The translations under genes were made by a program, and so were the position numbers. Shown one piece after another: positions 1 through 64,000 of a stretch of DNA of 64,000 nucleotides (position 1 is its first letter; each line of letters begins with the position of its first letter). The DNA comes from Hydrogenophaga sp. (lineage in GTDB: Bacteria > Pseudomonadota > Gammaproteobacteria > Burkholderiales > Burkholderiaceae_C). The notes under the pieces were generated by a model. The model had not been told where the DNA came from. It ran no database searches and was given only the letters and a program-made list of their open reading frames with translations. The DNA lies in assembly GCF_030656115.1 (NCBI RefSeq), contig NZ_JAUSOO010000105.1, positions 1 to 64,000 on the forward strand, in the 5' to 3' direction.

Positions 1-788
1 GCACTTCATGCAGCAGTGGTTCAGCCTGTCGGACCCGGCCATGAAAGAAGCCTTTTTCGACACACCGCTGTACCGCGAATTTGCCCAGTTGAGCGCCTTT
101 GCTCGCCTGCCTGATGAGAGCACCATTCTTCGGTTCCGTCACAGGCTGGAGAAACACAAACTGGCCGACCAGATCCTGAGCACCGTCAATGAACTGCTGG
201 AGCGGCGCGGCTTGCTGCTCAAAGTGGGCACCGCCGTGGATGCCACCCTCATCCCAGCACCCAGCTCCACCAAGAACAAGACACGAGCGAGAGACCCCCG
301 AGATGCATTCGAGCCAAAAGGGCAACGAATGGCACTTTGGCATGAAGGCCCACATTGGCGTGGATGCCGATTCAGGCCTGGTGCACACCGTGCGAGGCAC
401 CTCGGGCAATGTCGCCGATGTCACCGAGGGCAACCGTTTGCTGCACGGACAGGAGACAGACGTGTTCGGTGACGCAGGCTACCAAGGCGCAGACAAGCGA
501 CCGGATGCCAAGGCCAGCCACCAATGGCATGTGGCCATGCGCCCAGGCAAGCGCAAGAAATTGGACAAAGAGAACAACCCGGCCGATGCGCTGATCGACC
601 AAGTCGAGAAGATCAAGGCCGGTATTCGCGCCAAGGTGGAGCACCCGTTTCGGGTGATCAAGCGTCAGTTCGGATTTGCGAAGGTGCGCTACCGGGGGCT
701 GAAGAAGAACACCTTGCAGCTCAAGACGCTGTTTGCGCTGTCCAATCTGTGGATGGTTCGTCACAAATTGATGGGCGCTCAGGCATGA
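1..788 (+). mobile_element. Right part of an IS5-family insertion sequence
   Basis: The transposase reading frame is already open at the window edge, so the left end of the element lies outside. I could not identify the right terminal inverted repeat with confidence. It should lie in the 789-1050 stretch, before the glycosyltransferase gene. The element sits at the edge of a polysaccharide locus. Confidence 0.75.
2..788 (+). pseudogene. IS5-family transposase, 5'-truncated by the window and frameshifted
   Basis: This is a DDE transposase. The N-terminal part (HFMQQWFSLSDPAM, then RLPDESTILRFRHRLE) and the C-terminal part (FGMKAHIGVDADSG, FGDAGYQG, then VEHPFRVIKRQFGF and the final NLWMVRHKLM) are typical IS5-group blocks, but they lie in two different frames. 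The shift falls at the C5 run around 295-299. Removing one C restores the expected ARDPEMH sequence. Reading begins before the ATG at 8 because the His-Phe codons at 2-7 belong to the family's HFMQQWF block. No slippery motif is seen, so I read it as an inactive copy rather than programmed frameshifting. A sequencing error in the homopolymer is the alternative. Confidence 0.85.
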
Positions 789-1073
789 GTGCGCCTGAAA
801 GCCTGCAGAGGCTTCGCCAAAACGGGTCAAAAGCCCGCAAGCGGCCCCAAATGGGGCCAATCGAGTGTGAATTCAGGCTCGAACTGGGTCAGATCGAACG
901 AAATATCACGAAGCGAAAAACCGGCAGGTGCGTATCACGCTTGGTGGTGGGTTTTTCTGAGCATCCTTAGATTTTTGAACGATGTTGTTTTCTGTGGTTT
1001 ACAGGTTAGTGGCCGTTTTGATTCAGGAAATCCAGTGAACTCGCAAGGTGGCAGCATGACGCTGGAGCGAGGC
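789..1073. other. Intergenic stretch between transposase and glycosyltransferase
   Basis: No gene is recognisable here. The first part probably contains the right end of the IS element. The second part (about 955-1050) is more AT-rich and probably carries the promoter and leader of the glycosyltransferase. A TTGAAC at 975-980 is a weak -35 candidate without a convincing -10. Confidence 0.4.
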
Positions 1074-1976
1074 ATGAAAGTTCACGCCATTGTGGTGACG
1101 TTCAACCCCGAGAGGGATGTGTTGCGGCATGAGTTAGAGCTGCTAGCGCCACAGGTCAGCAAAATCTGGCTAGTAGACAACGCTTCGTCTCAATCTTTGG
1201 GTTCTTGGGTGGATGGTCTGGGTTTGCATGACAAGCTTCAATGGATCCAGATGCTGGGCAACCTGGGTCTGGGAGCTGCACAAAATGCTGGCATGGAACT
1301 GGCCCGGGCAGCAGGCGCAAGCCATGTGTTGCTCCTCGACCAAGACAGCCAGCCCTCGCCCGACATGGTGGACCGTTTGTTGGCCGCGTCCACCCAACTG
1401 CAGGCCGCAGGTGTGCCGGTTGCGGCTTTGGCGCCTGTATATGCCGATTCCGCCACAGGGCCTGCATCTGGTTTTGTGCGCCTGGGTTTGCTTGACTTTA
1501 AAAAACAAACGGTATTACCAGGCCAGGATGTAGTCGAGGCTGACTTTGTCATTTCCTCGGGCTCTTTGATTCCGGTAAACATGCTCGATGTTATTGGCCT
1601 AATGGATGAGAGTTTATTCATTGACCATGTAGATACCGAGTGGTGTATGCGTGCGCAATCCAAGGGCTACAAGTTGTTTGGCGTTTCTGCGGCGCGCATG
1701 GTTCATACGCTGGGCGACAAGCGCACTCGCATCTGGTTTTTACGCTGGCGCAATGTGCCGTACCACTCGCCTTTTCGTTATTACTACATATTTAGAAACG
1801 GCTTGCTTTTGCAGCGACGGCCTTACATTCCGACCAAGTGGCGGATTGGGGAAGCTTTCCGTGCAATAAGAATGCTAGTTTTTTATAGCATTTGGGGCGC
1901 AGGGCGCTTCGCTCGGCTGAAGATGATGATATTAGGGATAATTGATGGTATACGCGGAATTTCGGGTCGACTTTAA
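1074..1976 (+). CDS. Glycosyltransferase family 2, rhamnosyltransferase-like
   Basis: GT-A fold glycosyltransferase that probably adds a deoxyhexose such as rhamnose to a lipid-linked surface polysaccharide on the cytoplasmic face. The start MKVHAIVVTFNPE is the usual N-terminus of the RfbF-like group. It is followed by VDNAS (nucleotide-sugar site), LLLDQDSQPSPD (DXD-type metal site) and, near residue 175, IDHVDTEWCMRAQSKG, a hallmark of rhamnosyltransferases. About 300 residues, normal length. I chose ATG 1074 (GGAG six bases upstream). ATG 1056, with AGGTGG upstream, is a possible start six codons earlier. The frame stays open further upstream, but that part has no homology-like content. 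The sugar is inferred from family resemblance only. Confidence 0.85.
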   Translation: MKVHAIVVTFNPERDVLRHELELLAPQVSKIWLVDNASSQSLGSWVDGLGLHDKLQWIQMLGNLGLGAAQNAGMELARAAGASHVLLLDQDSQPSPDMVDRLLAASTQLQAAGVPVAALAPVYADSATGPASGFVRLGLLDFKKQTVLPGQDVVEADFVISSGSLIPVNMLDVIGLMDESLFIDHVDTEWCMRAQSKGYKLFGVSAARMVHTLGDKRTRIWFLRWRNVPYHSPFRYYYIFRNGLLLQRRPYIPTKWRIGEAFRAIRMLVFYSIWGAGRFARLKMMILGIIDGIRGISGRL

Positions 1977-1992
1977 AGCGTTCAATTCCAAT

Positions 1993-2925
1993 TTAGATTT
2001 GGCCAAAAAAAGCTGCGATTAACAGAGACAGGTTGGAAAATTTTGTTTGACGCCTGATAGCACTTTTCTTCAAAATTACCACCCTTTGTATTGAATACTT
2101 ACCCAGCCGAATAGCCAACATCCTATCGATTGTTAATACAGCTGACTTATCAACAAATTGAAGAATATCTTGGAGTGCGTTCAAATTAATGGTGAGTCTT
2201 TTTTGGTAACGCCCAAAAATAGATTGCTTGTAGCCAATTATTAGCGATCGCAGTCCCGCATTAGAACCCAGCACGTTGTCTCTGTGCTGCCGGTAAAATT
2301 GATTAGGCATGCTATCAAACCACACTTGCCCTCCAGTCGCAGTAGTAACAAGGTAGGCAGTCCAGTCGTGCCACACACTGTGTTCCGGAGCCACTTTCTT
2401 CAACACCAAGAGTACTGAGCTGCTCATGACCATGGTGTTTCCGCTAGCAATGTTTTGCACCAATGCGTTCCCAAAACTGGGGGGACGCTTGATACTGGGA
2501 CTAAGGCCGATGGGTTTAAGCTTCTCATTGACAAACTGGGTGCGACCGCAATACAGGCGCACAGGCTTGTCGATGTTATTGGCATGCCAAGCTACGGCCC
2601 GTTCCAATTTGTCTTCAAACCACACATCATCTTGATCACAAAAAGCAAACAGATCAGAAGGATCTTTGACCTGAGCATGTTGTATGAGGTGAAAGAAATT
2701 GCGCGTGGATGAACCTTGGCAGGGACCGGTCAACACAGTTACCTGTTGGCCAACTTGCTCGGCAAATTGAGCGACGATGTCGAGCGTGTTGTCGGTTGAG
2801 CCGTCATCGCTCACGGTAAGCGTCCAATTTGCGTGCGACTGGCGGGCTATGGAGTTTAACTGCTCAGCCAAAAAGCGACCGCCGTTATAGGTGGCAAGCA
2901 GTATGTGGACGATCGGTTGGGGCAT
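1993..2925 (-). CDS. Glycosyltransferase family 2
   Basis: A 310-residue GT-A glycosyltransferase. It starts MPQPIVHILLATYNGGRFLAEQ and has VSDDGSTDNT (residues about 38-47) and AFCDQDDVW (about 95-103). The DQDDVW block is typical of enzymes that extend O-antigen or capsule repeat units. The gene is convergent with the preceding glycosyltransferase (16 bases between stops) and divergent from the next (34 bases between starts), so it is not in one operon with either. It is visibly richer in A+T than the rest of the window, as polysaccharide genes often are. Donor and acceptor cannot be read from the sequence. Confidence 0.85.
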   Translation of the reverse strand: MPQPIVHILLATYNGGRFLAEQLNSIARQSHANWTLTVSDDGSTDNTLDIVAQFAEQVGQQVTVLTGPCQGSSTRNFFHLIQHAQVKDPSDLFAFCDQDDVWFEDKLERAVAWHANNIDKPVRLYCGRTQFVNEKLKPIGLSPSIKRPPSFGNALVQNIASGNTMVMSSSVLLVLKKVAPEHSVWHDWTAYLVTTATGGQVWFDSMPNQFYRQHRDNVLGSNAGLRSLIIGYKQSIFGRYQKRLTINLNALQDILQFVDKSAVLTIDRMLAIRLGKYSIQRVVILKKSAIRRQTKFSNLSLLIAAFFGQI

Positions 2926-2959
2926 AAAATAATTCGGTTAGTTTTCTACAGGGGTTTGC

Positions 2960-3880
2960 GTGCCTTCTTTTTTTTCGGTTTGTGTTGTAGTGCCTACGCG
3001 CAACCCTGGGGTGCGGTGGATTCAGTGGCTGGAAGCGTTGTGGATTCAACAGCCCGCTGTACCCAGTTTGGTGGTGGACTCCTGCTCCGACGACGGTACA
3101 AACTTTACCAGCATGCCCGCTGGCTCGCGCAGTATTCAAATACCTGTTGCCACGTTCAACCACGGTGGCACCCGAAACCTCTCGCTTCAACGTCTGCCGA
3201 CAGCCACCGACGTGGTGGTATTCATGACGCAAGACGCTCTGCTGGCCGATGTAACCGCGCTGCAAAAGCTGGTGTCGGCGTTTGACGACCCCACGGTAGC
3301 CTGTGCGTTTGGGCGGCAACTGCCCCATGCAGATGCCTCTGCGCTGGCCGCACACGCCCGGCTGTTCAACTACCCTGAGGCGTCGCGGGTGGTCAGCCTC
3401 GCTGACAAAGATCGATTGGGGTTGAAGACCTGTTTCATGTCCAATTCGTTTGCGGCCTACCGTGTGACAGACCTGCTCGCGGTAGGCGGGTTTCCTTCGA
3501 ATGTTATTTTGGGTGAGGACATGGCGGTTGCTGCGCGCTTGCTGCTCGCAGGCAAGCGGGTTGCCTACCAGGCTGGGGCCTGCGCCTACCACTCTCACAA
3601 CTACACGCCCCTTGAGGACTTTCGCCGTTACTTCGACACCGGGGTTTTTCATGCCCGGGAACAATGGCTTTTGGATGCGTTTGGTGGTGCCAGTGGTGAA
3701 GGGCTGCGCTTCGTCAAGTCGGAACTGCGGTATCTGCTGAAGAATGCTCCCTGGCTGATTCCGAGCGCTTTGCTGCGCACGGTGCTGAAGCTGCTGGGCT
3801 ACCGGCTGGGCCGGGCTGAGGTCAGGCTACCATTGGCACTTAAAAGGCGACTCAGCATGTTTAGGGGATTTTGGGGCTGA
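2960..3880 (+). CDS. Glycosyltransferase family 2, rhamnosyltransferase-like
   Basis: A 306-residue GT-A enzyme. VCVVVPTRNPG at the N-terminus, VDSCSDDGT (about 38-46) and FNHGGTRNLS (about 62-71) are the signature of a rhamnosyltransferase subgroup. GEDMAVAARLLLAGKRVAY and YHSHNYTP near residues 185-215 complete the catalytic domain. It probably acts in surface polysaccharide assembly, just upstream of the priming transferase. The short gap to the following WbaP gene (38 bases to its GTG) suggests cotranscription. Confidence 0.85.
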   Translation: MPSFFSVCVVVPTRNPGVRWIQWLEALWIQQPAVPSLVVDSCSDDGTNFTSMPAGSRSIQIPVATFNHGGTRNLSLQRLPTATDVVVFMTQDALLADVTALQKLVSAFDDPTVACAFGRQLPHADASALAAHARLFNYPEASRVVSLADKDRLGLKTCFMSNSFAAYRVTDLLAVGGFPSNVILGEDMAVAARLLLAGKRVAYQAGACAYHSHNYTPLEDFRRYFDTGVFHAREQWLLDAFGGASGEGLRFVKSELRYLLKNAPWLIPSALLRTVLKLLGYRLGRAEVRLPLALKRRLSMFRGFWG

Positions 3881-3918
3881 CGAATCCAATCAAAAATACC
3901 GTATTCAGGGTGGATAGA

Positions 3919-5412
3919 GTGAATAAAGATAAAACATCGGCAACGTTACTTGACCGGTGGTTGGAGTTTCCACAGTCCGTGTTGTCAGTTCGACTAACGA
4001 AGCTGGCACTGCTGCTTTCCGATGCGTCGGCACTTGTACTCAGTGGTTTGCTGGCTACGTCTCTGTCCATGGCGTTTGATCCCAGTGCACCTGCCAACTA
4101 CGCTGAATGGATGGCGACACAATCGCTGCCGCGTTACTTGGGCTGGGTGCTGGTTGTCGTAGTGGGTTTGGTGCTGTTCTTGGGACGGTACCAGCATTAC
4201 AGCGAGCGCAAGCCTTTTTGGCGAGAGTTGGGGGAGGTGTTTCACAACATCTTCTGGCTGGCGGTGCTCGACATGGCGCTGATGTCCATGGCGCGGTGGA
4301 ACGCGTCGCGATTGTGGTGGCTTTTGGTGTGGCTGCTCGCGATGGCGCTGGTTCCGCTGATGCGCTCAGCGGTCATCCGGTTGCTGCTTCGGCTGAACTT
4401 GTGGCAGCGTCCCACCGTACTCATTGGCGCAGGGCCCAACGCCGTTGAGGCTTTGTTGGCTCTGCGCAGTGAGCCCTTGATGGGTTTTGAAGTAGTGGGC
4501 TGTTTGGCGGTGCATTCTGACGAGTCCGCCACTGCCGTTGACGACGCAGATTTACCTCCTTTGCTGACAAAAGAACAGTTACAACGCCTCAGCTTGCACG
4601 CAGGATTGCAAGTAGTCATTGCACTGGAGCACCACGAGTCCGTCGAACGCGAAAAATGGATGCGTCAGTTGGCCCAATGGAAGGTGCAGGACGTGAGCGT
4701 GATTCCGGCTTTGCGCGGTATTCCGTTGTACGGGACCGATATTTCTTACTTTTTCTCGCATGAGGTTGCACTACTCAGCGTCAGCAACAACCTGCGACAT
4801 TGGCCCGCACGGCTTTCAAAGCGCGCGTTTGACATCGTGGCTTCTTTGGTGTTGTTGGTGCTGCTGTCTACCCTGATGCTTTACTTCGTTTGGCGCATCC
4901 GCCAAGACGGGGGACCCGCTATTTTTTCGCACCAACGGGTGGGGCGCAACGGGAAAATGTTTCCCTGCTACAAATTCCGGTCCATGGTGGTTAACGCCCA
5001 AGAACAACTGAAGCTATTGCTGGCTGCGAATCCCCAACTCCGCGCTCAATGGGAGCAAGACCACAAGCTCAAGAATGACCCTCGCATCAGCGCTGTGGGA
5101 CGTTACTTGCGTGAAACGAGTCTGGATGAGCTGCCCCAGTTGTTTAATGTATTGAGAGGAGAGATGAGCTTGGTGGGACCGCGCCCGATCGTCACGGCTG
5201 AGCTTGAAAGATACGGAGAAGACGTCGAGTACTTTTTGATGGTTCGCCCGGGCATTACCGGGCTTTGGCAGGTGAGCGGCCGCAACGACGTGGGCTACGA
5301 CACCCGCGTGTACCTGGACACTTGGTACGTGAAGAACTGGTCGCTCTGGTACGACATTGCGATTTTGTGCAAAACGGTTCGTGTGGTGTTTAAGCGCGAC
5401 GGCGCTTACTAA
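3919..5412 (+). CDS. wbaP: Undecaprenyl-phosphate sugar-1-phosphate transferase, WbaP type
   Basis: Integral membrane polyisoprenyl-phosphate hexose-1-phosphate transferase. It loads the first sugar (galactose or glucose phosphate) on undecaprenyl phosphate to start a surface polysaccharide. The N-terminal half has several hydrophobic segments and a Rossmann-like CoA-binding-type domain ([15 protein letters not shown]). The C-terminal half is the bacterial sugar transferase domain: [16 protein letters not shown] membrane re-entrant helix, [41 protein letters not shown], and [15 protein letters not shown] use GTG 3919, preceded by AGGGTGG with a five-base spacer, giving 497 residues. A TTG at 3871 overlapping the previous stop is possible but weaker. 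Glucose versus galactose cannot be told by eye. Confidence 0.85.
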
Positions 5413-5473
5413 CACGCCGACAAACTCGCAGCGGGACTTGCACCCGCAGGAGTGCGCCCATGCTGGGCGCACC

Positions 5474-5500
5474 AAAAAAAAGCCACCTTGCGGTGGCTTT
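5474..5500. terminator. Rho-independent terminator, possibly bidirectional
   Basis: The stem AGCCACC (5481-5487) and GGTGGCT (5492-5498) enclose a four-base loop. A long A-tract on the left would serve as a U-tract on the minus strand. It lies 68 bases after the wbaP stop and could end both wbaP and any leftward read-through. Confidence 0.75.
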
Positions 5501-5635
5501 GTAAAGTCCTTAGGAGGACGTCGTTGGGAGACCAGTTTCAAACGTTTTTAACAACGTATCTTGTTTGCAGATCCAGTTTTGGTGATGTTGTGACAGCAAC
5601 AGTGCAGATTTTGCGCTGTCACATGCGTTTGAGCT

Positions 5636-5659
5636 ATCCCCTGTTTGGGGGATTTTTTA
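5636..5659 (+). terminator. Rho-independent terminator
   Basis: ATCCCC (5636-5641) pairs with GGGGAT (5648-5653), followed directly by a run of T. This is a classic plus-strand terminator, second in tandem after the one behind wbaP. Confidence 0.7.
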
Positions 5660-5672
5660 CCTATTTCTGATT

Positions 5673-5704
5673 AAAAAACCCAAACACAACGACCGGTGTC
5701 GTTG
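5673..5704 (-). terminator. Terminator of the leftward two-component operon
   Basis: CAACGAC (5687-5693) pairs with GTCGTTG (5698-5704) around a CGGT loop. On the minus strand the stem is followed shortly by a T6 run (AAAAAA at 5673-5678 on plus), as expected 60-90 bases after the kinase stop. Confidence 0.6.
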
Positions 5705-5766
5705 GGCTGACAAGCATGACAGAAGGCTGACGTCTGCGGCGTCGATCCACCGTGCACCGTCGGTGT

Positions 5767-7065
5767 TCAGAGCGGCAGTTCCACCACAAAACGGGCGCCG
5801 CCGCCGTCCCGGGCTTCGCAGCGAACGTGGCCACCGTGGCGTTGCGCGATGGTTTTGACCAGTGACAGGCCCAGACCCACACCGCCTTCGCGTTCGCTGG
5901 CGCCCGGCAGACGGTAAAACGGCTCAAAAATGCGCTCGCGCTGGTCGGGTGGCACACCCGGCCCACGGTCTTCGACGCAGATCAGCAGCACGCGTTGGAC
6001 TTCGTTGCCTGCGGGCTTTTTCCCCTGAGCCACCGGACCGGGCGTTTGCAGGGCCATGGTCAGGCGCACGTCGGGGGCGGCGCCGGCTTCGGGGGCGTGG
6101 GGCTGCGTGGGTTTGCCGTAACGGCGGGCGTTCTCCAGCAGGTTGCGCAGCAGCCGGCGCAGCAGCCGCGCATGCCCTTGCAAAAGCACGGGCGAGACGC
6201 CGGGGGCGATGTCGAGGTCGGCGCCGGTGCGGGCGCACTCTTCGGCGGCCAGCCCCACCAGGTCCACCTCTTCGGTCGGCCCCAGGGCCGAGGCGTCGTT
6301 GGCATCGCGGGCATCGAGGCGGCTGGCGAGCAAGATTTCGTCGATCAGCTGGTCCAGTTCTTCGATGCTGCGCGCCATTTCCTGGCGCTGCGGTGCGCTG
6401 GCGCTGTCGCGGCCCAACAGCTCCAGGCCCATGCGGATGCGGGCCAGCGGCGAGCGCAGTTCGTGCGAGGCGTTGGCCAGCAGCGCCTTGTGCGATTGCA
6501 GCAGGGTTTGCACGCGCTCGGCGGCGGCGTTGAAGCGGGTGGCCAGAAAGGCGATTTCGTCTTGCCCTTGCACCGGCAGGCGGGTGGACAGGTCGCCATT
6601 GCCCCAGCGCTCCACGCCTTTTTGCAGGGCTTCGAGCCGCTTGGTGAGGCGCCGCACGATGGGGTAGGCGCCCAGCGCCACCGCCAGTGCCACCAGCCCC
6701 AGCAACCACGCAAAACCCGGCGCCGACTGCAACCAGGCCTGGGTGCGGCGCGCGGGCAGCGGGCCACCGGGCGGGCGGTTGGCGCGGGGCAGTTGCACGT
6801 ACAACGTTTGCCCGTCTTTCATCGTGACCTGAAACTCAAGGCCTTCACCGGGCACGCGCACCGCGCGGGCAGGCGCCTGGCCGACGATGTCGCCCGCGCT
6901 GTTGCGCAGCACAATCTCGCGCTCGGCCCGGTTGGCGTTTTGTTCGCGCTCATGGTCCAGCGCCACCTGCCAGAGCCAGCCCACCACCAGGGTGAGCACG
7001 GCCACCGCCGCCACCACGGCGAGCCAGATGCGCAGGTAGAGTTTTTGGCCGATCAGGGAATCCAT
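5767..7065 (-). CDS. Sensor histidine kinase of an OmpR-type two-component system
   Basis: Inner-membrane sensor kinase of 432 residues. It has TM1 (about 12-34), a periplasmic loop of about 75 residues, TM2 (about 115-135), HAMP, then HisKA with SHELRSPLARIRMGLELLG carrying the phospho-acceptor His. The ATPase domain has NLLENARRYG (N box), EDRGPGVP (G1), FEPFYRLPG (F box) and GVGLGLSLVK (G2). The layout resembles RstB/CpxA-class kinases. It lies 49 bases downstream of its response regulator and is probably cotranscribed. The signal is unknown. Confidence 0.92.
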   Translation of the reverse strand: MDSLIGQKLYLRIWLAVVAAVAVLTLVVGWLWQVALDHEREQNANRAEREIVLRNSAGDIVGQAPARAVRVPGEGLEFQVTMKDGQTLYVQLPRANRPPGGPLPARRTQAWLQSAPGFAWLLGLVALAVALGAYPIVRRLTKRLEALQKGVERWGNGDLSTRLPVQGQDEIAFLATRFNAAAERVQTLLQSHKALLANASHELRSPLARIRMGLELLGRDSASAPQRQEMARSIEELDQLIDEILLASRLDARDANDASALGPTEEVDLVGLAAEECARTGADLDIAPGVSPVLLQGHARLLRRLLRNLLENARRYGKPTQPHAPEAGAAPDVRLTMALQTPGPVAQGKKPAGNEVQRVLLICVEDRGPGVPPDQRERIFEPFYRLPGASEREGGVGLGLSLVKTIAQRHGGHVRCEARDGGGARFVVELPL

Positions 7066-7114
7066 CGGAGTTCAGGCCGTGTGGCGACTCACGGCAAACA
7101 AAAGATAGGCGCCA

Positions 7115-7831
7115 TCAGTCTTGCTGCTTGGCAAACACGTAGCCCACGCCGCGCACGGTGAGGATGCGTTTGGGGTCTTTGCTGTCGACCTCAATAGCGT
7201 TGCGGATGCGGCCAATGTGCACGTCGATGGAGCGGTCAAACGCCTCCAGCTCGCGCCCGCGCACGGCTTCCATGATCTGGTCGCGCGTGAGCACGCGCCC
7301 GGCGCGCTCTGCCAGGGCCACCAGCAGGTCGAACTGGTACGAAGTAAGCTCGCAGGCCAAGCCGCTGACCTGCACGGTGCGGGCGTCGCGGTCGATGTCG
7401 AGCGAGCCAAAGCGCAGCACCGGCGTGCTGCGCGTGGTGTTGACCTGGCTGGGCTCGCCCCGGCGGCGCAGCACCGCGCGGATGCGCGCCAGCAGCTCGC
7501 GCGGCTCAAAGGGTTTGGGCAGGTAATCGTCGGCGCCCATTTCCAGGCCAATGATGCGGTCCATGGGGTCGCCCTTGGCGGTGAGCATGATGATGGGCAC
7601 GCGCGCCACATCGCCCGGCAAGGCACGGATGCGGCGGCACACCTCCAGCCCGTCCATGCCGGGCATCATCAGGTCCAGAATGACCAGCTCCGGCAGCACC
7701 AGCTGCAGGTGCTGCAGGCCTTGTTCGCCGTCGGGGGCGTGGGTCACATCAAACCCCGACTGGCCGAGGTAGTCCACCACCATCTGGGCCAGGCGGCCAT
7801 CGTCTTCAATCATCAGCAAAGGGGATGTCAT
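7115..7831 (-). CDS. OmpR/PhoB-family response regulator
   Basis: Cytoplasmic DNA-binding response regulator of 238 residues. The receiver domain has the acidic pair in LLMIEDDGR, the phospho-acceptor Asp in LVILDLMMPGMDG, Thr in IIMLTAKGD and Lys in DDYLPKPFEPREL. The winged-helix effector has ELTSYQFDLLVALAERAGRV, the recognition-helix stretch RSIDVHIGRIRNAIE and VRGVGYVF. I start at ATG 7831 (MTSPLLMIEDD) because the frame further upstream codes for an implausible leader. It is first in a two-gene leftward operon with the kinase. Confidence 0.93.
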   Translation of the reverse strand: MTSPLLMIEDDGRLAQMVVDYLGQSGFDVTHAPDGEQGLQHLQLVLPELVILDLMMPGMDGLEVCRRIRALPGDVARVPIIMLTAKGDPMDRIIGLEMGADDYLPKPFEPRELLARIRAVLRRRGEPSQVNTTRSTPVLRFGSLDIDRDARTVQVSGLACELTSYQFDLLVALAERAGRVLTRDQIMEAVRGRELEAFDRSIDVHIGRIRNAIEVDSKDPKRILTVRGVGYVFAKQQD

Positions 7832-7918
7832 GGGGTGCAGTCTAACGACGTCTGTGCAAACAAACGATGTTGTCGCCCCGGGGTGAAGTGGGCTTGTGGC
7901 TCGCGTAAAGTTGCGCAA

Positions 7919-9514
7919 ATGTGGACACCCCCGCCCGGGCCTAGCGCCCTACCTCCCCCCGCAGCATCCCAACCCATGCCCGCCCTGCCCGCCGCGTCGC
8001 TGGACGCCTTGCTGCGATGGCAGGCTTCGCAGCGGCCCAACGCCCTGGCGCTGCGTTGGCGCGACCCCGCCGGGCCGGTGAGCGACGGGCCCTGGGCGCA
8101 GCTGACCTACGCGGACCTGGCCCAGCGGGTGAACGCCATCGCGGCGCAGCTGGCTCCGCACTTGCAACCGGGCGAGCGCGTGGCCTGGCTCGGCCTGAAC
8201 CACCCGGCGCAGCTGGCGCTGCTGTTTGCACTGGCCCGTCTGGGCGCGGTGCTGGTGCCGCTGAACCACCGACTCTCGCCCGCCGAGTGGTGCAGCGTGT
8301 TGCAAGACTGCACGCCCACCCTGCTGGTGCACGACGACACACTGGCCGCCGCCGCGCGCGATCTGGCGCAGCGCCACGGATCGCCCCTGGCGCTGTGGCC
8401 GGTGCAGGTGCTGGGTGGTGCGCCGGCCGACGCGCTCACGCAGCCCCCAGAAGCGGCCACCGATGCGCTGGACACCCCGCTGCTGCTGGTCTACACCTCG
8501 GGCACCACCGGGCTGCCCAAGGGCGCGGTGCACACCCAGGGCAACTTGCTGGCCAACATGGCCATTGCCGCGCAGGTGCAGGGCATGATGGCTGCCGACA
8601 CGGTGCTGACCGTGCTGCCGCTGTTCCATGTGGGCGGGCTGGGCATTCAAACCCTGCCGGCGCTGTCGGTGGGGGCACAGGTGGTGCTGTTTTCGCGCTT
8701 TGACGCAGCGGCCACGCTGGCCTGCATCCAGCACGAGCGGCCCACGCTCACGCTGCAGGTACCCGCCACGCTGCAAGCGCTCACCAGCCACCCGCAGTGG
8801 GCGGGCACCGATGTCTCCAGCCTGCGCGCGGTGTGGGCCGGCTCCAGTCTGCTGCCACCCGAGCCGCTGCGGGCATTCATGGCGCGGGGCGTGCCGGTGT
8901 GCAACGTGTACGGCAGTACCGAAACCGGGCCCTTTTCCATCGCCCTGCCGCCCGAACACGCCAGCAGCCACGTGGGTTCGTGCGGCTGGGCCGCGCCGGG
9001 GGTGGATGTGGTGCTGTGCGACGCCCAAGGCCAGCCGGTGGCGCCCGGTGCCGTGGGCGAGCTGTGGGTGCGCGCGCCCAACGTGGTGCGCCACTACTGG
9101 CCCGACCGCCCGGCGCTCGACGGTGCGGGCTTCTTCCACACCGGCGACCTGGCGCAACAAGCTGCCGACGGCAGCCACACGGTGGTGGGCCGGGCCAAAG
9201 ACATGATCATCTCGGGTGGCGAAAACATTTACCCCGCCGAGATTGAAAACCTGCTGGCGCAACACCCCAGCGTGGCCGACTGCGCGGTACTGGGCCAGGC
9301 CGATGCCCGCTGGGGCGAAACCGTGGTGGCCGTGGTGGTGCTGCGCGAAGGCACGCCGACCAGCGCCGACTGGGCGCAAGCCCTGCAGCAGTTTCTGGAC
9401 GGGCGGCTGGCGCGCTACAAATGGCCCCGGCGCTGGCTGCGTGTGGACGCGCTGCCCAAAACCGCGCTGGGCAAGGTGCAAAAGGCGGTGCTTCAGCAGC
9501 GGCTCTCATCTTGA
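7919..9514 (+). CDS. AMP-forming acyl-CoA synthetase (class I adenylate-forming)
   Basis: Activates a carboxylic acid to its acyl-CoA with ATP via an acyl-adenylate. P-loop LVYTSGTTGLPKGAVH, VYGSTETGP (A5), FFHTGDLA (A7), GRAKDMIISGGENIYPAEIE (A8 hinge) and the catalytic Lys in PKTALGKVQK (A10) are all present, so the enzyme looks intact. The length of 531 residues is normal. The frame is open far upstream, but that part is the antisense of the response regulator. The start is ATG 7919 or ATG 7976; neither has a clear ribosome binding site. Substrate (fatty or aromatic acid) is unknown. It is divergent from the two-component operon and is not part of the catabolic island further right. Confidence 0.88.
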   Translation: MWTPPPGPSALPPPAASQPMPALPAASLDALLRWQASQRPNALALRWRDPAGPVSDGPWAQLTYADLAQRVNAIAAQLAPHLQPGERVAWLGLNHPAQLALLFALARLGAVLVPLNHRLSPAEWCSVLQDCTPTLLVHDDTLAAAARDLAQRHGSPLALWPVQVLGGAPADALTQPPEAATDALDTPLLLVYTSGTTGLPKGAVHTQGNLLANMAIAAQVQGMMAADTVLTVLPLFHVGGLGIQTLPALSVGAQVVLFSRFDAAATLACIQHERPTLTLQVPATLQALTSHPQWAGTDVSSLRAVWAGSSLLPPEPLRAFMARGVPVCNVYGSTETGPFSIALPPEHASSHVGSCGWAAPGVDVVLCDAQGQPVAPGAVGELWVRAPNVVRHYWPDRPALDGAGFFHTGDLAQQAADGSHTVVGRAKDMIISGGENIYPAEIENLLAQHPSVADCAVLGQADARWGETVVAVVVLREGTPTSADWAQALQQFLDGRLARYKWPRRWLRVDALPKTALGKVQKAVLQQRLSS

Positions 9515-9540
9515 AAAGTTCGGGAGAGCCCCCGCCCCAA

Positions 9541-9630
9541 CCCTCCCCCAGAGGGGGAGGGCGTCAGACATTTCGTGCTCAGGCCCCTCGCAGCGGGGAA
9601 TGTCTTGCCCCTTCCCCCGCTGGGGGAAGG
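9541..9630. terminator. Two strong GC hairpins between convergent genes
   Basis: CCCTCCCCC (9541-9549) pairs with GGGGGAGGG (9553-9561), and CCTTCCCCC (9610-9618) pairs with GGGGGAAGG (9622-9630). Both have nine-base stems and three-base loops. They lie between the convergent acyl-CoA synthetase and ampG genes. No U-tract follows, so they may be REP-like repeats that also act as RNA 3' stabilisers. Confidence 0.55.
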
Positions 9631-9684
9631 CTGGGATGGGGGCTGGCGTGGGCAAGCGGCTCCAAAATAAGCGCTGCTGGCGCT

Positions 9685-11121
9685 TCATAAGGTGTTGACT
9701 GAGTCAGTGGATTGAGGCTGTGCCGTGGTGGTGGGCTGCAACCGCGTGGCCAGCCACACCAGCACCAGCACTGGCAAGCCCAGGAACGCCGTGGCGGTGA
9801 AGAACGTGGCGTAGTCGTACGCGTCCACAAACGCGCCCGAATAGCCCGCCAGCCACTTGGGCGCCAGCAGCATCATGGAACTGAACAAGGCGTATTGCGT
9901 GGCCGAATAGGTCACGTTGGTCAGGCTCGACAGGTAGGCAATGAAGGCTGCCGACGCCACGCCCGCGCTGAGGTTGTCGGCAGAAATCACCGCAATCAGC
10001 GCCGTCACGTCGTGCCCGTGCCCGGCCAGCCAGGCAAACAGCAAGTTGCTGGCCGCCGACAACACCGCGCCCAGCATCAGCACCCGCATCACGCCAAACT
10101 TGAGCGACAGCGCACCGCCGATGAAGGCGCCCACCAGCGTCATGATGATGCCGTAGACCTTGGTCACCGCCGCCACCTCGTCCTTGGTATAGCCCATGTC
10201 CACATAAAACGGGTTGGCCATGATGCCCATCACCACATCGCTGATGCGGTAGACACCAATCAGCGCCAGGATCAGCAGCGCCTGTTTGCCGTAGCGCTTC
10301 AAAAAGTCGGCAAACGGCTCCACCAGCGCGCTGCGCAGCCACTCGGTGGCGTTTTTGGACGGGGCCAGCGCCAGGCGCACCGGCTCGCGGGTGAACAGCA
10401 CCGTGAGCACGCCCACCAGCATGCTGGCCGACATGACGAGGTAGGCCGTTGTCCAGGCCGCTTGCTGGTAGAGCACACCCGGCCCGGCGGCCGTGGCCAC
10501 GGCAGGCACCACCTCGGCACGGGCCGCAAGCCACAGCACGCCCGCACCGGCCCAGATCATGGCCAGTCGGTAACCGGTCTGGTAGGTGGCGGCCAGCGCA
10601 CCCTGGTGGCGCGCGTCGGCCGACTCGATGCGGAACGCGTCCAGCGCAATGTCTTGCGTGGCCGAGGCAAACGCCACCGCCAGCGCGCACCACACCACGG
10701 TGGTGAGCGCGGTGCGCGGGTCGGCCAGCGCCATGCCCACCAGCGCGGCCATGATGGCCAGTTGCGACAGCAGCAACCAACTGCGCCGCCGCCCCATGAA
10801 ACGCGTGAGCAGCGGAATGGGCATGCGGTCCACCAGCGGTGCCCAGCACCACTTGAAGCCGTAGGCCAGCCCCACCCAGCTCAGGTAACCGATGGTGGTG
10901 CGGTCCAACCCGGCTTCGCGCAGGCGAAAGCTCAGCGTGCCCAGCACCAGCAGCAACGGCAAACCCGCCGAAAAACCCAGCGCAAACATGCGCAGGCTCG
11001 CCGGCTCCAGGTACACGCGCAGGGTTTCGCCCCAGGTGGGTTTGGATTCGGCAGCCGGGGCGCCGGGTTCGGTGGCGGCGGAGGACGCGGCGGGCAAGGC
11101 AATGGGCGGTGGCAACGGCAT
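9685..11121 (-). CDS. ampG: AmpG-family muropeptide transporter (MFS)
   Basis: Inner-membrane permease that imports anhydromuropeptides (GlcNAc-anhMurNAc peptides) for peptidoglycan recycling and so can influence AmpC-type beta-lactamase induction. LGFSAGLPLLLVLGTLSFRLRE and ASATQDIALDAFRIE are AmpG signatures (compare the TQDI..DA.R motif in E. coli AmpG). There are 478 residues with about 12-14 hydrophobic segments. I start at ATG 11121 (MPLPPPIALP) since the N-terminal extension of the open frame overlaps the divergent peptidase gene and has no transporter features. The C-terminal tail is polar and Thr/Gln-rich. Confidence 0.92.
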   Translation of the reverse strand: MPLPPPIALPAASSAATEPGAPAAESKPTWGETLRVYLEPASLRMFALGFSAGLPLLLVLGTLSFRLREAGLDRTTIGYLSWVGLAYGFKWCWAPLVDRMPIPLLTRFMGRRRSWLLLSQLAIMAALVGMALADPRTALTTVVWCALAVAFASATQDIALDAFRIESADARHQGALAATYQTGYRLAMIWAGAGVLWLAARAEVVPAVATAAGPGVLYQQAAWTTAYLVMSASMLVGVLTVLFTREPVRLALAPSKNATEWLRSALVEPFADFLKRYGKQALLILALIGVYRISDVVMGIMANPFYVDMGYTKDEVAAVTKVYGIIMTLVGAFIGGALSLKFGVMRVLMLGAVLSAASNLLFAWLAGHGHDVTALIAVISADNLSAGVASAAFIAYLSSLTNVTYSATQYALFSSMMLLAPKWLAGYSGAFVDAYDYATFFTATAFLGLPVLVLVWLATRLQPTTTAQPQSTDSVNTL

Positions 11122-11161
11122 CGGGTGGGTGCAGATCAACGGTGGCGGGCGAAAAGGCGCC

Positions 11162-11182
11162 GCTTTGTCTATTATTGACCCA
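11162..11182. promoter_or_regulatory. AT-rich core of a divergent ampG / M48 promoter
   Basis: The only AT-rich patch in the 60-base gap contains TATTAT at 11170-11175. Read rightwards it is a -10 box only seven bases from the peptidase ATG at 11182, which would give a leaderless transcript. Read leftwards it could serve ampG. This is inferred from sequence only. Confidence 0.4.
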
Positions 11183-12060
11183 TGTGCATCTTCTGCGACC
11201 TTCGAACGGCCTCGTCCGCCACCCCCTCCGCCCCACCGGCCTCGCCCCGCGCGCAACCGGTGTGGTCGGCCCGCCGTGCTTTTGTGCTGGCAGGCGCTGC
11301 GGCGGCCGCGCTCCCGGCCGCCGCCCAGGTGAACGTGGGCCAGTCGTCGGCGCTGCGCAAGCTGGTGCCCGCAGGCGAACTCGAAGGCGCCGCGCAGCAG
11401 CAGTACGCCCAGATGATGGGCGAAGCCAGTGGACAGAAAGCCCTGCTGCCCGCCAGCCACCCGCAGGTGCAGCGCCTGCGCCGCATGGCGCAGCGCATCA
11501 TTCCGCACACCCCGGCCTGGAACGCGCGCGCCACGCAATGGAAGTGGGAAGTGAACCTGATCCAGAGCCCGCAAATCAACGCCTTTTGCATGCCAGGCGG
11601 CAAGATCGCCTTCTACACCGGCATTCTGGACAAGCTCAAACTCAGCGACGACGAAGCCGCCATGATCATGGGCCACGAAATGGCCCACGCGCTGCGCGAA
11701 CACGCCCGCGAGCGCATGGCCAAAAGCGGCGCCACCAACTTCGGCCTGCGTCTGGGCGCGCAATTGCTGGGCCTGGGCGATCTGGGCAACGTGGCCGCCA
11801 ACCTGGGCACGCAGTTGCTGAGCCTGAAGTTCAGCCGCGAAGACGAGACCGAGGCCGACCTGGTGGGCCTGGAACTGGCGGCCCGCGCCGCCTACCAGCC
11901 GCAGGCCAGCGTCAGCCTGTGGGAAAAAATGACCGCCGCATCGGGCGGCGCCGGACCGGGCTTTTTGTCCACCCACCCCAGCGGGCCCAACCGCATCCGG
12001 GAACTGCAAACCAACGTGCCCAAGGTGCAAGGGCTGTACGAAGCGGCGCGGCGCGGATAA
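11182..12060 (+). CDS. M48-family zinc metallopeptidase, exported
   Basis: Periplasmic or membrane-associated zinc protease of the HtpX/BepA/LoiP type, involved in envelope protein quality control. The N-terminus has a twin-arginine-like signal (SARRAFVLAG, then AAAAALPAAAQ; cleavage near residue 49). The catalytic motif HExxH is seen in IMGHEMAHALREHA, with the third zinc ligand Glu in SREDETEADLVGL. A substrate-strand segment INAFCMPGGKIAFYTG and a C-terminal FLSTHPSGPNRIREL block are typical of the family. The length of 292 residues fits the single-domain form without TPR repeats. No ribosome binding site precedes the ATG, so translation may be leaderless. Confidence 0.9.
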   Translation: MCIFCDLRTASSATPSAPPASPRAQPVWSARRAFVLAGAAAAALPAAAQVNVGQSSALRKLVPAGELEGAAQQQYAQMMGEASGQKALLPASHPQVQRLRRMAQRIIPHTPAWNARATQWKWEVNLIQSPQINAFCMPGGKIAFYTGILDKLKLSDDEAAMIMGHEMAHALREHARERMAKSGATNFGLRLGAQLLGLGDLGNVAANLGTQLLSLKFSREDETEADLVGLELAARAAYQPQASVSLWEKMTAASGGAGPGFLSTHPSGPNRIRELQTNVPKVQGLYEAARRG

Positions 12061-12134
12061 GCCACATCACGCGTGGACGGTCGCAGGCGATGGGTTCGCC
12101 TGCGTCAACGCTGTGTCAGCACACCCCCACGCCG

Positions 12135-12809
12135 TCACTGGCCGCGCACATACGGGTTGAACCGCCGCTCTTCGCCCAAAGTGCTTTCTGGGCCGTGGCC
12201 GGGTATGAACACCGTGTCGTCGCCCATGGGCCACAGGCGCTCGCGGATGCTGCTGAGCAGCTGCGCGTGGTTGCCCTGCGGAAAATCGGTGCGGCCGATG
12301 CTGCCGGCAAACAGCACGTCGCCCACAAAGACGCGCTGCGCCTGCGGGCTGTGAAACACCACGTGGCCGGGCGTGTGGCCGGGGCAGTGGCGCACGTTGA
12401 GCGTGCAGCGCCCGATCTGCACCGTGTCGCCGTCGGCCAGCCAGCGCGTGGGCGTGAAATGGCCCGCCGGTGGAAAACCAAACATCTGGCTCTGCTGGGG
12501 CAGGCCGTCGATCCAGAACTGGTCGCCCGGGTGCGGACCGATGATGGGCAGGTTCAGGCGCGCGGCCAATTCGGCGGTGCCGCCCGCGTGGTCGATGTGG
12601 GCGTGGGTGAGCCAGATGGCCTTGAGCTGCACACCCAGGCGCTGCACCTCGGCCAGCAGCCGGTCCAGATCGCCGCCGGGGTCGATGATGGCGGCGTCCC
12701 GCGTGTCGCCGCACCAGACAATGGAGCAGTTTTGCGCAAAGGCGGTGACGGGAACAGTGCGGTAGTGCAGACCAGACGGGGTCGGCGCGGCGGCTTGAAG
12801 GTCGGACAT
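12135..12809 (-). CDS. Metallo-beta-lactamase-fold hydrolase, glyoxalase II-like (YcbL type)
   Basis: Cytoplasmic binuclear metal hydrolase of 224 residues. The metal motif THAHIDHAGG (THxHxDH) is complete, followed by HCPGHTPGHVVFH, then FVGDVLFAGSIGRTDFPQGN and the last ligand in FIPGHGPEST. This set is characteristic of hydroxyacylglutathione hydrolase-like proteins of the short YcbL group, which cleave S-lactoylglutathione or related thioesters. It stands alone between the M48 gene and the catabolic operon. Confidence 0.88.
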   Translation of the reverse strand: MSDLQAAAPTPSGLHYRTVPVTAFAQNCSIVWCGDTRDAAIIDPGGDLDRLLAEVQRLGVQLKAIWLTHAHIDHAGGTAELAARLNLPIIGPHPGDQFWIDGLPQQSQMFGFPPAGHFTPTRWLADGDTVQIGRCTLNVRHCPGHTPGHVVFHSPQAQRVFVGDVLFAGSIGRTDFPQGNHAQLLSSIRERLWPMGDDTVFIPGHGPESTLGEERRFNPYVRGQ

Positions 12810-12894
12810 GGGCGTTCAGAAAGAAGGGGGCCGGAACAGAAAACAGACGTGCGGCGTTTGTACCCGACTTTCCAGCGCGCAGGCGGCGTGCACG

Positions 12895-12920
12895 CCCACG
12901 CAGCCGCGCGGCTGCGTGGG
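12895..12920. terminator. Perfect 11-bp GC hairpin after the leftward catabolic operon
   Basis: CCCACGCAGCC (12895-12905), loop GCGC, GGCTGCGTGGG (12910-12920). It lies 12 bases beyond the stop of the last gene of the minus-strand operon. No T-run follows, so a factor-dependent or stabilising role is as likely as intrinsic termination. Confidence 0.5.
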
Positions 12921-12931
12921 CCTCTGGCGCC

Positions 12932-13741
12932 TCAGCGGCCCGTGAACCGGGGTTGGCGCTTGTCCTGAAAGGCCTGGCGCCCCTCGGCAAAGTCCTCGCT
13001 GGAGGACGTGAGCGCCTCGCGTGCGCGCATGGCGGCCAGATCGGGCTGGCCGGCGGCGATTTCGTTGATCGACTGCTTGGTGGCCTGCACCGCCAGCGGC
13101 GCCAGAACAGCGATTTCGCTGACCAGCTGGCGCACGGTGGCGTCAAAGTCGTCCGGGCCCACCAGGGCTTCGAAGCACCCCATGCGCTGCAGCATCTCGG
13201 CGGTGAAGGGACGCGCCGTCAGAAACGCGCGTTTGGCGCCCGACAGGCCCAGCCGCGCCACATAACGCTGCAGGCCACCCGGGTAGTAATGCAGGCCCAG
13301 CGCGGTGGCGGGCATGCGGAATTCGATTCCGGTCAAGCCCACGCTGAGGTCGCAGGCCAGCATCAGGTCGGTGGCACCGCCGTACACGCTGCCGTTGAGC
13401 GCGCACACCGTGATGGGCCGCAGCGCTGCCAGGGCATTGGCCACACGTTCGAACAGTTGCGGGTCGCTGCTGTCGTCGCTGAAACTGCCCATGTGGTAGC
13501 CGGCGCAGAACACCGGGCGGGGTTGCCCCTGGGTGTTGGCCGTGAGCACCAGCACGCGGATGGCCGGGTCGGCGTTGATCCGTTCGAACTGCGCCAGCAG
13601 GCTGCGCAGATCGCCGGCTTCCAGGCGGTTGCGGTGGGCGGGCCGGTTCAGCGTGAGGGTGGCCACGCCACCGTCCACGGACAGGATGGGCGCAGAAGCG
13701 GCGCGGTTGGGCAGTTCGGTCACAGGGGCTCCTTGGCTCAT
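12932..13741 (-). CDS. Enoyl-CoA hydratase/isomerase family protein
   Basis: Crotonase-fold protein of 269 residues, last gene of the 15-gene leftward operon. The family pattern VATLTLNRPAHRNRLEAGDL, oxyanion-hole segments PVFCAGYHMGSF and CALNGSVYGGATDLMLACDL, and FRMPATALGLHYYPGGLQRY are visible. Hydratases normally carry two catalytic Glu. The first position appears as Tyr/Gly (GSVYGGATDL) and the second as Leu/His, so simple enoyl-CoA hydration is doubtful; isomerase, hydrolase or decarboxylase activity is possible. The start at ATG 13741 (MSQGAPVTEL) is 14 bases after the upstream RraA gene; the open frame extends further but only as an antisense-like leader. Confidence 0.8.
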   Translation of the reverse strand: MSQGAPVTELPNRAASAPILSVDGGVATLTLNRPAHRNRLEAGDLRSLLAQFERINADPAIRVLVLTANTQGQPRPVFCAGYHMGSFSDDSSDPQLFERVANALAALRPITVCALNGSVYGGATDLMLACDLSVGLTGIEFRMPATALGLHYYPGGLQRYVARLGLSGAKRAFLTARPFTAEMLQRMGCFEALVGPDDFDATVRQLVSEIAVLAPLAVQATKQSINEIAAGQPDLAAMRAREALTSSSEDFAEGRQAFQDKRQPRFTGR

Positions 13742-13755
13742 GGCATCGGGCTGCG

Positions 13756-14418
13756 TCAGCGCCAGCCGTACACCGACAGGGTGGTTTCGCCGGCTTCCAG
13801 GCGGCGCAAAATGGCGGCCTCCTCGGCCTCGCGCCGCTCGCCAGCGGCCACCACTTCGGCGGCGCGGGCGTGGGGAATGGCCACCACGCCGTCGGCGTCG
13901 CCCACGATCAGGTCGCCCGCCTGCACCACCACATGGCCCATGGTGACCGGGTGGTTGATCCAGCCGATGGCACCGAAGTCTTTGCCGGTGCCCTGGATGC
14001 ACAGGCCGCGTGAAAACACCGGGAAGCCGATCTCGCCCAGCAGCACACCGTCGCGCACGCAGCCGTCGATCACCAGGCCGGCCATGCCGCGCACCTTGGC
14101 CATGGTGGTCATGATCTCGCCCCAGTAGCCGTGCTCGTGGGCGCCGTTGGCAAACACCACCATCACGTCACCGGGCTGCGCGATGTCCAGCGCGCGGTGC
14201 AGCCACAGGTTGTCGCCCCCGGGCGAGTGCACGGTGAGGGCCGAGCCGGCGCAGCGGAACTGCGGCGACACCGGCTTGATGGCCGAGGGCAAAGCGCCGA
14301 TCTTCTTCGCGGCTTCGTGCAGCGTGGCGGTGGGCAGCCGGGCGGCGGCGGCCACCAGCGCGGGGCTCAGGCGCGGGAAGTCCAGACGCGTGGTCAAGGC
14401 AGCGTCGTGATTTTTCAT
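13756..14418 (-). CDS. RraA-fold aldolase, 4-carboxy-4-hydroxy-2-oxoadipate aldolase-like
   Basis: Metal-dependent class II pyruvate aldolase candidate of 220 residues. In the HMG/CHA aldolase family the product of the 4,5-cleavage pathway is split into pyruvate and oxaloacetate. Features match that enzyme: FANGAHEHGYWGEIM, the substrate-binding Arg and metal-binding Asp in VIDGCVRDGV, FPVFSRGLCIQGT, and VVVQAGDLIVGDADGVVAIP. Of the three RraA-like genes here this one looks most like a true CHA aldolase. Its start overlaps the stop of the next RraA gene by four bases (ATGA), implying translational coupling. The LigJ-like hydratase on the opposite operon would make its substrate. Confidence 0.8.
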   Translation of the reverse strand: MKNHDAALTTRLDFPRLSPALVAAAARLPTATLHEAAKKIGALPSAIKPVSPQFRCAGSALTVHSPGGDNLWLHRALDIAQPGDVMVVFANGAHEHGYWGEIMTTMAKVRGMAGLVIDGCVRDGVLLGEIGFPVFSRGLCIQGTGKDFGAIGWINHPVTMGHVVVQAGDLIVGDADGVVAIPHARAAEVVAAGERREAEEAAILRRLEAGETTLSVYGWR

Positions 14419-15080
14419 GTGGCCTCGCGGGTCTGAAGCTGGTGGTACTTGAACTGCTGGCGCGCTTCGTCCAGGCGCACGCCGCTGCGCGCGGTTTCGC
14501 GGATCTTGTTTTCAGCGGCCTCGATCTCTTCGGCAATCGCCAGCACGCGGTCTTCGTGTTCCTTGGGGATCACCACCACGCCGTCGGTGTCGCCTTTGAG
14601 GATGTCGCCCGGCGCCACGCGCGCACCGCCGATGTTGACCGGAATGCCGGTGGCTTCCACCTGCACGCGGTCTTTGCCGGTGCGCATCCAGTTGTCGATG
14701 GAGAACACCGGGTAGCCCAGCGACAGGCACAGGTGCGTGTCGCGGTTGATGCCGTTGATGACGGTGCCGGCGATGCCACGGCGGTGGGCGATCTCGGTCA
14801 GGATGTCGCCCCAGACGGTGGCGTCCTCACGGCCGTTGTTGTCCAGCACGATCACGCTGCCGGGCGCCACGTCGTCGATGTAGTCGCCCACGGTGCCGCA
14901 GGGTTTGGCGGCCGGGCCGTACTTGAGCGTCCAGGCGCGCCCGGCCATGCGGAAGTTCACGTCGCGTGGCTTGATCTTGTAGCACTGGCCCACGATGCCC
15001 AGCCGGTCCAGGGCGTCGGACAGGGTCGGCGTGTCTAGCCGGGCGGCGCGCGCCACGTTGTTGTCATCTATCGGTTTCAT
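14415..15080 (-). CDS. RraA-family protein, possible aldolase or decarboxylase
   Basis: A 221-residue RraA-fold protein. Arg-Asp is retained in VINGINRDTHLCLSLGYPVF but the preceding Asp-Gly of aldolases is Asn-Gly. The C-terminal core GARVAPGDILKGDTDGVVVIP is intact, and FSIDNWMRTGKD replaces the usual FSRG segment. The substrate is likely different from that of its downstream neighbour. It could be an aldolase on another keto acid, an oxaloacetate decarboxylase, or a partner subunit in a mixed oligomer. It is translationally coupled to 13756-14418. Confidence 0.75.
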   Translation of the reverse strand: MKPIDDNNVARAARLDTPTLSDALDRLGIVGQCYKIKPRDVNFRMAGRAWTLKYGPAAKPCGTVGDYIDDVAPGSVIVLDNNGREDATVWGDILTEIAHRRGIAGTVINGINRDTHLCLSLGYPVFSIDNWMRTGKDRVQVEATGIPVNIGGARVAPGDILKGDTDGVVVIPKEHEDRVLAIAEEIEAAENKIRETARSGVRLDEARQQFKYHQLQTREAT

Positions 15081-15138
15081 CGTCAGAGTTCCTTCATCAA
15101 AGGCACCACAAGGCGGTGCGCAAGGGTTTCAAACCGGT

Positions 15139-15212
15139 AACACCGCGGAACCGGCTCCGCCGGGCCACAGGTGTTGCCCTGGGGGTGGCGCCGCAGGCGG
15201 CGCGGGGGGTCA
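15139..15212. repeat. Structured intergenic repeat, copy A, ending in the stop codon of the upstream RraA gene
   Basis: Begins AACACCGCGGAACCGGCT and ends GGCGCGGGGGGTCA. It shares most bases with copy B (15938-16019). Internal complementary arms (AACACC with GGTGTT; CCGGC with GCCGG) would fold as a compound hairpin. The last three bases are the TGA stop (minus strand) of the gene at 15210. Confidence 0.75.
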
Positions 15213-15881
15213 CGTGTTCAGCATGTGCTCGTAGTTGCCGCCCATGACCTGGCCGATCGGCGTGCCCGTCAGAATCGCCTTGGCCATGGCGGCCTCTTTG
15301 GCCACGATCGTTTCAGCGGCTTCCAGCACGCGCTGAATGTCGGCGGCGGCGATGAAGATCACCGCGCTGCGGTCGGCCAGCACGTAGTCGCCCGGCTGCA
15401 CCACCACCTCGCCGCCTTGCGCCGCACCGATGGTCACCGGCACCTGCACGCCCAGCTCCACCACCCGCCCGCGCGCGGTGCGCGAGGTCAGGCTGCGGCT
15501 GAACACGGGGAATTCGTAGGCGATGGCCTCGTCCACGTCGCGCAAGGGCCCGTCGGCCACCACACCGGCCACGCCGCGCACCTTGGCACCCAGGGTCAGC
15601 AGGCCACCCCAGCAACCGGCTTCCAGGCCCGAGCGCTGCTCGACCACGATCACGTTGTCGGCGTCCGACTGCTCAATGGCGGTGCAACCCAGGTGTTTGG
15701 CGGGTCCGGGCGGTGGCTGGCCAGGACCCACTTTCATGGTCACGGCACGCCCGGCAATACGACCGCCGCCGCTGCGCTGGGTGAGGCCGGTGACCACACC
15801 GGGCAGTTGCAGTTTGTCCATGGCATCGGACACGGCGCAGGCGTCGAGCCGGCGCAGGCGTTGAACTTCAGGGTCGGTCAT
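15210..15881 (-). CDS. RraA-family protein, divergent third copy
   Basis: RraA-fold protein of about 223 residues. Arg-Asp is present in VVADGPLRDVDEAIAYEFPVF, but the usual C-terminal D-x-D-G-V motif is changed to LADRSAVIFIAA, and the middle segment SLTSRTARGRVVELG is unlike aldolases. It may be catalytically altered. I place the start at ATG 15881 (MTDPEV), which has AGGA nine bases upstream; ATG 15890 and 15911 are in frame. It lies between two copies of a structured intergenic repeat, so it may be partly uncoupled from its neighbours. Confidence 0.75.
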   Translation of the reverse strand: MTDPEVQRLRRLDACAVSDAMDKLQLPGVVTGLTQRSGGGRIAGRAVTMKVGPGQPPPGPAKHLGCTAIEQSDADNVIVVEQRSGLEAGCWGGLLTLGAKVRGVAGVVADGPLRDVDEAIAYEFPVFSRSLTSRTARGRVVELGVQVPVTIGAAQGGEVVVQPGDYVLADRSAVIFIAAADIQRVLEAAETIVAKEAAMAKAILTGTPIGQVMGGNYEHMLNT

Positions 15882-15937
15882 GGTTGTCATTCCTGTGATG
15901 TGTTGTGTCAAAGCGCGTGAGGCGGTTCCAGCCCGGA

Positions 15938-16019
15938 AACACCGCGGAACCGGCTTTGCCGGGCCGCAGGTGTTGTCCCCCTTGCAGGGGGGTGGCGCCG
16001 AAGGCGACGCGGGGGGTCA
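15938..16019. repeat. Structured intergenic repeat, copy B, ending in the stop codon of the LigB-type gene
   Basis: AACACCGCGGAACCGGCT, a spacer with CCCCC/GGGGG hairpin arms, then GGTGGCGCCGAAGGCGACGC and a G6 run ending in TCA. It is near-identical to copy A except for a few substitutions and a longer C/G hairpin. The TCA at 16017-16019 is the stop codon of the next gene. Confidence 0.75.
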
Positions 16020-17018
16020 TGTCAATGTCTTCCAGGCGGCAAAGGCCAGCCCGGTGCCGGTCAGCGCCGGTGTGCGGTAGCCCGGCACGTAGTCGACCCA
16101 CTCGACGTCGAGGTCGCGGGCCATCTCGCCCACCACCAGCCAGTTGCGGATTTCCGAGCTGCCGGCCTGCAGCAGTTTGGGGTCGAGCGCGGCCAGGGTG
16201 GCGCTGTCCTTGTTTCGAATCGCGGTGATCACCTGCTGGTCCAGCGCCTCGTCCACCACGAAGTGGCTCAGGCCGCCGGAGGCGATCACGCCCACGCGCA
16301 GGTCCTGCGGCCAGGCCGCGATCAGCTCGCGCAGCGCCGCGCCCAGCGCCACACAGCGGCGCGGTGTGGGCTGGTTGGGCGGGTCGAAGGTGTTGAGAAT
16401 CACCGGAATGACCGGCAGCACCTGTTCTTTGAGCAGGCGGCGGTGGATGAACTGAAAGGCGTGGCCTTCGAACTGGCCGCGCTCCAGGCCGTCCATGGCG
16501 GCGATGTCGAAGTCGCGGTCGCACAGCTGGCGGATCAGCCACTCGGCCAGGTCGCTTTTCACCGGGTAGTCGCGGTCCGCCTCGGGCTCGTGGCGCCACA
16601 TGCGCGCCGACTTGACCCAGCTGTCGCTGGGCGAGGCCGGTTCGCGCGCGGTGTTGCGGATGGTCTCGCCGTAGTAGATGGCAAAGGCGGGGTTGTTGGT
16701 GGTGCGAAACAGCTCGGTCTGGTCGTCGCCCACGATCAGCAGCACGTCGAGCCGGGCGTCGCGGATGCGCTGGCTCAGCTGGTCCATGGCGGCCTCGGCG
16801 GCATCAAAGCGTTCGCTCATTTTCTCGGGCGTGACCATGGCCTCGGTGCCCGCCGGTGCGGCGGCCAGCAGGGCGTCGTAGTCGGTCTTGTTGCCGTGCT
16901 TGTCGTGGTAGTGCACGTTTTTCGGGTCGATGGCGCGGAACCCGTGTTGCCAGTCTTCGCGCTGCGAGACCAGCATGATGCTGTGGGAAGAGCCAAAGGC
17001 GGCTACAAGTTGTGCCAT
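16017..17018 (-). CDS. LigB-type extradiol dioxygenase superfamily protein (class III), altered metal site
   Basis: A 333-residue protein of the catalytic-subunit family of protocatechuate 4,5-dioxygenase and gallate dioxygenase. It keeps His12 (GSSHS), His186 (FEGHAFQF), His252 (GGLSH) and Glu289 (SSEIRNWL), which align with H12, H127, H195 and E242 of LigB as I recall that protein. At the LigB His61 position (YNDH) it has Gln100 (GDDQTELF). No LigA-like small subunit gene is near. NVHYHDKHGNKTDYDALLAA is a further conserved block of this subgroup. Known members open catechol-type rings with non-haem iron. Whether this one does is uncertain because one ligand is missing. It lies 21 bases after the CoA-transferase gene. 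Confidence 0.8.
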   Translation of the reverse strand: MAQLVAAFGSSHSIMLVSQREDWQHGFRAIDPKNVHYHDKHGNKTDYDALLAAAPAGTEAMVTPEKMSERFDAAEAAMDQLSQRIRDARLDVLLIVGDDQTELFRTTNNPAFAIYYGETIRNTAREPASPSDSWVKSARMWRHEPEADRDYPVKSDLAEWLIRQLCDRDFDIAAMDGLERGQFEGHAFQFIHRRLLKEQVLPVIPVILNTFDPPNQPTPRRCVALGAALRELIAAWPQDLRVGVIASGGLSHFVVDEALDQQVITAIRNKDSATLAALDPKLLQAGSSEIRNWLVVGEMARDLDVEWVDYVPGYRTPALTGTGLAFAAWKTLT

Positions 17019-17039
17019 GGGTCAGCCTTTACAAAAATG

Positions 17040-18242
17040 TCAGACAACAAACTGGGCGCGCAGCTCGGCGATGCGCTCGGGGCTGTAACCCAGGCCGCTC
17101 AGGATGGCCTCGGTCTGGTCGCCCTGGTGCGGCGCGGGCTGCAGCGGACCCTCATCGCGCGGGTAGCGCGAAAACTGCATGGGCAGGCCCACCACCTCGA
17201 TGTCACCCAGCTCCGGGTGGTGCATGGGGCGGGCCATGCCCAGGTGCTTCACCTGCGGGTCCGCAAACATGCGGTCGACGGTGTAGATCGGGCCGCAGGG
17301 CACACCGGCCTTGAGCAGGCGCTCGGTCCAGTCGGACGTGGTGCGGGTCTTGAACGCGGCGCCGATGGCGGCGTTCACGCGGGCCCGGTTCTGCACGCGC
17401 TCGGGGTCGGAGCCAAAGCCGGGTTCGTCGATCAGCGGCGCCACATCGAGCGCCACACACAGGCGCTTCCACATGGTCTGGCCAATGGCGGCCAGGTTGA
17501 TGAAGCCGTCGCTGGTGGCGAACACGCCGGTGGGCACGGTCAGCGGGTGCTCGTTGCCGGTGGACTTGGGCACCTTGCGGTCGATCAGCCACTGCGCGGC
17601 CTGGAAGTCGAGCATGGCGATCTGCGATTCGAGCAGCGAGGTCTGCACCCACTGGCCCTCGCCCGACACCTCGCGCTCCAGCAGCGCGGCCATGATGGCC
17701 TGGGCGCAGAAGTGGCCCGAGCACAGGTCGGCGATCGGAATGCCCACGCGCATGGGGCCGTCTTCGGGCCGGCCGGTCAGGCTCATCAGGCCCCCCATGC
17801 CCTGGGCGATGGAGTCGAAGCCGGGCCAGTTGGCGTAGGGGCCGTCCTGGCCGAAGCCCGAGATGCTGGCGTACACCAGCCGGGGGTTGATGGCGCGCAA
17901 TTCGTCGGGGCCGATGCCCAGGCGGTACTTCACATCGGGCCGGTAGTTCTCGATGAACACGTCGGCCGTTTTCACCAGCTCGCGCAGGATGGCCAGCCCC
18001 TCGGGCTCCTTCATGTTGAGGGTCAGGCTTTCCTTGTTGCGGTGCAGGTTCTCGTAGTCGGCGCGGTTGTGGTCGCGCCCGCCGATCATGTCGTCCCCCC
18101 CGGGCGCACCGGGCGGAATCTCCAGCTTGATCACGCGCGCGCCCAGGTCGGCAAAGGTGCGGATGGCGGTGGGGCCGGCGCGCACGCGGGTCGCGTCCAG
18201 GATGGTGAAGCGCGACAGCGGGCCTGTTCTGGGTGAGTTCAT
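17040..18242 (-). CDS. Family III CoA-transferase (CaiB/BaiF)
   Basis: Moves CoA from one acyl thioester to another free acid, forming interlocked dimers in the cytoplasm. 400 residues, normal length. Family blocks are FTILDATRVRAGPTAIRTFADLGARVIKLE, then RNKESLTLNMKEPEG, VFIENYRPDVKYRLGIG, YASISGFGQDGPYANWPGFD and GMGGLMSLTGRPEDGP. ATG 18242 (MNSPRTG) with GGGAG five bases upstream is the start. An in-frame ATG at 18254 also exists. In this operon it may activate the growth substrate or recycle CoA from an intermediate. Confidence 0.9.
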   Translation of the reverse strand: MNSPRTGPLSRFTILDATRVRAGPTAIRTFADLGARVIKLEIPPGAPGGDDMIGGRDHNRADYENLHRNKESLTLNMKEPEGLAILRELVKTADVFIENYRPDVKYRLGIGPDELRAINPRLVYASISGFGQDGPYANWPGFDSIAQGMGGLMSLTGRPEDGPMRVGIPIADLCSGHFCAQAIMAALLEREVSGEGQWVQTSLLESQIAMLDFQAAQWLIDRKVPKSTGNEHPLTVPTGVFATSDGFINLAAIGQTMWKRLCVALDVAPLIDEPGFGSDPERVQNRARVNAAIGAAFKTRTTSDWTERLLKAGVPCGPIYTVDRMFADPQVKHLGMARPMHHPELGDIEVVGLPMQFSRYPRDEGPLQPAPHQGDQTEAILSGLGYSPERIAELRAQFVV

Positions 18243-18294
18243 TCGGGCTCCCATGGGGTCAGTGATGCATAGCGCCTGCAGCGGCGTAGCCGGG

Positions 18295-18383
18295 AGACAC
18301 CGCCGGGCCGGCTTGGCCGGACGGCTGGTGTCGCCCCCTGGAGGGGGGGTGCGGCCACACGCAGTGGGCAAGCGACGGGGGTG
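18295..18383. repeat. Structured intergenic repeat, diverged copy C
   Basis: GACACCGCCGGGCCGGCTTGGCCGG, then GGTGTC and a CCCCCTGG/GGGGGG hairpin. It has the same architecture as copies A and B with a different right half. It sits between the CoA-transferase start and the DUF35 gene stop at 18390. Confidence 0.55.
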
Positions 18384-18389
18384 GTTGTT

Positions 18390-18830
18390 TCATGCGGGGG
18401 TGAACATGGGCACGGCGTGGCCGCCTTCGCTGGGTTTGAAGACCACGCGCACGGCCTGCCCGATAGCCACCTGGGCCGGATCGCAGTCCACCAGGTTGGT
18501 CATCAGCGTCACGCCTTCGGCCAGCGTGACGAAAGCCAGCGTGTAGGCCGCTTCGCCCTTGCCCATGGTGCTGAAGGAATAGACGGTGCCGGTGCCGGCG
18601 GCCTGTTGCCATTCGGTGTCGGCGCTGAGGCAGTGCGGGCAGATGTCGCGCGGGTAGTGGTGCACTTCGCCGCAGGCCTTGCACCGTTTGACCAGCAGAC
18701 GGCCTTCGTCGGCCGCCGTCCAGTACGGCAGCGATTCGGGCAGCACGCGCGGTGCCGGGATCTTGCGCGGGCCGGCGGCGGGCGCGGGCGGGCGGGCAGG
18801 TTTGTCTTGCGGGGTGTTGGGGGTGCTCAT
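18390..18830 (-). CDS. DUF35 / OB-fold acyl-CoA-associated protein with zinc ribbon
   Basis: A 146-residue partner protein of SCP-x/Ltp2-type thiolases. The rubredoxin-like zinc ribbon is CKACGEVHHYPRDICPHC (two Cys pairs), followed by an OB fold (GTGTVYSFSTM, TLAFVTLAEG, VRVVFKPSEGG). Such proteins bind their thiolase or retro-aldolase partner and help CoA-substrate binding. The next gene upstream is exactly such a thiolase, five bases away, supporting a complex. The N-terminus is Pro/Ala-rich and likely disordered. Confidence 0.88.
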   Translation of the reverse strand: MSTPNTPQDKPARPPAPAAGPRKIPAPRVLPESLPYWTAADEGRLLVKRCKACGEVHHYPRDICPHCLSADTEWQQAAGTGTVYSFSTMGKGEAAYTLAFVTLAEGVTLMTNLVDCDPAQVAIGQAVRVVFKPSEGGHAVPMFTPA

Positions 18831-18835
18831 GGTGT

Positions 18836-20053
18836 TCAGATCCTCTCCAGAATCAGGGTGCCGGCGGTGTGGCGCGAGGCCAGTGCACCGCCAATGCCGT
18901 TGGCCAGGGCCAGCCCGCAGTTGGGCACCTGCACGGCAGGGTGGGCTTCGCCGCGCAGCTGGCGCACGGCCTCAATCACCTTGGTGATGCCGCCGCGGTT
19001 GGCCGGGTGGTTGTTGCACAGGCCACCGCCGTCGGTGTTGAAGGGCAGCTTGCCCACGCCCGAGATCAGGTTGCCGTCCATCACGAACCTGCCGCCCTCG
19101 CCTTTTTTGCAAAAGCCCAGGTCTTCGAGCTGCATCAGCACGGTGATGGTGAAGCTGTCGTAGAGCGAGGCGTACTGGATGTCGGCGGGCGTGAGGCCGG
19201 CCTCGGCAAACGCCATCGGGCCGGACCAGGCCGCAGCGGAATACGTGAGGTCCATGCGGCCACCCATGCCGTGCTTGGGCGCTTCCCCGGTGCCGCGCAC
19301 CTTCACCAGTGGGCGGCCGCTCTTGCGCGCCAGTTCGCGGGCAATTTCGGGCCGGGCCACGATCAGGGCGCCGCCGCCGTCGCTCATGACGCAGCAGTCC
19401 AGCCGGTGCAGCGGGTCGCTCACCATCGGCGAGTTCACCACGTCCGCCACCGTGACCACATCGCGCAGCATGGCGTGGGGGTTGTGCTGGGCGTGGTGCG
19501 ACGCCGCCACCTTGATCCAGGCCAGTTGCTCGGACGTGGTGCCGAACTCGAACATGTGGCGCTTGGCCACCGCCGCGTACAGGTTTTGCGTGGCCGGGCC
19601 GTAGGGCAGCTCAAAGGCCAGCTCCGGCGCGTCGGGGTCGGGCGGGCGCAAGGCCAGCGGCGACTTGCCGCCCTTGCCTTCTTTCGCCGCCGCCTGGGCC
19701 GCCGCCATCTGGGCGCGCGGGCGCCCTGCCAGGGTGATCAGCGCCACGTTGCAGCGGCCCGCCGCAATGGCCTCGGCGGCGTGCGCCACATGCAGGATGG
19801 GCGCGGAGCCGCCGCATTCGGTCGAGTCCACATGGCGCAGCTTCAGGCCCAGGTACTCGGCCACGGTGGTGGTGCCCAGGCCGGGTGCATCGCCGGCGCA
19901 GAAGTAGCCGTCGATGTCGCTTTTGGACAGGCCGGCGTCCTCCAGCGCGCCCTTGGCCACGTCGGCGTGCAGGCGCACCACGGACAGGTCGTCCGCCTTG
20001 CGCGTGGGGTGTTCGTAGGCGCCAACGATGTAGGCGGAACCGTTCAGACTCAT
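18836..20053 (-). CDS. SCP-x-type thiolase / acetyl-CoA acetyltransferase family protein
   Basis: Thiolase-fold enzyme of 405 residues. Cys80 in VDSTECGGSAPILHVA occupies the nucleophile position; the catalytic His is seen in GGGLCNNHPANRGG. The C-terminal Cys-x-His-x-G motif appears only as NCGLALANGIGG. Together with the adjacent DUF35 gene it resembles thiolase/DUF35 pairs of side-chain degradation, where some members do thiolysis and others (Ltp2) retro-aldol cleavage. The retained Cys argues for thiolysis. Start ATG 20053 (MSLNGSAY) with GGAAG upstream. Confidence 0.85.
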   Translation of the reverse strand: MSLNGSAYIVGAYEHPTRKADDLSVVRLHADVAKGALEDAGLSKSDIDGYFCAGDAPGLGTTTVAEYLGLKLRHVDSTECGGSAPILHVAHAAEAIAAGRCNVALITLAGRPRAQMAAAQAAAKEGKGGKSPLALRPPDPDAPELAFELPYGPATQNLYAAVAKRHMFEFGTTSEQLAWIKVAASHHAQHNPHAMLRDVVTVADVVNSPMVSDPLHRLDCCVMSDGGGALIVARPEIARELARKSGRPLVKVRGTGEAPKHGMGGRMDLTYSAAAWSGPMAFAEAGLTPADIQYASLYDSFTITVLMQLEDLGFCKKGEGGRFVMDGNLISGVGKLPFNTDGGGLCNNHPANRGGITKVIEAVRQLRGEAHPAVQVPNCGLALANGIGGALASRHTAGTLILERI

Positions 20054-20114
20054 GGTGACTTCCGTGGGAGTAGGTGGGCTGTGGCCGGTCACACCGTGAC
20101 CGGCATGGGAGCGT

Positions 20115-21095
20115 TTACTGGGCGGGCGTGAAGCCGGTGGCCTTGATGACCGGGCCCCAATAGGCCAGCTCTTTGCGCTGCAGGCGGTCCATCTCTTCGG
20201 CCGGGCGGAAGTCCGGGTTCAGGGTGGCTTTGTTGGCCAGGATCTCGCGCACCTCGGGCAGCGCCAGCGCGTATTTCAGCGCGTTTTGCACCTGGACCAG
20301 CTTGGCCTTGGGCGTGTTGGCCGGGGCCCACATGCCGGTCCAGGCGTCACCGGTGTCGATGTTGATGCCCTGCTCCTTGAACGTGGGCACGTCGGGCAGC
20401 ATGGGCGAACGCTGGGCACCAAACACACCCACCACGCGCACCTTGCCGCTCTTCTGGTGCGGAAGAATGTCGCCCGCCGTCATGACGCCGGCCGGCACCT
20501 GGCCACCCAGCAAATCGGTCACCAGCGGGCCATTGCCCCGGTAGGGAATGGCCAGCAGCTCCACGCCAATGGCCTTGCCCAGTTGAATGCCGCTGAAATG
20601 GGTGTGCCCGCCGGCACCGGCCGTGCCGAAGCTGCTGTCCTTGGCGTTGGCCTTGACCCAGGCCACGTACTCTTTGGCCGTTTTCACACCGGTGTGCTGG
20701 CCCACCGCCAGCGCCAGCGGGTAAGACACCACCACGCCCACCGGCGCGAAGTCTTTGAGCATGTTGTACTTCAGCACCTCGGGCGGGTACAGCAAGGTCT
20801 GAAACACCGGCGTGGCGTTGGGCGCAATCATGTAGGTCAGGCCATCGGGTGCGCTGGACTTGAGCGTCTGCGCGGCCAGCCGGCCACCCGCGCCCGCCTT
20901 GTTCTCAATGACGATGGCCTGCTTGAGCACCACCGCCATTTTTTCAGCCAGCACGCGCGCCACGGTGTCGGTGGAGCCCCCGGGCGGAAAACCCACCAGA
21001 AACTTGATGGGCTGGCTCGACTGGGCCGCGGCGCTCAGGCTGACGCCCAAGGCCACACAAGCGAGTGCTGAACGAAAGAAGGGGGCAATTTGCAT
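20115..21095 (-). CDS. Bug-family (TctC) periplasmic solute-binding protein 1
   Basis: Periplasmic binding protein of 326 residues with a Sec signal peptide (MQIAPFFRSALACVALGVSLSAAAQ). Typical Bug motifs follow: IKFLVGFPPGGSTDTVARVLAEKM, VIENKAGAGGRLAAQ, MIAPNATPVFQTL, YRGNGPLVTDLLGGQVPAG, and DAWTGMWAPANTPKA. These bind carboxylates, often aromatic acids or amides. No TctA/TctB membrane genes lie nearby. It sits between the ALDH and thiolase genes of the catabolic operon, which suggests the bound ligand is the pathway substrate or inducer. Confidence 0.92.
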   Translation of the reverse strand: MQIAPFFRSALACVALGVSLSAAAQSSQPIKFLVGFPPGGSTDTVARVLAEKMAVVLKQAIVIENKAGAGGRLAAQTLKSSAPDGLTYMIAPNATPVFQTLLYPPEVLKYNMLKDFAPVGVVVSYPLALAVGQHTGVKTAKEYVAWVKANAKDSSFGTAGAGGHTHFSGIQLGKAIGVELLAIPYRGNGPLVTDLLGGQVPAGVMTAGDILPHQKSGKVRVVGVFGAQRSPMLPDVPTFKEQGINIDTGDAWTGMWAPANTPKAKLVQVQNALKYALALPEVREILANKATLNPDFRPAEEMDRLQRKELAYWGPVIKATGFTPAQ

Positions 21096-21173
21096 GGTGT
21101 TTTGTCTCCAGAAAACAGATAACGCTAAGAAAAAAAGAACAAGAAAAAAGCAAGGTCGCAGCGGGGTTGGCCG

Positions 21174-22637
21174 TCAGTTCAGGTCGATGGCGACCGACTT
21201 GAGTTCGGTGTAGGCCTCCACGCCCTCGCGGCCGTTTTCACGGCCCCAGCCCGACTGCTTGTAGCCGCCAAAGGGCATGGCAAAGTCCAGCGCGGCGGCG
21301 GCGTTGACCCGCACGTTGCCGGCTTTGAGGCGCCGCACCATCTGGTGGGCGGTGCGCAGGTCGCGCGTCCAGATGCTGGACGAGAGACCAAAGTCGGTGT
21401 CATTGCCGCGCGCGGCGAGTTGCTCCAGGCTGTCGTCGTCGAACTGCTGCACGCACAGCACCGGGCCAAAAATCTCTTCGCGCACCACCCGCATGGCGGG
21501 CGTGGTGTTCACCAGCACGGTGGGCTGGATGAAATAACCGGCGCCGTCGAGGGCCTCGCCCCCGGCCACCACCTCGGCACCCTCGGCGCGGCCGCTGGCC
21601 ACATAGGCCATGACGCGCTCGCGCTGGCGGGCCGAAATCACCGGGCCGATCTCGGCGTCGGCCACCAGGCCGGGCGCCACGCGCAGCTGGCGGGCGCGCT
21701 GGGCCACACCCTCGACCACACGCTCGGCCACGCTGCGGTGCACGAACAGCCGCGAGCCGGCGGCACACACCTGGCCGGTGTTGCTGAAGATGCCGCGCGC
21801 GGCGGCGTCGATGGCGCGGTCCAGATCGGCGTCGGGAAAGATGAACACCGGCGACTTGCCGCCCAGCTCCAGCGCCACGCGCTTGAGGTTGCCGGCCGCG
21901 CTGGCCAGAATGGCCTTGCCCACGGCGGTGGAGCCGGTGAACGAGACCTTGTCCACGCCCGGGTGCGCCACCAGCGCCTGCCCGGCTTCGGTGCCCAGGC
22001 CGGTGACGATGTTCACCACCCCGGGCGGGAAGCCCACCGCCACCATGAGCTCGCCCAGGCGCAGCGCGGTCAGCGGCGTGAGCTCGGCGGGCTTGAGCAC
22101 CACCGTGCAACCGGCGGCCAGCGCGGGCGCGATCTTGCTCACCGCCATGGCCAGCGGCACGTTCCACGGCACGATCAGGCCCACCACGCCCACCGGCTCG
22201 CGCAGGGTGTAGGCGTGCCAGTCGCCGGGCAGCGAGACCGCGCGGGTTTCGCCGTTGAGCTTGGTGGCCCAGCCGGCGTTGTAGCGCAGGCATTCGGCGG
22301 CGTGGCCCACGTCGAACAGGCGGGCCACCTTGAGTGGCTTGCCCGTGTTCAGGGTTTCCAGCAGGGCGAGCTCGTCGCCGTGCTGCTCCAGCGCGTCGGC
22401 CAGCTTGAGCAGCAGGCGGGTGCGCTCGGCCGGGCGCACGCGGGCCCACGGGCCGGCTTCGAGCGCGCGGCGCGCGGCCTGCACCGCCTGGTCGATCTCG
22501 GCCGCGCCGCCCAGGGCTTCCTGCGCCAGCACCTCGCCGGTGGACGGGTTGATCACGTCCATGCTCGCGCCCGAGGCGCAGCCCACCCACTGCCCGTCGA
22601 TCAACAGGCGCAGGGGTTGCTGGAGCAAGGGTGGCAT
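21174..22637 (-). CDS. Aldehyde dehydrogenase (NAD(P)-dependent)
   Basis: ALDH-superfamily enzyme that oxidises an aldehyde to a carboxylate. About 487 residues. Catalytic Cys in FSNTGQVCAAGSRLF, general base Glu in VALELGGKSP, the oxyanion Asn in PWNVPLAM, cofactor motif FTGSTAVGKAI and EEIFGPVLCVQ are all intact. The start is ATG 22637 (MPPLLQQP); a GTG at 22658 is also possible and would leave an 11-base gap to the GMC gene. It probably follows the GMC alcohol oxidoreductase directly in the pathway (alcohol to aldehyde to acid). Confidence 0.92.
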   Translation of the reverse strand: MPPLLQQPLRLLIDGQWVGCASGASMDVINPSTGEVLAQEALGGAAEIDQAVQAARRALEAGPWARVRPAERTRLLLKLADALEQHGDELALLETLNTGKPLKVARLFDVGHAAECLRYNAGWATKLNGETRAVSLPGDWHAYTLREPVGVVGLIVPWNVPLAMAVSKIAPALAAGCTVVLKPAELTPLTALRLGELMVAVGFPPGVVNIVTGLGTEAGQALVAHPGVDKVSFTGSTAVGKAILASAAGNLKRVALELGGKSPVFIFPDADLDRAIDAAARGIFSNTGQVCAAGSRLFVHRSVAERVVEGVAQRARQLRVAPGLVADAEIGPVISARQRERVMAYVASGRAEGAEVVAGGEALDGAGYFIQPTVLVNTTPAMRVVREEIFGPVLCVQQFDDDSLEQLAARGNDTDFGLSSSIWTRDLRTAHQMVRRLKAGNVRVNAAAALDFAMPFGGYKQSGWGRENGREGVEAYTELKSVAIDLN

Positions 22638-22669
22638 CGCGGTGTGGGGGGTGTTCACGGGCGGGGCTT

Positions 22670-24295
22670 TCAGAGAGAGGGAGCAGGGGGAAGGCTGCGG
22701 CCGAGGATCATGTCGGCCGCCTTCTCGGCAATCATCACGGTGGCCGCGTTGGTGTTGCCGCCCGGAATGGTGGGCATGATGGACGCGTCCACCACGCGCA
22801 GACCCGCCACGCCGCGCACGCGCAGCTGCGGGTCCACCACGGCGTCGGGGCCCACGCCCATGGCACAGGTGCCCACCGGGTGGTGGGTGATGCCGCCGAA
22901 CTCGCGGATCGCCTGCGCCAGTTCGGTGTCGCTGTTCAGGTGGGCACCCGGAATGGTTTCGGCGTCGATCAGTTCGGCCTGTGGGCTCTGGGCGTAAATC
23001 TGGCGCGCCGCGCGCAGGCCTGCGCGCATCGACTCGACATCTTCCGGCGCGGAAAACAGGTTCAACGCAATCTTCGGTGCGTCGCTGGGGTTGGCCGAAC
23101 GCAGGCTCACGCGGCCCCGGCTTTTCGCGTGCAGCTGGCACACCGTGATGTAAAAGCTGTGTTCCTTGGGCTTGACCAGGCCCGGGAACCACAGACCGGC
23201 GTCAAAGCGCACCGGGTTGCACAGCAGCTGGATGTCGGGGCGGTCCAGCTCGGGGCGGGTCTTGAGCAGCACCGTGCCGCTGCAGATCTGGGTCGCAAAC
23301 GCGCCTTTGCCAAACAACGCCCACTTCAGCACCGAAACAATGGCCTTGTCCAGGCGCAGCTGGTTCGTGAAGGTCACCGGGGCGCTGGCGCGGTACATCA
23401 GCATCATGCGCGGGTGCTCCACCAGGTTGCCACCCACGCCGGGCAGGTCAACCACCACGGAAATACCCAGGCTCTTGAGGTGCGCGGCCGGTCCGATGCC
23501 CGAGAGCATGAGCAGCTGCGGCGAGTTGTAGGCGCCCCCGCTGAGCACCACCTCGCAGCGCGCATGGGCCTGCACCAACTGGCCGTTGCGGGTGTATTCG
23601 ACACCCACAGCCCGGCCGTTGTCCATCAGCACGCGGGTGGCCACCGCGCGGGTGTGCACCCGCAGGTTGGCGCGGTCGCGCACCGGGTGCAGGTAGGCGC
23701 GGGCGCTGCTGCTGCGCCGGCCCCGCGCGTCAATGGCCACGTCCCCGCGCGCAATGCCTTCGTTGTGCTCGCCGTCGTAGTCGTCGGTCACGGCGTGCCC
23801 GGCCCGCACGGCCGCCGCGCGCAGCGGCTCGTCGAGCAGCTCGCGGGTGTCGATGTGGCGGATCTGCAGCGGGCCCTGGCCACCATGGAAAGGGCCGGCG
23901 CCGCGCCAGTTGCTCTCGGAGCGCAGAAAGTAAGGCAACACGTCCTGGTAACCCCAGCCGGTGCAACCGAGGTCGCGCCACTCGTCAAAGTCGAGCCGGT
24001 GGCCCCGGATGTGGAACATGCCGTTGATGGAAGAAGAGCCGCCCAGCAGCCGCCCACGGGGGATGGGCAAGCGGCGTCCGTTCAGGTGCGGCTCGGGCTC
24101 GCTTTCGTAGCCCCAGGTGAGCGAGCGGCGTTGCAGCGCCTTCATGAAACCCACCGGCATGCGCACCAGCGGGTGGCGGTCTTCCCCGCCGGCTTCCAGC
24201 AGCAGCACCGTCTTCTGGCCGTCCGCACTGAGGCGGTTGGCCAGCACGCAGCCCGCCGAACCGGCGCCCACCACGATGTAATCCACTTCTTCCAT
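22670..24295 (-). CDS. GMC-family FAD-dependent alcohol oxidoreductase
   Basis: Choline-dehydrogenase-like flavoprotein of 541 residues. ADP-binding motif VVGAGSAGCVLANRLS, GMC signature 1 region GRLLGGSSSINGM, signature 2 LSGGAYNSPQLLMLSGIGPA, and the catalytic His pair region GGITHHPVGTCAMG with PGGNTNAATVMIAEKAA are present. It oxidises a primary alcohol to an aldehyde using FAD and an electron acceptor. No signal peptide is visible. The gene lies 24 bases after a Bug receptor gene and before ALDH, consistent with oxidation of a hydroxymethyl or alkyl alcohol. Confidence 0.9.
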   Translation of the reverse strand: MEEVDYIVVGAGSAGCVLANRLSADGQKTVLLLEAGGEDRHPLVRMPVGFMKALQRRSLTWGYESEPEPHLNGRRLPIPRGRLLGGSSSINGMFHIRGHRLDFDEWRDLGCTGWGYQDVLPYFLRSESNWRGAGPFHGGQGPLQIRHIDTRELLDEPLRAAAVRAGHAVTDDYDGEHNEGIARGDVAIDARGRRSSSARAYLHPVRDRANLRVHTRAVATRVLMDNGRAVGVEYTRNGQLVQAHARCEVVLSGGAYNSPQLLMLSGIGPAAHLKSLGISVVVDLPGVGGNLVEHPRMMLMYRASAPVTFTNQLRLDKAIVSVLKWALFGKGAFATQICSGTVLLKTRPELDRPDIQLLCNPVRFDAGLWFPGLVKPKEHSFYITVCQLHAKSRGRVSLRSANPSDAPKIALNLFSAPEDVESMRAGLRAARQIYAQSPQAELIDAETIPGAHLNSDTELAQAIREFGGITHHPVGTCAMGVGPDAVVDPQLRVRGVAGLRVVDASIMPTIPGGNTNAATVMIAEKAADMILGRSLPPAPSL

Positions 24296-24319
24296 ACGTG
24301 TTGCCTGTTCGCGCTGCGC

Positions 24320-25300
24320 TCAGGGCGCGGGGGTGAAGCCCGAGGCCTTGATGACAGGGCCCCAATGCGCCAGCTCGGCCTGCAGCTGTTTGTCCACCTC
24401 GGTACCGGTGCGGTAGTCGGCCACCTGCAGGAACTTGGTCATCAGGGTGTCCTGGACCGCCGGGTCGGCCAGGGTTTTCTTGATGGCCGCCTGCATGCGC
24501 TCCAGCTCGGCCTTGGGCAGCTTGGCCGGGCCCCACACGGCCATCCAGCCGTCGCTGCCGCCGGTGTCAAAACCCTGCTCGGCCATGGTCGGCACATCGG
24601 GCAACAGGGGCGAACGCTTGCTGGCGTACACGCCCACGTAGTTCAGCTTGCCGGCCTTCACATGCTGCAGGGCGTCGCCGGCCAGCATGTTGCCGATCAG
24701 GATCTGACCGCCCAGCAGGTCGGTCGCCAGCGGGCCGTTGCCGCGGTAGGGCACCACCTGCATGGGAACGCCGGCGATCTTGGCGAACTGCAGGCCGTTG
24801 AAGTGCGTGTCGCCGCCCTGCCCGGCCGTGCCGAAGTTGCCCTTGGCGGGGTTGGCCTTGAGCCAGGCCGCAAATTCCTTGGCGTTTTTCACGCCCAGGC
24901 TGTTGTGCACCACCATCGCCATGGGGTAGGAGGTGAGCTGGGCCACCGAGGTGAAGTCGGTGGTCATGTCGTAACCCAGCGTGGACACCGGGTAGGTCAG
25001 GTGCTGGAAGGTCAGGGTGGCGTTGGGCGCCACCATGTAGGTCAATCCGTTGGGGGCAGCGGCTTTCACCGCCTGCGCCGCGATGCGGCCACCCACGCCA
25101 GGGCGGTTTTCCACGATGACGGGCTGCTGCAGCTCCTCGCGCAGCTTGTCCGCCATCAGGCGGGCCAAGCTGTCAGAGGCACCGCCGGGCGGGAAACCCA
25201 CCAGAATTCGGATGGTGGGTTTGTCTTGCGCCTGCGCGCCCAGGCCCAGGCTCAACAGGGCTGCGGCCATCGCGGCCGTGAAAGTCTTGCGGTTCATCAT
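24320..25300 (-). CDS. Bug-family (TctC) periplasmic solute-binding protein 2
   Basis: 326 residues; signal peptide MMNRKTFTAAMAAALLSLGLGAQAQ (no lipobox Cys). IRILVGFPPGGASDSLARLM, VIVENRPGVGGRIAAQ, YMVAPNATLTFQHL, PYRGNGPLATDLLGGQ and DGWMAVWGPAKLPKA match the family. It is a close paralogue in layout of the receptors at 20115 and 33844, with different ligand-loop residues, so it may read a different intermediate. Fourth gene of the leftward operon. Confidence 0.92.
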   Translation of the reverse strand: MMNRKTFTAAMAAALLSLGLGAQAQDKPTIRILVGFPPGGASDSLARLMADKLREELQQPVIVENRPGVGGRIAAQAVKAAAPNGLTYMVAPNATLTFQHLTYPVSTLGYDMTTDFTSVAQLTSYPMAMVVHNSLGVKNAKEFAAWLKANPAKGNFGTAGQGGDTHFNGLQFAKIAGVPMQVVPYRGNGPLATDLLGGQILIGNMLAGDALQHVKAGKLNYVGVYASKRSPLLPDVPTMAEQGFDTGGSDGWMAVWGPAKLPKAELERMQAAIKKTLADPAVQDTLMTKFLQVADYRTGTEVDKQLQAELAHWGPVIKASGFTPAP

Positions 25301-25367
25301 GCTTGTCTCCTTGTGGTTGAAATAACGGCTGAAAAGAACTCACCTTGCACGGCCAGCGACCACCCCC

Positions 25368-26483
25368 TCACACCCGTTGCAGGTGCCAGGCGGCGTCGCC
25401 GAACAGTTGCCCCATGACCATCAGGCGCTTGGCGCAGTGGCTGACGCGGCATTCGTCGGTCATGCCCATGGCGCCGTGCATCTGAATGGCCGACAAACCC
25501 AGCTGGCGGCCTTGCTGGCTCACCAGCACCTTGGCCGCCGAGACCAGGCGCCGGCGCTGCACCGGCTCGCCCATCTCCACGGCCATGGCGGCGACGCAGG
25601 CCATCGACTTGAGCTGCTCCAGCGCAATGGCCATGTCGGCCACGCGGTGCTGCAGCACCTGAAACTTCGCCAGCGGCGCACCGAACTGCTTGCGGGTGCG
25701 CAGGTGCTCGGCGGTGTGCACCAGCAGCGCGTCCACCACACCCACCGCCTCGGCGCACAGGGCGGCAATGGCCGCGTCCAGCGCGGCTTCCACCGCATCG
25801 GCCGCCGCGCCGGGCGTGCCCAGCAGGCCGTCGGGCGCCACCACCACATCGGTCAGCGTGACGTGGGCCGCGCGGCGCCCGTCCAGCGTGTCGTGGCCGC
25901 GCACCTGCACGCCGGGCGCGCTGGCGTCCACCGCGAACACCGTCAGGCCCTGGCGCTCGTCACCCTGGCCAGCGGTGCGTGCCACCACCAGCAGCAGGCC
26001 GGCGCTGTCGCCGTGCAGCACACCGGTCTTGCGGCCGTTGAGCACATGGCCTTGCGGGGTGGCGCGGGCCTGCAGCTGCACACGCTGCCAGTCGTAGCGG
26101 GCACCGTCTTCGTACAGGGCCACGCCGGCCTGCAGCGCGCCGCTGGCCAGGGCCGGCAGCCAGCGCTGCTGTTGCTCGGGCGAACCCAGGCGCACGAGCA
26201 ACTCGCCGGCCATGACGGTGCTGGCCACAAAGGCGCCCCCACCCAGGGCGCGGCCCAGTTCCTGGGCCACCAGCATCACCTCCACCGGGCCTTGCTCGCT
26301 GCCACCGGCGTCGGCCGGGAAGGGCAGGCCCAGCAGGCCCAGCTCGGCCATGCCCGACCAGCGGGCCCGGGCTTGCTCGGGGGTTTCGGCGTTGCCCCGG
26401 TGTTCCACCGGGTATTCGCCATCGCAAAAGCGTTGCACCGCAGCGCGCAGCGCCAGGTGGTCGTCGTTCAGAGAGAAATCCAT
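25368..26483 (-). CDS. Acyl-CoA dehydrogenase, small subunit type (PimD-like)
   Basis: FAD enzyme of 371 residues. The N-terminal helical domain (MDFSLNDDHLALRAAVQRF), a short central beta domain and the C-terminal domain with HLRTRKQFGAPLAKFQVLQHRVADM and IQMHGAMGMTDECRVSHCAKRL are visible. Its neighbour upstream is the longer PimC-like subunit. Adjacent short and long acyl-CoA dehydrogenases commonly form alpha2beta2 enzymes in dicarboxylate, cycloalkane and steroid catabolism. The pair would desaturate an acyl-CoA at C2-C3. Confidence 0.87.
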   Translation of the reverse strand: MDFSLNDDHLALRAAVQRFCDGEYPVEHRGNAETPEQARARWSGMAELGLLGLPFPADAGGSEQGPVEVMLVAQELGRALGGGAFVASTVMAGELLVRLGSPEQQQRWLPALASGALQAGVALYEDGARYDWQRVQLQARATPQGHVLNGRKTGVLHGDSAGLLLVVARTAGQGDERQGLTVFAVDASAPGVQVRGHDTLDGRRAAHVTLTDVVVAPDGLLGTPGAAADAVEAALDAAIAALCAEAVGVVDALLVHTAEHLRTRKQFGAPLAKFQVLQHRVADMAIALEQLKSMACVAAMAVEMGEPVQRRRLVSAAKVLVSQQGRQLGLSAIQMHGAMGMTDECRVSHCAKRLMVMGQLFGDAAWHLQRV

Positions 26484-26525
26484 TGCGTGTCCTTGGGTAT
26501 CCAGCCGGGAGGGGGGCTCAGCCGC

Positions 26526-27719
26526 TCAGAAGGCGTCGAGCGTGGCCCGGGCGATCAGGTTGCGCTGCACCTCGTTGGTCCCGCCGTAAATCGTGAGCTT
26601 GCGGGCGTCGAGGCAGTTCGCGGCCAGGGCCACCAGGGTGGGGTCGGTGACCGCTTCGTCCAGGTGTTCCAGGCTTTGTGCTTCGAGCGAAAACGGCACC
26701 GCATCCGGCCCGGCAATGTCCACCAGCGCCTCGAAGATGGCCTGGCGCAGCTCGGTGCCGCGCACCTTGAGCATGGAGGCTTCCACGCCGGGCGTGCGGC
26801 TTTGCTGGTGGTCGCTGAGCAGGCGCAGGGCGGTGAATTCCAGCGCCATGAGTTCCACGTCGAACTGGGCCAGCCGCGCCTGCAGCACCGGGTCGTCGCC
26901 CAGGCCCTGCTGCTGCGCCAGCTGGCGGGCGCGGGCCAGCTGCTGCTTGCACGAACCGATGCCGGCGATGCCGGTGCGCTCGTGGCCCAGCAGGTACTTG
27001 CCGTACGACCAGCCCTTGTGCAGCTCGCCCACCAGGTTGTCCACCGGCACGCGCACGTTGTCGAGGTAGCACTCGTTGAGGTCGGTGCCGCCTTCGAGCA
27101 TGCGGATCGGGCGCACGGTGAGGCCGGGCGAGGCCATGTCGATCAGCAAGAAGGAAATGCCTTCCTGCGGCTTGCTGGCGTGGGGGTCGGTGCGCACCAG
27201 CGCAAACATCATCGAGCACCAGTGGGCGTAGGAGGTCCAGACCTTGTGGCCGTTGACCACGAAGTGCTTGCCGTCGGGCTCCAGCACGGCGGTGGTGCGC
27301 ACGGTGGCCAGGTCGGAGCCGGCGCCTGGCTCCGAGAAGCCTTGCGCCCACCAGGTGTTGCTCTGGCGGATGTCGGGCAGGTATTGGCGCTTCTGTTCCT
27401 CGGTGCCAAAGGCGTGCAGCACCGGCCCCAGCATCTGGATGCCGCTGGCGATGATGCGCGGCGCGCCACCCAGCAGGGTCTCTTCGTCGAAGATGTAGCG
27501 CTGCACATGGTTCCAGCCGGGGCCACCGTGCTCCACCGGCCAGCCCGGCGTGAGCCAGCCCCGGGCTTCCAAAATGCGGAACCAGGTCACGTAGTCGGCG
27601 TGTTCCAGGCGCAGGCCCAGCTCCACCTTGCGGCGGATGTCGGCGGGCAGGTGCTCTTTGACGAAGGCGCGCACTTCCAGGCGGAAGGCCTCGTCGGCGG
27701 CGGAAAACTGAAGTTTCAT
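26526..27719 (-). CDS. Acyl-CoA dehydrogenase, large subunit type (PimC-like)
   Basis: 397-residue acyl-CoA dehydrogenase. WAQGFSEPGAGSDLATVRTTA is the FAD/substrate loop, GHKVWTSYAHWCSMMFALVRTD the central domain, and LTIYGGTNEVQRNLIARATLDAF the C-terminal signature. WPVEHGGPGWNHVQRYIFDEE is characteristic of PimC- and FadE26-like enzymes. It is separated by 42 bases from the small-subunit gene and 21 bases from the CoA ligase gene. The heterodimer is inferred from context, not shown. Confidence 0.88.
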   Translation of the reverse strand: MKLQFSAADEAFRLEVRAFVKEHLPADIRRKVELGLRLEHADYVTWFRILEARGWLTPGWPVEHGGPGWNHVQRYIFDEETLLGGAPRIIASGIQMLGPVLHAFGTEEQKRQYLPDIRQSNTWWAQGFSEPGAGSDLATVRTTAVLEPDGKHFVVNGHKVWTSYAHWCSMMFALVRTDPHASKPQEGISFLLIDMASPGLTVRPIRMLEGGTDLNECYLDNVRVPVDNLVGELHKGWSYGKYLLGHERTGIAGIGSCKQQLARARQLAQQQGLGDDPVLQARLAQFDVELMALEFTALRLLSDHQQSRTPGVEASMLKVRGTELRQAIFEALVDIAGPDAVPFSLEAQSLEHLDEAVTDPTLVALAANCLDARKLTIYGGTNEVQRNLIARATLDAF

Positions 27720-27740
27720 GGTCGGGTCTCTCTCACCTGG

Positions 27741-29891
27741 TCAGGCGGCTGTGGCCACCACCAGCGCGTCCAGCGCCAGCACGGGCTGGGCGGAGCCGGC
27801 GGGGTACGCCACCAGGGGGTTGATGTCGATTTCGGTGATGGCCGGGTTGGCCCGCATTTGCGCGCCCACCTGCGCGACCACCTGGGCAATGGCGTGCAGG
27901 TCCACCGCGGCCGCGCCGCGAACGCCTTGCAGCACCACCGCGGCCTTGAGGCGGCCCAGCTCGACCACGATGTCGTCCACGGCCATGTCGGCCGGGATCA
28001 GGCGCACGTCCTTGAGCGCCTCGATCCAGATGCCGCCCAGGCCGACCAGCACCACCGGGCCCCAGTCGGCGTCGCGCTTGGCGCCCACCACCAGCTCCAG
28101 GCCGCGCGGTCCCATGGCTTCGACCAAGGCGCCGTCCAGCACCAGATCGGGCCGGTGGCTGGCCACGCTGGCGTGCAGGCGCGTCCAGCCGGCGCGCAGG
28201 GCGGCCTCGTCGGCCAGGCCCACCAGCACACCGCCCACGTCGCTCTTGTGCGGCAATTCGCTGGCCTGCGCCTTGAGCACCACCGGGTAACCGATGGTGG
28301 CGGCGATGCGCACCGCCTCGTCGGCGCTGGTGGCCAGCGCACCCTGGGGCACCGCCAGACCGGCCTGGGCCAGCCAGGCCTTGCCCTGGTATTCCGCAAA
28401 AATGCCGTTGGGCGGCACCGCGCCCGTCAAGGGCAGCGCCGGCGGCAGGCTGCGGGTGGCGCGGTCGGCGCGCTGCAGGGCCTCGCCGTAGGCGGCCACC
28501 TGGCGCAGGGCGCGCAGGGCGCGGTCGGCCGAGCGGAACAGCGGCACCCCGCTGGCGGTGATGGCGTCGGTGAAGAACGGCTCCACGGCACTGCCGTCGC
28601 CGGTGAGCACCAGCACGGCGGGTTTGGTGGCGCGGGCCATCGCCGGCACGATGTGATCGGCCTTGTCGCGCTGCGCCATCACCGGCCCGACCGGAATGGC
28701 CAGCACCAGGTTGCCGATGCGCTCATCGTCCAGCAGGGTCAGCAGCAGCTCGCCGATCAGGCCCGGCTGGCGCACACCGATAGTGGTGTAGTCGAGCGGG
28801 TTTTCTGGCACCGCGTAGGCCGGCAGCAGCTCGGTGAGCTTGGCCACGGTGGGTGCGGTGAGCTCGGGCAGGTCCAGCCCCAGGTCGTCGGCAAAGTCCA
28901 GCGCGATGTTCTTCATGGCACCGGAACCGGTCATGAAGGCGGTGCCACCGGCCGGGGGCTGCGGGTAGCGCAGCAGCACCGCGCTGGTGTCGAGCAGCTC
29001 GTCCAGCGACCCGACCACCACCACCGCCTCGCGCTGGAGCAGCGCGCTGGCGGTGGCGTGGTCGCCGGCCAGGGCGCCGGTGTGCGACTGCGCGGCCTCG
29101 CGGGCCCGGGCGCTGCGCCCCGGCATCAGCAAGACCAGCGGCTTGCCCGCCGTGCGGGCCTGCGCCGCCAGCTGCAAAAACAGCTGCGGGCGGCGAATCT
29201 GTTCCACATACACCGTGATGACGCGGGTCTGCGCATCGCCGATGTAGTGCGCCAGCACGTCCTCGACCGACACCGAGACTTCGTTGCCGGTGGAGAACAC
29301 CGACGTGACCGGCACGCCGCGCCCCAGGAAGGCATCGCGCAGGTTGGCGGCCATGAAGCCGCTTTGCGCCACCACGCCCACGCCGGGGCGCTGCTCGCGC
29401 TCGCGCGCCGCCAGCGGCTCAAACGTGACCGGCACGCCCGCGGCCAGGTTGGTGAAGCCCATGCAGTTCGGCCCCACCAGCAAGATGCCCGCGGCCCGGG
29501 CGGCCTCGGCCAGCGCCTGCTGCCTGGCCTGGCCTTCCTCGCCCGCTTCCGCATAGCCCGACGCAAACAGCACCGCCGCGTGGCAGCGGCGCGCGGCCAG
29601 CGCCTTCACCGCGTCCATCACGCCGGACTCGGGAATCGCCAGCACCGCCAGGTCGATGCCCTCGGGCAGCGCGTCGATGGTCTTCACACAGGGACGGCCC
29701 TGAATTTCATCGCTGCTGCGGCTGACCAGGTGCAGGGCGCCGTCGTAGCCAAAGCGGTCCAGGTTGCCTTGCACAAAGCCGCCGAACGAGCGGGGGTCGG
29801 CCGAGGCACCCACGATCACGATGGAGCGCGGACGAAGGATCCGGTCCACCGGCAAAACCGCCGAAGAAGACGCTGAAGCGAGCTGGGACAT
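27741..29891 (-). CDS. Acetate-CoA ligase-like NDP-forming acyl-CoA synthetase
   Basis: About 716 residues with fused ACD1-type alpha and beta parts. The N-terminal CoA-binding domain has SIVIVGASADPRSFGG; a ligase-CoA domain has the phospho-His in AQSHTGALAGDHA; then comes the C-terminal ATP-grasp (PVVLKAQASELPHKSDVGGV, ALVEAMGPRGLELVVGAKRD, EIDINPLVAYP). It makes or uses acyl-CoA with ADP or ATP and could activate the growth substrate. The start at ATG 29891 (MSQLASA) is preceded by AAAGG. First gene of the leftward operon; everything to 12932 probably follows on the same transcript. Confidence 0.88.
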   Translation of the reverse strand: MSQLASASSSAVLPVDRILRPRSIVIVGASADPRSFGGFVQGNLDRFGYDGALHLVSRSSDEIQGRPCVKTIDALPEGIDLAVLAIPESGVMDAVKALAARRCHAAVLFASGYAEAGEEGQARQQALAEAARAAGILLVGPNCMGFTNLAAGVPVTFEPLAAREREQRPGVGVVAQSGFMAANLRDAFLGRGVPVTSVFSTGNEVSVSVEDVLAHYIGDAQTRVITVYVEQIRRPQLFLQLAAQARTAGKPLVLLMPGRSARAREAAQSHTGALAGDHATASALLQREAVVVVGSLDELLDTSAVLLRYPQPPAGGTAFMTGSGAMKNIALDFADDLGLDLPELTAPTVAKLTELLPAYAVPENPLDYTTIGVRQPGLIGELLLTLLDDERIGNLVLAIPVGPVMAQRDKADHIVPAMARATKPAVLVLTGDGSAVEPFFTDAITASGVPLFRSADRALRALRQVAAYGEALQRADRATRSLPPALPLTGAVPPNGIFAEYQGKAWLAQAGLAVPQGALATSADEAVRIAATIGYPVVLKAQASELPHKSDVGGVLVGLADEAALRAGWTRLHASVASHRPDLVLDGALVEAMGPRGLELVVGAKRDADWGPVVLVGLGGIWIEALKDVRLIPADMAVDDIVVELGRLKAAVVLQGVRGAAAVDLHAIAQVVAQVGAQMRANPAITEIDINPLVAYPAGSAQPVLALDALVVATAA

Positions 29892-30271
29892 GCAAAAAGA
29901 CCTTTCTGGTATGTCAAACGCGGCGCATCGGTGCGCCGCAGGAATCCGATGGCTGCGAATTCTGGCATACACAACAAGCATTCTCAATACACCACGCCAA
30001 TCTATTTGGACATCATAGGGTTTACACCGAGACGCCAACCACCCCGTCAAGCACCCACCAAGCAAGGGTCAAAACCCAGACAACAGCCGCGACAAGCACC
30101 CGCATTGCCGGGAAAAAACCACGCTTCACCCCAGAAAAACCGCCCCTATCTCACGGAATGTCCCCGAACAGGCGGCCTTGGATAGGATAGAAACTGCTCG
30201 ATCGAACACCACCTCGTGGCATCCATTTAAATTTTTCTTGCATGCCACAACAACTTGAAGGTATATTTGCC
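29892..30271. promoter_or_regulatory. Divergent promoter region between the two catabolic operons
   Basis: 380 bases without a plausible gene. It contains an 8-bp stem GCGGCGCA/TGCGCCGC at 29920-29939 in the leader of the leftward operon. An inverted repeat GTGGCAT (30216-30222) and ATGCCAC (30242-30248) flanks an AT-rich core CCATTTAAATTTTTC just before gntR. TGGCATAC (29963-29970) and TGGTATGTC (29907-29915) resemble the same half-site. GntR/FCD proteins bind short palindromes in such positions, so these are operator candidates. Confidence 0.5.
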
Positions 30272-31024
30272 ATGCCTATGGAACACCTTGTCAATCTGGA
30301 ACCCCTGACCGACCCCGATTCCGTGGGGGCGAACGAGGATGTGCGTCCGCGGGGTGGCCGCGCCAACGAGATCCGCAACGCGCTGCAAGAGGAAATTGAA
30401 AGCGGCAAGCTGCCGCCGGGCAGCCCGCTGGACGAGCGGGCGCTGGCCGCGCGCTTCCTGGTGTCCCGCACCCCCGTGCGCGAGGCACTGCAGCAGCTCG
30501 CCGCCCGCGATCTGGTGCGCATCGCACCGCGCCAGGGCATGACGGTGGCGCGCCTGTCCATCAGCCAGGTGCGCTCGATCATGGAAACCATCGGCGAACT
30601 CGAAGGGGTGTGCGCCAAGCTGGCCGCCCGCCGGGTGGACGACGAACTGCGCACCCGCCTGGATGAGGCCTTGCAGCACTGCCAGGACGCCGCGATCCAG
30701 GGCGGCACCGAGGAATACGCGCAGGCCAACACCGCGTTCCACGAGGTGATCTATGTGGGCAGCCGCAACCCCTACCTGGCCGACCTGATCCGCACCGCCC
30801 GGCGCCAGATCTACCGCTACAGCCTGCGCAATTTCGTGACCAAGGCGCAGATCAACAAGTCGATGCAAGACCACCTGAAAGTGGCGCGCGCCATTCAGGA
30901 CGGCGACGAAGCCACCGCCGCCCACCAGATGATTCTGCATGTGCCCTCGGGCTCCACCGGGTTCTCCGAGTTCCTGGCCCGCATGCCCATGAGCCTGTTC
31001 GACACCGAAGCCAGCGAGCCCTGA
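30272..31024 (+). CDS. GntR-family transcriptional regulator with FCD domain
   Basis: DNA-binding regulator of about 250 residues. Winged helix: RANEIRNALQEEIESGKLPPG, LDERALAARFLVSRTPVREAL, RQGMTVARLSI. The FCD effector domain starts around residue 85 with METIGELEGVCAKLAA and contains the metal/ligand His residues in NTAFHEVIY, then DHLKVARAIQDGD and AHQMILHV. It most likely senses a carboxylate or CoA-free pathway intermediate. Start ATG 30272 with GAAGG upstream; the frame could begin at 30242. It lies at the divergence point and is probably the repressor of both operons and of itself. Confidence 0.9.
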   Translation: MPMEHLVNLEPLTDPDSVGANEDVRPRGGRANEIRNALQEEIESGKLPPGSPLDERALAARFLVSRTPVREALQQLAARDLVRIAPRQGMTVARLSISQVRSIMETIGELEGVCAKLAARRVDDELRTRLDEALQHCQDAAIQGGTEEYAQANTAFHEVIYVGSRNPYLADLIRTARRQIYRYSLRNFVTKAQINKSMQDHLKVARAIQDGDEATAAHQMILHVPSGSTGFSEFLARMPMSLFDTEASEP

Positions 31025-31068
31025 CACGCCCGGCTGCACCCGCCCACCCGACCCCCACCGATCCATCC

Positions 31069-31455
31069 ATGCCACGCACCCCCCGCTCCATCGACGTTCC
31101 CGGCGCCTCGCACAACGCGCCCATTCCCGCCGCCGCCCGCGTGGGCAACCTGCTGTGCACCTCGGCGGTGTCGGGCAAAGACCCGGTCACGGGCCAGCTG
31201 CCCGCCGACGCGGCCACCCAGGTCGGCAACACCTTCGCCAACCTGCGCGCGGTGCTGCAAGCGGGCGGGGCCTCGCTGGACGACGTGGTGAAGTTCAGCG
31301 TGGCGATCAAAGACAACGCGGTGCGCGAGCACCTCAACGCCGCGTGGCTGGCCTGCTTTCCAGACCCGCACGACCGCCCGGCGCGCCACATCGTGGTGCA
31401 AGACCTTCAGCACGGCATGTGGCTGCAGATCGAGGTCATGGCATTCGTTCAGTAA
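31069..31455 (+). CDS. RidA/YjgF/YER057c/UK114-family protein
   Basis: 128-residue trimeric RidA-type protein. The PIPAAARVGNLLCTSAVSGKDPVTG start, FANLRAVLQAGGASLDDVVKFSV and RPARHIVVQDLQHGMWLQIEVMA match the family, but the catalytic Arg of true RidA imine deaminases (RxxxxV near the C-terminus) appears as RPARHIV and may or may not be functional. In aromatic catabolic clusters such proteins sometimes act on enamine or keto-enol intermediates. Second gene after gntR. Confidence 0.85.
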   Translation: MPRTPRSIDVPGASHNAPIPAAARVGNLLCTSAVSGKDPVTGQLPADAATQVGNTFANLRAVLQAGGASLDDVVKFSVAIKDNAVREHLNAAWLACFPDPHDRPARHIVVQDLQHGMWLQIEVMAFVQ

Positions 31456-31488
31456 ACCCCTCACAACTTCCACAGGAGACGCCGTTTC

Positions 31489-32490
31489 ATGATCATCGAT
31501 TCCCACGCCCACATTCACATGCCGCCGGAGAGCTTTCGCTTCATGGCCGAACTCGTCGGCGGTCGTGCGAACCCGTACACCTTGCCCAAGATTCCCGAAG
31601 CGTCGATCCGCAAGGTGGCTGAGGATCAGATCCGCATCATGGATTCGGTCGGCACCGACATCCAGTTCATCTCGCCGCGTCCCTACCTGCAGATGCACTC
31701 GGTCAAGCCCGGCAAGGTCACCGAACTCTGGTCACAACATTGCAACGGCCTGATCGCCGAGTTCGTCAAGCTGTTCCCGGACCGTTTCCGCGGCGTGGCC
31801 GGCCTGCCGCAGTTCATGGACGAGGCGCTGGAGCTGCGCGCCATCCCCGAGCTGCGCCGCTGCGTCAACGAGCTCGGCTTTGTCGGCTGCCTGATCAACC
31901 CCGACGCCACCGAAGGCCTGGGCGACCCACCCGGCATGGGCGACCCGTACTGGCACCCGCTGTACCAGGCCATGGTCGAACTCGACGTGCCCGGCCTGAT
32001 CCACTCCGCCAGCAGCTGCAGCGAACGCGAGTCGTACACACTGAAGTTCCTGAACGAGGAAACCATCTCCATCGTGTCGCTGCTGGGCGCCAAGACGTTC
32101 GACACCTTCCCCGATCTCAAGATCGTGGTGGCCCACGGCGGCGGCGCCATTCCTTACCAGATGGGCCGTTTCCGCTCGTGGAACGTGCGCAAGGGTGAAA
32201 AAGAGACCTTCGACGAACAGCTCAAAAAGCTCTATTTCGACACCTGCAACTACAGCACCGAAGCCATGGAGCTGCTGCTCAAGGTGGCCGGCACCGACAA
32301 CGTGATGTTCGGCACCGAGAAGCCGGGCACCGGCAGCGCGCGCGACCCCCTGACCGGGCGCGACTACGACGACATGAAACCCGTCATCGAAGCCATCGGC
32401 TGGCTGACCGAAGAACAGAAGAAAAACATCTTTGAGTGCAACTGCCGGCGCGTGTACCCGCGCGCCTTCCGCAAAGACGAAGACTGCTGA
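31489..32490 (+). CDS. Amidohydrolase-superfamily protein, 4-oxalomesaconate hydratase (LigJ)-like
   Basis: TIM-barrel metal enzyme of 333 residues. Metal ligands match LigJ as I recall it: His6 and His8 in IIDSHAHIHM, His172 (GLIHSASSC) and Glu277 (FGTEKPG). The C-terminus (YFDTCNYSTEAMELL, DPLTGRDYDDMKPVIEA and NCRRVYPRAF) has the same architecture as LigJ. In the protocatechuate 4,5-cleavage and gallate pathways this enzyme hydrates 4-oxalomesaconate to 4-carboxy-4-hydroxy-2-oxoadipate. ACMSD-type decarboxylation is the alternative. It pairs logically with the RraA-fold aldolase of the other operon. Confidence 0.8.
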   Translation: MIIDSHAHIHMPPESFRFMAELVGGRANPYTLPKIPEASIRKVAEDQIRIMDSVGTDIQFISPRPYLQMHSVKPGKVTELWSQHCNGLIAEFVKLFPDRFRGVAGLPQFMDEALELRAIPELRRCVNELGFVGCLINPDATEGLGDPPGMGDPYWHPLYQAMVELDVPGLIHSASSCSERESYTLKFLNEETISIVSLLGAKTFDTFPDLKIVVAHGGGAIPYQMGRFRSWNVRKGEKETFDEQLKKLYFDTCNYSTEAMELLLKVAGTDNVMFGTEKPGTGSARDPLTGRDYDDMKPVIEAIGWLTEEQKKNIFECNCRRVYPRAFRKDEDC

Positions 32491-32501
32491 GGAGAACCAC
32501 C

Positions 32502-33737
32502 ATGCCGTTGAGCAAAGAAGAGAACGATCTGCTGACCCGCGTCGAAAACGGCGCGCCCATGGGTGAAATGATCCGCCAGCACTACTGGATGCCCGCCGTG
32601 CCGTCCTTCAAGCTGGAGGCCGACGGCGCGCCGGTGCGGGTGCGTCTGCTGGGCAAGAACTACGTGGCGTTTCGCGCCACCAACGGCGACGTGGGTGTGC
32701 TCGATGAGCAGTGCCCACACCGCAAGGCCTCGCTGGCGCTGGGCCGCAACGAAGACAACGGCATCCGCTGCATCTACCACGGCTGGAAATTCAACGTCAA
32801 AGGCGAGGTGGTGGAAGCCCCCAACCATGCCGGCAACCAGGAACAGTTCTGCAAGCACGTGCGGGTGAACCGCTACACCGCGGTGGACCGTGGCGGCCTG
32901 ATCTGGGTCTGGCTGGGCACGGGCGACACGCCGCCGCCCTTCCCCGACCTGCCGTTCATGGACCTGCCCGTGGACCAGCGCTCGGTGACCAGCGTGGAAG
33001 TGCCCACCAACTGGGTGCAAGGCGTGGAAGCGTCCATGGACTCGTCGCACGTGGGCGTGCTGCACGAGTCCACCACCCAGCTCACCGCCGGTGGCGGCAA
33101 CCAGCGCATGCTGATGACCAAGTCGCTCGCGCCCAAGCTGGAATTTGAAGAGCGCCCCTACGGCTACCGCTACGCCGCGCTGCGTGCCCTGCCGGACGGC
33201 AACACCTACGCGCGGGTCAACAACTTCGTCATGCCGTGGTACGGCATCATCTGCCCGCCCGACGACCAGGGCCCGACCACGGTGTTTTTCTCAACCCCGG
33301 TGGACGACGTGACGCACCGCGCCTGGTTTGTGCACTACAACCCGCACCGCCCGCTGGGCATGACCATCATGTCGGCCACGCCCGACGTGTGGAACTTCCC
33401 GCCCCTGCCGCCCGGCGACCCGAAAGACAACTGGGGCCAGAACCGCGACATCATGAAGCGCGGCCACAAAACCGGTTTTCCGCAGCACCTGGGCACCGAA
33501 GACTTCGCCATGTTCCTGAGCCAGGGCCCGATTGCCGACCGCACCGACGAGCAGCTCTGCTCGGCCGACGGCGCTGTGATCCGCGTGCGCCAGGCGCTGC
33601 TGAAAGCCGCGCGCGAATTCATGGCGGGCCAGGCGCCCACCATGGCCCACCACCCCGAGCTGGACTACCGAAAGATCCGCTCGGTGGGCGGTGTGCTGCC
33701 TTCAGGGGAAGACTGGCGCAAGCTGGCCGAAGCCTGA
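32502..33737 (+). CDS. Rieske non-haem iron oxygenase, phthalate 4,5-dioxygenase/VanA type, 1
   Basis: 411-residue alpha subunit. The Rieske cluster is Cys71-x-His73 (QCPHR) and Cys90-x2-His93 (RCIYHGW). The mononuclear iron site is in VEASMDSSHVGVLH. Single-component alpha3 oxygenases of this group hydroxylate aromatic acids or O-demethylate methoxy-aromatics, taking electrons from a phthalate-dioxygenase-type reductase, and one is encoded downstream at 36166. Start ATG 32502 with a GAGGAGA ribosome site. Confidence 0.9.
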   Translation: MPLSKEENDLLTRVENGAPMGEMIRQHYWMPAVPSFKLEADGAPVRVRLLGKNYVAFRATNGDVGVLDEQCPHRKASLALGRNEDNGIRCIYHGWKFNVKGEVVEAPNHAGNQEQFCKHVRVNRYTAVDRGGLIWVWLGTGDTPPPFPDLPFMDLPVDQRSVTSVEVPTNWVQGVEASMDSSHVGVLHESTTQLTAGGGNQRMLMTKSLAPKLEFEERPYGYRYAALRALPDGNTYARVNNFVMPWYGIICPPDDQGPTTVFFSTPVDDVTHRAWFVHYNPHRPLGMTIMSATPDVWNFPPLPPGDPKDNWGQNRDIMKRGHKTGFPQHLGTEDFAMFLSQGPIADRTDEQLCSADGAVIRVRQALLKAAREFMAGQAPTMAHHPELDYRKIRSVGGVLPSGEDWRKLAEA

Positions 33738-33762
33738 CCCCGGCCTCAACCGCCACCCCCAC

Positions 33763-33817
33763 GGGTCCGACAAGGTGCACCAGACACCTCGGACCCACCC
33801 CGGACGCCTGGCGTCCG
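33763..33817 (+). other. Two strong intercistronic RNA hairpins
   Basis: GGGTCCGA (33763-33770) pairs with TCGGACCC (33789-33796), extended by GGTG/CACC inside, and CGGACGC (33801-33807) pairs with GCGTCCG (33811-33817). They fill the 106-base gap between the Rieske gene and the Bug gene and lack a U-tract. Likely RNA processing, stability or partial attenuation. Confidence 0.5.
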
Positions 33818-33843
33818 CGCATGTCCTTATCCAGGAGACAAAC

Positions 33844-34818
33844 ATGAAACCCAACCGCCGTCAGATCCTTCTGTCCTGTGGCGCCCTGCTGGCGCTGCCC
33901 CACGCCGCCTGGGCCCAGAGCAAACCCGCCATCCGCATCCTGGTGGGCTTTCCACCGGGTGGCGCCACCGACGCCATCACCCGGGTGGTGGCCGACCGCC
34001 TGCCCAACCTGCTGGGTCAGCCGGTGATCATCGACAACAAACCCGGGGTGGGCGGGCGCATGGCGGCCGACGCGGTGCTGTCGGCACCGGCCGACGGCCT
34101 GACCTTCATGGTGGCCCCCAACGCCACCCCCACCTTCCAGATGCTGGTGTTCGGTCACCAGATCCGCTGGAACATTCTGAAAGATTTCACGCCCGTGGCC
34201 GCCGTGGCCTCGTACCCGCTGGGCATGGGCGTGGCCCTGAACACCGGCGCCACCAACGCCCGCGAATTCATCGAGTGGGTCAACAAAAACCCCGGCAAAG
34301 GCAGCTTCGGCACGCCCGGCCTGGGGGGGCAAAACGCGTTCCTGGGCGTGCAGCTGGCCAAGACCGCCGGCATCGACCTGCCCGTGACGCCCTACAAAGG
34401 CTCGCCGCCCATGGTGAACGACCTGCTGGGCGGCCATGTGCCCTCGGCCATCAGCCTCATGGACGGCATGATGGCGCACCACCGCGCCGGCAAGATCCGC
34501 GTGATCGGCATCTTCACCAAGGCCCGCTCGCCGCTGATGCCCGACATCCCGACCTTTGCCGAGCAGGGCATTGACGTGACCTCGGGCGAAGGCTGGACCG
34601 GCATGTGGGCCCGCGCGGGCACACCGGCCGCCGACATCGAGCGCATGCAAAAGGCGGTGCAACAGGTGCTGCAGATGCCCGAAGTCAAGGAGCAGATGAG
34701 CCAGCGCCTGTGGGTGCAACCGCACTTCCGCAACGGCGCCGAAATGGACGCCCTGCAGCGCGCCGAGCTGGCCCACTGGGAACCGATCATCAAGGCGTCC
34801 GGCTTCAAAGCCGAGTGA
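33844..34818 (+). CDS. Bug-family (TctC) periplasmic solute-binding protein 3
   Basis: 324 residues; the N-terminus MKPNRRQILLSCGALLAL followed by PHAAWAQ is a signal peptide with a twin-Arg-like n-region. AIRILVGFPPGGATDAITRVV, VIIDNKPGVGGRMAAD, MVAPNATPTFQML, PYKGSPPMVNDLLGGHVPSA and EGWTGMWARAGTPAA match the family. It is placed between the two Rieske oxygenase genes, so its ligand is probably an aromatic acid handled by them. Four bases separate its stop from the next start. Confidence 0.92.
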   Translation: MKPNRRQILLSCGALLALPHAAWAQSKPAIRILVGFPPGGATDAITRVVADRLPNLLGQPVIIDNKPGVGGRMAADAVLSAPADGLTFMVAPNATPTFQMLVFGHQIRWNILKDFTPVAAVASYPLGMGVALNTGATNAREFIEWVNKNPGKGSFGTPGLGGQNAFLGVQLAKTAGIDLPVTPYKGSPPMVNDLLGGHVPSAISLMDGMMAHHRAGKIRVIGIFTKARSPLMPDIPTFAEQGIDVTSGEGWTGMWARAGTPAADIERMQKAVQQVLQMPEVKEQMSQRLWVQPHFRNGAEMDALQRAELAHWEPIIKASGFKAE

Positions 34819-34822
34819 TGCC

Positions 34823-36124
34823 GTGCTGAGCGAAGACAAAAACCGGCAACTGACCCAGGTGGGGCCGGGCACCCCCATGGGCGAGGTGCTGCGCCGCCAC
34901 TGGCACCCGATTGCCGGCATCGACGAACTGGAGCGCAACGCCATCAAACCGGTGCGCCTGATGGGCGAAGACCTGGTGCTGTTCAAAGACCTCTCGGGCC
35001 AGTACGGCCTGGTGGACCGGCAGTGCGCCCACCGGCGCGCCGATCTGTCGTACGGCTTCGTGGAAGCCCACGGCATCCGCTGCCATTACCACGGCTGGCA
35101 GTTCGACCCGCAAGGCCAGTGCGTCTCCCAGCCCTACGAAGAGCAGGTGGACCCGGCGGCGCGGCTCAAGTGCAAGCTGCGCCTGAAGGCCTACCCGGTG
35201 CAACCCAAGGCCGGCCTGCTGTGGGCTTACCTGGGCCCGCTGCCCGCGCCCGAGCTGCCCGACTGGGAGCCCTTTCACTGGCCCAACGGCTTCGTGCAGG
35301 CGGTGTTTGCCGAGGTGCCCTGCAACTGGCTGCAGACCCAGGAAAACTCCATCGACCCGGTGCACTTTGAATGGATGCACGCCAACTGGAGCCGCCACCT
35401 GCGCGGCACCCTGCGCGACGCCGCCGGCCAGGAGGGCGGCTACGCGCCCACGCACCTGAAGCTGGCGTTTGAGGAATTCGAGCACGGCTTTCTGTACAAG
35501 CGCATCACCGCCGACACCGACGAGCGCCACCCGCTCTGGACCATTGGGCGCGTCTGCCTGTGGCCCAACGGCTTCTTTCTGGGCGACCACTTTGAATGGC
35601 GCGTGCCGGTGGACGATCAGAACACGCTGAGCGTCACCTGGTCGTTCATCCGCGTGCCGCGCGAGGCCGAGCCCTACCAGCAAGCCAGCATCCCCACCTG
35701 GGTCAGCCCGATCCGCGACGCCGATGGCCGCTGGATCAGCAGCCACGTGATCAACCAGGACATCGTGGCCTGGGTCGGCCAGGGCCGCATCGCCGACCGC
35801 ACCCGCGAAAACCTGGGCGCCAGCGACCGGGGCATTGCGATGCTGCGCCGCCAGCTGTTCGAGGACATCGACGCGGTGCAGGCCGGGCGCGACCCCAAGG
35901 GCGTGCTGCGCGACCCTGCGTGCAACCAGCGCGTGGTGCTGCCCAGCGACTCGCGCGACTTCTTCCTGCACGGTCTGCCCCTGGCGGACTACCAGCGCCA
36001 CCCCAAGTGGGCCCGGCTGCTGAACCATTTCATCTTCCACGCCGGCCAGCCGGCCTGGGTGCAGCAGGCCCACGCCGAGGCCACCGGCGTGGCCATCCAG
36101 CCCATGCAGGTGCTCGACCTCTGA
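34823..36124 (+). CDS. Rieske non-haem iron oxygenase, phthalate 4,5-dioxygenase/VanA type, 2
   Basis: 433-residue oxygenase. Rieske ligands Cys68-x-His70 (QCAHR) and Cys87-x2-His90 (RCHYHGW), and the iron site ENSIDPVHFEWMHAN. Its sequence differs from the first Rieske protein throughout, so the two likely act on different substrates or steps. The GTG start lies four bases after the Bug stop, with no clear ribosome site of its own, so it probably depends on translational coupling. Confidence 0.9.
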   Translation: MLSEDKNRQLTQVGPGTPMGEVLRRHWHPIAGIDELERNAIKPVRLMGEDLVLFKDLSGQYGLVDRQCAHRRADLSYGFVEAHGIRCHYHGWQFDPQGQCVSQPYEEQVDPAARLKCKLRLKAYPVQPKAGLLWAYLGPLPAPELPDWEPFHWPNGFVQAVFAEVPCNWLQTQENSIDPVHFEWMHANWSRHLRGTLRDAAGQEGGYAPTHLKLAFEEFEHGFLYKRITADTDERHPLWTIGRVCLWPNGFFLGDHFEWRVPVDDQNTLSVTWSFIRVPREAEPYQQASIPTWVSPIRDADGRWISSHVINQDIVAWVGQGRIADRTRENLGASDRGIAMLRRQLFEDIDAVQAGRDPKGVLRDPACNQRVVLPSDSRDFFLHGLPLADYQRHPKWARLLNHFIFHAGQPAWVQQAHAEATGVAIQPMQVLDL

Positions 36125-36165
36125 ACCCACCCCACAGACCGCCTCTGCGCCAGAAAGACCGCTTT

Positions 36166-37143
36166 GTGACCCTCTCCTCCACCCTCCAGGTTCGCTTGCG
36201 TTCCATCACCTACGAGGCCGAGCACATCCTCGGTTTCGAGCTGGTGGCGCTGACCCCGGGCAACAGCCTACCGGCGTTCACCGCCGGTGCCCACATCGAC
36301 CTGCACCTGTCCACCCCCGGCGGTGCGCTGGTGCGCAGCTACTCGCTGCTGAACGACCCGCGGGAAACGCACCGCTACCGCATCGGCGTGAACCGCGACC
36401 CGAAATCGCGCGGCGGTTCGCGCCATGTGCACGAAGCGCTGCGCGTGGGCGATGTGCTCACCATCAGCGCGCCGCGCAACAACTTCCCGCTCGATGAAAC
36501 CGCGCCCTTCAACGTGTTCGTTGCGGGCGGCATCGGCATCACGCCCATGCTGGGCATGATCGCCCGCTCGCAGGCGCTGGGCACGCCCTGGCGGCTGCAC
36601 TACGCCGCCCGCACGCGCCAGCACGCCGGCTTTCTGGACCTGCTGGCCACCCACCAAGACCAGCCCGGCGCCGAGGTGGTGCTGAACTTTGACCAGGAGC
36701 CCGGCGGTCAGATGCTGAACCTGAACCGCGTGGTGGACGCCTTGCCCGCCGGCGCCCATGTGTACTGCTGCGGCCCGCTGCCCATGCTGGAGGCCTACGA
36801 GCAGGCCACCGCCGGTCTGCCGCCCGAGCGCGTGCACCGCGAATACTTCGCCGCCAAAGAGGCCGCCGCCACCGCTGGCGGCTTCACGGTGGAGCTGGCC
36901 CGCAGCCACAAAACGCTGACCGTGCCCGAGGGCAAAACCATTCTGGACTGCCTGATCGAGATCCAGGTGGAGCCGCCGTTTTCGTGCCGCGAAGGCGTGT
37001 GCGGCACCTGCGAGGTGCGCGTGCTCGAAGGCACGCCCGACCACCGCGACCTGGTGCTGACCGACGCCGAACGCGCCGCCGGCGACCGCATGATGGTCTG
37101 CTGCTCCGGCGCCAAAAGCGCCCGTCTGGTGCTCGATCTCTGA
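36166..37143 (+). CDS. Phthalate dioxygenase-type reductase (FMN, NAD, 2Fe-2S)
   Basis: 325-residue electron-transfer partner of Rieske oxygenases (VanB/OphA1-like). Order: FMN-binding barrel (RSYSLLNDPRETHRYRIGV), NAD domain (VFVAGGIGITPMLGMIA, VYCCGPLPML) and a C-terminal plant-type ferredoxin with CREGVCGTCEV and the fourth Cys in MVCCSG. The start is GTG 36166; the open frame extends upstream inside the previous gene but has no domain content. One reductase appears to serve both oxygenases. Confidence 0.92.
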   Translation: MTLSSTLQVRLRSITYEAEHILGFELVALTPGNSLPAFTAGAHIDLHLSTPGGALVRSYSLLNDPRETHRYRIGVNRDPKSRGGSRHVHEALRVGDVLTISAPRNNFPLDETAPFNVFVAGGIGITPMLGMIARSQALGTPWRLHYAARTRQHAGFLDLLATHQDQPGAEVVLNFDQEPGGQMLNLNRVVDALPAGAHVYCCGPLPMLEAYEQATAGLPPERVHREYFAAKEAAATAGGFTVELARSHKTLTVPEGKTILDCLIEIQVEPPFSCREGVCGTCEVRVLEGTPDHRDLVLTDAERAAGDRMMVCCSGAKSARLVLDL

Positions 37144-37190
37144 ACACCGGCCCGGCACCCAGCCCCCCATTTCAAACCGAAAGCATCCTT

Positions 37191-37979
37191 ATGAGCGAAC
37201 CCCTGATCACCTATCAACTCGACGGCAACATCGCCCGGATCGGCCTGAACCGCCCGGACAAACGCAACGCCATCAACGACCCGCTGATCGACGAGCTGCG
37301 CGCGGCGGTGCTGCGCGCCCACGAAGAGGCCGACGTGGCCGTGCTGTTCGGCCACGGCAGCAACTTCTGCGCCGGGCTCGACCTGGCCGAGGCGCTGGCC
37401 CGCGCCACCGGCCAGATCAAGGCCGCGCGCAAACGCAAGCGCCACAACTGGCACGAGGTGTTCGACCTGATCGCCCGCGGCCCGATTCCCTTTGTGGCTG
37501 CGCTGCACGGCGCGGTGGTGGGCGGCGGCCTGGAGCTGGCCATGGCGGCCCACGTGCGCGTGTGCGACGACACCGCGCTCTTCGGACTGCCCGAAGGCCA
37601 GCGCGGCATTTTTGTGGGCGGTGGCGGCACGGTGCGCATCCAGCGCGTGGTGGGCACCACGGTGATGATGGACATGATGCTCACCGGGCGCCTGCTCACG
37701 CCCGCCGAAGGCCTGCAGGAACACGTGGTGCGCTACGTCACCCCGGCGGGCGAAGCCCTGGCCAAGGCCAACGACCTGGCGGCGCGCATCGCCAAGAACA
37801 GCATCGACACCAACTGGATGATCATCAACGTGCTGCCGCGCATCCACGACATGTCGCACGACGACGGTCTGTTCGTGGAACAGCTCAACTCGGCCCGCGC
37901 CCGCCCGCCCGAGGCCGAAGCCCGCCTGCGCGAGTTCGTGGACGGCAAAGCCAAGAAACTGCAAGACAACCAGGCCTGA
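37191..37979 (+). CDS. Enoyl-CoA hydratase/isomerase (crotonase family)
   Basis: 262-residue crotonase-fold enzyme. ARIGLNRPDKRNAINDPLIDEL, NFCAGLDLAEAL (oxyanion hole) and LHGAVVGGGLELAMAAHVRV are standard. The usual first catalytic Glu position falls at GLELAM in the family pattern; the second appears in LFGLPEGQRGIFVGGGG. It acts on an enoyl-CoA intermediate. It precedes the hydroxyacyl-CoA dehydrogenase gene by ten bases, forming a split beta-oxidation module. Confidence 0.87.
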   Translation: MSEPLITYQLDGNIARIGLNRPDKRNAINDPLIDELRAAVLRAHEEADVAVLFGHGSNFCAGLDLAEALARATGQIKAARKRKRHNWHEVFDLIARGPIPFVAALHGAVVGGGLELAMAAHVRVCDDTALFGLPEGQRGIFVGGGGTVRIQRVVGTTVMMDMMLTGRLLTPAEGLQEHVVRYVTPAGEALAKANDLAARIAKNSIDTNWMIINVLPRIHDMSHDDGLFVEQLNSARARPPEAEARLREFVDGKAKKLQDNQA

Positions 37980-37988
37980 GACACCGCC

Positions 37989-39338
37989 ATGAGCACCTTT
38001 GATTTGTTCCACGTCAGCGACGAAGAACGCGCCCGCGCTGCGGCGCACGCCCGCATGGCCGCCACCCAGGCCGCCCACATTCCCGACATTCCCGCCGACA
38101 CACCGCTGCGCCCGGTGCAGCGGGTCGCCGTCATCGGCGCCGGCACCATGGGCGGTGGCATCGCCATGTCGCTGGCCAACATCGGCATTCCCGTCACCCT
38201 GATCGACAGCAGCGCACAAGGGCTGGAGCGCGGCCTGGCCCGCGTGAAAGACAACTACGCCACCACCGTCAAGCGCGGCAAGCTCAGCCCGGCCGACATG
38301 GAGCAGCGCCTGGCGCTGATCACCGGCACGCTGCAGATGGCCGACGTGAAAGACGCCGACATGGTGATCGAAGCCGTGTTTGAAGACATGGGCCTGAAGC
38401 AGGACATCTTCCGCCAGCTCGACACCCTGGCCAAACCCGGCGCCATCCTGGCCACCAACACCTCGGGCCTGGACGTGGACGCCATCGCTGCCGTCACCGC
38501 GCGCCCGCAAGACGTGGTGGGCGCGCACTTCTTCAGCCCGGCCCACGTCATGAAGCTGCTGGAGGTGGTGCGGGGCGCCCAGACCGCGCCCGACGTGATC
38601 GCCACGCTGATGGACCTGGGCCGGCGCATGGGCAAGATCGCCGTGCTGGCGCGCATCTACCCCGGCTTCATCGGCAACGCGCTGTTTCGCAACTACACCC
38701 GCGAAGCGCACTTTCTGGTGGAAGACGGCGCCCTGCCCCACGAGGTGGACGCGGCGCTGAAAAAGTTCGGCTACGCCATGGGCATCTTCGCGGTGCACGA
38801 CATGGCCGGCAACGACGTGGGCTACCAGACCCGCAAGGCCCAGATGGCCACACGCCCGACCGACCGGCGCTGGAACGACCTGATCCTCAAACTCTGCGAC
38901 CTGGGCCGCCTGGGCCAGAAAAGCGGCAAGGGCTGGTACCGCTACGAAGCCGGCGACCGCACCCCGCAGCGCGACCCCGAGCTGGAGCAGTTCATCGTCG
39001 AAGAGTCGGCGCGCATGGGCATTCAGCGCCAGCCGATGGACGAGAACGACATCCTCAAGCGCTGCCTCTACGGCATGGTCAACGAAGGCGCCAAGCTGCT
39101 GGAGCAAGGCATTGCGCTGCGCCCCAGCGACATCGACATCACCTACCTCACGGGCTACGGTTTTCCGGCCCACCACGGCGGCCCGATGTACCTGGCCGAC
39201 CGCATCGGCCTGGACCAGGTGCTGGCCGACATCCAGCGCTTCCATGCGCAAGACGGCTACTGGTGGCAACCGGCGCCACTGCTGGAGCGCCTGGTGCGCG
39301 AAGGCAAGCGCTTCGCCGACCTGCAACCCGCCGCCTGA
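37989..39338 (+). CDS. 3-hydroxyacyl-CoA dehydrogenase
   Basis: 449-residue NAD-dependent enzyme similar to the dehydrogenase half of FadB. Rossmann motif RVAVIGAGTMGGGIAMSLANIG, IEAVFEDMGLKQDIF, NTSGLDVDAIAA, catalytic His in VGAHFFSPAHVMKLLEVV, then two C-terminal helical domains (RIYPGFIGNALF; GYGFPAHHGGPMYLADRIGL). The FadB hydratase half is absent, replaced by the separate upstream crotonase gene. It would oxidise a 3-hydroxyacyl-CoA to the 3-keto form for the thiolase of the other operon. Confidence 0.92.
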   Translation: MSTFDLFHVSDEERARAAAHARMAATQAAHIPDIPADTPLRPVQRVAVIGAGTMGGGIAMSLANIGIPVTLIDSSAQGLERGLARVKDNYATTVKRGKLSPADMEQRLALITGTLQMADVKDADMVIEAVFEDMGLKQDIFRQLDTLAKPGAILATNTSGLDVDAIAAVTARPQDVVGAHFFSPAHVMKLLEVVRGAQTAPDVIATLMDLGRRMGKIAVLARIYPGFIGNALFRNYTREAHFLVEDGALPHEVDAALKKFGYAMGIFAVHDMAGNDVGYQTRKAQMATRPTDRRWNDLILKLCDLGRLGQKSGKGWYRYEAGDRTPQRDPELEQFIVEESARMGIQRQPMDENDILKRCLYGMVNEGAKLLEQGIALRPSDIDITYLTGYGFPAHHGGPMYLADRIGLDQVLADIQRFHAQDGYWWQPAPLLERLVREGKRFADLQPAA

Positions 39339-39358
39339 AACGCCACCGGAGGCACCCC

Positions 39359-40138
39359 ATGGATCTCGGCCTTCAAGGCAAACAAGCCATCGTCTGCGCC
39401 TCGTCGCAAGGTCTCGGGCTGGCCTGCGCGCAGGCGCTGGCGCAAGAGGGCTGCGACATCGTGCTCAACGGGCGCCACGCCGAAAAGCTGCGCCAGGCCG
39501 CACAGCGGCTGCAACAGGCCACGGGCGTGCGGGTGACGCCGGTGCAGGCCGACATCAACACCGACGCCGGCCGCGCCACGCTGATCGCCGCCTGTCCCGC
39601 GCCCGACATCCTGGTCAACAACAACGCCGGCCCGCCCCCCGGGCAGCTCGCCGAATGGGACCACGCGGCCTGGATGGGGGCGCTGGAGAGCAACCTGATC
39701 GCCGCCGCGTTGCTCATGCGCGAGGTGATTCCGGGCATGCGCGCGCGCCGGTTTGGCCGCATCGTCAACATCACCTCGGCCATGGTGAAGTCACCGCACC
39801 CGGTGATGGGCCTGTCCACCGCCGCGCGCGCCGGCCTGACGGCGCTGTCCAAGGCTTTGGCACGCGAGGCCATCATCGACAACGTGACCATCAACAACCT
39901 GCTGCCCGAGCGCTTTGACACGCCGCGCCAGGAGTTCATGGCGCAGCGGCTGATGCGCGAGCACCACATCGACCGCGACGAAGCCCGCCGACAGATCGCC
40001 GACACCCTGCCCGCCAAACGCCTGGGCGACCCGGCCGAATTCGGCAGCGCCTGCGCCTACCTGTGCAGCCGCCAGGCCGGCTTCATGACCGGGCAGAACC
40101 TGCAGTTGGATGGGGGTGCGTACAGCGGGCTGGTTTAA
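39359..40138 (+). CDS. Short-chain dehydrogenase/reductase with altered active site
   Basis: 259-residue SDR fold: ASSQGLGLACAQALAQ cofactor loop, ADINTDA, NNNAGPP, IVNITSAMV (catalytic Ser140 region), FMTGQNLQLDGGAYSG C-terminus. The classic Tyr-x3-Lys is replaced by Ser153-x3-Arg157 (LSTAARAGL). This change is found in a known SDR subgroup whose chemistry is poorly defined. GGAGG precedes ATG 39359. Last gene of the rightward operon. Confidence 0.85.
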   Translation: MDLGLQGKQAIVCASSQGLGLACAQALAQEGCDIVLNGRHAEKLRQAAQRLQQATGVRVTPVQADINTDAGRATLIAACPAPDILVNNNAGPPPGQLAEWDHAAWMGALESNLIAAALLMREVIPGMRARRFGRIVNITSAMVKSPHPVMGLSTAARAGLTALSKALAREAIIDNVTINNLLPERFDTPRQEFMAQRLMREHHIDRDEARRQIADTLPAKRLGDPAEFGSACAYLCSRQAGFMTGQNLQLDGGAYSGLV

Positions 40139-40339
40139 ACCTAAATTCGGCAGTTGAAATCGAAAAGTCACGCAAGTCGTTGTCTGTCCAACTTCGCGTT
40201 TTTCTAAAGTTGACGATTCCGGTTGATCGTGCCTGTCAGTCAACCATTTGGCGAACTCGCTATCCACGCTGCGGTTCCTGACGCAGCCACGGGTGGCGGT
40301 CGCGCTTTTCACGGCCCCGATCCACCCTGGCATGCGGCG

Positions 40340-43300
40340 TCAACGCCGGTTGTGCCCTGGGTTCGGCTTGCGCATCAGCCGATAGACCACCGGCACCACC
40401 AGCATGGACAGCAACGGTGCACTGAGCATGCCGCCCACCATGGGCGCGGCGATGCGCTGCATCACCTCGCTGCCCGCGCCCGCGCCCCAGAACAGCGGCA
40501 ACAGGCCGGCCACGATCACCGCCACCGTCATCGCCTTCGGGCGCACGCGCAGGACCGCGCCTTCGCGGATCGCGTCGAGCAGGTCGGTGTCGGTGTCCAG
40601 CCCCTGGTCCAGCCGCGCGGCCCAGGCCTGCTTCAGGTACAGCAGCATGATCACGCCGAACTCGGCCGCCACGCCGGCCAGCGCGATGAAGCCGACCACG
40701 CTGGCCACCGACAGGTTGTGCCCCAGCGCCCAGAGCAGCCAAATGCCGCCGATGAGGGCAAAGGGCAGCGTGGCCATGATGAGCAGGGCCTCGTCGAGGC
40801 GGCGAAAGGTCAGGTACAGCAGCAGGAAAATCACCAGCAGCGTGAACGGCACCACCAGCTGGAGCTGCGCGCTGGCGCGCTCCAGAAACTCGAACTGGCC
40901 CGACCACGACACCGAATAGCCGGCCGGCAGCACCACCTTTTCGGTGACGGCCTTTTGCATGTCCAGCACGGCGCCGCGCAGGTCGCGGTCGCGGATGTCC
41001 ACATAGACGAAGCCGGCCAGGCGCGCGTTTTCGCTGCGCAGCATGGGCGGACCGTCGGCGATGCTCAGGCGCGCCACGTCGGCGAGCACCAGGCGCTGGC
41101 CGCGCGGTGTGACGATGGGCAGCTCGCGCAGGGCGGGGAGCGAGTCGCGCGCGTCGCGCGGGTAACGCAGATTGATTGGATAACGCTGCAGCCCTTCCAC
41201 GGTCTCGCCGATGTTCATGCCGCCCACCGCACCCGAGATCACGTCCTGCACGTCGGCGATGTTCAGGCCGTAACGCGCCGCTTCGTCGCGGCGGATGTCG
41301 ACGTCGATGTAGCGCCCGCCGCTCAGGCGCTCGGCCAGCGCGCTGGTGACACCGGGCACGCCCTTGACCACCGTTTCAATCTGCTGCGTGAGGCGGTTGA
41401 TGGTGGCCAGGTCGGCGCCAGCCACCTTCACCCCCACCGGGCTTTTGATGCCAGTGGCGAGCATGTCGATGCGGTTGCGGATCGGTGGCACCCAGATGTT
41501 GGCCAGGCCGGGCACGCGCACCGTGCGGTCCAGCTCGTCCACCAGTTTGTCTGGCGTCATGCCCGCGCGCCATTGCTCGCGCGGCTTGAACTGGATGGTG
41601 GTTTCGAACATCTCCAGCGGTGCCGGGTCGGTGGCGCTGTCGGCGCGGCCGGCCTTGCCGTACACGCTGTGCACCTCGGGCACGGTCTTGATCAGGCGGT
41701 CGGTCAGCTGCAGCAGTTCGGCGGCCTTGGCGGCCGACAGGCCGGGCAGCGCGGTCGGCATGTAGAGCAGGTCGCCCTCGTCCATCGGCGGCATGAACTC
41801 GGCGCCGATGTGCTGCAGCGGCCAGACGCTCACACCCAGCAGCACGGCGGCCACCAGCAGAGTGCGCTTCGGCCCCTTGAGAACGGCGTTCAGCACCGGC
41901 CGGTACAGCGCGATCAGGCCGCGGTTGAGCGGGTTGGCGGTCTCCTCGGGAATGCGGCCGCGCACCAGGTAGCCCATCAGCACCGGGATCAGGGTGACCG
42001 CCAGACCGGCGGCCGCCGCCATGGCGTAGGTCTTGGTGTAGGCCAGTGGCGCGAACAGCCGCCCCTCCTGCGCCTGCAGGGTGAACACCGGGATGAAGCT
42101 CAGGGTGATGATCAGCAGCGAGAAGAACAAGGCGGGGCCGACCTCCGCCGCCGCGTGGCCGATCACTTGCCAGCGTGGCTCGCCATCGAGCGTCTCGCCC
42201 GGGTGTTCGTGCGCCCAGCGTTCCAGGTGTTTGTGGGCGTTTTCGATCATCACCACCGCGGCGTCCACCATGGCGCCGATGGCAATCGCAATGCCGCCAA
42301 GCGACATGATGTTGGCGTTCACGCCCTGCTGCTGCATCACGATGAAGGCCGCCAGAATGCCCAGCGGCAGCGAGACGATGGCCACCAGGGCGCTGCGCAG
42401 GTGAAACAGGAACAGCGCGCACACCAGGGCGACCACACCAAACTCCTCCAGCAGCTTTAGCCCCAAGTTGCTGGCTGCGCGTTTGATCAGGCCGGAGCGG
42501 TCGTACACGGGCACGATCTCCACCCCCTCGGGCAGGCCACGCTGCAGCTCCGCCAGCCGTGCCTTGACCGCTTCAATGGTCTGCAAGGCGTTCTTGCCCG
42601 AGCGCATGATCACCACCCCGCCGACCGCTTCGCCTTCGCCGTTGAGTTCACCGATGCCGCGCCGCATCTCGGGCCCGACCTGCACGCGCGCCACGTCGCC
42701 CAGCCGCACCGACACACCCGCATCGGTGGTCTTCAGCGGCAGCGCGCGGAAGTCGTCCAGGGTTTTCAGGTAACCGTTGGCACGCACCGCGTATTCGGCT
42801 TCACCGAGTTCCAGCACCGAGCCACCGGCCTCCTGGTTGCCGCGCGCCACGGCCTCGCTCACCATCAGCTGCGTGATGCCGTAGGCCGCCAGTTTGTCTG
42901 GGTCGAGCACGATCTGGTGCTGACGGACCATGCCGCCGATGCTGGCGACCTCGGCCACGTCGGGCACCGTCTTGAGCTCGAAGCGAAGGAACCAGTCTTG
43001 CAGCGAGCGCAGCTGGGCCAGGTCCTGCCGCCCGCTGCGGTCGATCAGCGCGTACTGGTAGATCCAGCCCACGCCCGTGGCGTCGGGGCCGAGCGATGAT
43101 TTGGCCGTGGCCGGCAGCCGGGACTGCACCTGGTTCAGGTATTCGAGCACCCGCGAGCGCGCCCAGTACAGGTCCACGCCGTCGTCGAACAGCACGTAGA
43201 CAAAGCTGTCGCCAAACATGGAGAACCCGCGCACGGCCTTGGCGCCGGGCACCGAGAGCATGGTGGTGGTCAGTGGGTAGGTGACCTGGTTTTCCACCAG

Positions 43301-43477
43301 CTGCGGCGCCTGCCCGGGCCAGCTGGTGCGGATGATGACCTGGGTGTCCGACAGGTCGGGCAGCGCATCCAGCGGTGTGCGAAGCATCGACACCACGCCC
43401 CAGGCGGTGATCATCACCGTGGCCATCAGGACCAGGAAGCGGTTGGCGATGCTCCAGTGGATCAGGCGCGCGATCAT
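40340..43477 (-). CDS. cusA: CusA-type heavy-metal efflux RND transporter
   Basis: Inner-membrane proton-driven pump of 1045 residues exporting Cu(I)/Ag(I) through CusB and CusC. HME-RND features: [19 protein letters not shown] start, [50 protein letters not shown]4 [21 protein letters not shown] with acidic proton-relay residues, and [21 protein letters not shown]. Met-rich pore positions of CusA (for example [21 protein letters not shown]) are present, favouring monovalent copper or silver over Zn/Co/Cd. Its start overlaps the cusB stop by four bases. The C-terminal tail is short. Confidence 0.93.
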
Positions 43478-45120
43478 CGTTGCGCTCCCGTGACTGCGGT
43501 GCGGGGTTCGATGCGCGTGATCTGCGGTACGTCACCGTCGCGCATCTCAAATTCGATGTGCACCGCGCTGCCCGCAGACAGGTTCTTGGGCCGCTGGTCG
43601 GCCGGCGGCAACCGGAAATCCATGCTCATGGCCGGCCATCGGAGCGCCGGTATGGCCGGGTGTTGCAAGGTCACGGTGTCGCCGTCCACCGCTTCGACCA
43701 GGGCCTCCGTCTGGTGGGTCGTAGGCTGGCTGGCCGCTGGTTTTTCTGAAGCAGCCTCTGGCGCCGGGCTCAGCCGTGCCAGAAAGCCGTTGAGGCTGGC
43801 CTCGGAGTCGATCAGGAACTGGCCCGAACGCACGACCTTTTGCCCGGCTTGCAGGCCTTGCAGAATCTCGGTCTGGTCGCCCGCTTCGCGACCGGTGCGC
43901 ACCTCGACCGGGGTGAAGCGGCCCTCGCCCTCGGCCAGCATCACCACGCTGCGCTGGCCGGTGTGGATCACCGCGTCGCTGGGCAGCAGCAACACGTTCC
44001 TGGCGCTGGGGTTGGCGAAGCGCATCTGCACAAACATGCCCGGCACCAGCCGGCCCTGGGGATTGGCGAGTTCGAGCCGTGCCTTGATCGTGCGGGTGGC
44101 CGGATCGACCGAGGGCAGCAGCGCCTGCAGGCGACCCGTGAAGGTCTGGCCCGGCGCGGCCGGGCTGGTGGCGCTGACCTCGGCACCGGGTTGGAGTTGG
44201 GCGGCCTGGCTCTCGGGCACCTGGCCTTCGGCCCACACGGTGCCCGTGCCCTGCAGCCGCAGCAAGGCCATGCCCGGCATCACGGTCGCGCCTTCGCTCA
44301 CCATCAGTTCCGTCACCACACCACCCAATGGTGCGGTCAGCGTGAATCGAGGCTGCAGACTGCCGCTGTTCACCACACGACCAATCTGCACCGGGCTCAT
44401 GCCCGCCTGGCGCATGCGCTGCGCGGCGGCGTCGCGCAGGGGCACCAACTGCAGGTCCTGTTCGGCCATGCGGGCCACCGCCAGGTATTCTTCCTGCGCC
44501 GCCACCCAGCTGGGCACGTAGATGTCGGCCAGAGGCGCACCTGCGGACACGCGGTCCTGCGTGGCGCGCACATGCAGGCGTTCGACGAAGCCCAGCGATC
44601 GCGCGCTGACCAGCACCTGGTCGCGTTCGTTCCAGGCCACGTTGCCGGCCACCGACACCGCGCTGTCCAGCCGGCCTTCGGTCACTTCCACCGTGCGCAG
44701 TCCGAGGTTTTGCTGCGTGCGGGCGCTCACGGTGACGCCGCTGGCATCGGCCGCTTGGCCACCGGCGTAGCGGGGCACCAGCAGCATGTCCATGAACGGC
44801 GATTTGCCGGGCGCGTCGAAGTTCTTGCCCGGCACCATCGGGTCGTGGTAGTTGAGGATCTTCAGGCCCGTCACCGGGTCCAGATCCCCGGCCTTGAGGC
44901 CCTCGCGCATGTGGCGCTCGGTGGCTTCGAAACCTTGCGTGATGGTCCAGGTGCTGGGGTCCTGTGGCGAAGCGCTGGCCGCACCGGTTCCGGTGGGTGC
45001 CACCTGGGGCGTTCCCATGGTCATGCCGGCGTTCATGCCAGCTGTCCAGGCGCCATAGCCCACAGCAGCCAATGTGCCCAGGGCGGCCGTTGCCAACCAG
45101 AGAGAAGTGGATGTTTTCAT
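43474..45120 (-). CDS. cusB: CusB-type periplasmic adaptor with C-terminal CusF-like domain
   Basis: Membrane-fusion protein of 548 residues. An N-terminal TM/signal anchor is followed by a metal-binding segment ([20 protein letters not shown]), barrel-sandwich and alpha-hairpin domains ([22 protein letters not shown]-type region [15 protein letters not shown]) and beta-barrel. After about residue 455 it gains an extra module [20 protein letters not shown] with WPAMSMDF, which is the Cu/Ag-binding core of CusF. The adaptor and the metallochaperone are thus fused. cusA overlaps its stop (ATGA) and its own start overlaps the cusC stop. Confidence 0.92.
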
Positions 45121-46505
45121 GGGGTCGGTCCGCTAAAAGCCGGTGTCGGGGCGGTAGCGGCGGCCACCTGGGGCGCGCTGCCGGGGATGAGGTATTCGAG
45201 TTGGGACCACAGGCGCGCGGTGGACAGCTGCAGGTCGATGCGCTCCATCGCCAGGGCCAGCGCCGCGCGCCGCTCGGCGAGCACATCGGCCAGCCGGGCG
45301 CTGCCGCCCCGGTAGGCGGCCAGCGTCAGCTGCACGCGCTGGCGGGCCAGCGGCAGGCGTTCCCTGTCGAGCAGCGCAAGCTGGGCCAGGCCGGCGTGCC
45401 AGGCGACCTGCCAGCGTTCGGTTTCAGCGAGCGTTTCGCGGGCGCGCTCTTCGCGCTCGGCGCGCAGTTCATCGACACGCGCCAGGCGCGCGGCCAGTTC
45501 CCGGTCCTGGCGTTGCGCGCGGTCCCACGCCAGCGGGACCGACACGGCCAGCGACACCATGTTGGCGTAGCGCGGGCGGCGCTGGCTGAGCATCAGCTCG
45601 ACGCTCCAGTCGGGCTGGCGCTCCTGCCGCGCCAGCTCGGCGTCGGCCTCGGCGGCGCTCTCGCTGGCCCGCAGCACCGCCAGGTCCGGGTGCTGTTGCT
45701 GCCGCACCGCCATGTCGGCGTTCGTCAGCGCCTGCAGGGTCCCTGCGGGCGCGGCAGCGAGCGGCTGGTCAGCGGGGGTTCCGGTCCAGCGGGACAGCGT
45801 CTGGCGGGTGTTCTGCAGCTCGGCCTCGGCGCCCAGCAAAGCCTGCTGAACCTGAGCGACCGCGTCGCGCGCGCTCAGCGTGTCTGCGGGCGGCGTGCCC
45901 GTGCCATCGGGCTGGCCACTGCGCACCGAGGCTTCAGCGGCCTGGACCTGCAGTCGGCTCTCGGTCAGTTGCGCGCGCAACAGCGCCACGCGCTGTTCCT
46001 GCGCCTGCCGCTCCAACCAGGCCAGGGCGGTGTCGCGCTGCACGCTGGCCGCACGCTGGGCGCGTGTGGCCAGTGCCACGTGGGCTTCGGCTTCAAAGCG
46101 CTGGGTGCGGCTTTGGCGCTTGGCCTGGCTGGGCAGTGTCTGCATCAGCGACACCGATTTGCTGGTCATGAAATCGCGCGTGGTGCTGAAGCGGTCTTCG
46201 CCCTCAATGGGCACATTTTCCAGCGACAGGCGAAGCACCGGGTCGGGCCGCTGACCCGCTGCCACCGCGGCCTCATGTGCCGAGCGGACTGCGGCATCCT
46301 GGGCGCTCAGGGCCTGCGAACGCGCCAGCGCTGCTTGAACGGCCACCGAGAGAGCCAGCGGCTCGTGGTCTGTTGCCCGGACGGGCGATGTGCCGCCCAG
46401 CCACAGGGCGATCAGCAGGGCTGTGGTGTTGACGATGTGGTTGGGCGCAAGGGCGCCAACCACCGACCTGGTGGGCCGGCTCTTGGCCGTTTGAAGGGCT
46501 TGCAT
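45117..46505 (-). CDS. cusC: CusC-like outer-membrane efflux protein (TolC superfamily)
   Basis: Outer-membrane factor of about 462 residues. Two repeated TolC-type coiled-coil halves are visible (AVAAGQRPDPVLRLSLENVP; EEYLIP-type ending with RGGSARLADVLAERRAALALAMERIDLQLSTARLW). The N-terminus has a signal-like hydrophobic segment after about residue 25 but no obvious lipobox. Start ATG 46505 with GGAG seven bases upstream. It completes the CusCBA tripartite pump. Confidence 0.88.
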   Translation of the reverse strand: MQALQTAKSRPTRSVVGALAPNHIVNTTALLIALWLGGTSPVRATDHEPLALSVAVQAALARSQALSAQDAAVRSAHEAAVAAGQRPDPVLRLSLENVPIEGEDRFSTTRDFMTSKSVSLMQTLPSQAKRQSRTQRFEAEAHVALATRAQRAASVQRDTALAWLERQAQEQRVALLRAQLTESRLQVQAAEASVRSGQPDGTGTPPADTLSARDAVAQVQQALLGAEAELQNTRQTLSRWTGTPADQPLAAAPAGTLQALTNADMAVRQQQHPDLAVLRASESAAEADAELARQERQPDWSVELMLSQRRPRYANMVSLAVSVPLAWDRAQRQDRELAARLARVDELRAEREERARETLAETERWQVAWHAGLAQLALLDRERLPLARQRVQLTLAAYRGGSARLADVLAERRAALALAMERIDLQLSTARLWSQLEYLIPGSAPQVAAATAPTPAFSGPTP

Positions 46506-46613
46506 ATCTCTGCTCCATGAAGATGAACATGGGCTGCGCGCGCCGCAGGCGGGCAGCCACGTCACGGAAGGCGCGCCAGCCTCAGCAGCGGCGCGCAGAC
46601 CGGATCAACGGAG

Positions 46614-46982
46614 TCAGAGAGCGGGGGGACGCCAGACGCTGGCGGGAGCACCGCGTGGCGGTGTGGGCGTGTCGGTCACGAGCGAGACGCTCATCGGGAT
46701 GGCCTGAACGACAGGCTGAGCGTGCGGTACGAGCCAGCCGGTGGGCACCTGGCATTCCTGGCCGGTTTTGCAGAGTTTGCCGGTGAGCGCTGCGGTCGCC
46801 GCGTCATTGCAGCAGTCAGCGAGGTCGGCCATCTCACCGGGGTCTGCCAACGCTTCGCTGGCGGTGTCGGCTTGCATCGCCATCATGTCGCCCATGGGGC
46901 AAGGCGCCTGCGCAACTGCGCCCGCAGCCCAACCCTGGAGCGGGATGGCCAGGCACAGCAGCAGGGCGATGAGCAGACGCAT
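46614..46982 (-). CDS. Small exported Cys/Met-containing protein of the copper cluster
   Basis: 122 residues with a clear signal peptide (MRLLIALLLCLAIPLQGWAAGA). The mature part has APCPMGDMMAMQAD, DCCNDAATAALTGKLCKTGQEC, and a hydrophobic tail. The Cys pattern and Met content suggest periplasmic metal binding. I do not recognise a named family. It lies just upstream of cusC, 108 bases away, and probably belongs to the same transcript. Confidence 0.75.
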   Translation of the reverse strand: MRLLIALLLCLAIPLQGWAAGAVAQAPCPMGDMMAMQADTASEALADPGEMADLADCCNDAATAALTGKLCKTGQECQVPTGWLVPHAQPVVQAIPMSVSLVTDTPTPPRGAPASVWRPPAL

Positions 46983-47260
46983 GGGTGAATTTTAGGTTGA
47001 CGTGAAGGACGCGCAACGCTTTTATGCGGTTGATCTCGATCAACGGCTGTCGCAATGGCTGCTGCTGCCGGTCTGCCTGGGGGGCAAGGCACCGAGCCGT
47101 AGGAGCAGAACACGCAGCAGTCGCCGGTTTGGGGCTTGAGTACCTCGTGGCACTGTTCACATTCGTAAAACCATTGGCAGGCATCGGTGGGCATGGTTTC
47201 GGTTTTGCGGTGCCCGCAATGGGGGCAAGTCAGCGTGGAGATCAGGTTAACCGTGCTCAT
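46883..47260 (-). CDS. GDCCVxC-domain (putative metal-chelating) protein, possibly frameshifted
   Basis: The first 60 residues (MSTVNLISTLTCPHCGHRKT, FYECEQCHEVLKPQTGDCCV, FCSYGSVPCPP) are typical of the small GDCCVxC family, normally about 70 residues long with CxxC zinc- or copper-type pairs. Here the frame runs on for about 65 residues of basic, low-similarity sequence and overlaps the next gene by 100 bases. Adding one C to the C6 run near 47080 gives a stop at 47040-47042 and a 73-residue product ending PPRQTGSSSHCDSR. I suspect a frameshift (real or sequencing). Start ATG 47260. Confidence 0.7.
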   Translation of the reverse strand: MSTVNLISTLTCPHCGHRKTETMPTDACQWFYECEQCHEVLKPQTGDCCVFCSYGSVPCPPGRPAAAAIATAVDRDQPHKSVARPSRQPKIHPCVCSSPCCCAWPSRSRVGLRAQLRRRLAPWAT

Positions 47261-47265
47261 GGTGC

Positions 47266-47796
47266 TCAGCGACGGCGCCAGACAAGCACCGCAACGATCA
47301 ACATAGCCAGGTAGTTGGCGACCATGAACCACGGCGTGTTCCAGGCGATGCCATCAAAACCCCAATAGGTCACAGGATAGAAAACCGGGGAGGGATAGAA
47401 CTCAGCGGAGTGCGTGAACACGTCGATCACGATGTGCGACCACCAGCCCAACAAGGGTATCCAGAACCGGCCCAGCCACACCCAGCTGATGGCGGTAACC
47501 ACACCCGCCACCAGGGCGCTGTGCATCACACAGTGCAGGTGGTGGGTGAGTGCCGTGACGATCGGAGGCAGCGCGGGCTCATATCCCGGCAGAGCGTTGG
47601 CGTAGGCCAGCAGGACTGACCACCCGTCGGGCGTGACCAGCGCCAGATACACCAATGGCAGCAACTGCGCAAGGTCGGGCACCACCGCCATGCCGACCGC
47701 CAGCACCGTGGTGCGGCGGTCCAGGCGCCGGTGCCGATGCAGCCAGGCGGCACCGACACCCACCCACAGTCCATGCGCCAGGATGTCCATGGTCAA
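47266..47796 (-). CDS. YdjM-like metal-dependent membrane hydrolase
   Basis: 176 residues; a small membrane protein of the LexA-binding, inner-membrane-associated putative hydrolase family (YdjM). Conserved His/Asp residues are spread through hydrophobic segments: [39 protein letters not shown] and [23 protein letters not shown]. Its ATG overlaps the ATPase stop by four bases, so it is translated with it. A role in copper handling is only inferred from context. Confidence 0.82.
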
Positions 47797-50150
47797 TGGC
47801 GCCCTGGGGGCTCCACCGGCTGAATTCGGACCGCCCGCAGGCGCAGAGCATTGCCAATGACCGAGACCGAGCTCAGGCTCATGGCCAGCGCGGCAATCAA
47901 CGGCGAGAGCAACCAGCCTGTCAATGGATACAGCACGCCGGCCGCAATCGGGATGCCCAGCGCGTTGTACAAGAAGGCAAACACCAGGTTCTGCTTCATG
48001 TTGCCCACGGTCGCTTCCGACAGCGCCCGCGCGATCGCGATCCCGCGCAGATCGCCCTTGACCAGCGTGATCTGCGCGCTGTTCATCGCCACATCGGTCC
48101 CGGTGCCCATGGCCACGCCGACATCGGCCTTGGCCAGCGCTGGCGCGTCGTTGATGCCGTCGCCGGCCATGGCCACCACGCGCCCTTCTTTCTGCAGCCG
48201 TTCCACCAGCAGCAGCTTGTCGGCCGGCTTGACCTCGCCATGCACCTCGTCGATGCCCAGCCGGGCCGCGACCGCCCGGGCCGTGGTCAGGCCGTCGCCG
48301 GTGGCCATCACGATGCGCAGCCCGGAGGCCGTGAGCGTGGCCAGAGCTTCCGGCGTGCTGGCCTTGACGGGGTCGGACACCGCCAGCAGGCCCGCCAGCT
48401 GGCCATCGACCGCCAGGTGCATCACGCTGGCTCCTTCGGCGCGCAGGGCCTCGGCCTGCGGCACCAGGGCGGCCACCGAGACGCCGGCCTGTTCCATCAG
48501 CGTGGTGTTGCCCAGCGCCAGCTGGCGCCCGGCCACCTGTCCCCGCACGCCGATACCCGAGCCGGATTCGAAGTTCTCGGGCTTGTCCAGCGCCATGCCG
48601 CGCTCGCGCGCGGCGCGCACGATGGTCTCGGCCAGCGGGTGTTCGCTGCCCTGGTCCAGGCTGGCGGCCAGGCGCAGCACCTCGTCGGCGTCAAAACCGG
48701 GCGCGGGAACGGCGCGCTCGAAGGTCGGACGGCCTTCGGTGAGCGTGCCGGTCTTGTCGATGATGAGGGTGTCGATCTTGCGCATGTTCTCGATGGCCGC
48801 CGCGTCCCGGAACAGCACACCTTGCGTGGCGCCGCGGCCGGTGGCGACCATGATGGACATGGGTGTGGCCAGGCCCAGCGCGCAGGGGCAGGCAATGATC
48901 AGCACCGCCACCGCGTTGATCAGGCCGAACACCCAGCGCGGTTCGGGGCCGAACAGGCCCCAGCCGAAAAAGGTCAGAAGGGCAATGCCCACCACCGTGA
49001 CGACGAAGTAGCCCGCCACCACGTCGGCCATGCGCTGCATGGGCGCGCGGGAGCGCTGTGCCTGCGCCACCATCTGCACGATCTGCGACAGCACGGTGGA
49101 CGCGCCGACGCGCTCCGAACGCATCACGAGTGCCCCGCTGGTGTTGAGCGTGGCACCGATCACCTTGTCGCCCACGCGTTTGGCCACCGGCATCGGCTCG
49201 CCCGTGAGCATGGATTCATCGACCGAACTGCCGCCTTCGGTGACCTCGCCGTCCACCGGGACTTTTTCGCCGGGGCGCACGCGCAGCAGGTCGCCCACAT
49301 GCACATGGGTCAGCGGCACGTCCTCTTCGGTGCCGTCTGCCCGGATGCGCCGGGCGGTCTTGGGCGCCAGGCCCAGCAACGACTTGATGGCCGCCGAGGT
49401 CTGCGAGCGGGCTTTGAGTTCGAGCACCTGTCCCAGCAGCGTCAGCGAGATGATGACGGCGGCGGCCTCGAAGTACACGGCAACGCGGCCCATGGAGATG
49501 AAAGAGTCCGGGAAGACCTGGGGTGCGACCGTGGCGACCACGCTGTAGACGAAGGCCGCGCCCGTGCCCAGACCGATCAAGGTCCACATGTTGGGGCTGC
49601 GGTTCACCACGGACTGCCAGCCGCGCGAGAAGAACGGCCAGCCGGCCCACAGCACGATGGGGATCGACAGCAGAAGCTCGATCCAGGTCTGGGTCGTGGA
49701 CTCAAACCACTGCAGCTGGTGGCCGAACATGGCCAGCACGGTGACGACCACGGTGAGCGGCAAGGTCCACCAGAAGCGGTGCTGGAAATCGCGCAACTCG
49801 GGGTTGTCGTCGTCGTCGAGTTCGGGCAGCAGGGGCTCCAGCGTCATGCCGCACTTGGGACAGTTGCCGGGATGGTCCTGGCGAATCTCCGGATGCATCG
49901 GGCAGGTGTAGACCGTGGCGGCGGCCGCTGGAGCCGCCTCTACCGGGGGCTCGGGCGCGAGGTATTGCAGCGGGTCTGCCGCGAACTTGCCCTGGCACCT
50001 GGCGCTGCAGAAGTAATAGGGCCGACCTTCGTGCGTCAAGGTGTGAGCGGACTGCGCCGTGACGGTCATGCCGCACACGGGGTCCTTCAGATCCGTTGGC
50101 TCGGCCGCATGGGACGGTGCACCGCTGCCGTGATGGAGGTGTTCATTCAT
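47793..50150 (-). CDS. P1B-type copper-translocating ATPase with YHS and HMBD N-terminal domains
   Basis: 785-residue P1B ATPase that exports Cu(I) from the cytoplasm. The N-terminal YHS domain ([24 protein letters not shown]) and heavy-metal-binding domain ([22 protein letters not shown]) replace the usual CxxC ferredoxin-like repeats. The transporter core has [12 protein letters not shown] (CPC), [11 protein letters not shown] (phosphorylation Asp), GSEHPLAE (HP), [18 protein letters not shown] and [16 protein letters not shown] (TM8 metal ligands). Start ATG 50150. Confidence 0.93.
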
Positions 50151-50160
50151 GTTCGTTGGC

Positions 50161-50418
50161 CTATTCCCTGTTGTTGTCGGTGCGCGCCGTTGGCTGCCGG
50201 TGCCCGCCATGACTTCCATGGCCGCCATGGCCATGCCCGTGCATCAGGTGCATCAGCGGGCAGGCGAGCAACAGCAGATAGGGCCAGTAACCCAGGACGT
50301 GGCCCCAGTGCTCACGCAGCAGGAAAAAGCCGGCGATCAAGGCCACCGTTGCCAGCGCCATGCCGGTCGGGCGGCGCCAGAACGATGGCGTCTGGGCGTC
50401 GTTGTGAGGCTGATTCAT
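50161..50418 (-). CDS. DUF2933-family small membrane protein, copy 1
   Basis: 85-residue protein with two closely spaced hydrophobic segments ([40 protein letters not shown]) and a His/Gly-rich C-terminus ([14 protein letters not shown]) likely to bind metal. It shares a WPYLL-x-L-x-CPLMHL core with the second copy at 51161. It sits 10 bases upstream of the ATPase start and downstream of the ICMT-like gene. Function unknown. Confidence 0.85.
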
Positions 50419-50505
50419 GGAACCCCCTTTTCAGAAACAAAAGACCATTTCTCCTGGATCCGATCCCTGAGCAAACGAAACGCCTGCTGCCCGCAAGAGC
50501 CCAGG

Positions 50506-51174
50506 TCACTTCTTTGGCTCAGCGTCGGCTGTCAACCGAGCCTTGCCCAAGCGCGGGATGAACCGGGGTATGGACTGAGCGTATGCATCGTACGTCTCCC
50601 CGAACTGCTTGTGCATGTTCTTCTCTTCGGTGATGGCGAGGCGCCTGTACATCACCAGCAAGACAGGGAACATGAGCAGGGTCAGCAACGTGGGCCACTG
50701 CAGCAGGAAACCCAGCAGGATCAGCACGAAGGCCAGGTACTGCGGGTGCCGGACGCGGGCGTATGGCCCGGTGGTGGCCAGCGAGTGCTGGCGCTGTGCG
50801 TGGTACAGCACATGCCACGCGCTCGACAGCAGGTAGAAGCCGTACCCCAGAAAGACGTAGCTGGCAATGTGCAGCACACCGAAATGGGGATCGCCTGTCT
50901 CGCCCAGCAAGGTGGACCACAGGTGACCGCTGTCATGGGTCAGCAGGTCAAGACCGGGAAACCGTGTCGCCAGCCAACCCGACATCAGGTAGATCGTGAG
51001 CGGGAATCCATACATCTCGACAAACAAGGCCACGATGAACGCGGAGAAGGCGCCAAAGCTGCGCCAATCGCGCGCGGTGGCCGGCTTGAAGAAGCTGAAG
51101 GCGAACAGGATGAAGACGGTCGAGTTGAGGGCCACCAGGGACCACAGGCCATAGGCCGTTTCACCGTGATTCAT
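50506..51174 (-). CDS. Isoprenylcysteine carboxyl methyltransferase-like membrane protein
   Basis: 222-residue integral membrane protein of the ICMT/PEMT superfamily. The C-terminal core GPYARVRHPQYLAFVLILLGF with RHP, and EEKNMHKQFGETYDAYAQSIPRFIP, is the SAM-binding signature of that family. About five hydrophobic segments. Bacterial members are of unknown role and are common in metal-resistance islands. GGAG seven bases before ATG 51174. It overlaps the upstream DUF2933 gene by 14 bases and is followed by a second DUF2933 gene. Confidence 0.85.
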   Translation of the reverse strand: MNHGETAYGLWSLVALNSTVFILFAFSFFKPATARDWRSFGAFSAFIVALFVEMYGFPLTIYLMSGWLATRFPGLDLLTHDSGHLWSTLLGETGDPHFGVLHIASYVFLGYGFYLLSSAWHVLYHAQRQHSLATTGPYARVRHPQYLAFVLILLGFLLQWPTLLTLLMFPVLLVMYRRLAITEEKNMHKQFGETYDAYAQSIPRFIPRLGKARLTADAEPKK

Positions 51175-51454
51175 GGCCGTTCTCCTGCTTTGTCTGCTGT
51201 GGCTCTTGTTCCCCGGTCCGCGGTTGATCAGCCCCTGTGTGATGACCATGAGCCCCATGGCCGCGGTGCATGAACAGATGCATCAACGGACAGATCAGGA
51301 TCAGCAGATACGGCCAGGCACCAAAGATGTGTGCCCGGTGCTCGACGAACAGAAAGAACGCCGCGACCGCACCCATCACCATCAGGCCGACGCCATAGTG
51401 TGTGCGCCACAGGTTTCTGGGTGGGTCCGCTTGGGGGGATGTTGGGTGCTTCAT
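51161..51454 (-). CDS. DUF2933-family small membrane protein, copy 2
   Basis: 97 residues: hydrophobic GVGLMVMGAVAAFFLFVEHR, then FGAWPYLLILICPLMHLFMH and a His-rich stretch HRGHGAHGHH with a polar tail. Clearly paralogous to 50161-50418. Overlaps the ICMT-like gene by 14 bases, implying coupled translation. It starts just before the multicopper oxidase stop codon region. Confidence 0.85.
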   Translation of the reverse strand: MKHPTSPQADPPRNLWRTHYGVGLMVMGAVAAFFLFVEHRAHIFGAWPYLLILICPLMHLFMHRGHGAHGHHTGADQPRTGEQEPQQTKQENGHESR

Positions 51455-51455
51455 C

Positions 51456-53126
51456 CTAGGCTTTCACCGTGTAGCGCAGCATCATTCCGGCCTCTGCGTG
51501 TTCCAGCGAGTGGCAATGAAAGACATAGTCCTGGTCGCCGGCGTGTGGGTGGGCAAAGTCGATGGCTATGCGCACCGACTCGCCGGGCCAGACGTGCACG
51601 GTGTCAACGACGCCCTGGTCCTGCGGCAGCAGGCCCCTGGCGCCGGCCAGCCCGCGCACCAGTGCGGGGCTGCCCAGGCGCTCGATCACGCGGAACGAGA
51701 AGCCGTGAAGGTGCATGGGATGCGGCATGCTGCGCTCGGCGTTTTCGATCAGCCAGGTCTCGCGGGCACCGCGCCGCACGCTCAGCGCCGCCACCTTTGG
51801 ATCAAAGAGGCCGCCATTGATCGTCCAGTTGCCCTGGCCGTTGTGCCCGAGCTGCATGCGCCGCGCCGAGTTCGCAGAAGTGGTGGCCGCGGGCAGGCTG
51901 GACAGCACCGTGGGTAGGCGGCGCTCGTACGGGGCCGAGGGCAGCTTCAGGTCGATGCGCATCAGCGCACGCGCGTCCCCTTCCATGGCCATCGGCGCAG
52001 ACGAAGCGGCCGCTGGCGCCGAGCCGTGCTGGCTGTGGTCCATGCCAGCCATGGCAGGCGAGGCGGGGCTGGCCTGACCCATGTCGTGGCCGCCTTCGGC
52101 GTGCATGGGGTCGAAAGCGAGCGAGGCCAGCGTCACAGGCTGGCCGGGATCGGCTTCTCGCAGATCCACCAGCACGTCCAGCCGCTGGCCGGGGGATATG
52201 AAGGTTTGGTCGATGCGCAGCGGCTGGGCCAGCAACCCACCGTCGGTGCCCGCAAGAAAGAATTCCAGCCGACGCCCGCCTTGCACGAACGCGAGCCGGT
52301 AGGTTCGTGCGTTGCAGCCGTTGAGGATGCGGAAGCGGACGATGCGACGCCCAGCCTGGATGAACGGTCGCTCGGTCAGGTTGACCAGCAAACGGTCGCC
52401 CACCCAGCCCCCGAAGGACTGGGCCGCGGTCGGCGCGTAGCGCAGATGGCCTTGCGCGTCGAACTCGCGGTCCTGCAGCACCAGGGGGATTTCGCTGTCG
52501 CCCAGGGCCAGGTCCAGTTCCTTGCGCAGCGCGGCTTCTTCGTCGTCTTCGACGAACAGCAGGCTGGCCAGCCCGTGGTAGGCCTGCTGCGGGATGTAAC
52601 CGTGCGCGTGGGGGTGGTACCAGTACATGGAAGCGCGGTCGCGCAGGGCAAAGGCGTAGTCCATGCGGCCCCCGGGGGGCACCACGTTGAGACCGTTGCC
52701 GTCGTTGCGCGAATCCACGCTCAGGCCGTGCCAGTGGATGACGGTGGGTTGATCGATGTCGTTGATCAGCCGAACACGCATCTCGTCGCCCCGGCGCGCC
52801 AGGAGTGCCGGGTTCAGAAACTTCTTGCCCCCCGATTCGACGGCATAGGCCAGGATGGGCGTGCGCCGACCCGGCAGCACTTCGATGGCGCTGCGCACCA
52901 CATGCACCTCGCGGAATTCGGAAGCGGGCAGCACGCCGTAGAGGCCGCTGCTGCCGGGCAGTCGTAGCGGGTTGGCGAAGCCAGCCGCTTCTTTTTCAAT
53001 GCCGGTGATTTCTTCGGCCATGGCGCCAGACGCGCTGGGGATTGCAGCCAGAACACCCGGGACAGCACTGGCCGCGCTCAACGCGCCCATGCTGCCGAGA
53101 AAGTGCCGTCGCGTGAACGTAGACAT
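51456..53126 (-). CDS. Multicopper oxidase, CueO/CopA-like, Tat-exported
   Basis: Periplasmic laccase-type Cu(I) oxidase of about 556 residues. Tat signal FTRRHFLGSMGALSAAS. Copper ligands: HWHGLS and HPHAHG (trinuclear site), HPMHLHGF, and the type 1/type 3 motif HCHSLEHAEAGMM. A Met/His-rich insert (MHAEGGHDMGQ, MAGMDHSQHGS) near residues 365-395 is like the Met-rich substrate-binding segment of copper oxidases. Start ATG 53126 (MSTFTRR); the longer frame adds only an unlikely leader. It oxidises Cu(I) to the less toxic Cu(II). Confidence 0.92.
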   Translation of the reverse strand: MSTFTRRHFLGSMGALSAASAVPGVLAAIPSASGAMAEEITGIEKEAAGFANPLRLPGSSGLYGVLPASEFREVHVVRSAIEVLPGRRTPILAYAVESGGKKFLNPALLARRGDEMRVRLINDIDQPTVIHWHGLSVDSRNDGNGLNVVPPGGRMDYAFALRDRASMYWYHPHAHGYIPQQAYHGLASLLFVEDDEEAALRKELDLALGDSEIPLVLQDREFDAQGHLRYAPTAAQSFGGWVGDRLLVNLTERPFIQAGRRIVRFRILNGCNARTYRLAFVQGGRRLEFFLAGTDGGLLAQPLRIDQTFISPGQRLDVLVDLREADPGQPVTLASLAFDPMHAEGGHDMGQASPASPAMAGMDHSQHGSAPAAASSAPMAMEGDARALMRIDLKLPSAPYERRLPTVLSSLPAATTSANSARRMQLGHNGQGNWTINGGLFDPKVAALSVRRGARETWLIENAERSMPHPMHLHGFSFRVIERLGSPALVRGLAGARGLLPQDQGVVDTVHVWPGESVRIAIDFAHPHAGDQDYVFHCHSLEHAEAGMMLRYTVKA

Positions 53127-53194
53127 CTCAAAATTCCTGTTGTTGTTTGGAGATAGGGTTTGGCCGCAACCACCGAGGACGCGGCCATCACCTG

Positions 53195-53695
53195 TCACTT
53201 GCTCGTGGATGGGGTGGCTGCGGCCGGCATGCGCTGCATCATCATGTCCATCATGGTTTGCATCATGTCCATGCGCATTTCCATCATGGGTTGATGCTGC
53301 GCGGGGTCCGCTGGTGCGGCGCCCATAGCCCCCATGCCCGGCATACGGCCCATCGCCTGCATGCCTTTCATCATGTCCATGCCCTCGTGCATGGCCTTCG
53401 TGTGATCGGCCATCAGGGTTTGGCGCTCGGCCGCCGTTGGGGCAGCGGCCATCCTGGCGTGCAGCGTTTGCATGGTGGCCATGTGCTGCTGCATGTGTTG
53501 TTGCATCTGCGGCATCGACATACCCATGGACATGCCGGCCTGTGGCGTGACCGGCTGGGTGGAAGCCGTTGCGGGCGATGTGGCCGATGCGGCAGCCGGG
53601 TGGTGCTGGGTGTGTTCAGCGGCCTGCTGCGCCGAGGCGGAGAACGCAACGCCCGTGACCGCCACCGCCAGAAGGGTCTGGATCCACTTAGACAT
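53195..53695 (-). CDS. Exported Met/His-rich copper-cluster protein
   Basis: 166 residues with signal peptide (MSKWIQTLLAVAVTGVAFSASAQ). The mature part is Gln/Ala/Met-rich and has clusters such as MSMGMSMPQMQQHMQQHM, MHEGMDMMKGMQAMG and MEMRMDMMQTMMDMMMQRM. It probably binds Cu(I) in the periplasm as a sink or chaperone. It is first in the downstream part of the minus-strand island and has a copper-box-like motif 145 bases upstream. Confidence 0.85.
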   Translation of the reverse strand: MSKWIQTLLAVAVTGVAFSASAQQAAEHTQHHPAAASATSPATASTQPVTPQAGMSMGMSMPQMQQHMQQHMATMQTLHARMAAAPTAAERQTLMADHTKAMHEGMDMMKGMQAMGRMPGMGAMGAAPADPAQHQPMMEMRMDMMQTMMDMMMQRMPAAATPSTSK

Positions 53696-53838
53696 ATCAA
53701 TTTCCTTTCAAGAATTAACCCTGGCAAAGACACCAGAAAACGGCACGACGATCCGAGGGACCATTTGTGGTGCGTCAGCACCGTCGAGCCATGCGGTCAC
53801 TGTAGAAAAGGGATCGGGTCGGCGAGATGACGCCGAGA

Positions 53839-53852
53839 TGACAAAAATGTCA
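53839..53852. promoter_or_regulatory. Copper-responsive operator candidate, copy 1
   Basis: TGACAAAAATGTCA, palindromic arms TGACA/TGTCA around AAAA. It lies upstream of the minus-strand Met-rich gene; a TACAGT (minus, 53799-53804) 33 bases away could be its -10. Copy 2 is at 57922-57935. Similar in style to CusR/CopR boxes. Confidence 0.55.
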
Positions 53853-53855
53853 GAT

Positions 53856-54347
53856 TCAGCGCTGGGATTCCCGTGCCTGCCGGTTGATGCCATCGTGGTG
53901 GGCTTGCGTTTCAGCGGGCCACTGCGACTTGATCCAGGACAACACCGCCACGATGTCGGCGTCGCTGAGCATCGCGCCGTAGGTCGGCATGTTGGATTCG
54001 TAGTCCTGCAGGCCGGCGGCCTGCGCCACGCCTTCCTTGGTGATCCGGAACAGCAGTTCGTCCGGGTGGTGCCAGGTGTGCCCGGTCTCGTCGTGGGGCG
54101 GTGCGGGCAGGCGGCCGTCGGCGCCGCGCTCGCGCCAGTTGGCCTGTCCTTCCCGGTTGACGCCGTGACAGCTGGCGCACTGGGCCACATAGACTTTTCG
54201 CCCTTGCTCCAGCACCTGCGCATCGTCCGTGCGCAACAGGGCCGTGGGTGAAGCCGCAAGGCCCCGCCACAGCACCCACGCCGCCACCAACCCCGCGAGC
54301 GCGAGGCCAGTTGCGGCAAGGAGAATCCAACGAAATCTGGAGTTCAC
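53856..54347 (-). CDS. Membrane-anchored class I cytochrome c
   Basis: 163 residues: an uncleaved N-terminal TM (WILLAATGLALAGLVAAWVLW), haem site CASCHG at about residues 57-62, and the distal Met in the YESNMPTYGAMLSD region. It could accept electrons in the periplasm, for example from the copper oxidases. Its start overlaps the CusF-like stop by four bases. Cytochrome c in copper islands is seen in Burkholderiales but its function there is not established. Confidence 0.87.
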   Translation of the reverse strand: MNSRFRWILLAATGLALAGLVAAWVLWRGLAASPTALLRTDDAQVLEQGRKVYVAQCASCHGVNREGQANWRERGADGRLPAPPHDETGHTWHHPDELLFRITKEGVAQAAGLQDYESNMPTYGAMLSDADIVAVLSWIKSQWPAETQAHHDGINRQARESQR

Positions 54348-54712
54348 TTCGCAGGTTGGATGTCGGTCACCATCATCTGACCGTTCTCGTTGGTGGCCAT
54401 GAACTGGATCTTGGCGCCGACCGGCACCGCATCCAGCAAGGCCTTGTCTTTGACCACAAAAACCATGGTCATGCCGGGCATGTCCATGTGTTTGATCTCA
54501 CCGTGCTTGATGGTGATCTTGCCCGCGTCCTTGTCAATTTTTTTGACCTCCCCGTCGGTCATAGCGGGCATTCCCGCCATGCCCGCCATGCCCGCCATGC
54601 CCGCCATGCCCATTTTGCTGTGGTCCATGGGCATCTGGGCGGACGCAGGCATCACCGTCCAGGACGACAGGGCAATGGCAGCAGCTGCCAATGTGGCGTG
54701 AAATTTGTTCAT
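54344..54712 (-). CDS. CusF-like periplasmic Cu/Ag chaperone with MAGM repeats
   Basis: 122 residues: signal peptide (MNKFHATLAAAAIALSSWTVMPASA), a Met-rich linker (MDHSKMGMAGMAGMAGMAGM) and a CusF OB-fold (GEVKKIDKDAGKITIKHGE, then MDMPGMTMVFVVKD with the Trp/Met-type copper site). The linker comes from a 9-bp DNA repeat. It hands Cu(I) to the CusCBA pump or oxidase. Note that cusB also carries a CusF-like tail. Confidence 0.9.
   Translation of the reverse strand: MNKFHATLAAAAIALSSWTVMPASAQMPMDHSKMGMAGMAGMAGMAGMPAMTDGEVKKIDKDAGKITIKHGEIKHMDMPGMTMVFVVKDKALLDAVPVGAKIQFMATNENGQMMVTDIQPAK
54573..54608. repeat. Four tandem copies of a 9-bp unit
   Basis: CCCGCCATG repeated four times without mismatch, with an imperfect flanking copy. 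It codes, on the minus strand, for the MAGM repeats of the CusF-like protein. Prone to length variation by slippage. Confidence 0.85.
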
Positions 54713-54768
54713 GAAATGCTCCTTGTGTGGATCAAACCCCGCAAAGGCGGGATGAAATATGTGCGTTT

Positions 54769-55260
54769 CTATTTCGCCGCCACCTTGACTTGGCCCTTCA
54801 TGCCGGCGTCAAAGTGACCCACGTGCAGACAGGCGAAGTCAACGGCGCCAGCTTTGGTGAACTGCCAGATCACCTCACCCTGTTTGCCGGGGGCAAGTGA
54901 AATCTTGTTGGGTTCATCGTGTTCCATGTCAGGGAATTTCTTCATCACCTCGTAGTGCTCCAGCAGCTCTTGTGGCGTACCCAGGCTGAACTCGTGTTTG
55001 ACGCTGTCGGTGTTCTTGAGCACGAAGCGGATCGTTTCGCCTTGCTTGACACGGATGTCCGATGGTTTGAAGCGCATGCCGCTGGCCATGTCGACTTCAA
55101 TGGTGCGGGTGACTTTGGCTGCAACGCCGGGCGTCCCGATCGGGGACTCGTGGTGCCCTCCAGCGTGTTTGCCCGCCGCCGATGCAGCGGATGCAGCACC
55201 GAGGGCGACGGCAAGAACGATGGCTGAACGCTTGGAGAAAACGGTGCGTGAGAGTTTCAT
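54769..55260 (-). CDS. copI: CopI-like cupredoxin, periplasmic copper-binding protein
   Basis: 163 residues; signal peptide (KLSRTVFSKRSAIVLAVALG then AASAASAAG). The cupredoxin fold has MRFKPSDIRVKQGETIRFVL and EFSLGTPQELLEHYEVMKKF, and the type 1 copper ligands in CLHVGHFDAGM. This combination is typical of CopI proteins, needed for copper resistance in some proteobacteria. The open frame upstream of ATG 55260 is not included because it lacks plausible sequence. Confidence 0.9.
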   Translation of the reverse strand: MKLSRTVFSKRSAIVLAVALGAASAASAAGKHAGGHHESPIGTPGVAAKVTRTIEVDMASGMRFKPSDIRVKQGETIRFVLKNTDSVKHEFSLGTPQELLEHYEVMKKFPDMEHDEPNKISLAPGKQGEVIWQFTKAGAVDFACLHVGHFDAGMKGQVKVAAK

Positions 55261-55327
55261 ATGAGCCTTTGACGGGGGTGGGTTGAGAAAACAGGGGGTC
55301 GGGAAATCAACTGTCTGCGTGCGGGCC

Positions 55328-56713
55328 TCAATGCGCCATGCCTTTGCCAGTCGGCTTGACGGCTTTCGCCACCGCAGGAGTGGCGTCGGCACTCGCCTTG
55401 GGCCTGACCGCTGGCAAGGGAGCGCCTGTCCATTCCTGGGCGACCGTGCCTTCGGGAAATTTATACGGCCCAGGATCTTTATAGTCACCCGGCTTCTGAT
55501 CCTTGCGCACTTTGAACACCGTGAACATGCCGCCCATCTCCAGAGGGCCGAACTGCCCCGTGCCGGTCATCATGGGCGCGGTGTTGTCCGGAATGGGCAT
55601 CTGCATCTCGCCCATGTCGGCCATGCCGCGCTCGCCCATCATCATGTAGTCGGGCGCCACCTTCTGGATCTTGTTGACCAGGCCTCGGTGGTCCACACCG
55701 ATCATGGTGGGCACGGCGTGGCCCATGGCGTTCATGGTGTGGTGGCTCTTGTGGCAGTGCATGGCCCAGTCGCCTTCTTCGTCGGCAATCAGCTCGATCT
55801 GCCGCATCTGACCCACGGCTACATCGGTGGTCACCTCGTACCAGCGCGTGCTCGGTGGCGTGGGGCCGCCGTCGGTGCCGGTCACCAAAAACTCGTGTCC
55901 GTGCAGGTGAATCGGGTGGTTGGTCATGGTGAGATTGCCCACACGAATCCTGACGCGGTCGTTCAGACGCACGTTCAGTGTGTCAATAGCGGGGAACACC
56001 CTGCTATTCCAGCACCATATGTTGAAGTCCAGCATCGTATTGATTTTGGGTGTTTTACTGCCAGGCTCCACATCGAACGCATTGAGCAGGAAGCAGAAGT
56101 CGCGGTCAACCTCGCTGATGTGCGGGTGCTTGGCTTTGGGGTGGGTGATCCACATACCCATCATTCCCATGGCCATCTGGACCATTTCGTCTGCATGGGG
56201 GTGGTACATGAAGGTACCCGGGCGGCGTGCTTCGAACTCGTACACGAAGGTCTTGCCCACAGGGATGGCAGGCTGGTTGAGGCCACCCACACCGTCCATG
56301 CCGCTGGGCAGGCGCTGGCCGTGCCAGTGAATGGTGGTGTGCTCGGGCAGCTTGTTGGTGACGAAGATGCGCACGCGGTCGCCCTCGACCACTTCGATGG
56401 TCGGGCCCGGGCTCTGGCCGTTGTAGCCCCACATGTTGACCTTGAAGCCTGGCGAGACTTCGCGCACTACCGGCTCGGCCACCAGGTGGAATTCCTTGAC
56501 GCCGTTGTTCATCTTCCACGGCAGGGTCCAGCCGTTGAGCGTGACCACCGGGTTGTAGGGCCGGCCGGAGGTGGGCACCAGGGGTGGTGCCGTGTCCACC
56601 GAGGTTTGGTACACCGGCTCGGGAAGGGCGGCCATGGCTGACCGGGCGACGGCTAGGCCAGCCACCGAGGCAGCAGCACCCGCAAAAAATTGTCGACGTG
56701 AAGATGTGTTCAT
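55328..56713 (-). CDS. Multicopper oxidase, second copy
   Basis: 461 residues; signal with Tat-like SRRQFFAGAAASVAG. Copper ligands HWHGQRLP, HPHADEMVQMAMGMMG, HPIHLHGHEF and HCHKSHHTMNAMGH. It is shorter than the first oxidase and resembles CopA/PcoA-like copper oxidases. The C-terminal third has Met-rich segments (MMMGERGMADMGEMQMPIP). It probably acts on Cu(I) in the periplasm, next to a TolC-family protein. Confidence 0.9.
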   Translation of the reverse strand: MNTSSRRQFFAGAAASVAGLAVARSAMAALPEPVYQTSVDTAPPLVPTSGRPYNPVVTLNGWTLPWKMNNGVKEFHLVAEPVVREVSPGFKVNMWGYNGQSPGPTIEVVEGDRVRIFVTNKLPEHTTIHWHGQRLPSGMDGVGGLNQPAIPVGKTFVYEFEARRPGTFMYHPHADEMVQMAMGMMGMWITHPKAKHPHISEVDRDFCFLLNAFDVEPGSKTPKINTMLDFNIWCWNSRVFPAIDTLNVRLNDRVRIRVGNLTMTNHPIHLHGHEFLVTGTDGGPTPPSTRWYEVTTDVAVGQMRQIELIADEEGDWAMHCHKSHHTMNAMGHAVPTMIGVDHRGLVNKIQKVAPDYMMMGERGMADMGEMQMPIPDNTAPMMTGTGQFGPLEMGGMFTVFKVRKDQKPGDYKDPGPYKFPEGTVAQEWTGAPLPAVRPKASADATPAVAKAVKPTGKGMAH

Positions 56714-56737
56714 TTCAGTGTGTTCCTGTCATACCGG

Positions 56738-57844
56738 TCAATGCGCTGCAGCCTTGGGTGCTTCTGCACCACCACCCAACGAGATGAAGCTATCGGGGGC
56801 GCCGCCCTGCATGACCCACTGCAGATCGGTTTCGGCGATCCAGAAGTCGCGCTGTGTGCCGATGGCGTCCGCCGTGGCCTGTGCCTGGTTGCGGGTTTCG
56901 TCCAGCAGGTCCCACACGCTTTTGAGCATGCCGTTGTAATGCAGCACGGTTTCTTCGGTGATGTACTCGCGCTCCTTGAGCACCACGTTGCGGCTGTCCA
57001 GCGCCAGGGCGTGGGCGGCCTGGTAGGCCTCAATGGCAGACCGGGCGAGTGCCTTGTTGCGCAGCTGCTCTGCATTGGGCAGTTGCCCTTGGATGGCCGC
57101 AGTACTTTTTTGCAGATCGGCTTCAGACATGGCCGTTGCCGGCACATCGGGCAGTCGATCGGGCAAGACCAGCGAGGTTTCGAGGCCTGCCAGTCCGAGC
57201 AGCTTGATCAGACCGGACTGCGATTGGGCAGCGGCTAGCTTGGCCCGGCGAAGACCCATGCGCGATGAAGCCTCTGCCAATTGCACAGGTGATTGTTGCA
57301 GCCGGCTCCAGTTACCCACGGTGACCATCCGCTTGCCCAGCTCGTTGGCCGCCTGGGCAGCCTCCAGACTGGCTTGCTGGTGGAGCACGATCTGGCGCGC
57401 CGTGACGGCTTCCACCCAGGCCTTGCGTGCCTGAACGGCGACTTCCAGCAACTCGCCCGCACCCTCCACCCGGCGCTGCAGGCTCGGGTCGAGTTCCATC
57501 CAGCGCCCTGTAGCGATCATCTGCACGTTTTGTGGCCCAAAGCGCGCCTGGACCCGGGCCAGTTCCCGGTGGACCAGCCAGGCTCGGCGAACGGCGTCTT
57601 CCATGGTGGGCACCGCTGTTCCCTGCGGCAGAGCATCGTTGGCCTGATCCGAGCTTGGGTTGGCCTGCTCCCACCTGAGGATGTCAGCATGGCCACGTTT
57701 GTACGCGCCAACGGCCTCATTGGCCCGGCGCCAGTCGGCCTCCTGTGTGGGAGGCGCTGTTTGCGCCAAAAGGGCCAGAGGAACCACGAGCACCCCGACG
57801 GCCAGCAAGGCGCCAGAGGCTCGGACGAAATGGGGTCGTTTCAC
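56738..57844 (-). CDS. TolC-family outer-membrane efflux protein, short form
   Basis: 368 residues, shorter than the usual 420-470 of TolC family members. Signal peptide (MKRPHFVRASGALLAVGVLV). Helical coiled-coil stretches (RRVEGAGELLEVAVQARKAWVEAV, TQRDFWIAETDLQWVM) are present. No adaptor or pump lies beside it; it may pair with the Cus system. First gene of the minus-strand copper island. Confidence 0.75.
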   Translation of the reverse strand: MKRPHFVRASGALLAVGVLVVPLALLAQTAPPTQEADWRRANEAVGAYKRGHADILRWEQANPSSDQANDALPQGTAVPTMEDAVRRAWLVHRELARVQARFGPQNVQMIATGRWMELDPSLQRRVEGAGELLEVAVQARKAWVEAVTARQIVLHQQASLEAAQAANELGKRMVTVGNWSRLQQSPVQLAEASSRMGLRRAKLAAAQSQSGLIKLLGLAGLETSLVLPDRLPDVPATAMSEADLQKSTAAIQGQLPNAEQLRNKALARSAIEAYQAAHALALDSRNVVLKEREYITEETVLHYNGMLKSVWDLLDETRNQAQATADAIGTQRDFWIAETDLQWVMQGGAPDSFISLGGGAEAPKAAAH

Positions 57845-57988
57845 GGCAATTGCTCCTTTTGATGTGAATCAAGTGGGGCGGATTCTGCCGTTGCAGGTCC
57901 GTCGGTTTCCTGTCGGGCGGATTACAAAAATGTCATCTTTGTCCGATCGGTTGTCTGCGCATGCACACTAGAGTTCAGGAGAGATGCT
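57845..57988. promoter_or_regulatory. Divergent promoter region of the copper regulon
   Basis: 144 bases between the TolC-family gene and the response regulator gene. Contains the copper-box copy 2 (57922-57935), a weak -10 (TAGAGT, 57969-57974) for the regulator and a strong AGGAGA before its GTG. Confidence 0.6.
57922..57935. promoter_or_regulatory. Copper-responsive operator candidate, copy 2
   Basis: TTACAAAAATGTCA, 13 of 14 bases identical to copy 1. Midway between the divergent tolC-like gene and the cusR-like gene, so it could control both directions. Confidence 0.6.
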
Positions 57989-58675
57989 GTGAAAATTCTG
58001 ATTGTTGAAGACGAACCCAAAGCCGGGGACTATCTGCGCCAGGGCCTGCGCGAGGCGGGCTATGTGGTGGATCTGGTGGACAACGGCGTGGACGGCCTGC
58101 ACCAGGGCTTGGAGGGCGACCACGACCTTCTGATTCTCGATGTGATGTTGCCGGGCCTGAACGGTTGGGAAGTCCTCAAGCGTTTGCGCAGCCAGGGACG
58201 GGAGATGCCGGTGCTTTTTCTCACCGCTCGCGATCTGGTGGAAGACCGTGTCAAGGGCCTGGAACTGGGGGCCGACGACTACCTGGTCAAGCCGTTTTCG
58301 TTTGCCGAGCTGCTGGCCCGGGTGCGCACCATCCTGCGCCGAGGTCGTTCGGGTCTGGAAGCCACCACGCTGAAGGTGGCGGACCTGGAGCTGGACCTGC
58401 TGCGGCGGCGCGTGACCCGATCGGGCAAACGCATCGACCTGACCGCCAAGGAGTTCGGCCTGCTGGAGCTGCTGATGCGCCGCCATGGCGAGGTCCTGCC
58501 ACGCTCCCTGATCGCCTCCCAAGTGTGGGACGTGAACTTCGACAGCGACACCAATGTGATCGAGGTGGCCATGCGCCGCCTGAGGGGCAAAGTGGACGAT
58601 CCCTTTGAACCCCGTCTGATCCAGACTGTGCGCGGCATGGGCTATGTGCTGGAAGAGCCGGAGGAATTGCTCTGA
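57989..58675 (+). CDS. cusR: CusR/CopR-like response regulator
   Basis: 228-residue OmpR-family regulator. The receiver has [32 protein letters not shown] (phospho Asp), VLFLTARD and [10 protein letters not shown]. The DNA-binding domain ends with [16 protein letters not shown] and [15 protein letters not shown]. The GTG start has AGGAGA six bases upstream. It is followed by its kinase with a one-base overlap. Its neighbours make copper or silver the obvious signal. Confidence 0.9.
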
Positions 58676-60066
58676 TGCTCGGGCGACTGTCTCTGACCGC
58701 GCGCCTGACCGCTTTTTACGCACTGGTGTCGGCCACTGTCCTGGTGGGTCTGGCGATCCTGGTGGCGTTTGCGACCAGCCGACACTTTGTCGACCTGGAC
58801 CAGGGCTACCTGCAGGACAAGATCGGGTTGGTTCAAAAGATCGTCGGGGAATCCCCGTCGCCGGACCTGCTGTCCAGCCGGCTTGACGAGCTGCTGGACA
58901 GTCACCACGGACTCTTCATCGACCTGCGCCAGGGTGATCGTGTGGTGTATGGGACCCAGGGCATGGTGTTTCCCTCAGGCCTGGCGCCCATTGGCGCCAC
59001 CCCCACCGATTGGACCCAGGACGATCAAACTCTGCGCGGCCTGAGGGCGCGCATCGATCCGCCCGCGACGCCGTCGAACGAGCCGGGCGCGGGCGGCGCG
59101 CCGATGCAGTTGCTGATCGCCCTGGATACCGGGCACCACCTGCATTTCATGCGAGCCCTGAGCCAGACACTGGCGCTCTATTCGCTGGGGGCCATCCTGG
59201 TCAGCGGCTTGTTGGGCTGGTGGGCGGCGCGCCGCGGCTTGGCGCCTCTGCTCATCATGAAAGAACGCGCCATGACGGTCACCGCGCAAAAGCTGGACCA
59301 GCGCATGCCCGTCGAAGCCGTGCCGGTGGAGTTTGCCGACCTCGCCGAAAGCCTCAACACCATGCTCGGGCGTCTGCAGGCGGACTTTGCGCGCCTGCAG
59401 GAGTTCTCCAGCGACCTGGCCCACGAGCTGAGAACCCCCATCAACAACTTGCTGACCCAGACCCAGGTGTCACTGGCTCAAAAGCGGGATTCCGAAGCCT
59501 ACCGTGACATCCTTGCCTCCAACGCAGAAGAGTTCCAGCGCCTGGCGCGCATGGTGTCCGACATGCTGTTCCTCGCCAAGACGGAACACGGGCTCGAACT
59601 CCCCAACGCGGAGGCGATCTCGCTGGATCAGGAAGCGCTGGATCTGTTCGACTTCTACGATGCCGTGGCCGATGAAAAGCGCATCCGCTTGAAGATCATG
59701 GGAGAAGCTCAGGTCATGGGGGACCGTTTGATGGTCCGGCGTGCCATCGGCAACCTGCTGTCGAATGCACTCAGGCACTCGCCTGCCGAAGCCGAAGTCA
59801 TGGTTGCCCTCGAAGAGCGGCCAGGCGAAGCCACCCTGTGCATCACCAACAGCGGGATGACCATCGCGCCCGAAGTCTTGCCACGGTTGTTCGATCGCTT
59901 CTTCCGCGTAGACAAATCGCGCAGCCACCCGGAATCCGATGGCACAGGTCTTGGCCTGTCGATCACCCAAGCCATCATGCGTGCTCACGGCGGTTCCGTT
60001 TCAGTCACCTCCGTCCAAGGGAAGACCACCTTCTGCCTCACGTTTCGCAGCTCACTCGCAGTGTGA
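58675..60066 (+). CDS. cusS: CusS-like heavy-metal sensor histidine kinase
   Basis: 463 residues: TM1 (about 8-32), a periplasmic sensor segment of about 130 residues, TM2 (about 165-185), HAMP, HisKA (FSSDLAHELRTPINNLLTQ with the phospho-acceptor His), N box NLLSNALRHSP and G2 DGTGLGLSITQAIMRAHGG. The architecture fits the CusS/CopS heavy-metal-sensor family. It is translated together with cusR. Confidence 0.9.
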   Translation: MLGRLSLTARLTAFYALVSATVLVGLAILVAFATSRHFVDLDQGYLQDKIGLVQKIVGESPSPDLLSSRLDELLDSHHGLFIDLRQGDRVVYGTQGMVFPSGLAPIGATPTDWTQDDQTLRGLRARIDPPATPSNEPGAGGAPMQLLIALDTGHHLHFMRALSQTLALYSLGAILVSGLLGWWAARRGLAPLLIMKERAMTVTAQKLDQRMPVEAVPVEFADLAESLNTMLGRLQADFARLQEFSSDLAHELRTPINNLLTQTQVSLAQKRDSEAYRDILASNAEEFQRLARMVSDMLFLAKTEHGLELPNAEAISLDQEALDLFDFYDAVADEKRIRLKIMGEAQVMGDRLMVRRAIGNLLSNALRHSPAEAEVMVALEERPGEATLCITNSGMTIAPEVLPRLFDRFFRVDKSRSHPESDGTGLGLSITQAIMRAHGGSVSVTSVQGKTTFCLTFRSSLAV

Positions 60067-60429
60067 GCCTTGAATTCAATGGCGCTCAAACTTGAGAGCA
60101 GAGCATGTCTGAGACATGCTGTTACATGGCAGTTCTGGCGGAATCTACGTTCTGCAAAATTTCCGCAATCCGCCCAAAGACCGCATCGGGTCGGCAGTGC
60201 TTGTTGGACAGATCGTTCAGCGGACGCTTGTCCGGCCTCGGCCCCATGGCCGGAGGCAACGTCAGCATTGCCCCCAACAACAGTCATCAAGCCAGCGACA
60301 TCGCAGGTGCCTGGATGACAGCTCTGTGTACATGACCGTGAGTTGCGGGCGAAACCACCAATCACCGCACCCGCCGCATACCCGTCACAAACCCTTATCA
60401 AATCAACAAACCACCCCAGCCTCGCCCAC
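60067..60429. other. Gene-free stretch between cusS and exoA
   Basis: Contains one strong hairpin at 60102-60120 (AGCATGTC/GACATGCT) just after cusS, which may act as a terminator. The remaining 300 bases show no convincing gene; short frames have no recognisable content. It could be a remnant left at the island edge. Confidence 0.5.
60102..60120 (+). terminator. Hairpin after cusS
   Basis: AGCATGTC (60102-60109), loop TGA, GACATGCT (60113-60120). Eight-base perfect stem 36 bases after the kinase stop; no U-tract follows, so confidence is moderate. Confidence 0.45.
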
Positions 60430-61233
60430 TCAAAGCCGGAAGTCGTACTCAATGGTGACAGGCGCGTGGTCCGAGAATTTCTCGCCCTTGTAAATCGCTT
60501 CGGTGCGCGCGTGGGCCGCCAGAGCGGGGGTGGCCAGGTGGTAGTCCAGCCGCCAGCCCACGTTGTTGGCGTAGGCCTGGCCGCGGTTGCTCCACCAGGT
60601 GTAGCAAGCGTCGGTGGTGTCGGGCTGCAAGCGGCGGTACACATCCACCAGGCCACCGTCGGTGAGCAGCTGCGTCATCCAGGCGCGCTCTTCGGGCAAA
60701 AAGCCGCTGTTTTTCTGGTTGCTGCGCCAGTTCTTCAGGTCGGCCTGCTGGTGGGCGATGTTGATGTCGCCACACAAGATGAACTCGCGCTCGCCCTTGA
60801 GGGCCATCAGGTGCGGGTGCATGAGGGCCAGGAAGCGGTATTTGGCGTCTTGCCGTTCGGGGCCCGACGAGCCGCTGGGAAAGTAGGCGCTGATCAGCGA
60901 GAGCTTGCGCGCGGGCGTGTCAAAACGCAGTTCGGCGTAGCGGCCTTCGGCGTCGAATTCGCCTCCGTCAAAACCCAGCACCACATCGCTCGGTTCGTGC
61001 CGGGTGTACACGCCCACGCCGGAGTAGCCTTTTTTCTCGGCGCAATGAAAGTGGCCCTGTAAACCCGCCATCGCCTCAAACCGGCCGCTCAGGTCCGAGG
61101 GCTGTGCTTTGATTTCCTGCACACAAATACAATCGGGCTGGTGCTTGGCGAGCCACGCTTCCAGCCCTTTGGTGCTGGCAGAGCGGATGCCGTTGAGGTT
61201 GAGGCTGGTCAGTTTGAACAAGGATTTCCCCAT
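60430..61233 (-). CDS. xthA: Exodeoxyribonuclease III / AP endonuclease
   Basis: About 267 residues, base-excision repair enzyme that cuts 5' to abasic sites. Catalytic motifs: LNLNGIRSA, CVQEIKAQ (metal Glu), GDINIAHQQADL (Asp/Asn), WRLDYHLA and the His-Asp pair SDHAPVTIEYD. Start at ATG 61233 (MGKSLFKL), or the TTG at 61221 which has GGGGAAA in front. Divergent from pyrE with overlapping starts. Confidence 0.92.
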   Translation of the reverse strand: MGKSLFKLTSLNLNGIRSASTKGLEAWLAKHQPDCICVQEIKAQPSDLSGRFEAMAGLQGHFHCAEKKGYSGVGVYTRHEPSDVVLGFDGGEFDAEGRYAELRFDTPARKLSLISAYFPSGSSGPERQDAKYRFLALMHPHLMALKGEREFILCGDINIAHQQADLKNWRSNQKNSGFLPEERAWMTQLLTDGGLVDVYRRLQPDTTDACYTWWSNRGQAYANNVGWRLDYHLATPALAAHARTEAIYKGEKFSDHAPVTIEYDFRL

Positions 61234-61957
61234 GGTGATGGATGCGGGCACGGCGGCTGCCGGTGCTGAAGGTGGCCACAGTGGCGCATTGGCGCAAGAC
61301 TTTGTGCAGTTCTGCGTGGACTCGGGCGTGTTGCGCTTCGGCGAATTCAAGACCAAGGCCGGGCGCCTGTCGCCGTATTTTTTCAATGCCGGTCTGTTCG
61401 ACGACGGCGCCAAGCTGGGCCGGCTGGCGCAATTTTATGCAAAAGCCCTGATCGACAGCGGCATCGAATTCGACATGATTTTTGGCCCGGCCTACAAGGG
61501 CATTCCGCTGGGTGCGGCGGTGGCCATTGAGCTGGCGCGGCTGGGCCGCAATGTGCCGTTTGCCTACAACCGCAAGGAAGCCAAGGACCACGGCGAAGGC
61601 GGCACGCTGGTGGGCGCACCGCTGCAGGGCCTGGTGCTGATCGTGGACGATGTGATGAGCGCCGGCACGGCCGCACGCGAATCGATCGCGCTGATCAAGG
61701 CCGCTGGCGCTGTGCCGCATGCGGTGGCGATTGCGCTGGACCGCCAGGAAAAAGCCACCGAAACCGGCCCGGACGGCCAGATGCGCGACGTGGAGCACAG
61801 CGCCGTGCAATATGTGCAACACCAGCTCGGGCTGCAGGTGTGTGCGATTGCGCGGCTGGCCGACTTGCTGCACTATCTGACGGACCACGCCGGTGGTGAA
61901 CTGAGCGCTCACTTTGAGCGCGTGCTGGCCTACCGCCAGCGCTACGGCGTGGCCTAA
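61232..61957 (+). CDS. pyrE: Orotate phosphoribosyltransferase
   Basis: 241 residues. Converts orotate and PRPP to OMP in pyrimidine synthesis. GVLRFGEFKTKAGRLSPYFFNAG, FGPAYKGIPLGAAVAIELA, PFAYNRKEAKDHGEGG (catalytic Lys/His loop) and the PRPP motif VLIVDDVMSAGTAARE are complete. Start ATG 61232 with AAGGA eight bases upstream; ATG 61238 is alternative. Confidence 0.95.
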   Translation: MVMDAGTAAAGAEGGHSGALAQDFVQFCVDSGVLRFGEFKTKAGRLSPYFFNAGLFDDGAKLGRLAQFYAKALIDSGIEFDMIFGPAYKGIPLGAAVAIELARLGRNVPFAYNRKEAKDHGEGGTLVGAPLQGLVLIVDDVMSAGTAARESIALIKAAGAVPHAVAIALDRQEKATETGPDGQMRDVEHSAVQYVQHQLGLQVCAIARLADLLHYLTDHAGGELSAHFERVLAYRQRYGVA

Positions 61958-61966
61958 GGGAACCCT

Positions 61967-62644
61967 GTGCCACACAACTGCTGGTCTTTGTCGCGCGCCT
62001 TGCCGGGTATTTTGAGCGCTGCGCTGGTGGCGCTGGGCTGGTCTGCGGGCGCATTTGCGCAGACGAACGCACAAGGCATTTACACCTGCATCGACAGCAA
62101 TGGCCGGCGCATCACTTCGGACCGCCCCATTCCCGAGTGCCTGGACCGCGAGCAACGCCAGTTGAGCGGCTCGGGCCTGGTGCGCCGTGTGCTGCCCCCG
62201 AGCTACACCGCCGATGAGCGCGCCCAACTGGACGCCCAGCGCCGGCAGGAAGAAGAGCAACGGGCGCGGGTGGCGGAAGAAAAACGCCGCGACCGCGCGC
62301 TGCTGATCCGCTACCCCACCCAGGCTTCGCACGACAAGGAACGCGCCGAGGCGCTGGGCCAAATCGACGAGGTGGTGAACGCGGTGAACAAACGCGAGCG
62401 TGCGCTGGAGCAGCAGCGCAAAGAGATCGATACCGAGATGGAGTTCTACCAGCGGGACCCAGACAAGGCCCCCACCTGGCTGCGCCGCAAGCTGGAAGAC
62501 AACCAGCAGCAGGTGCTGGTGCAGAAGCGTTTTCTGGAAGAACAGGCGCTGGAGAAGAAGCGCATCAACGCGCGCTTTGACGAAGAGCTGGTCAAATTGC
62601 GCCAGCTCTGGGCCGGTGTTGCAGCGGGCAACACCAACCGCTGA
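61967..62644 (+). CDS. DUF4124 domain-containing exported coiled-coil protein
   Basis: 225 residues: signal peptide (PGILSAALVALGWSAGAFAQ), a short DUF4124-type segment GIYTCIDSNGRRITSDRPIPEC with two Cys, then a long charged coiled coil (from about residue 90). Location in the periplasm is inferred. GTG start with GGGAA upstream, nine bases after pyrE, so the two are cotranscribed. Function unknown. Confidence 0.8.
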   Translation: MPHNCWSLSRALPGILSAALVALGWSAGAFAQTNAQGIYTCIDSNGRRITSDRPIPECLDREQRQLSGSGLVRRVLPPSYTADERAQLDAQRRQEEEQRARVAEEKRRDRALLIRYPTQASHDKERAEALGQIDEVVNAVNKRERALEQQRKEIDTEMEFYQRDPDKAPTWLRRKLEDNQQQVLVQKRFLEEQALEKKRINARFDEELVKLRQLWAGVAAGNTNR

Positions 62645-62685
62645 GAACGTGTAGGCGATCCCGGGCGGATCGCGGGCACGTTCTC
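62643..62685. terminator. Stem-loop between convergent genes
   Basis: GAGAACGTG (62643-62651) pairs with CACGTTCTC (62677-62685), with a nested CGATC/GATCG. It begins inside the stop codon of the DUF4124 gene and ends 10 bases before the gatB stop. No strong U-tract. Confidence 0.5.
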
Positions 62686-62695
62686 AACACCTCGC

Positions 62696-64000
62696 TTATT
62701 GCAGTTTCTGGCGCAGCACGTCGTTGACCTGCTGGGGGTTGGCCTTGCCCTTGCTGGCCTTCATGACCAGGCCCACCAGCGCGTTGAACGACTTTTCTTT
62801 GCCGGCTCGGAACTGCTCGACCATGGGTGCGTTGGCCGCCATCACCTCGTCGATGATTTTCTCCAGCGCGCCGGTGTCGTTCATCTGCTTGAGGCCTTTG
62901 GCTTCGATGACAGCATCCACCTCGCTGGCCTCACCGTTCCACAGCGCTTCAAACACCTGCTTGGCCGCGTTGTTGGAGACCGTGCCGTCGGCAATGCGGC
63001 CAATCAACGCGGCGAGCTGCGCAGCGCTCACCGGCACGCTGGCCATGTCGCGCTCTTCGGCGTTGAGGCGGCGCGACACCTCGCCCATGATCCAGTTGCT
63101 CACCAGCTTGGGGCTGCCGCAGGCTTGGGCCGCGGTTTCAAAATAGGCCGCCATGGCGGGGCTCTGCGTGAGTGTGGTGGCGTCGTACTCGGGCAGGCCG
63201 TAGGTCTGCACCAGGCGCTCGGCCATCTGGCGCGGCAGCTCGGGCATCTCGCCTTTCACGCGCTCCACCCAGTCGCGGCCAATCACCAGCGGTGGCAGGT
63301 CGGGGTCGGGGAAATAGCGGTAGTCGGCGGCGTCTTCCTTGGTGCGCATGGCGCGGGTTTCGCCGGTGTCGGGGTCGAACAGCACGGTGGCCTGCTGGAT
63401 GGCGTGGCCGTCTTCGATCTGCTCGATCTGCCAGCGCACCTCGTAGTCGATGGCCTGCTGCATGAACTTGAACGAGTTCAGGTTCTTGATCTCGCGGCGC
63501 GTGCCCAACGCGGCCCCGGGCTTGCGCACCGAGACGTTGGCGTCGCAACGGAAACTGCCTTCTTGCATGTTGCCGTCGCAAATGCCGATCCAGGTCACGA
63601 TCTTGTGCAGCTCTTTGGCGTAGGCCACGGCCTCGGCGCTGCTGCGCATGTCGGGCTCGGTCACGATCTCCAGCAGCGGCGTGCCGGCGCGGTTCAGGTC
63701 GATGCCGCTCTGGCCAATGAAGTCTTCGTGCAGGCTCTTGCCGGCGTCTTCTTCCAGGTGGGCGCGCACCAGGTGCACGGTTTTCTTTTCATCGCCCAGA
63801 AAGAACGACACCTCGCCGCCCTGCACCACCGGAATCTCGAACTGGCTGATCTGGTAGCCCTTGGGCAGGTCGGGGTAGAAGTAGTTTTTGCGCGCAAACA
63901 CGCTCTGCTCGGCAATGTGCGAACCCAGCGCCAGACCCAGGCGAATGGCTTTTTCCACCGCACCGCGGTTCATCACCGGCAGCGTGCCGGGCAGGGCCAA
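62696..64000 (-). CDS. gatB: Aspartyl/glutamyl-tRNA(Asn/Gln) amidotransferase subunit B, partial
   Basis: The last 434 residues are in the window; the N-terminal part continues beyond 64000. The GatB core ([69 protein letters not shown]) and the C-terminal YqeY-like domain ([20 protein letters not shown]) are intact. GatCAB transamidates misacylated tRNAs. Confidence 0.95.

Follow-up and report, generated by a model that had tools for sequence, protein, structure and literature searches.

A LigZ/DesZ-type extradiol dioxygenase gene from Hydrogenophaga with glutamine at the place of an iron-ligand histidine, apparently a trait of its clade

RESULTS AND DISCUSSION

In our view it is very probable that the LigB-type gene at positions 16017-17018 of the window (the whole 64,000-nucleotide stretch of Hydrogenophaga sp. 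DNA that was analyzed) encodes a single-subunit class III extradiol dioxygenase, likely Fe(II) dependent, belonging to the LigZ/DesZ clade within the PCAD superfamily, and that its glutamine at position 100 characterizes this clade and can coexist with ordinary extradiol ring opening. Judged from the sequences compared, the gene is a new member of an already known clade, and its odd residue is common to what appear to be characterized enzymes.

Gene, product, and fold

The open reading frame (ORF) occupies the minus strand, with its ATG at 17018 and its TGA at 16017, and comprises 333 codons with no internal stop. The assignment of its product as a LigZ/DesZ-type class III (PCAD) enzyme draws on its Pfam match, an AlphaFold model, and its identity to DesZ and LigZ. 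The protein scores 49.8 bits against Pfam LigB (PF02900; cutoff, 26.3), which places it in the PCAD/LigB superfamily. NCBIfam returned only matches far below their cutoffs (the best was PRK13373, with 56.9 bits versus 462), and PHROG families returned none. The nearest PDB chains found by sequence were LigB and DesB; no chain was closer, and no structure of the LigZ/DesZ clade was found that would display the role of the glutamine. The PDB search, run to a limit of E up to 1, also listed six Cas9 chains at E ~0.4, which were taken as chance matches.

The AlphaFold model, built from 52 family sequences, has a mean pLDDT of 94.8 and superposes on both DesB (3wr8_A; Z 29.6, 260 residues, 2.9 Å) and LigB (1bou_B; Z 29.2, 262 residues, 2.8 Å), arguing that the window protein has the class III extradiol dioxygenase fold. 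Model and Pfam score together bear out an earlier note on this DNA, which had called the product a LigB-type homolog.

Active-site residues

The iron ligands of DesB are His12, Asn57, His59, and Glu239, and its His124 and His192 are essential in catalysis, according to the text available of PMC3962378. We aligned profiles (hhalign) of 52 family members and of 14 canonical proteins, including Sphingobium SYK-6 LigB and DesB. GDDQ of the window protein fell opposite YNDH, ungapped nearby, with Gln100 (codon CAG, 16719-16721; this codon and those that follow are on the minus strand) occupying the place of LigB His61, as the earlier note had proposed, and of DesB His59. Thus, the standard His-His-Glu set (His12/His61/Glu242 in LigB; His12/His59/Glu239 in DesB) is incomplete in the window protein, glutamine standing at the second histidine. 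The same alignment pairs His12 (16983-16985), His252 (16263-16265), and Glu289 (16152-16154) with LigB His12, His195, and Glu242; the first and last are the presumed iron ligands, and His252 (DesB His192) is the presumed catalytic base.

The earlier note had matched a fourth residue, His186 (16461-16463), with LigB His127 (DesB His124). MAFFT alignments agree, but hhalign places it four columns off; because the two registers differ, this equivalence depends on the alignment, whereas the other three matches stand. The note's reading would have failed had an alignment brought another histidine into the site. No alignment placed a further invariant one there: the invariant histidines in both family alignments are 12, 186, and 252, while His192 is almost invariant in the nearer set of 52 but falls outside the conserved columns when the wider set of 13 is considered. 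The sequence around Gln100, GDDQTE, conforms to the clade motif G-[DNK]-D-Q-x-E and includes Glu102 (16713-16715).

Glutamine across the LigZ/DesZ clade

The searches for relatives together yielded 176 hits, or 158 distinct proteins after merging of identical sequences; the 117 that scored ≥300 bits with the family profile, a limit of our choosing, are referred to here as the clade. Glutamine occupies position 100 in 115 of these 117 and histidine in the other two. Asp99, Glu102, His186, His252, and Glu289 are present in all 117, and His12 is present in 116, the remaining row being gapped; residue 98 varies (98 D, 15 N, and 4 K). Across the full set of 158, the place of Gln100 holds 121 Gln, 34 His, 2 Arg, and 1 Asp. 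All 121 aligned Gln-type proteins have glutamate two residues further on (position +2), where the canonical His types of this set have other residues. A first search, covering 250 genomes of the same bacterial family, had given the same picture: of the homologs that were read, all 20 of the LigZ/DesZ type have glutamine (the window copy made a 21st row) and all 13 canonical ones have histidine. Most Gln-type proteins come from Proteobacteria; one Chloroflexi bin lies in the core clade, and one Mycolicibacterium plasmid lies further out.

A quick tree was computed with the motif columns excluded and near-duplicate orthologs, fragments, and rows shorter than 240 residues dropped, which left 127 of the 158 rows; its support values are SH-aLRT only, and some of its branches are long. 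LigZ, DesZ, and the window protein fall in a group of 86 rows (SH-aLRT 96), apart from 32 canonical rows (SH-aLRT 98). This grouping away from LigB and DesB, together with full-length similarity of 37% to LigZ and 39% to DesZ, puts the window protein in the LigZ/DesZ clade.

How the sets were gathered bears on the counts. The scan of genome contigs used two peptide patterns, G[DN]DQxE, which includes the glutamine, and SGGLS, which lacks it and admits His variants; the latter must have brought in the two His loci described below. The scan furnished the best 80 of at least 483 confirmed candidates. Other sets came from whole-protein or profile searches without the Gln pattern, with motifs read among the matches listed (30 at most per search). 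As far as these comparisons go, the glutamine in GDDQxE is a trait of the LigZ/DesZ clade and not a defect.

LigZ and DesZ of Sphingobium SYK-6

We took one sphingomonad genome (G395) as that of Sphingobium SYK-6, because its LigB matches the LigB of the PDB with 100% identity across 214 residues. Among its PCAD genes, two are Gln type and four are NDH type. The Gln-type gene at 0.82 Mb sits in the order MFS transporter, Gln-type gene, RraA, RraA, amidohydrolase, Rieske oxygenase with a LigXa_C domain, and MarR regulator. We take it as ligZ because these surroundings match the DDVA cluster (ddvK, ligZ, ligY, ligXa, and ddvR) as given in the accessible part of PMC6874591, and because it lies near the position expected from the locus tag SLG_07720 given for ligZ in that of PMC12997858, which lists desZ as SLG_19030. 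The second Gln-type gene, at 2.10 Mb, follows an amidohydrolase gene and precedes an RraA gene. Interpolating by hand from desB and ligB puts SLG_19030 at 2.09 Mb, so the gene is ~10 kb off the linear estimate; we identify it as desZ on the basis of this interpolation and its neighbors rather than of an annotated record.

Both names belong to ring-cleaving enzymes in the portions of the literature at hand. LigZ is the OH-DDVA dioxygenase and hands its product on to LigY, a meta-cleavage compound hydrolase (PMC6874591). DesZ is grouped with two other extradiol dioxygenases as evolutionarily related (PMC3962378) and described as the 3-O-methylgallate (3MGA) 3,4-dioxygenase (PMC6888825); a strain given DesA and DesZ metabolized 3-O-methylgallate, although the ring-opened product was undetected (PMC11325090). 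Since the genes that we identify as ligZ and desZ have the glutamine, the residue appears to be compatible with ring cleavage. The earlier note had suggested a different reaction, such as hydrolysis; the same glutamine in these presumed ring-cleaving dioxygenases leaves that suggestion unsupported, as does the alternation of glutamine and histidine within one bacterial family (see below).

Over its full length, the window protein shows 39% identity to DesZ, with which it also shares the invariant residues and the lack of LigA; the DesZ motif is GNDQ, with asparagine at position 98 where the window protein has aspartate. The two loci have in common an RraA gene after the dioxygenase gene, and desZ has a LigY-like amidohydrolase gene before it, but the 18 kb around desZ contain no match to the thiolase, OB-fold, CoA-transferase, or acyl-CoA dehydrogenase and synthetase genes of the window. 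LigZ, 37% identical, likewise has GNDQ; it is followed by two RraA genes and preceded by matches to the acyl-CoA synthetase, enoyl-CoA hydratase, thiolase, and OB genes, and its LigXa and LigY companions have counterparts in the window. It differs in length (336 residues, from a start of our choosing), in the MFS gene directly before it, in having LigY in the same gene string, and in having no CoA-transferase match.

Alternation of glutamine and histidine in the Reyranella family

Two His loci, L090 (an uncultured Rhodospirillales bin) and L094 (Reyranella soli), carry the motif GDDHKE and are nested within the Gln clade, where L087 and L089, both with glutamine, are their neighbors (SH-aLRT 100). 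In the Reyranella family, 19 of 75 genomes have a relative at E ≤ 1e-40. LigZ/DesZ-type genes whose motif could be read number 19, with histidine in 8 (L090 and L094 among them) and glutamine in 11; a line was obtained for 20 of 22 loci, of which L169 is the canonical type, while L170 and L187 gave none under the pattern used. All eight His orthologs retain glutamate at +2 (GDDHKE). Identity to the Reyranella query is 78 to 91% for the other His members and 73 to 75% for the nearest Gln members, and the His codon (CAC) is one base away from the Gln codons (CAG/CAA).

That glutamine has been retained nearly everywhere, with a single base between the two states, suggests that it is selected and that histidine is tolerated or preferred in one lineage. 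A broader reading would make the LigZ/DesZ clade a large natural set of extradiol enzymes in which the triad histidine has become glutamine with normal ring opening retained, and in which a Reyranella-type lineage has regained the histidine; the iron site would then be His-Gln-Glu (or His-Glu plus water), switched by one base and probably cotuned with Glu102. We give this reading even odds. With glutamine in the presumed LigZ and DesZ and histidine in Reyranella-type orthologs (~75% identity to their Gln relatives), the role of the triad's second histidine is directly testable.

Canonical relatives, LigA, and PydA

LigAB (protocatechuate 4,5-dioxygenase) and DesB (gallate dioxygenase) resemble the window protein in fold (Z ~29) and in the counterparts of His12, His252, and Glu289; they differ in having NDH in place of DQ and a LigA subunit or domain, and identity is 20 to 22% over superposed residues. 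By Pfam, the contig of the window has no LigA match, as the earlier note had observed, and so, unlike ligB, the gene has no LigA subunit gene beside it. Elsewhere in the genome, two LigA matches exceed the Pfam cutoff; they lie on contigs C31 and C156, each ≤0.4 kb from the matched stretch of one of the genome's two canonical NDH LigB homologs (L004 and L005); none of its three Gln-type genes has an adjoining LigA match. SYK-6 has four LigA matches, one next to or within each of its four NDH genes, and none accompanies its two Gln-type genes. Because LigA accompanies only canonical genes in these two genomes, its absence is expected for the Gln type rather than an oddity of the window. The other two Gln-type genes of the Hydrogenophaga genome (C91:54521-55510 and C174:42833-43828; L002 and L003) encode paralogs that are each 37% identical to the window protein.

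PydA, the 3-hydroxy-4-pyridone dioxygenase, also belongs to the LigB family, according to the available text of PMC7356986. Its motif DDHFENH, as given in the part at hand of PMC3637104, includes both histidine and glutamate; it shares D-D-x-x-E with the window motif and differs in having histidine at the Gln position. A search by published primer pattern for the PydA gene (His type, Glu at +2) found none in 399 genomes of the window's order.

Some sphingomonads have degenerate PCAD genes beside Gln-type ones. In L159 (genes at ~871-1845 and 1839-2831) and L158, an intact Gln-type gene (GGDQFEW) has a degenerate neighbor, with arginine at the Gln place and other histidines lost; from its residues, this looks like a pairing of a catalytic with a noncatalytic subunit. 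Aminophenol 1,6-dioxygenase, for comparison, is such a catalytic and noncatalytic pair. One further sphingomonad (L157:1522-3467 and 3615-4562) has three close PCAD genes, two of the Gln type (GGDQTE and GGDQNE) and one degenerate (GYDD, with no histidine at position 12).

Operon, neighbors, and presumed substrate

The dioxygenase gene lies within a run of minus-strand genes, an operon that recurs in many Burkholderiales, for example in Malikia (L038) and Cupriavidus pinatubonensis (L051). Next downstream are three RraA-family genes: RraA3 (aldolase/RraA; 15210-15911; Pfam RraA-like; 55% and 69% to the RraA matches beside ligZ and desZ), RraA2 (14415-15080; Pfam; 73% to the matches beside ligZ and desZ), and RraA1 (13756-14418; 61% to the match beside desZ). 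RraA1 is of the 4-carboxy-4-hydroxy-2-oxoadipate aldolase type; its product passes the curated cutoff (NF006731; 183 bits versus 179) for this enzyme, with which the protocatechuate 4,5-cleavage and gallate pathways end. An enoyl-CoA hydratase/isomerase family gene follows (12932-13741), assigned by domain matches and gene order; its ATG at 13741 is our choice in an ORF extending to 14002.

Next upstream is a CoA-transferase family III gene (17040-18242; Pfam CoA_transf_3 and gene order), for which we chose the ATG at 18242 in an ORF reaching 18371. It is preceded by genes for a ChsH2-type OB-fold/zinc-ribbon protein (18390-18830; Pfam) and an adjoining thiolase-like protein (18836-20053, with our choice of ATG at 20053; subfamily PRK08142, 706.6 bits versus 462). 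Further up lie genes for a TctC-type solute-binding protein (20115-21095; Pfam), an aldehyde dehydrogenase (21174-22637; Pfam Aldedh; ATG at 22637 chosen by us, ORF to 23192), and a choline dehydrogenase-like GMC oxidoreductase (22670-24295; NCBIfam). The stretch 25368-30065, also on the minus strand, holds two acyl-CoA dehydrogenase genes (25368-26483 and 26526-27719) and one for an ADP-forming acyl-CoA synthetase (27741-30065), identified by Pfam and kept in this order in many loci.

Among the 80 loci named in the contig scan, the close orthologs are mostly from Burkholderiales; many of the loci end short, and more distant members have other surroundings. Gene order was counted with the window genes as probes, some of whose starts differ by a few codons from the gene starts given here, and with matches of at least half the probe length; genes outside the probe set may intervene. 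On this basis, 34 of the 80 loci have the string thiolase, OB-fold protein, CoA-transferase, LigZ/DesZ-type gene, RraA3, and RraA2, and 33 of these 34 also have RraA1. The acyl-CoA synthetase and two acyl-CoA dehydrogenase genes come before, and the enoyl-CoA hydratase gene after, in 28 loci, 19 of which have the TctC gene in place.

A separate, divergent set of genes on the plus strand, 14 to 18 kb from the dioxygenase gene, includes a LigY-like amidohydrolase gene (31489-32490; 43% to SYK-6 LigY; Pfam Amidohydro_2) and a LigXa-like Rieske oxygenase gene (34823-36124; 59% over 424 columns to the SYK-6 LigXa gene; Pfam Rieske and LigXa_C). A second Rieske gene lies on the same strand at ~32502-33737 (Pfam). 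Matches to the amidohydrolase gene occur near the dioxygenase gene in 4 of the 80 loci, and matches to the two Rieske genes occur in 14 and 8; their rarity is a weak test of association, because no locus extends further than 8 kb in either direction.

The RraA1 aldolase and the LigXa- and LigY-like genes point to a carboxylated catechol of lignin origin as the probable substrate; it may resemble 3-O-methylgallate or gallate or be a biaryl catechol. This catechol would be formed by a Rieske oxygenase, and at the end of the pathway the RraA aldolases would cleave a product of the 4-carboxy-4-hydroxy-2-oxoadipate type. The CoA genes of the operon hint at processing of the product, or of a side chain, by way of CoA thioesters.

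Two other parts of the window may be mentioned. Copper and heavy-metal resistance genes adjoin the aromatic island at 40340-56713 and encode an AcrB-family (RND) pump, a CusB/CusF-type protein, a P-type ATPase with a YHS domain, and two multicopper oxidases. A transposase gene (DDE_Tnp_1) lies close to the left end, at 189-788.

The iron site and alternative explanations

A changed set of iron ligands is possible in the window protein. Most likely, His12 and Glu289 would hold Fe(II), while Gln100, in the place of His61, would serve as a weak oxygen ligand or hold a water ligand. His252 would act as the base that takes a proton from the Fe(II)-bound catechol, and His186 would be the histidine on the substrate side; O2 would then add, and the ring would open beside the two hydroxyls. 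Glu102 may keep Gln100 in place through a hydrogen bond; it does not seem to be simply a replacement ligand, since His orthologs retain it. LigZ activity is said, in the 1998 paper on its cloning, to depend on ferrous iron.

The glutamine could instead mark a different metal site, in which Glu102 or Asp/Asn98 replaces the lost histidine to form a His-Glu-Glu or His-Asp-Glu triad, perhaps with Mn(II). The constant company of Gln100 and Glu102 in the 121 Gln-type proteins is in keeping with this, as is the ligand role of DesB Asn57, the first residue of NDH, according to the text at hand of PMC3962378; however, a single clade supplies the association, which may therefore reflect common ancestry. 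Moreover, the eight Reyranella-family His orthologs all retain the glutamate, the PydA motif (PMC3637104, as far as available) has histidine and glutamate together, so that the one is no simple substitute for the other, and residue 98 is variable. Altogether, we think a different metal site unlikely. Much less probable still is a catalytically dead protein, or a hydrolase or binding protein left after loss of dioxygenase function. One residue of the 2-His-1-carboxylate set is indeed missing, and degenerate PCAD partners with arginine or aspartate at the Gln place and other histidine positions lost do occur elsewhere in the tree, but the clade keeps its other catalytic positions almost without exception, and Gln-type genes, which occur in many Proteobacteria as well as in a Chloroflexi bin, include the presumed ligZ and desZ. 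As for a plain LigB or gallate dioxygenase altered by sequencing error or recent point mutation, a single base (CAG to CAC) would restore the histidine; nevertheless, with glutamine in all 20 related homologs and the canonical NDH homologs encoded separately in the same genome, we rejected this explanation as having a negligible chance of being right. The preferred reading therefore remains a working extradiol dioxygenase with a clade-specific glutamine.

Annotation of Gln-type genes

Absence of an "iron-ligand histidine" from a LigB homolog should thus not be taken for loss of function, an annotation trap. A literature search for discussion of the extradiol glutamine found none, including in the available parts of PMC8431788, PMC12997858, and the review PMC4019311, which is not proof that it is unpublished. 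Current labels vary among three plasmid-borne Gln-type genes: those in Diaphorobacter and Polymorphobacter are labeled "protocatechuate 3,4-dioxygenase," and that in Aminobacter is labeled "hypothetical protein." The former label, which is the name of an unrelated intradiol enzyme, appears in plasmid records NZ_CP049906.1 and NZ_CP081849.1, whose coordinates correspond to loci L021 and L128. The Aminobacter plasmid (L163) has a compact LigZ/DesZ-like string consisting of an amidohydrolase gene, the Gln-type gene, three RraA/aldolase genes, the last of which is annotated as 4-carboxy-4-hydroxy-2-oxoadipate aldolase, and then a 4-hydroxybenzoate 3-monooxygenase gene.
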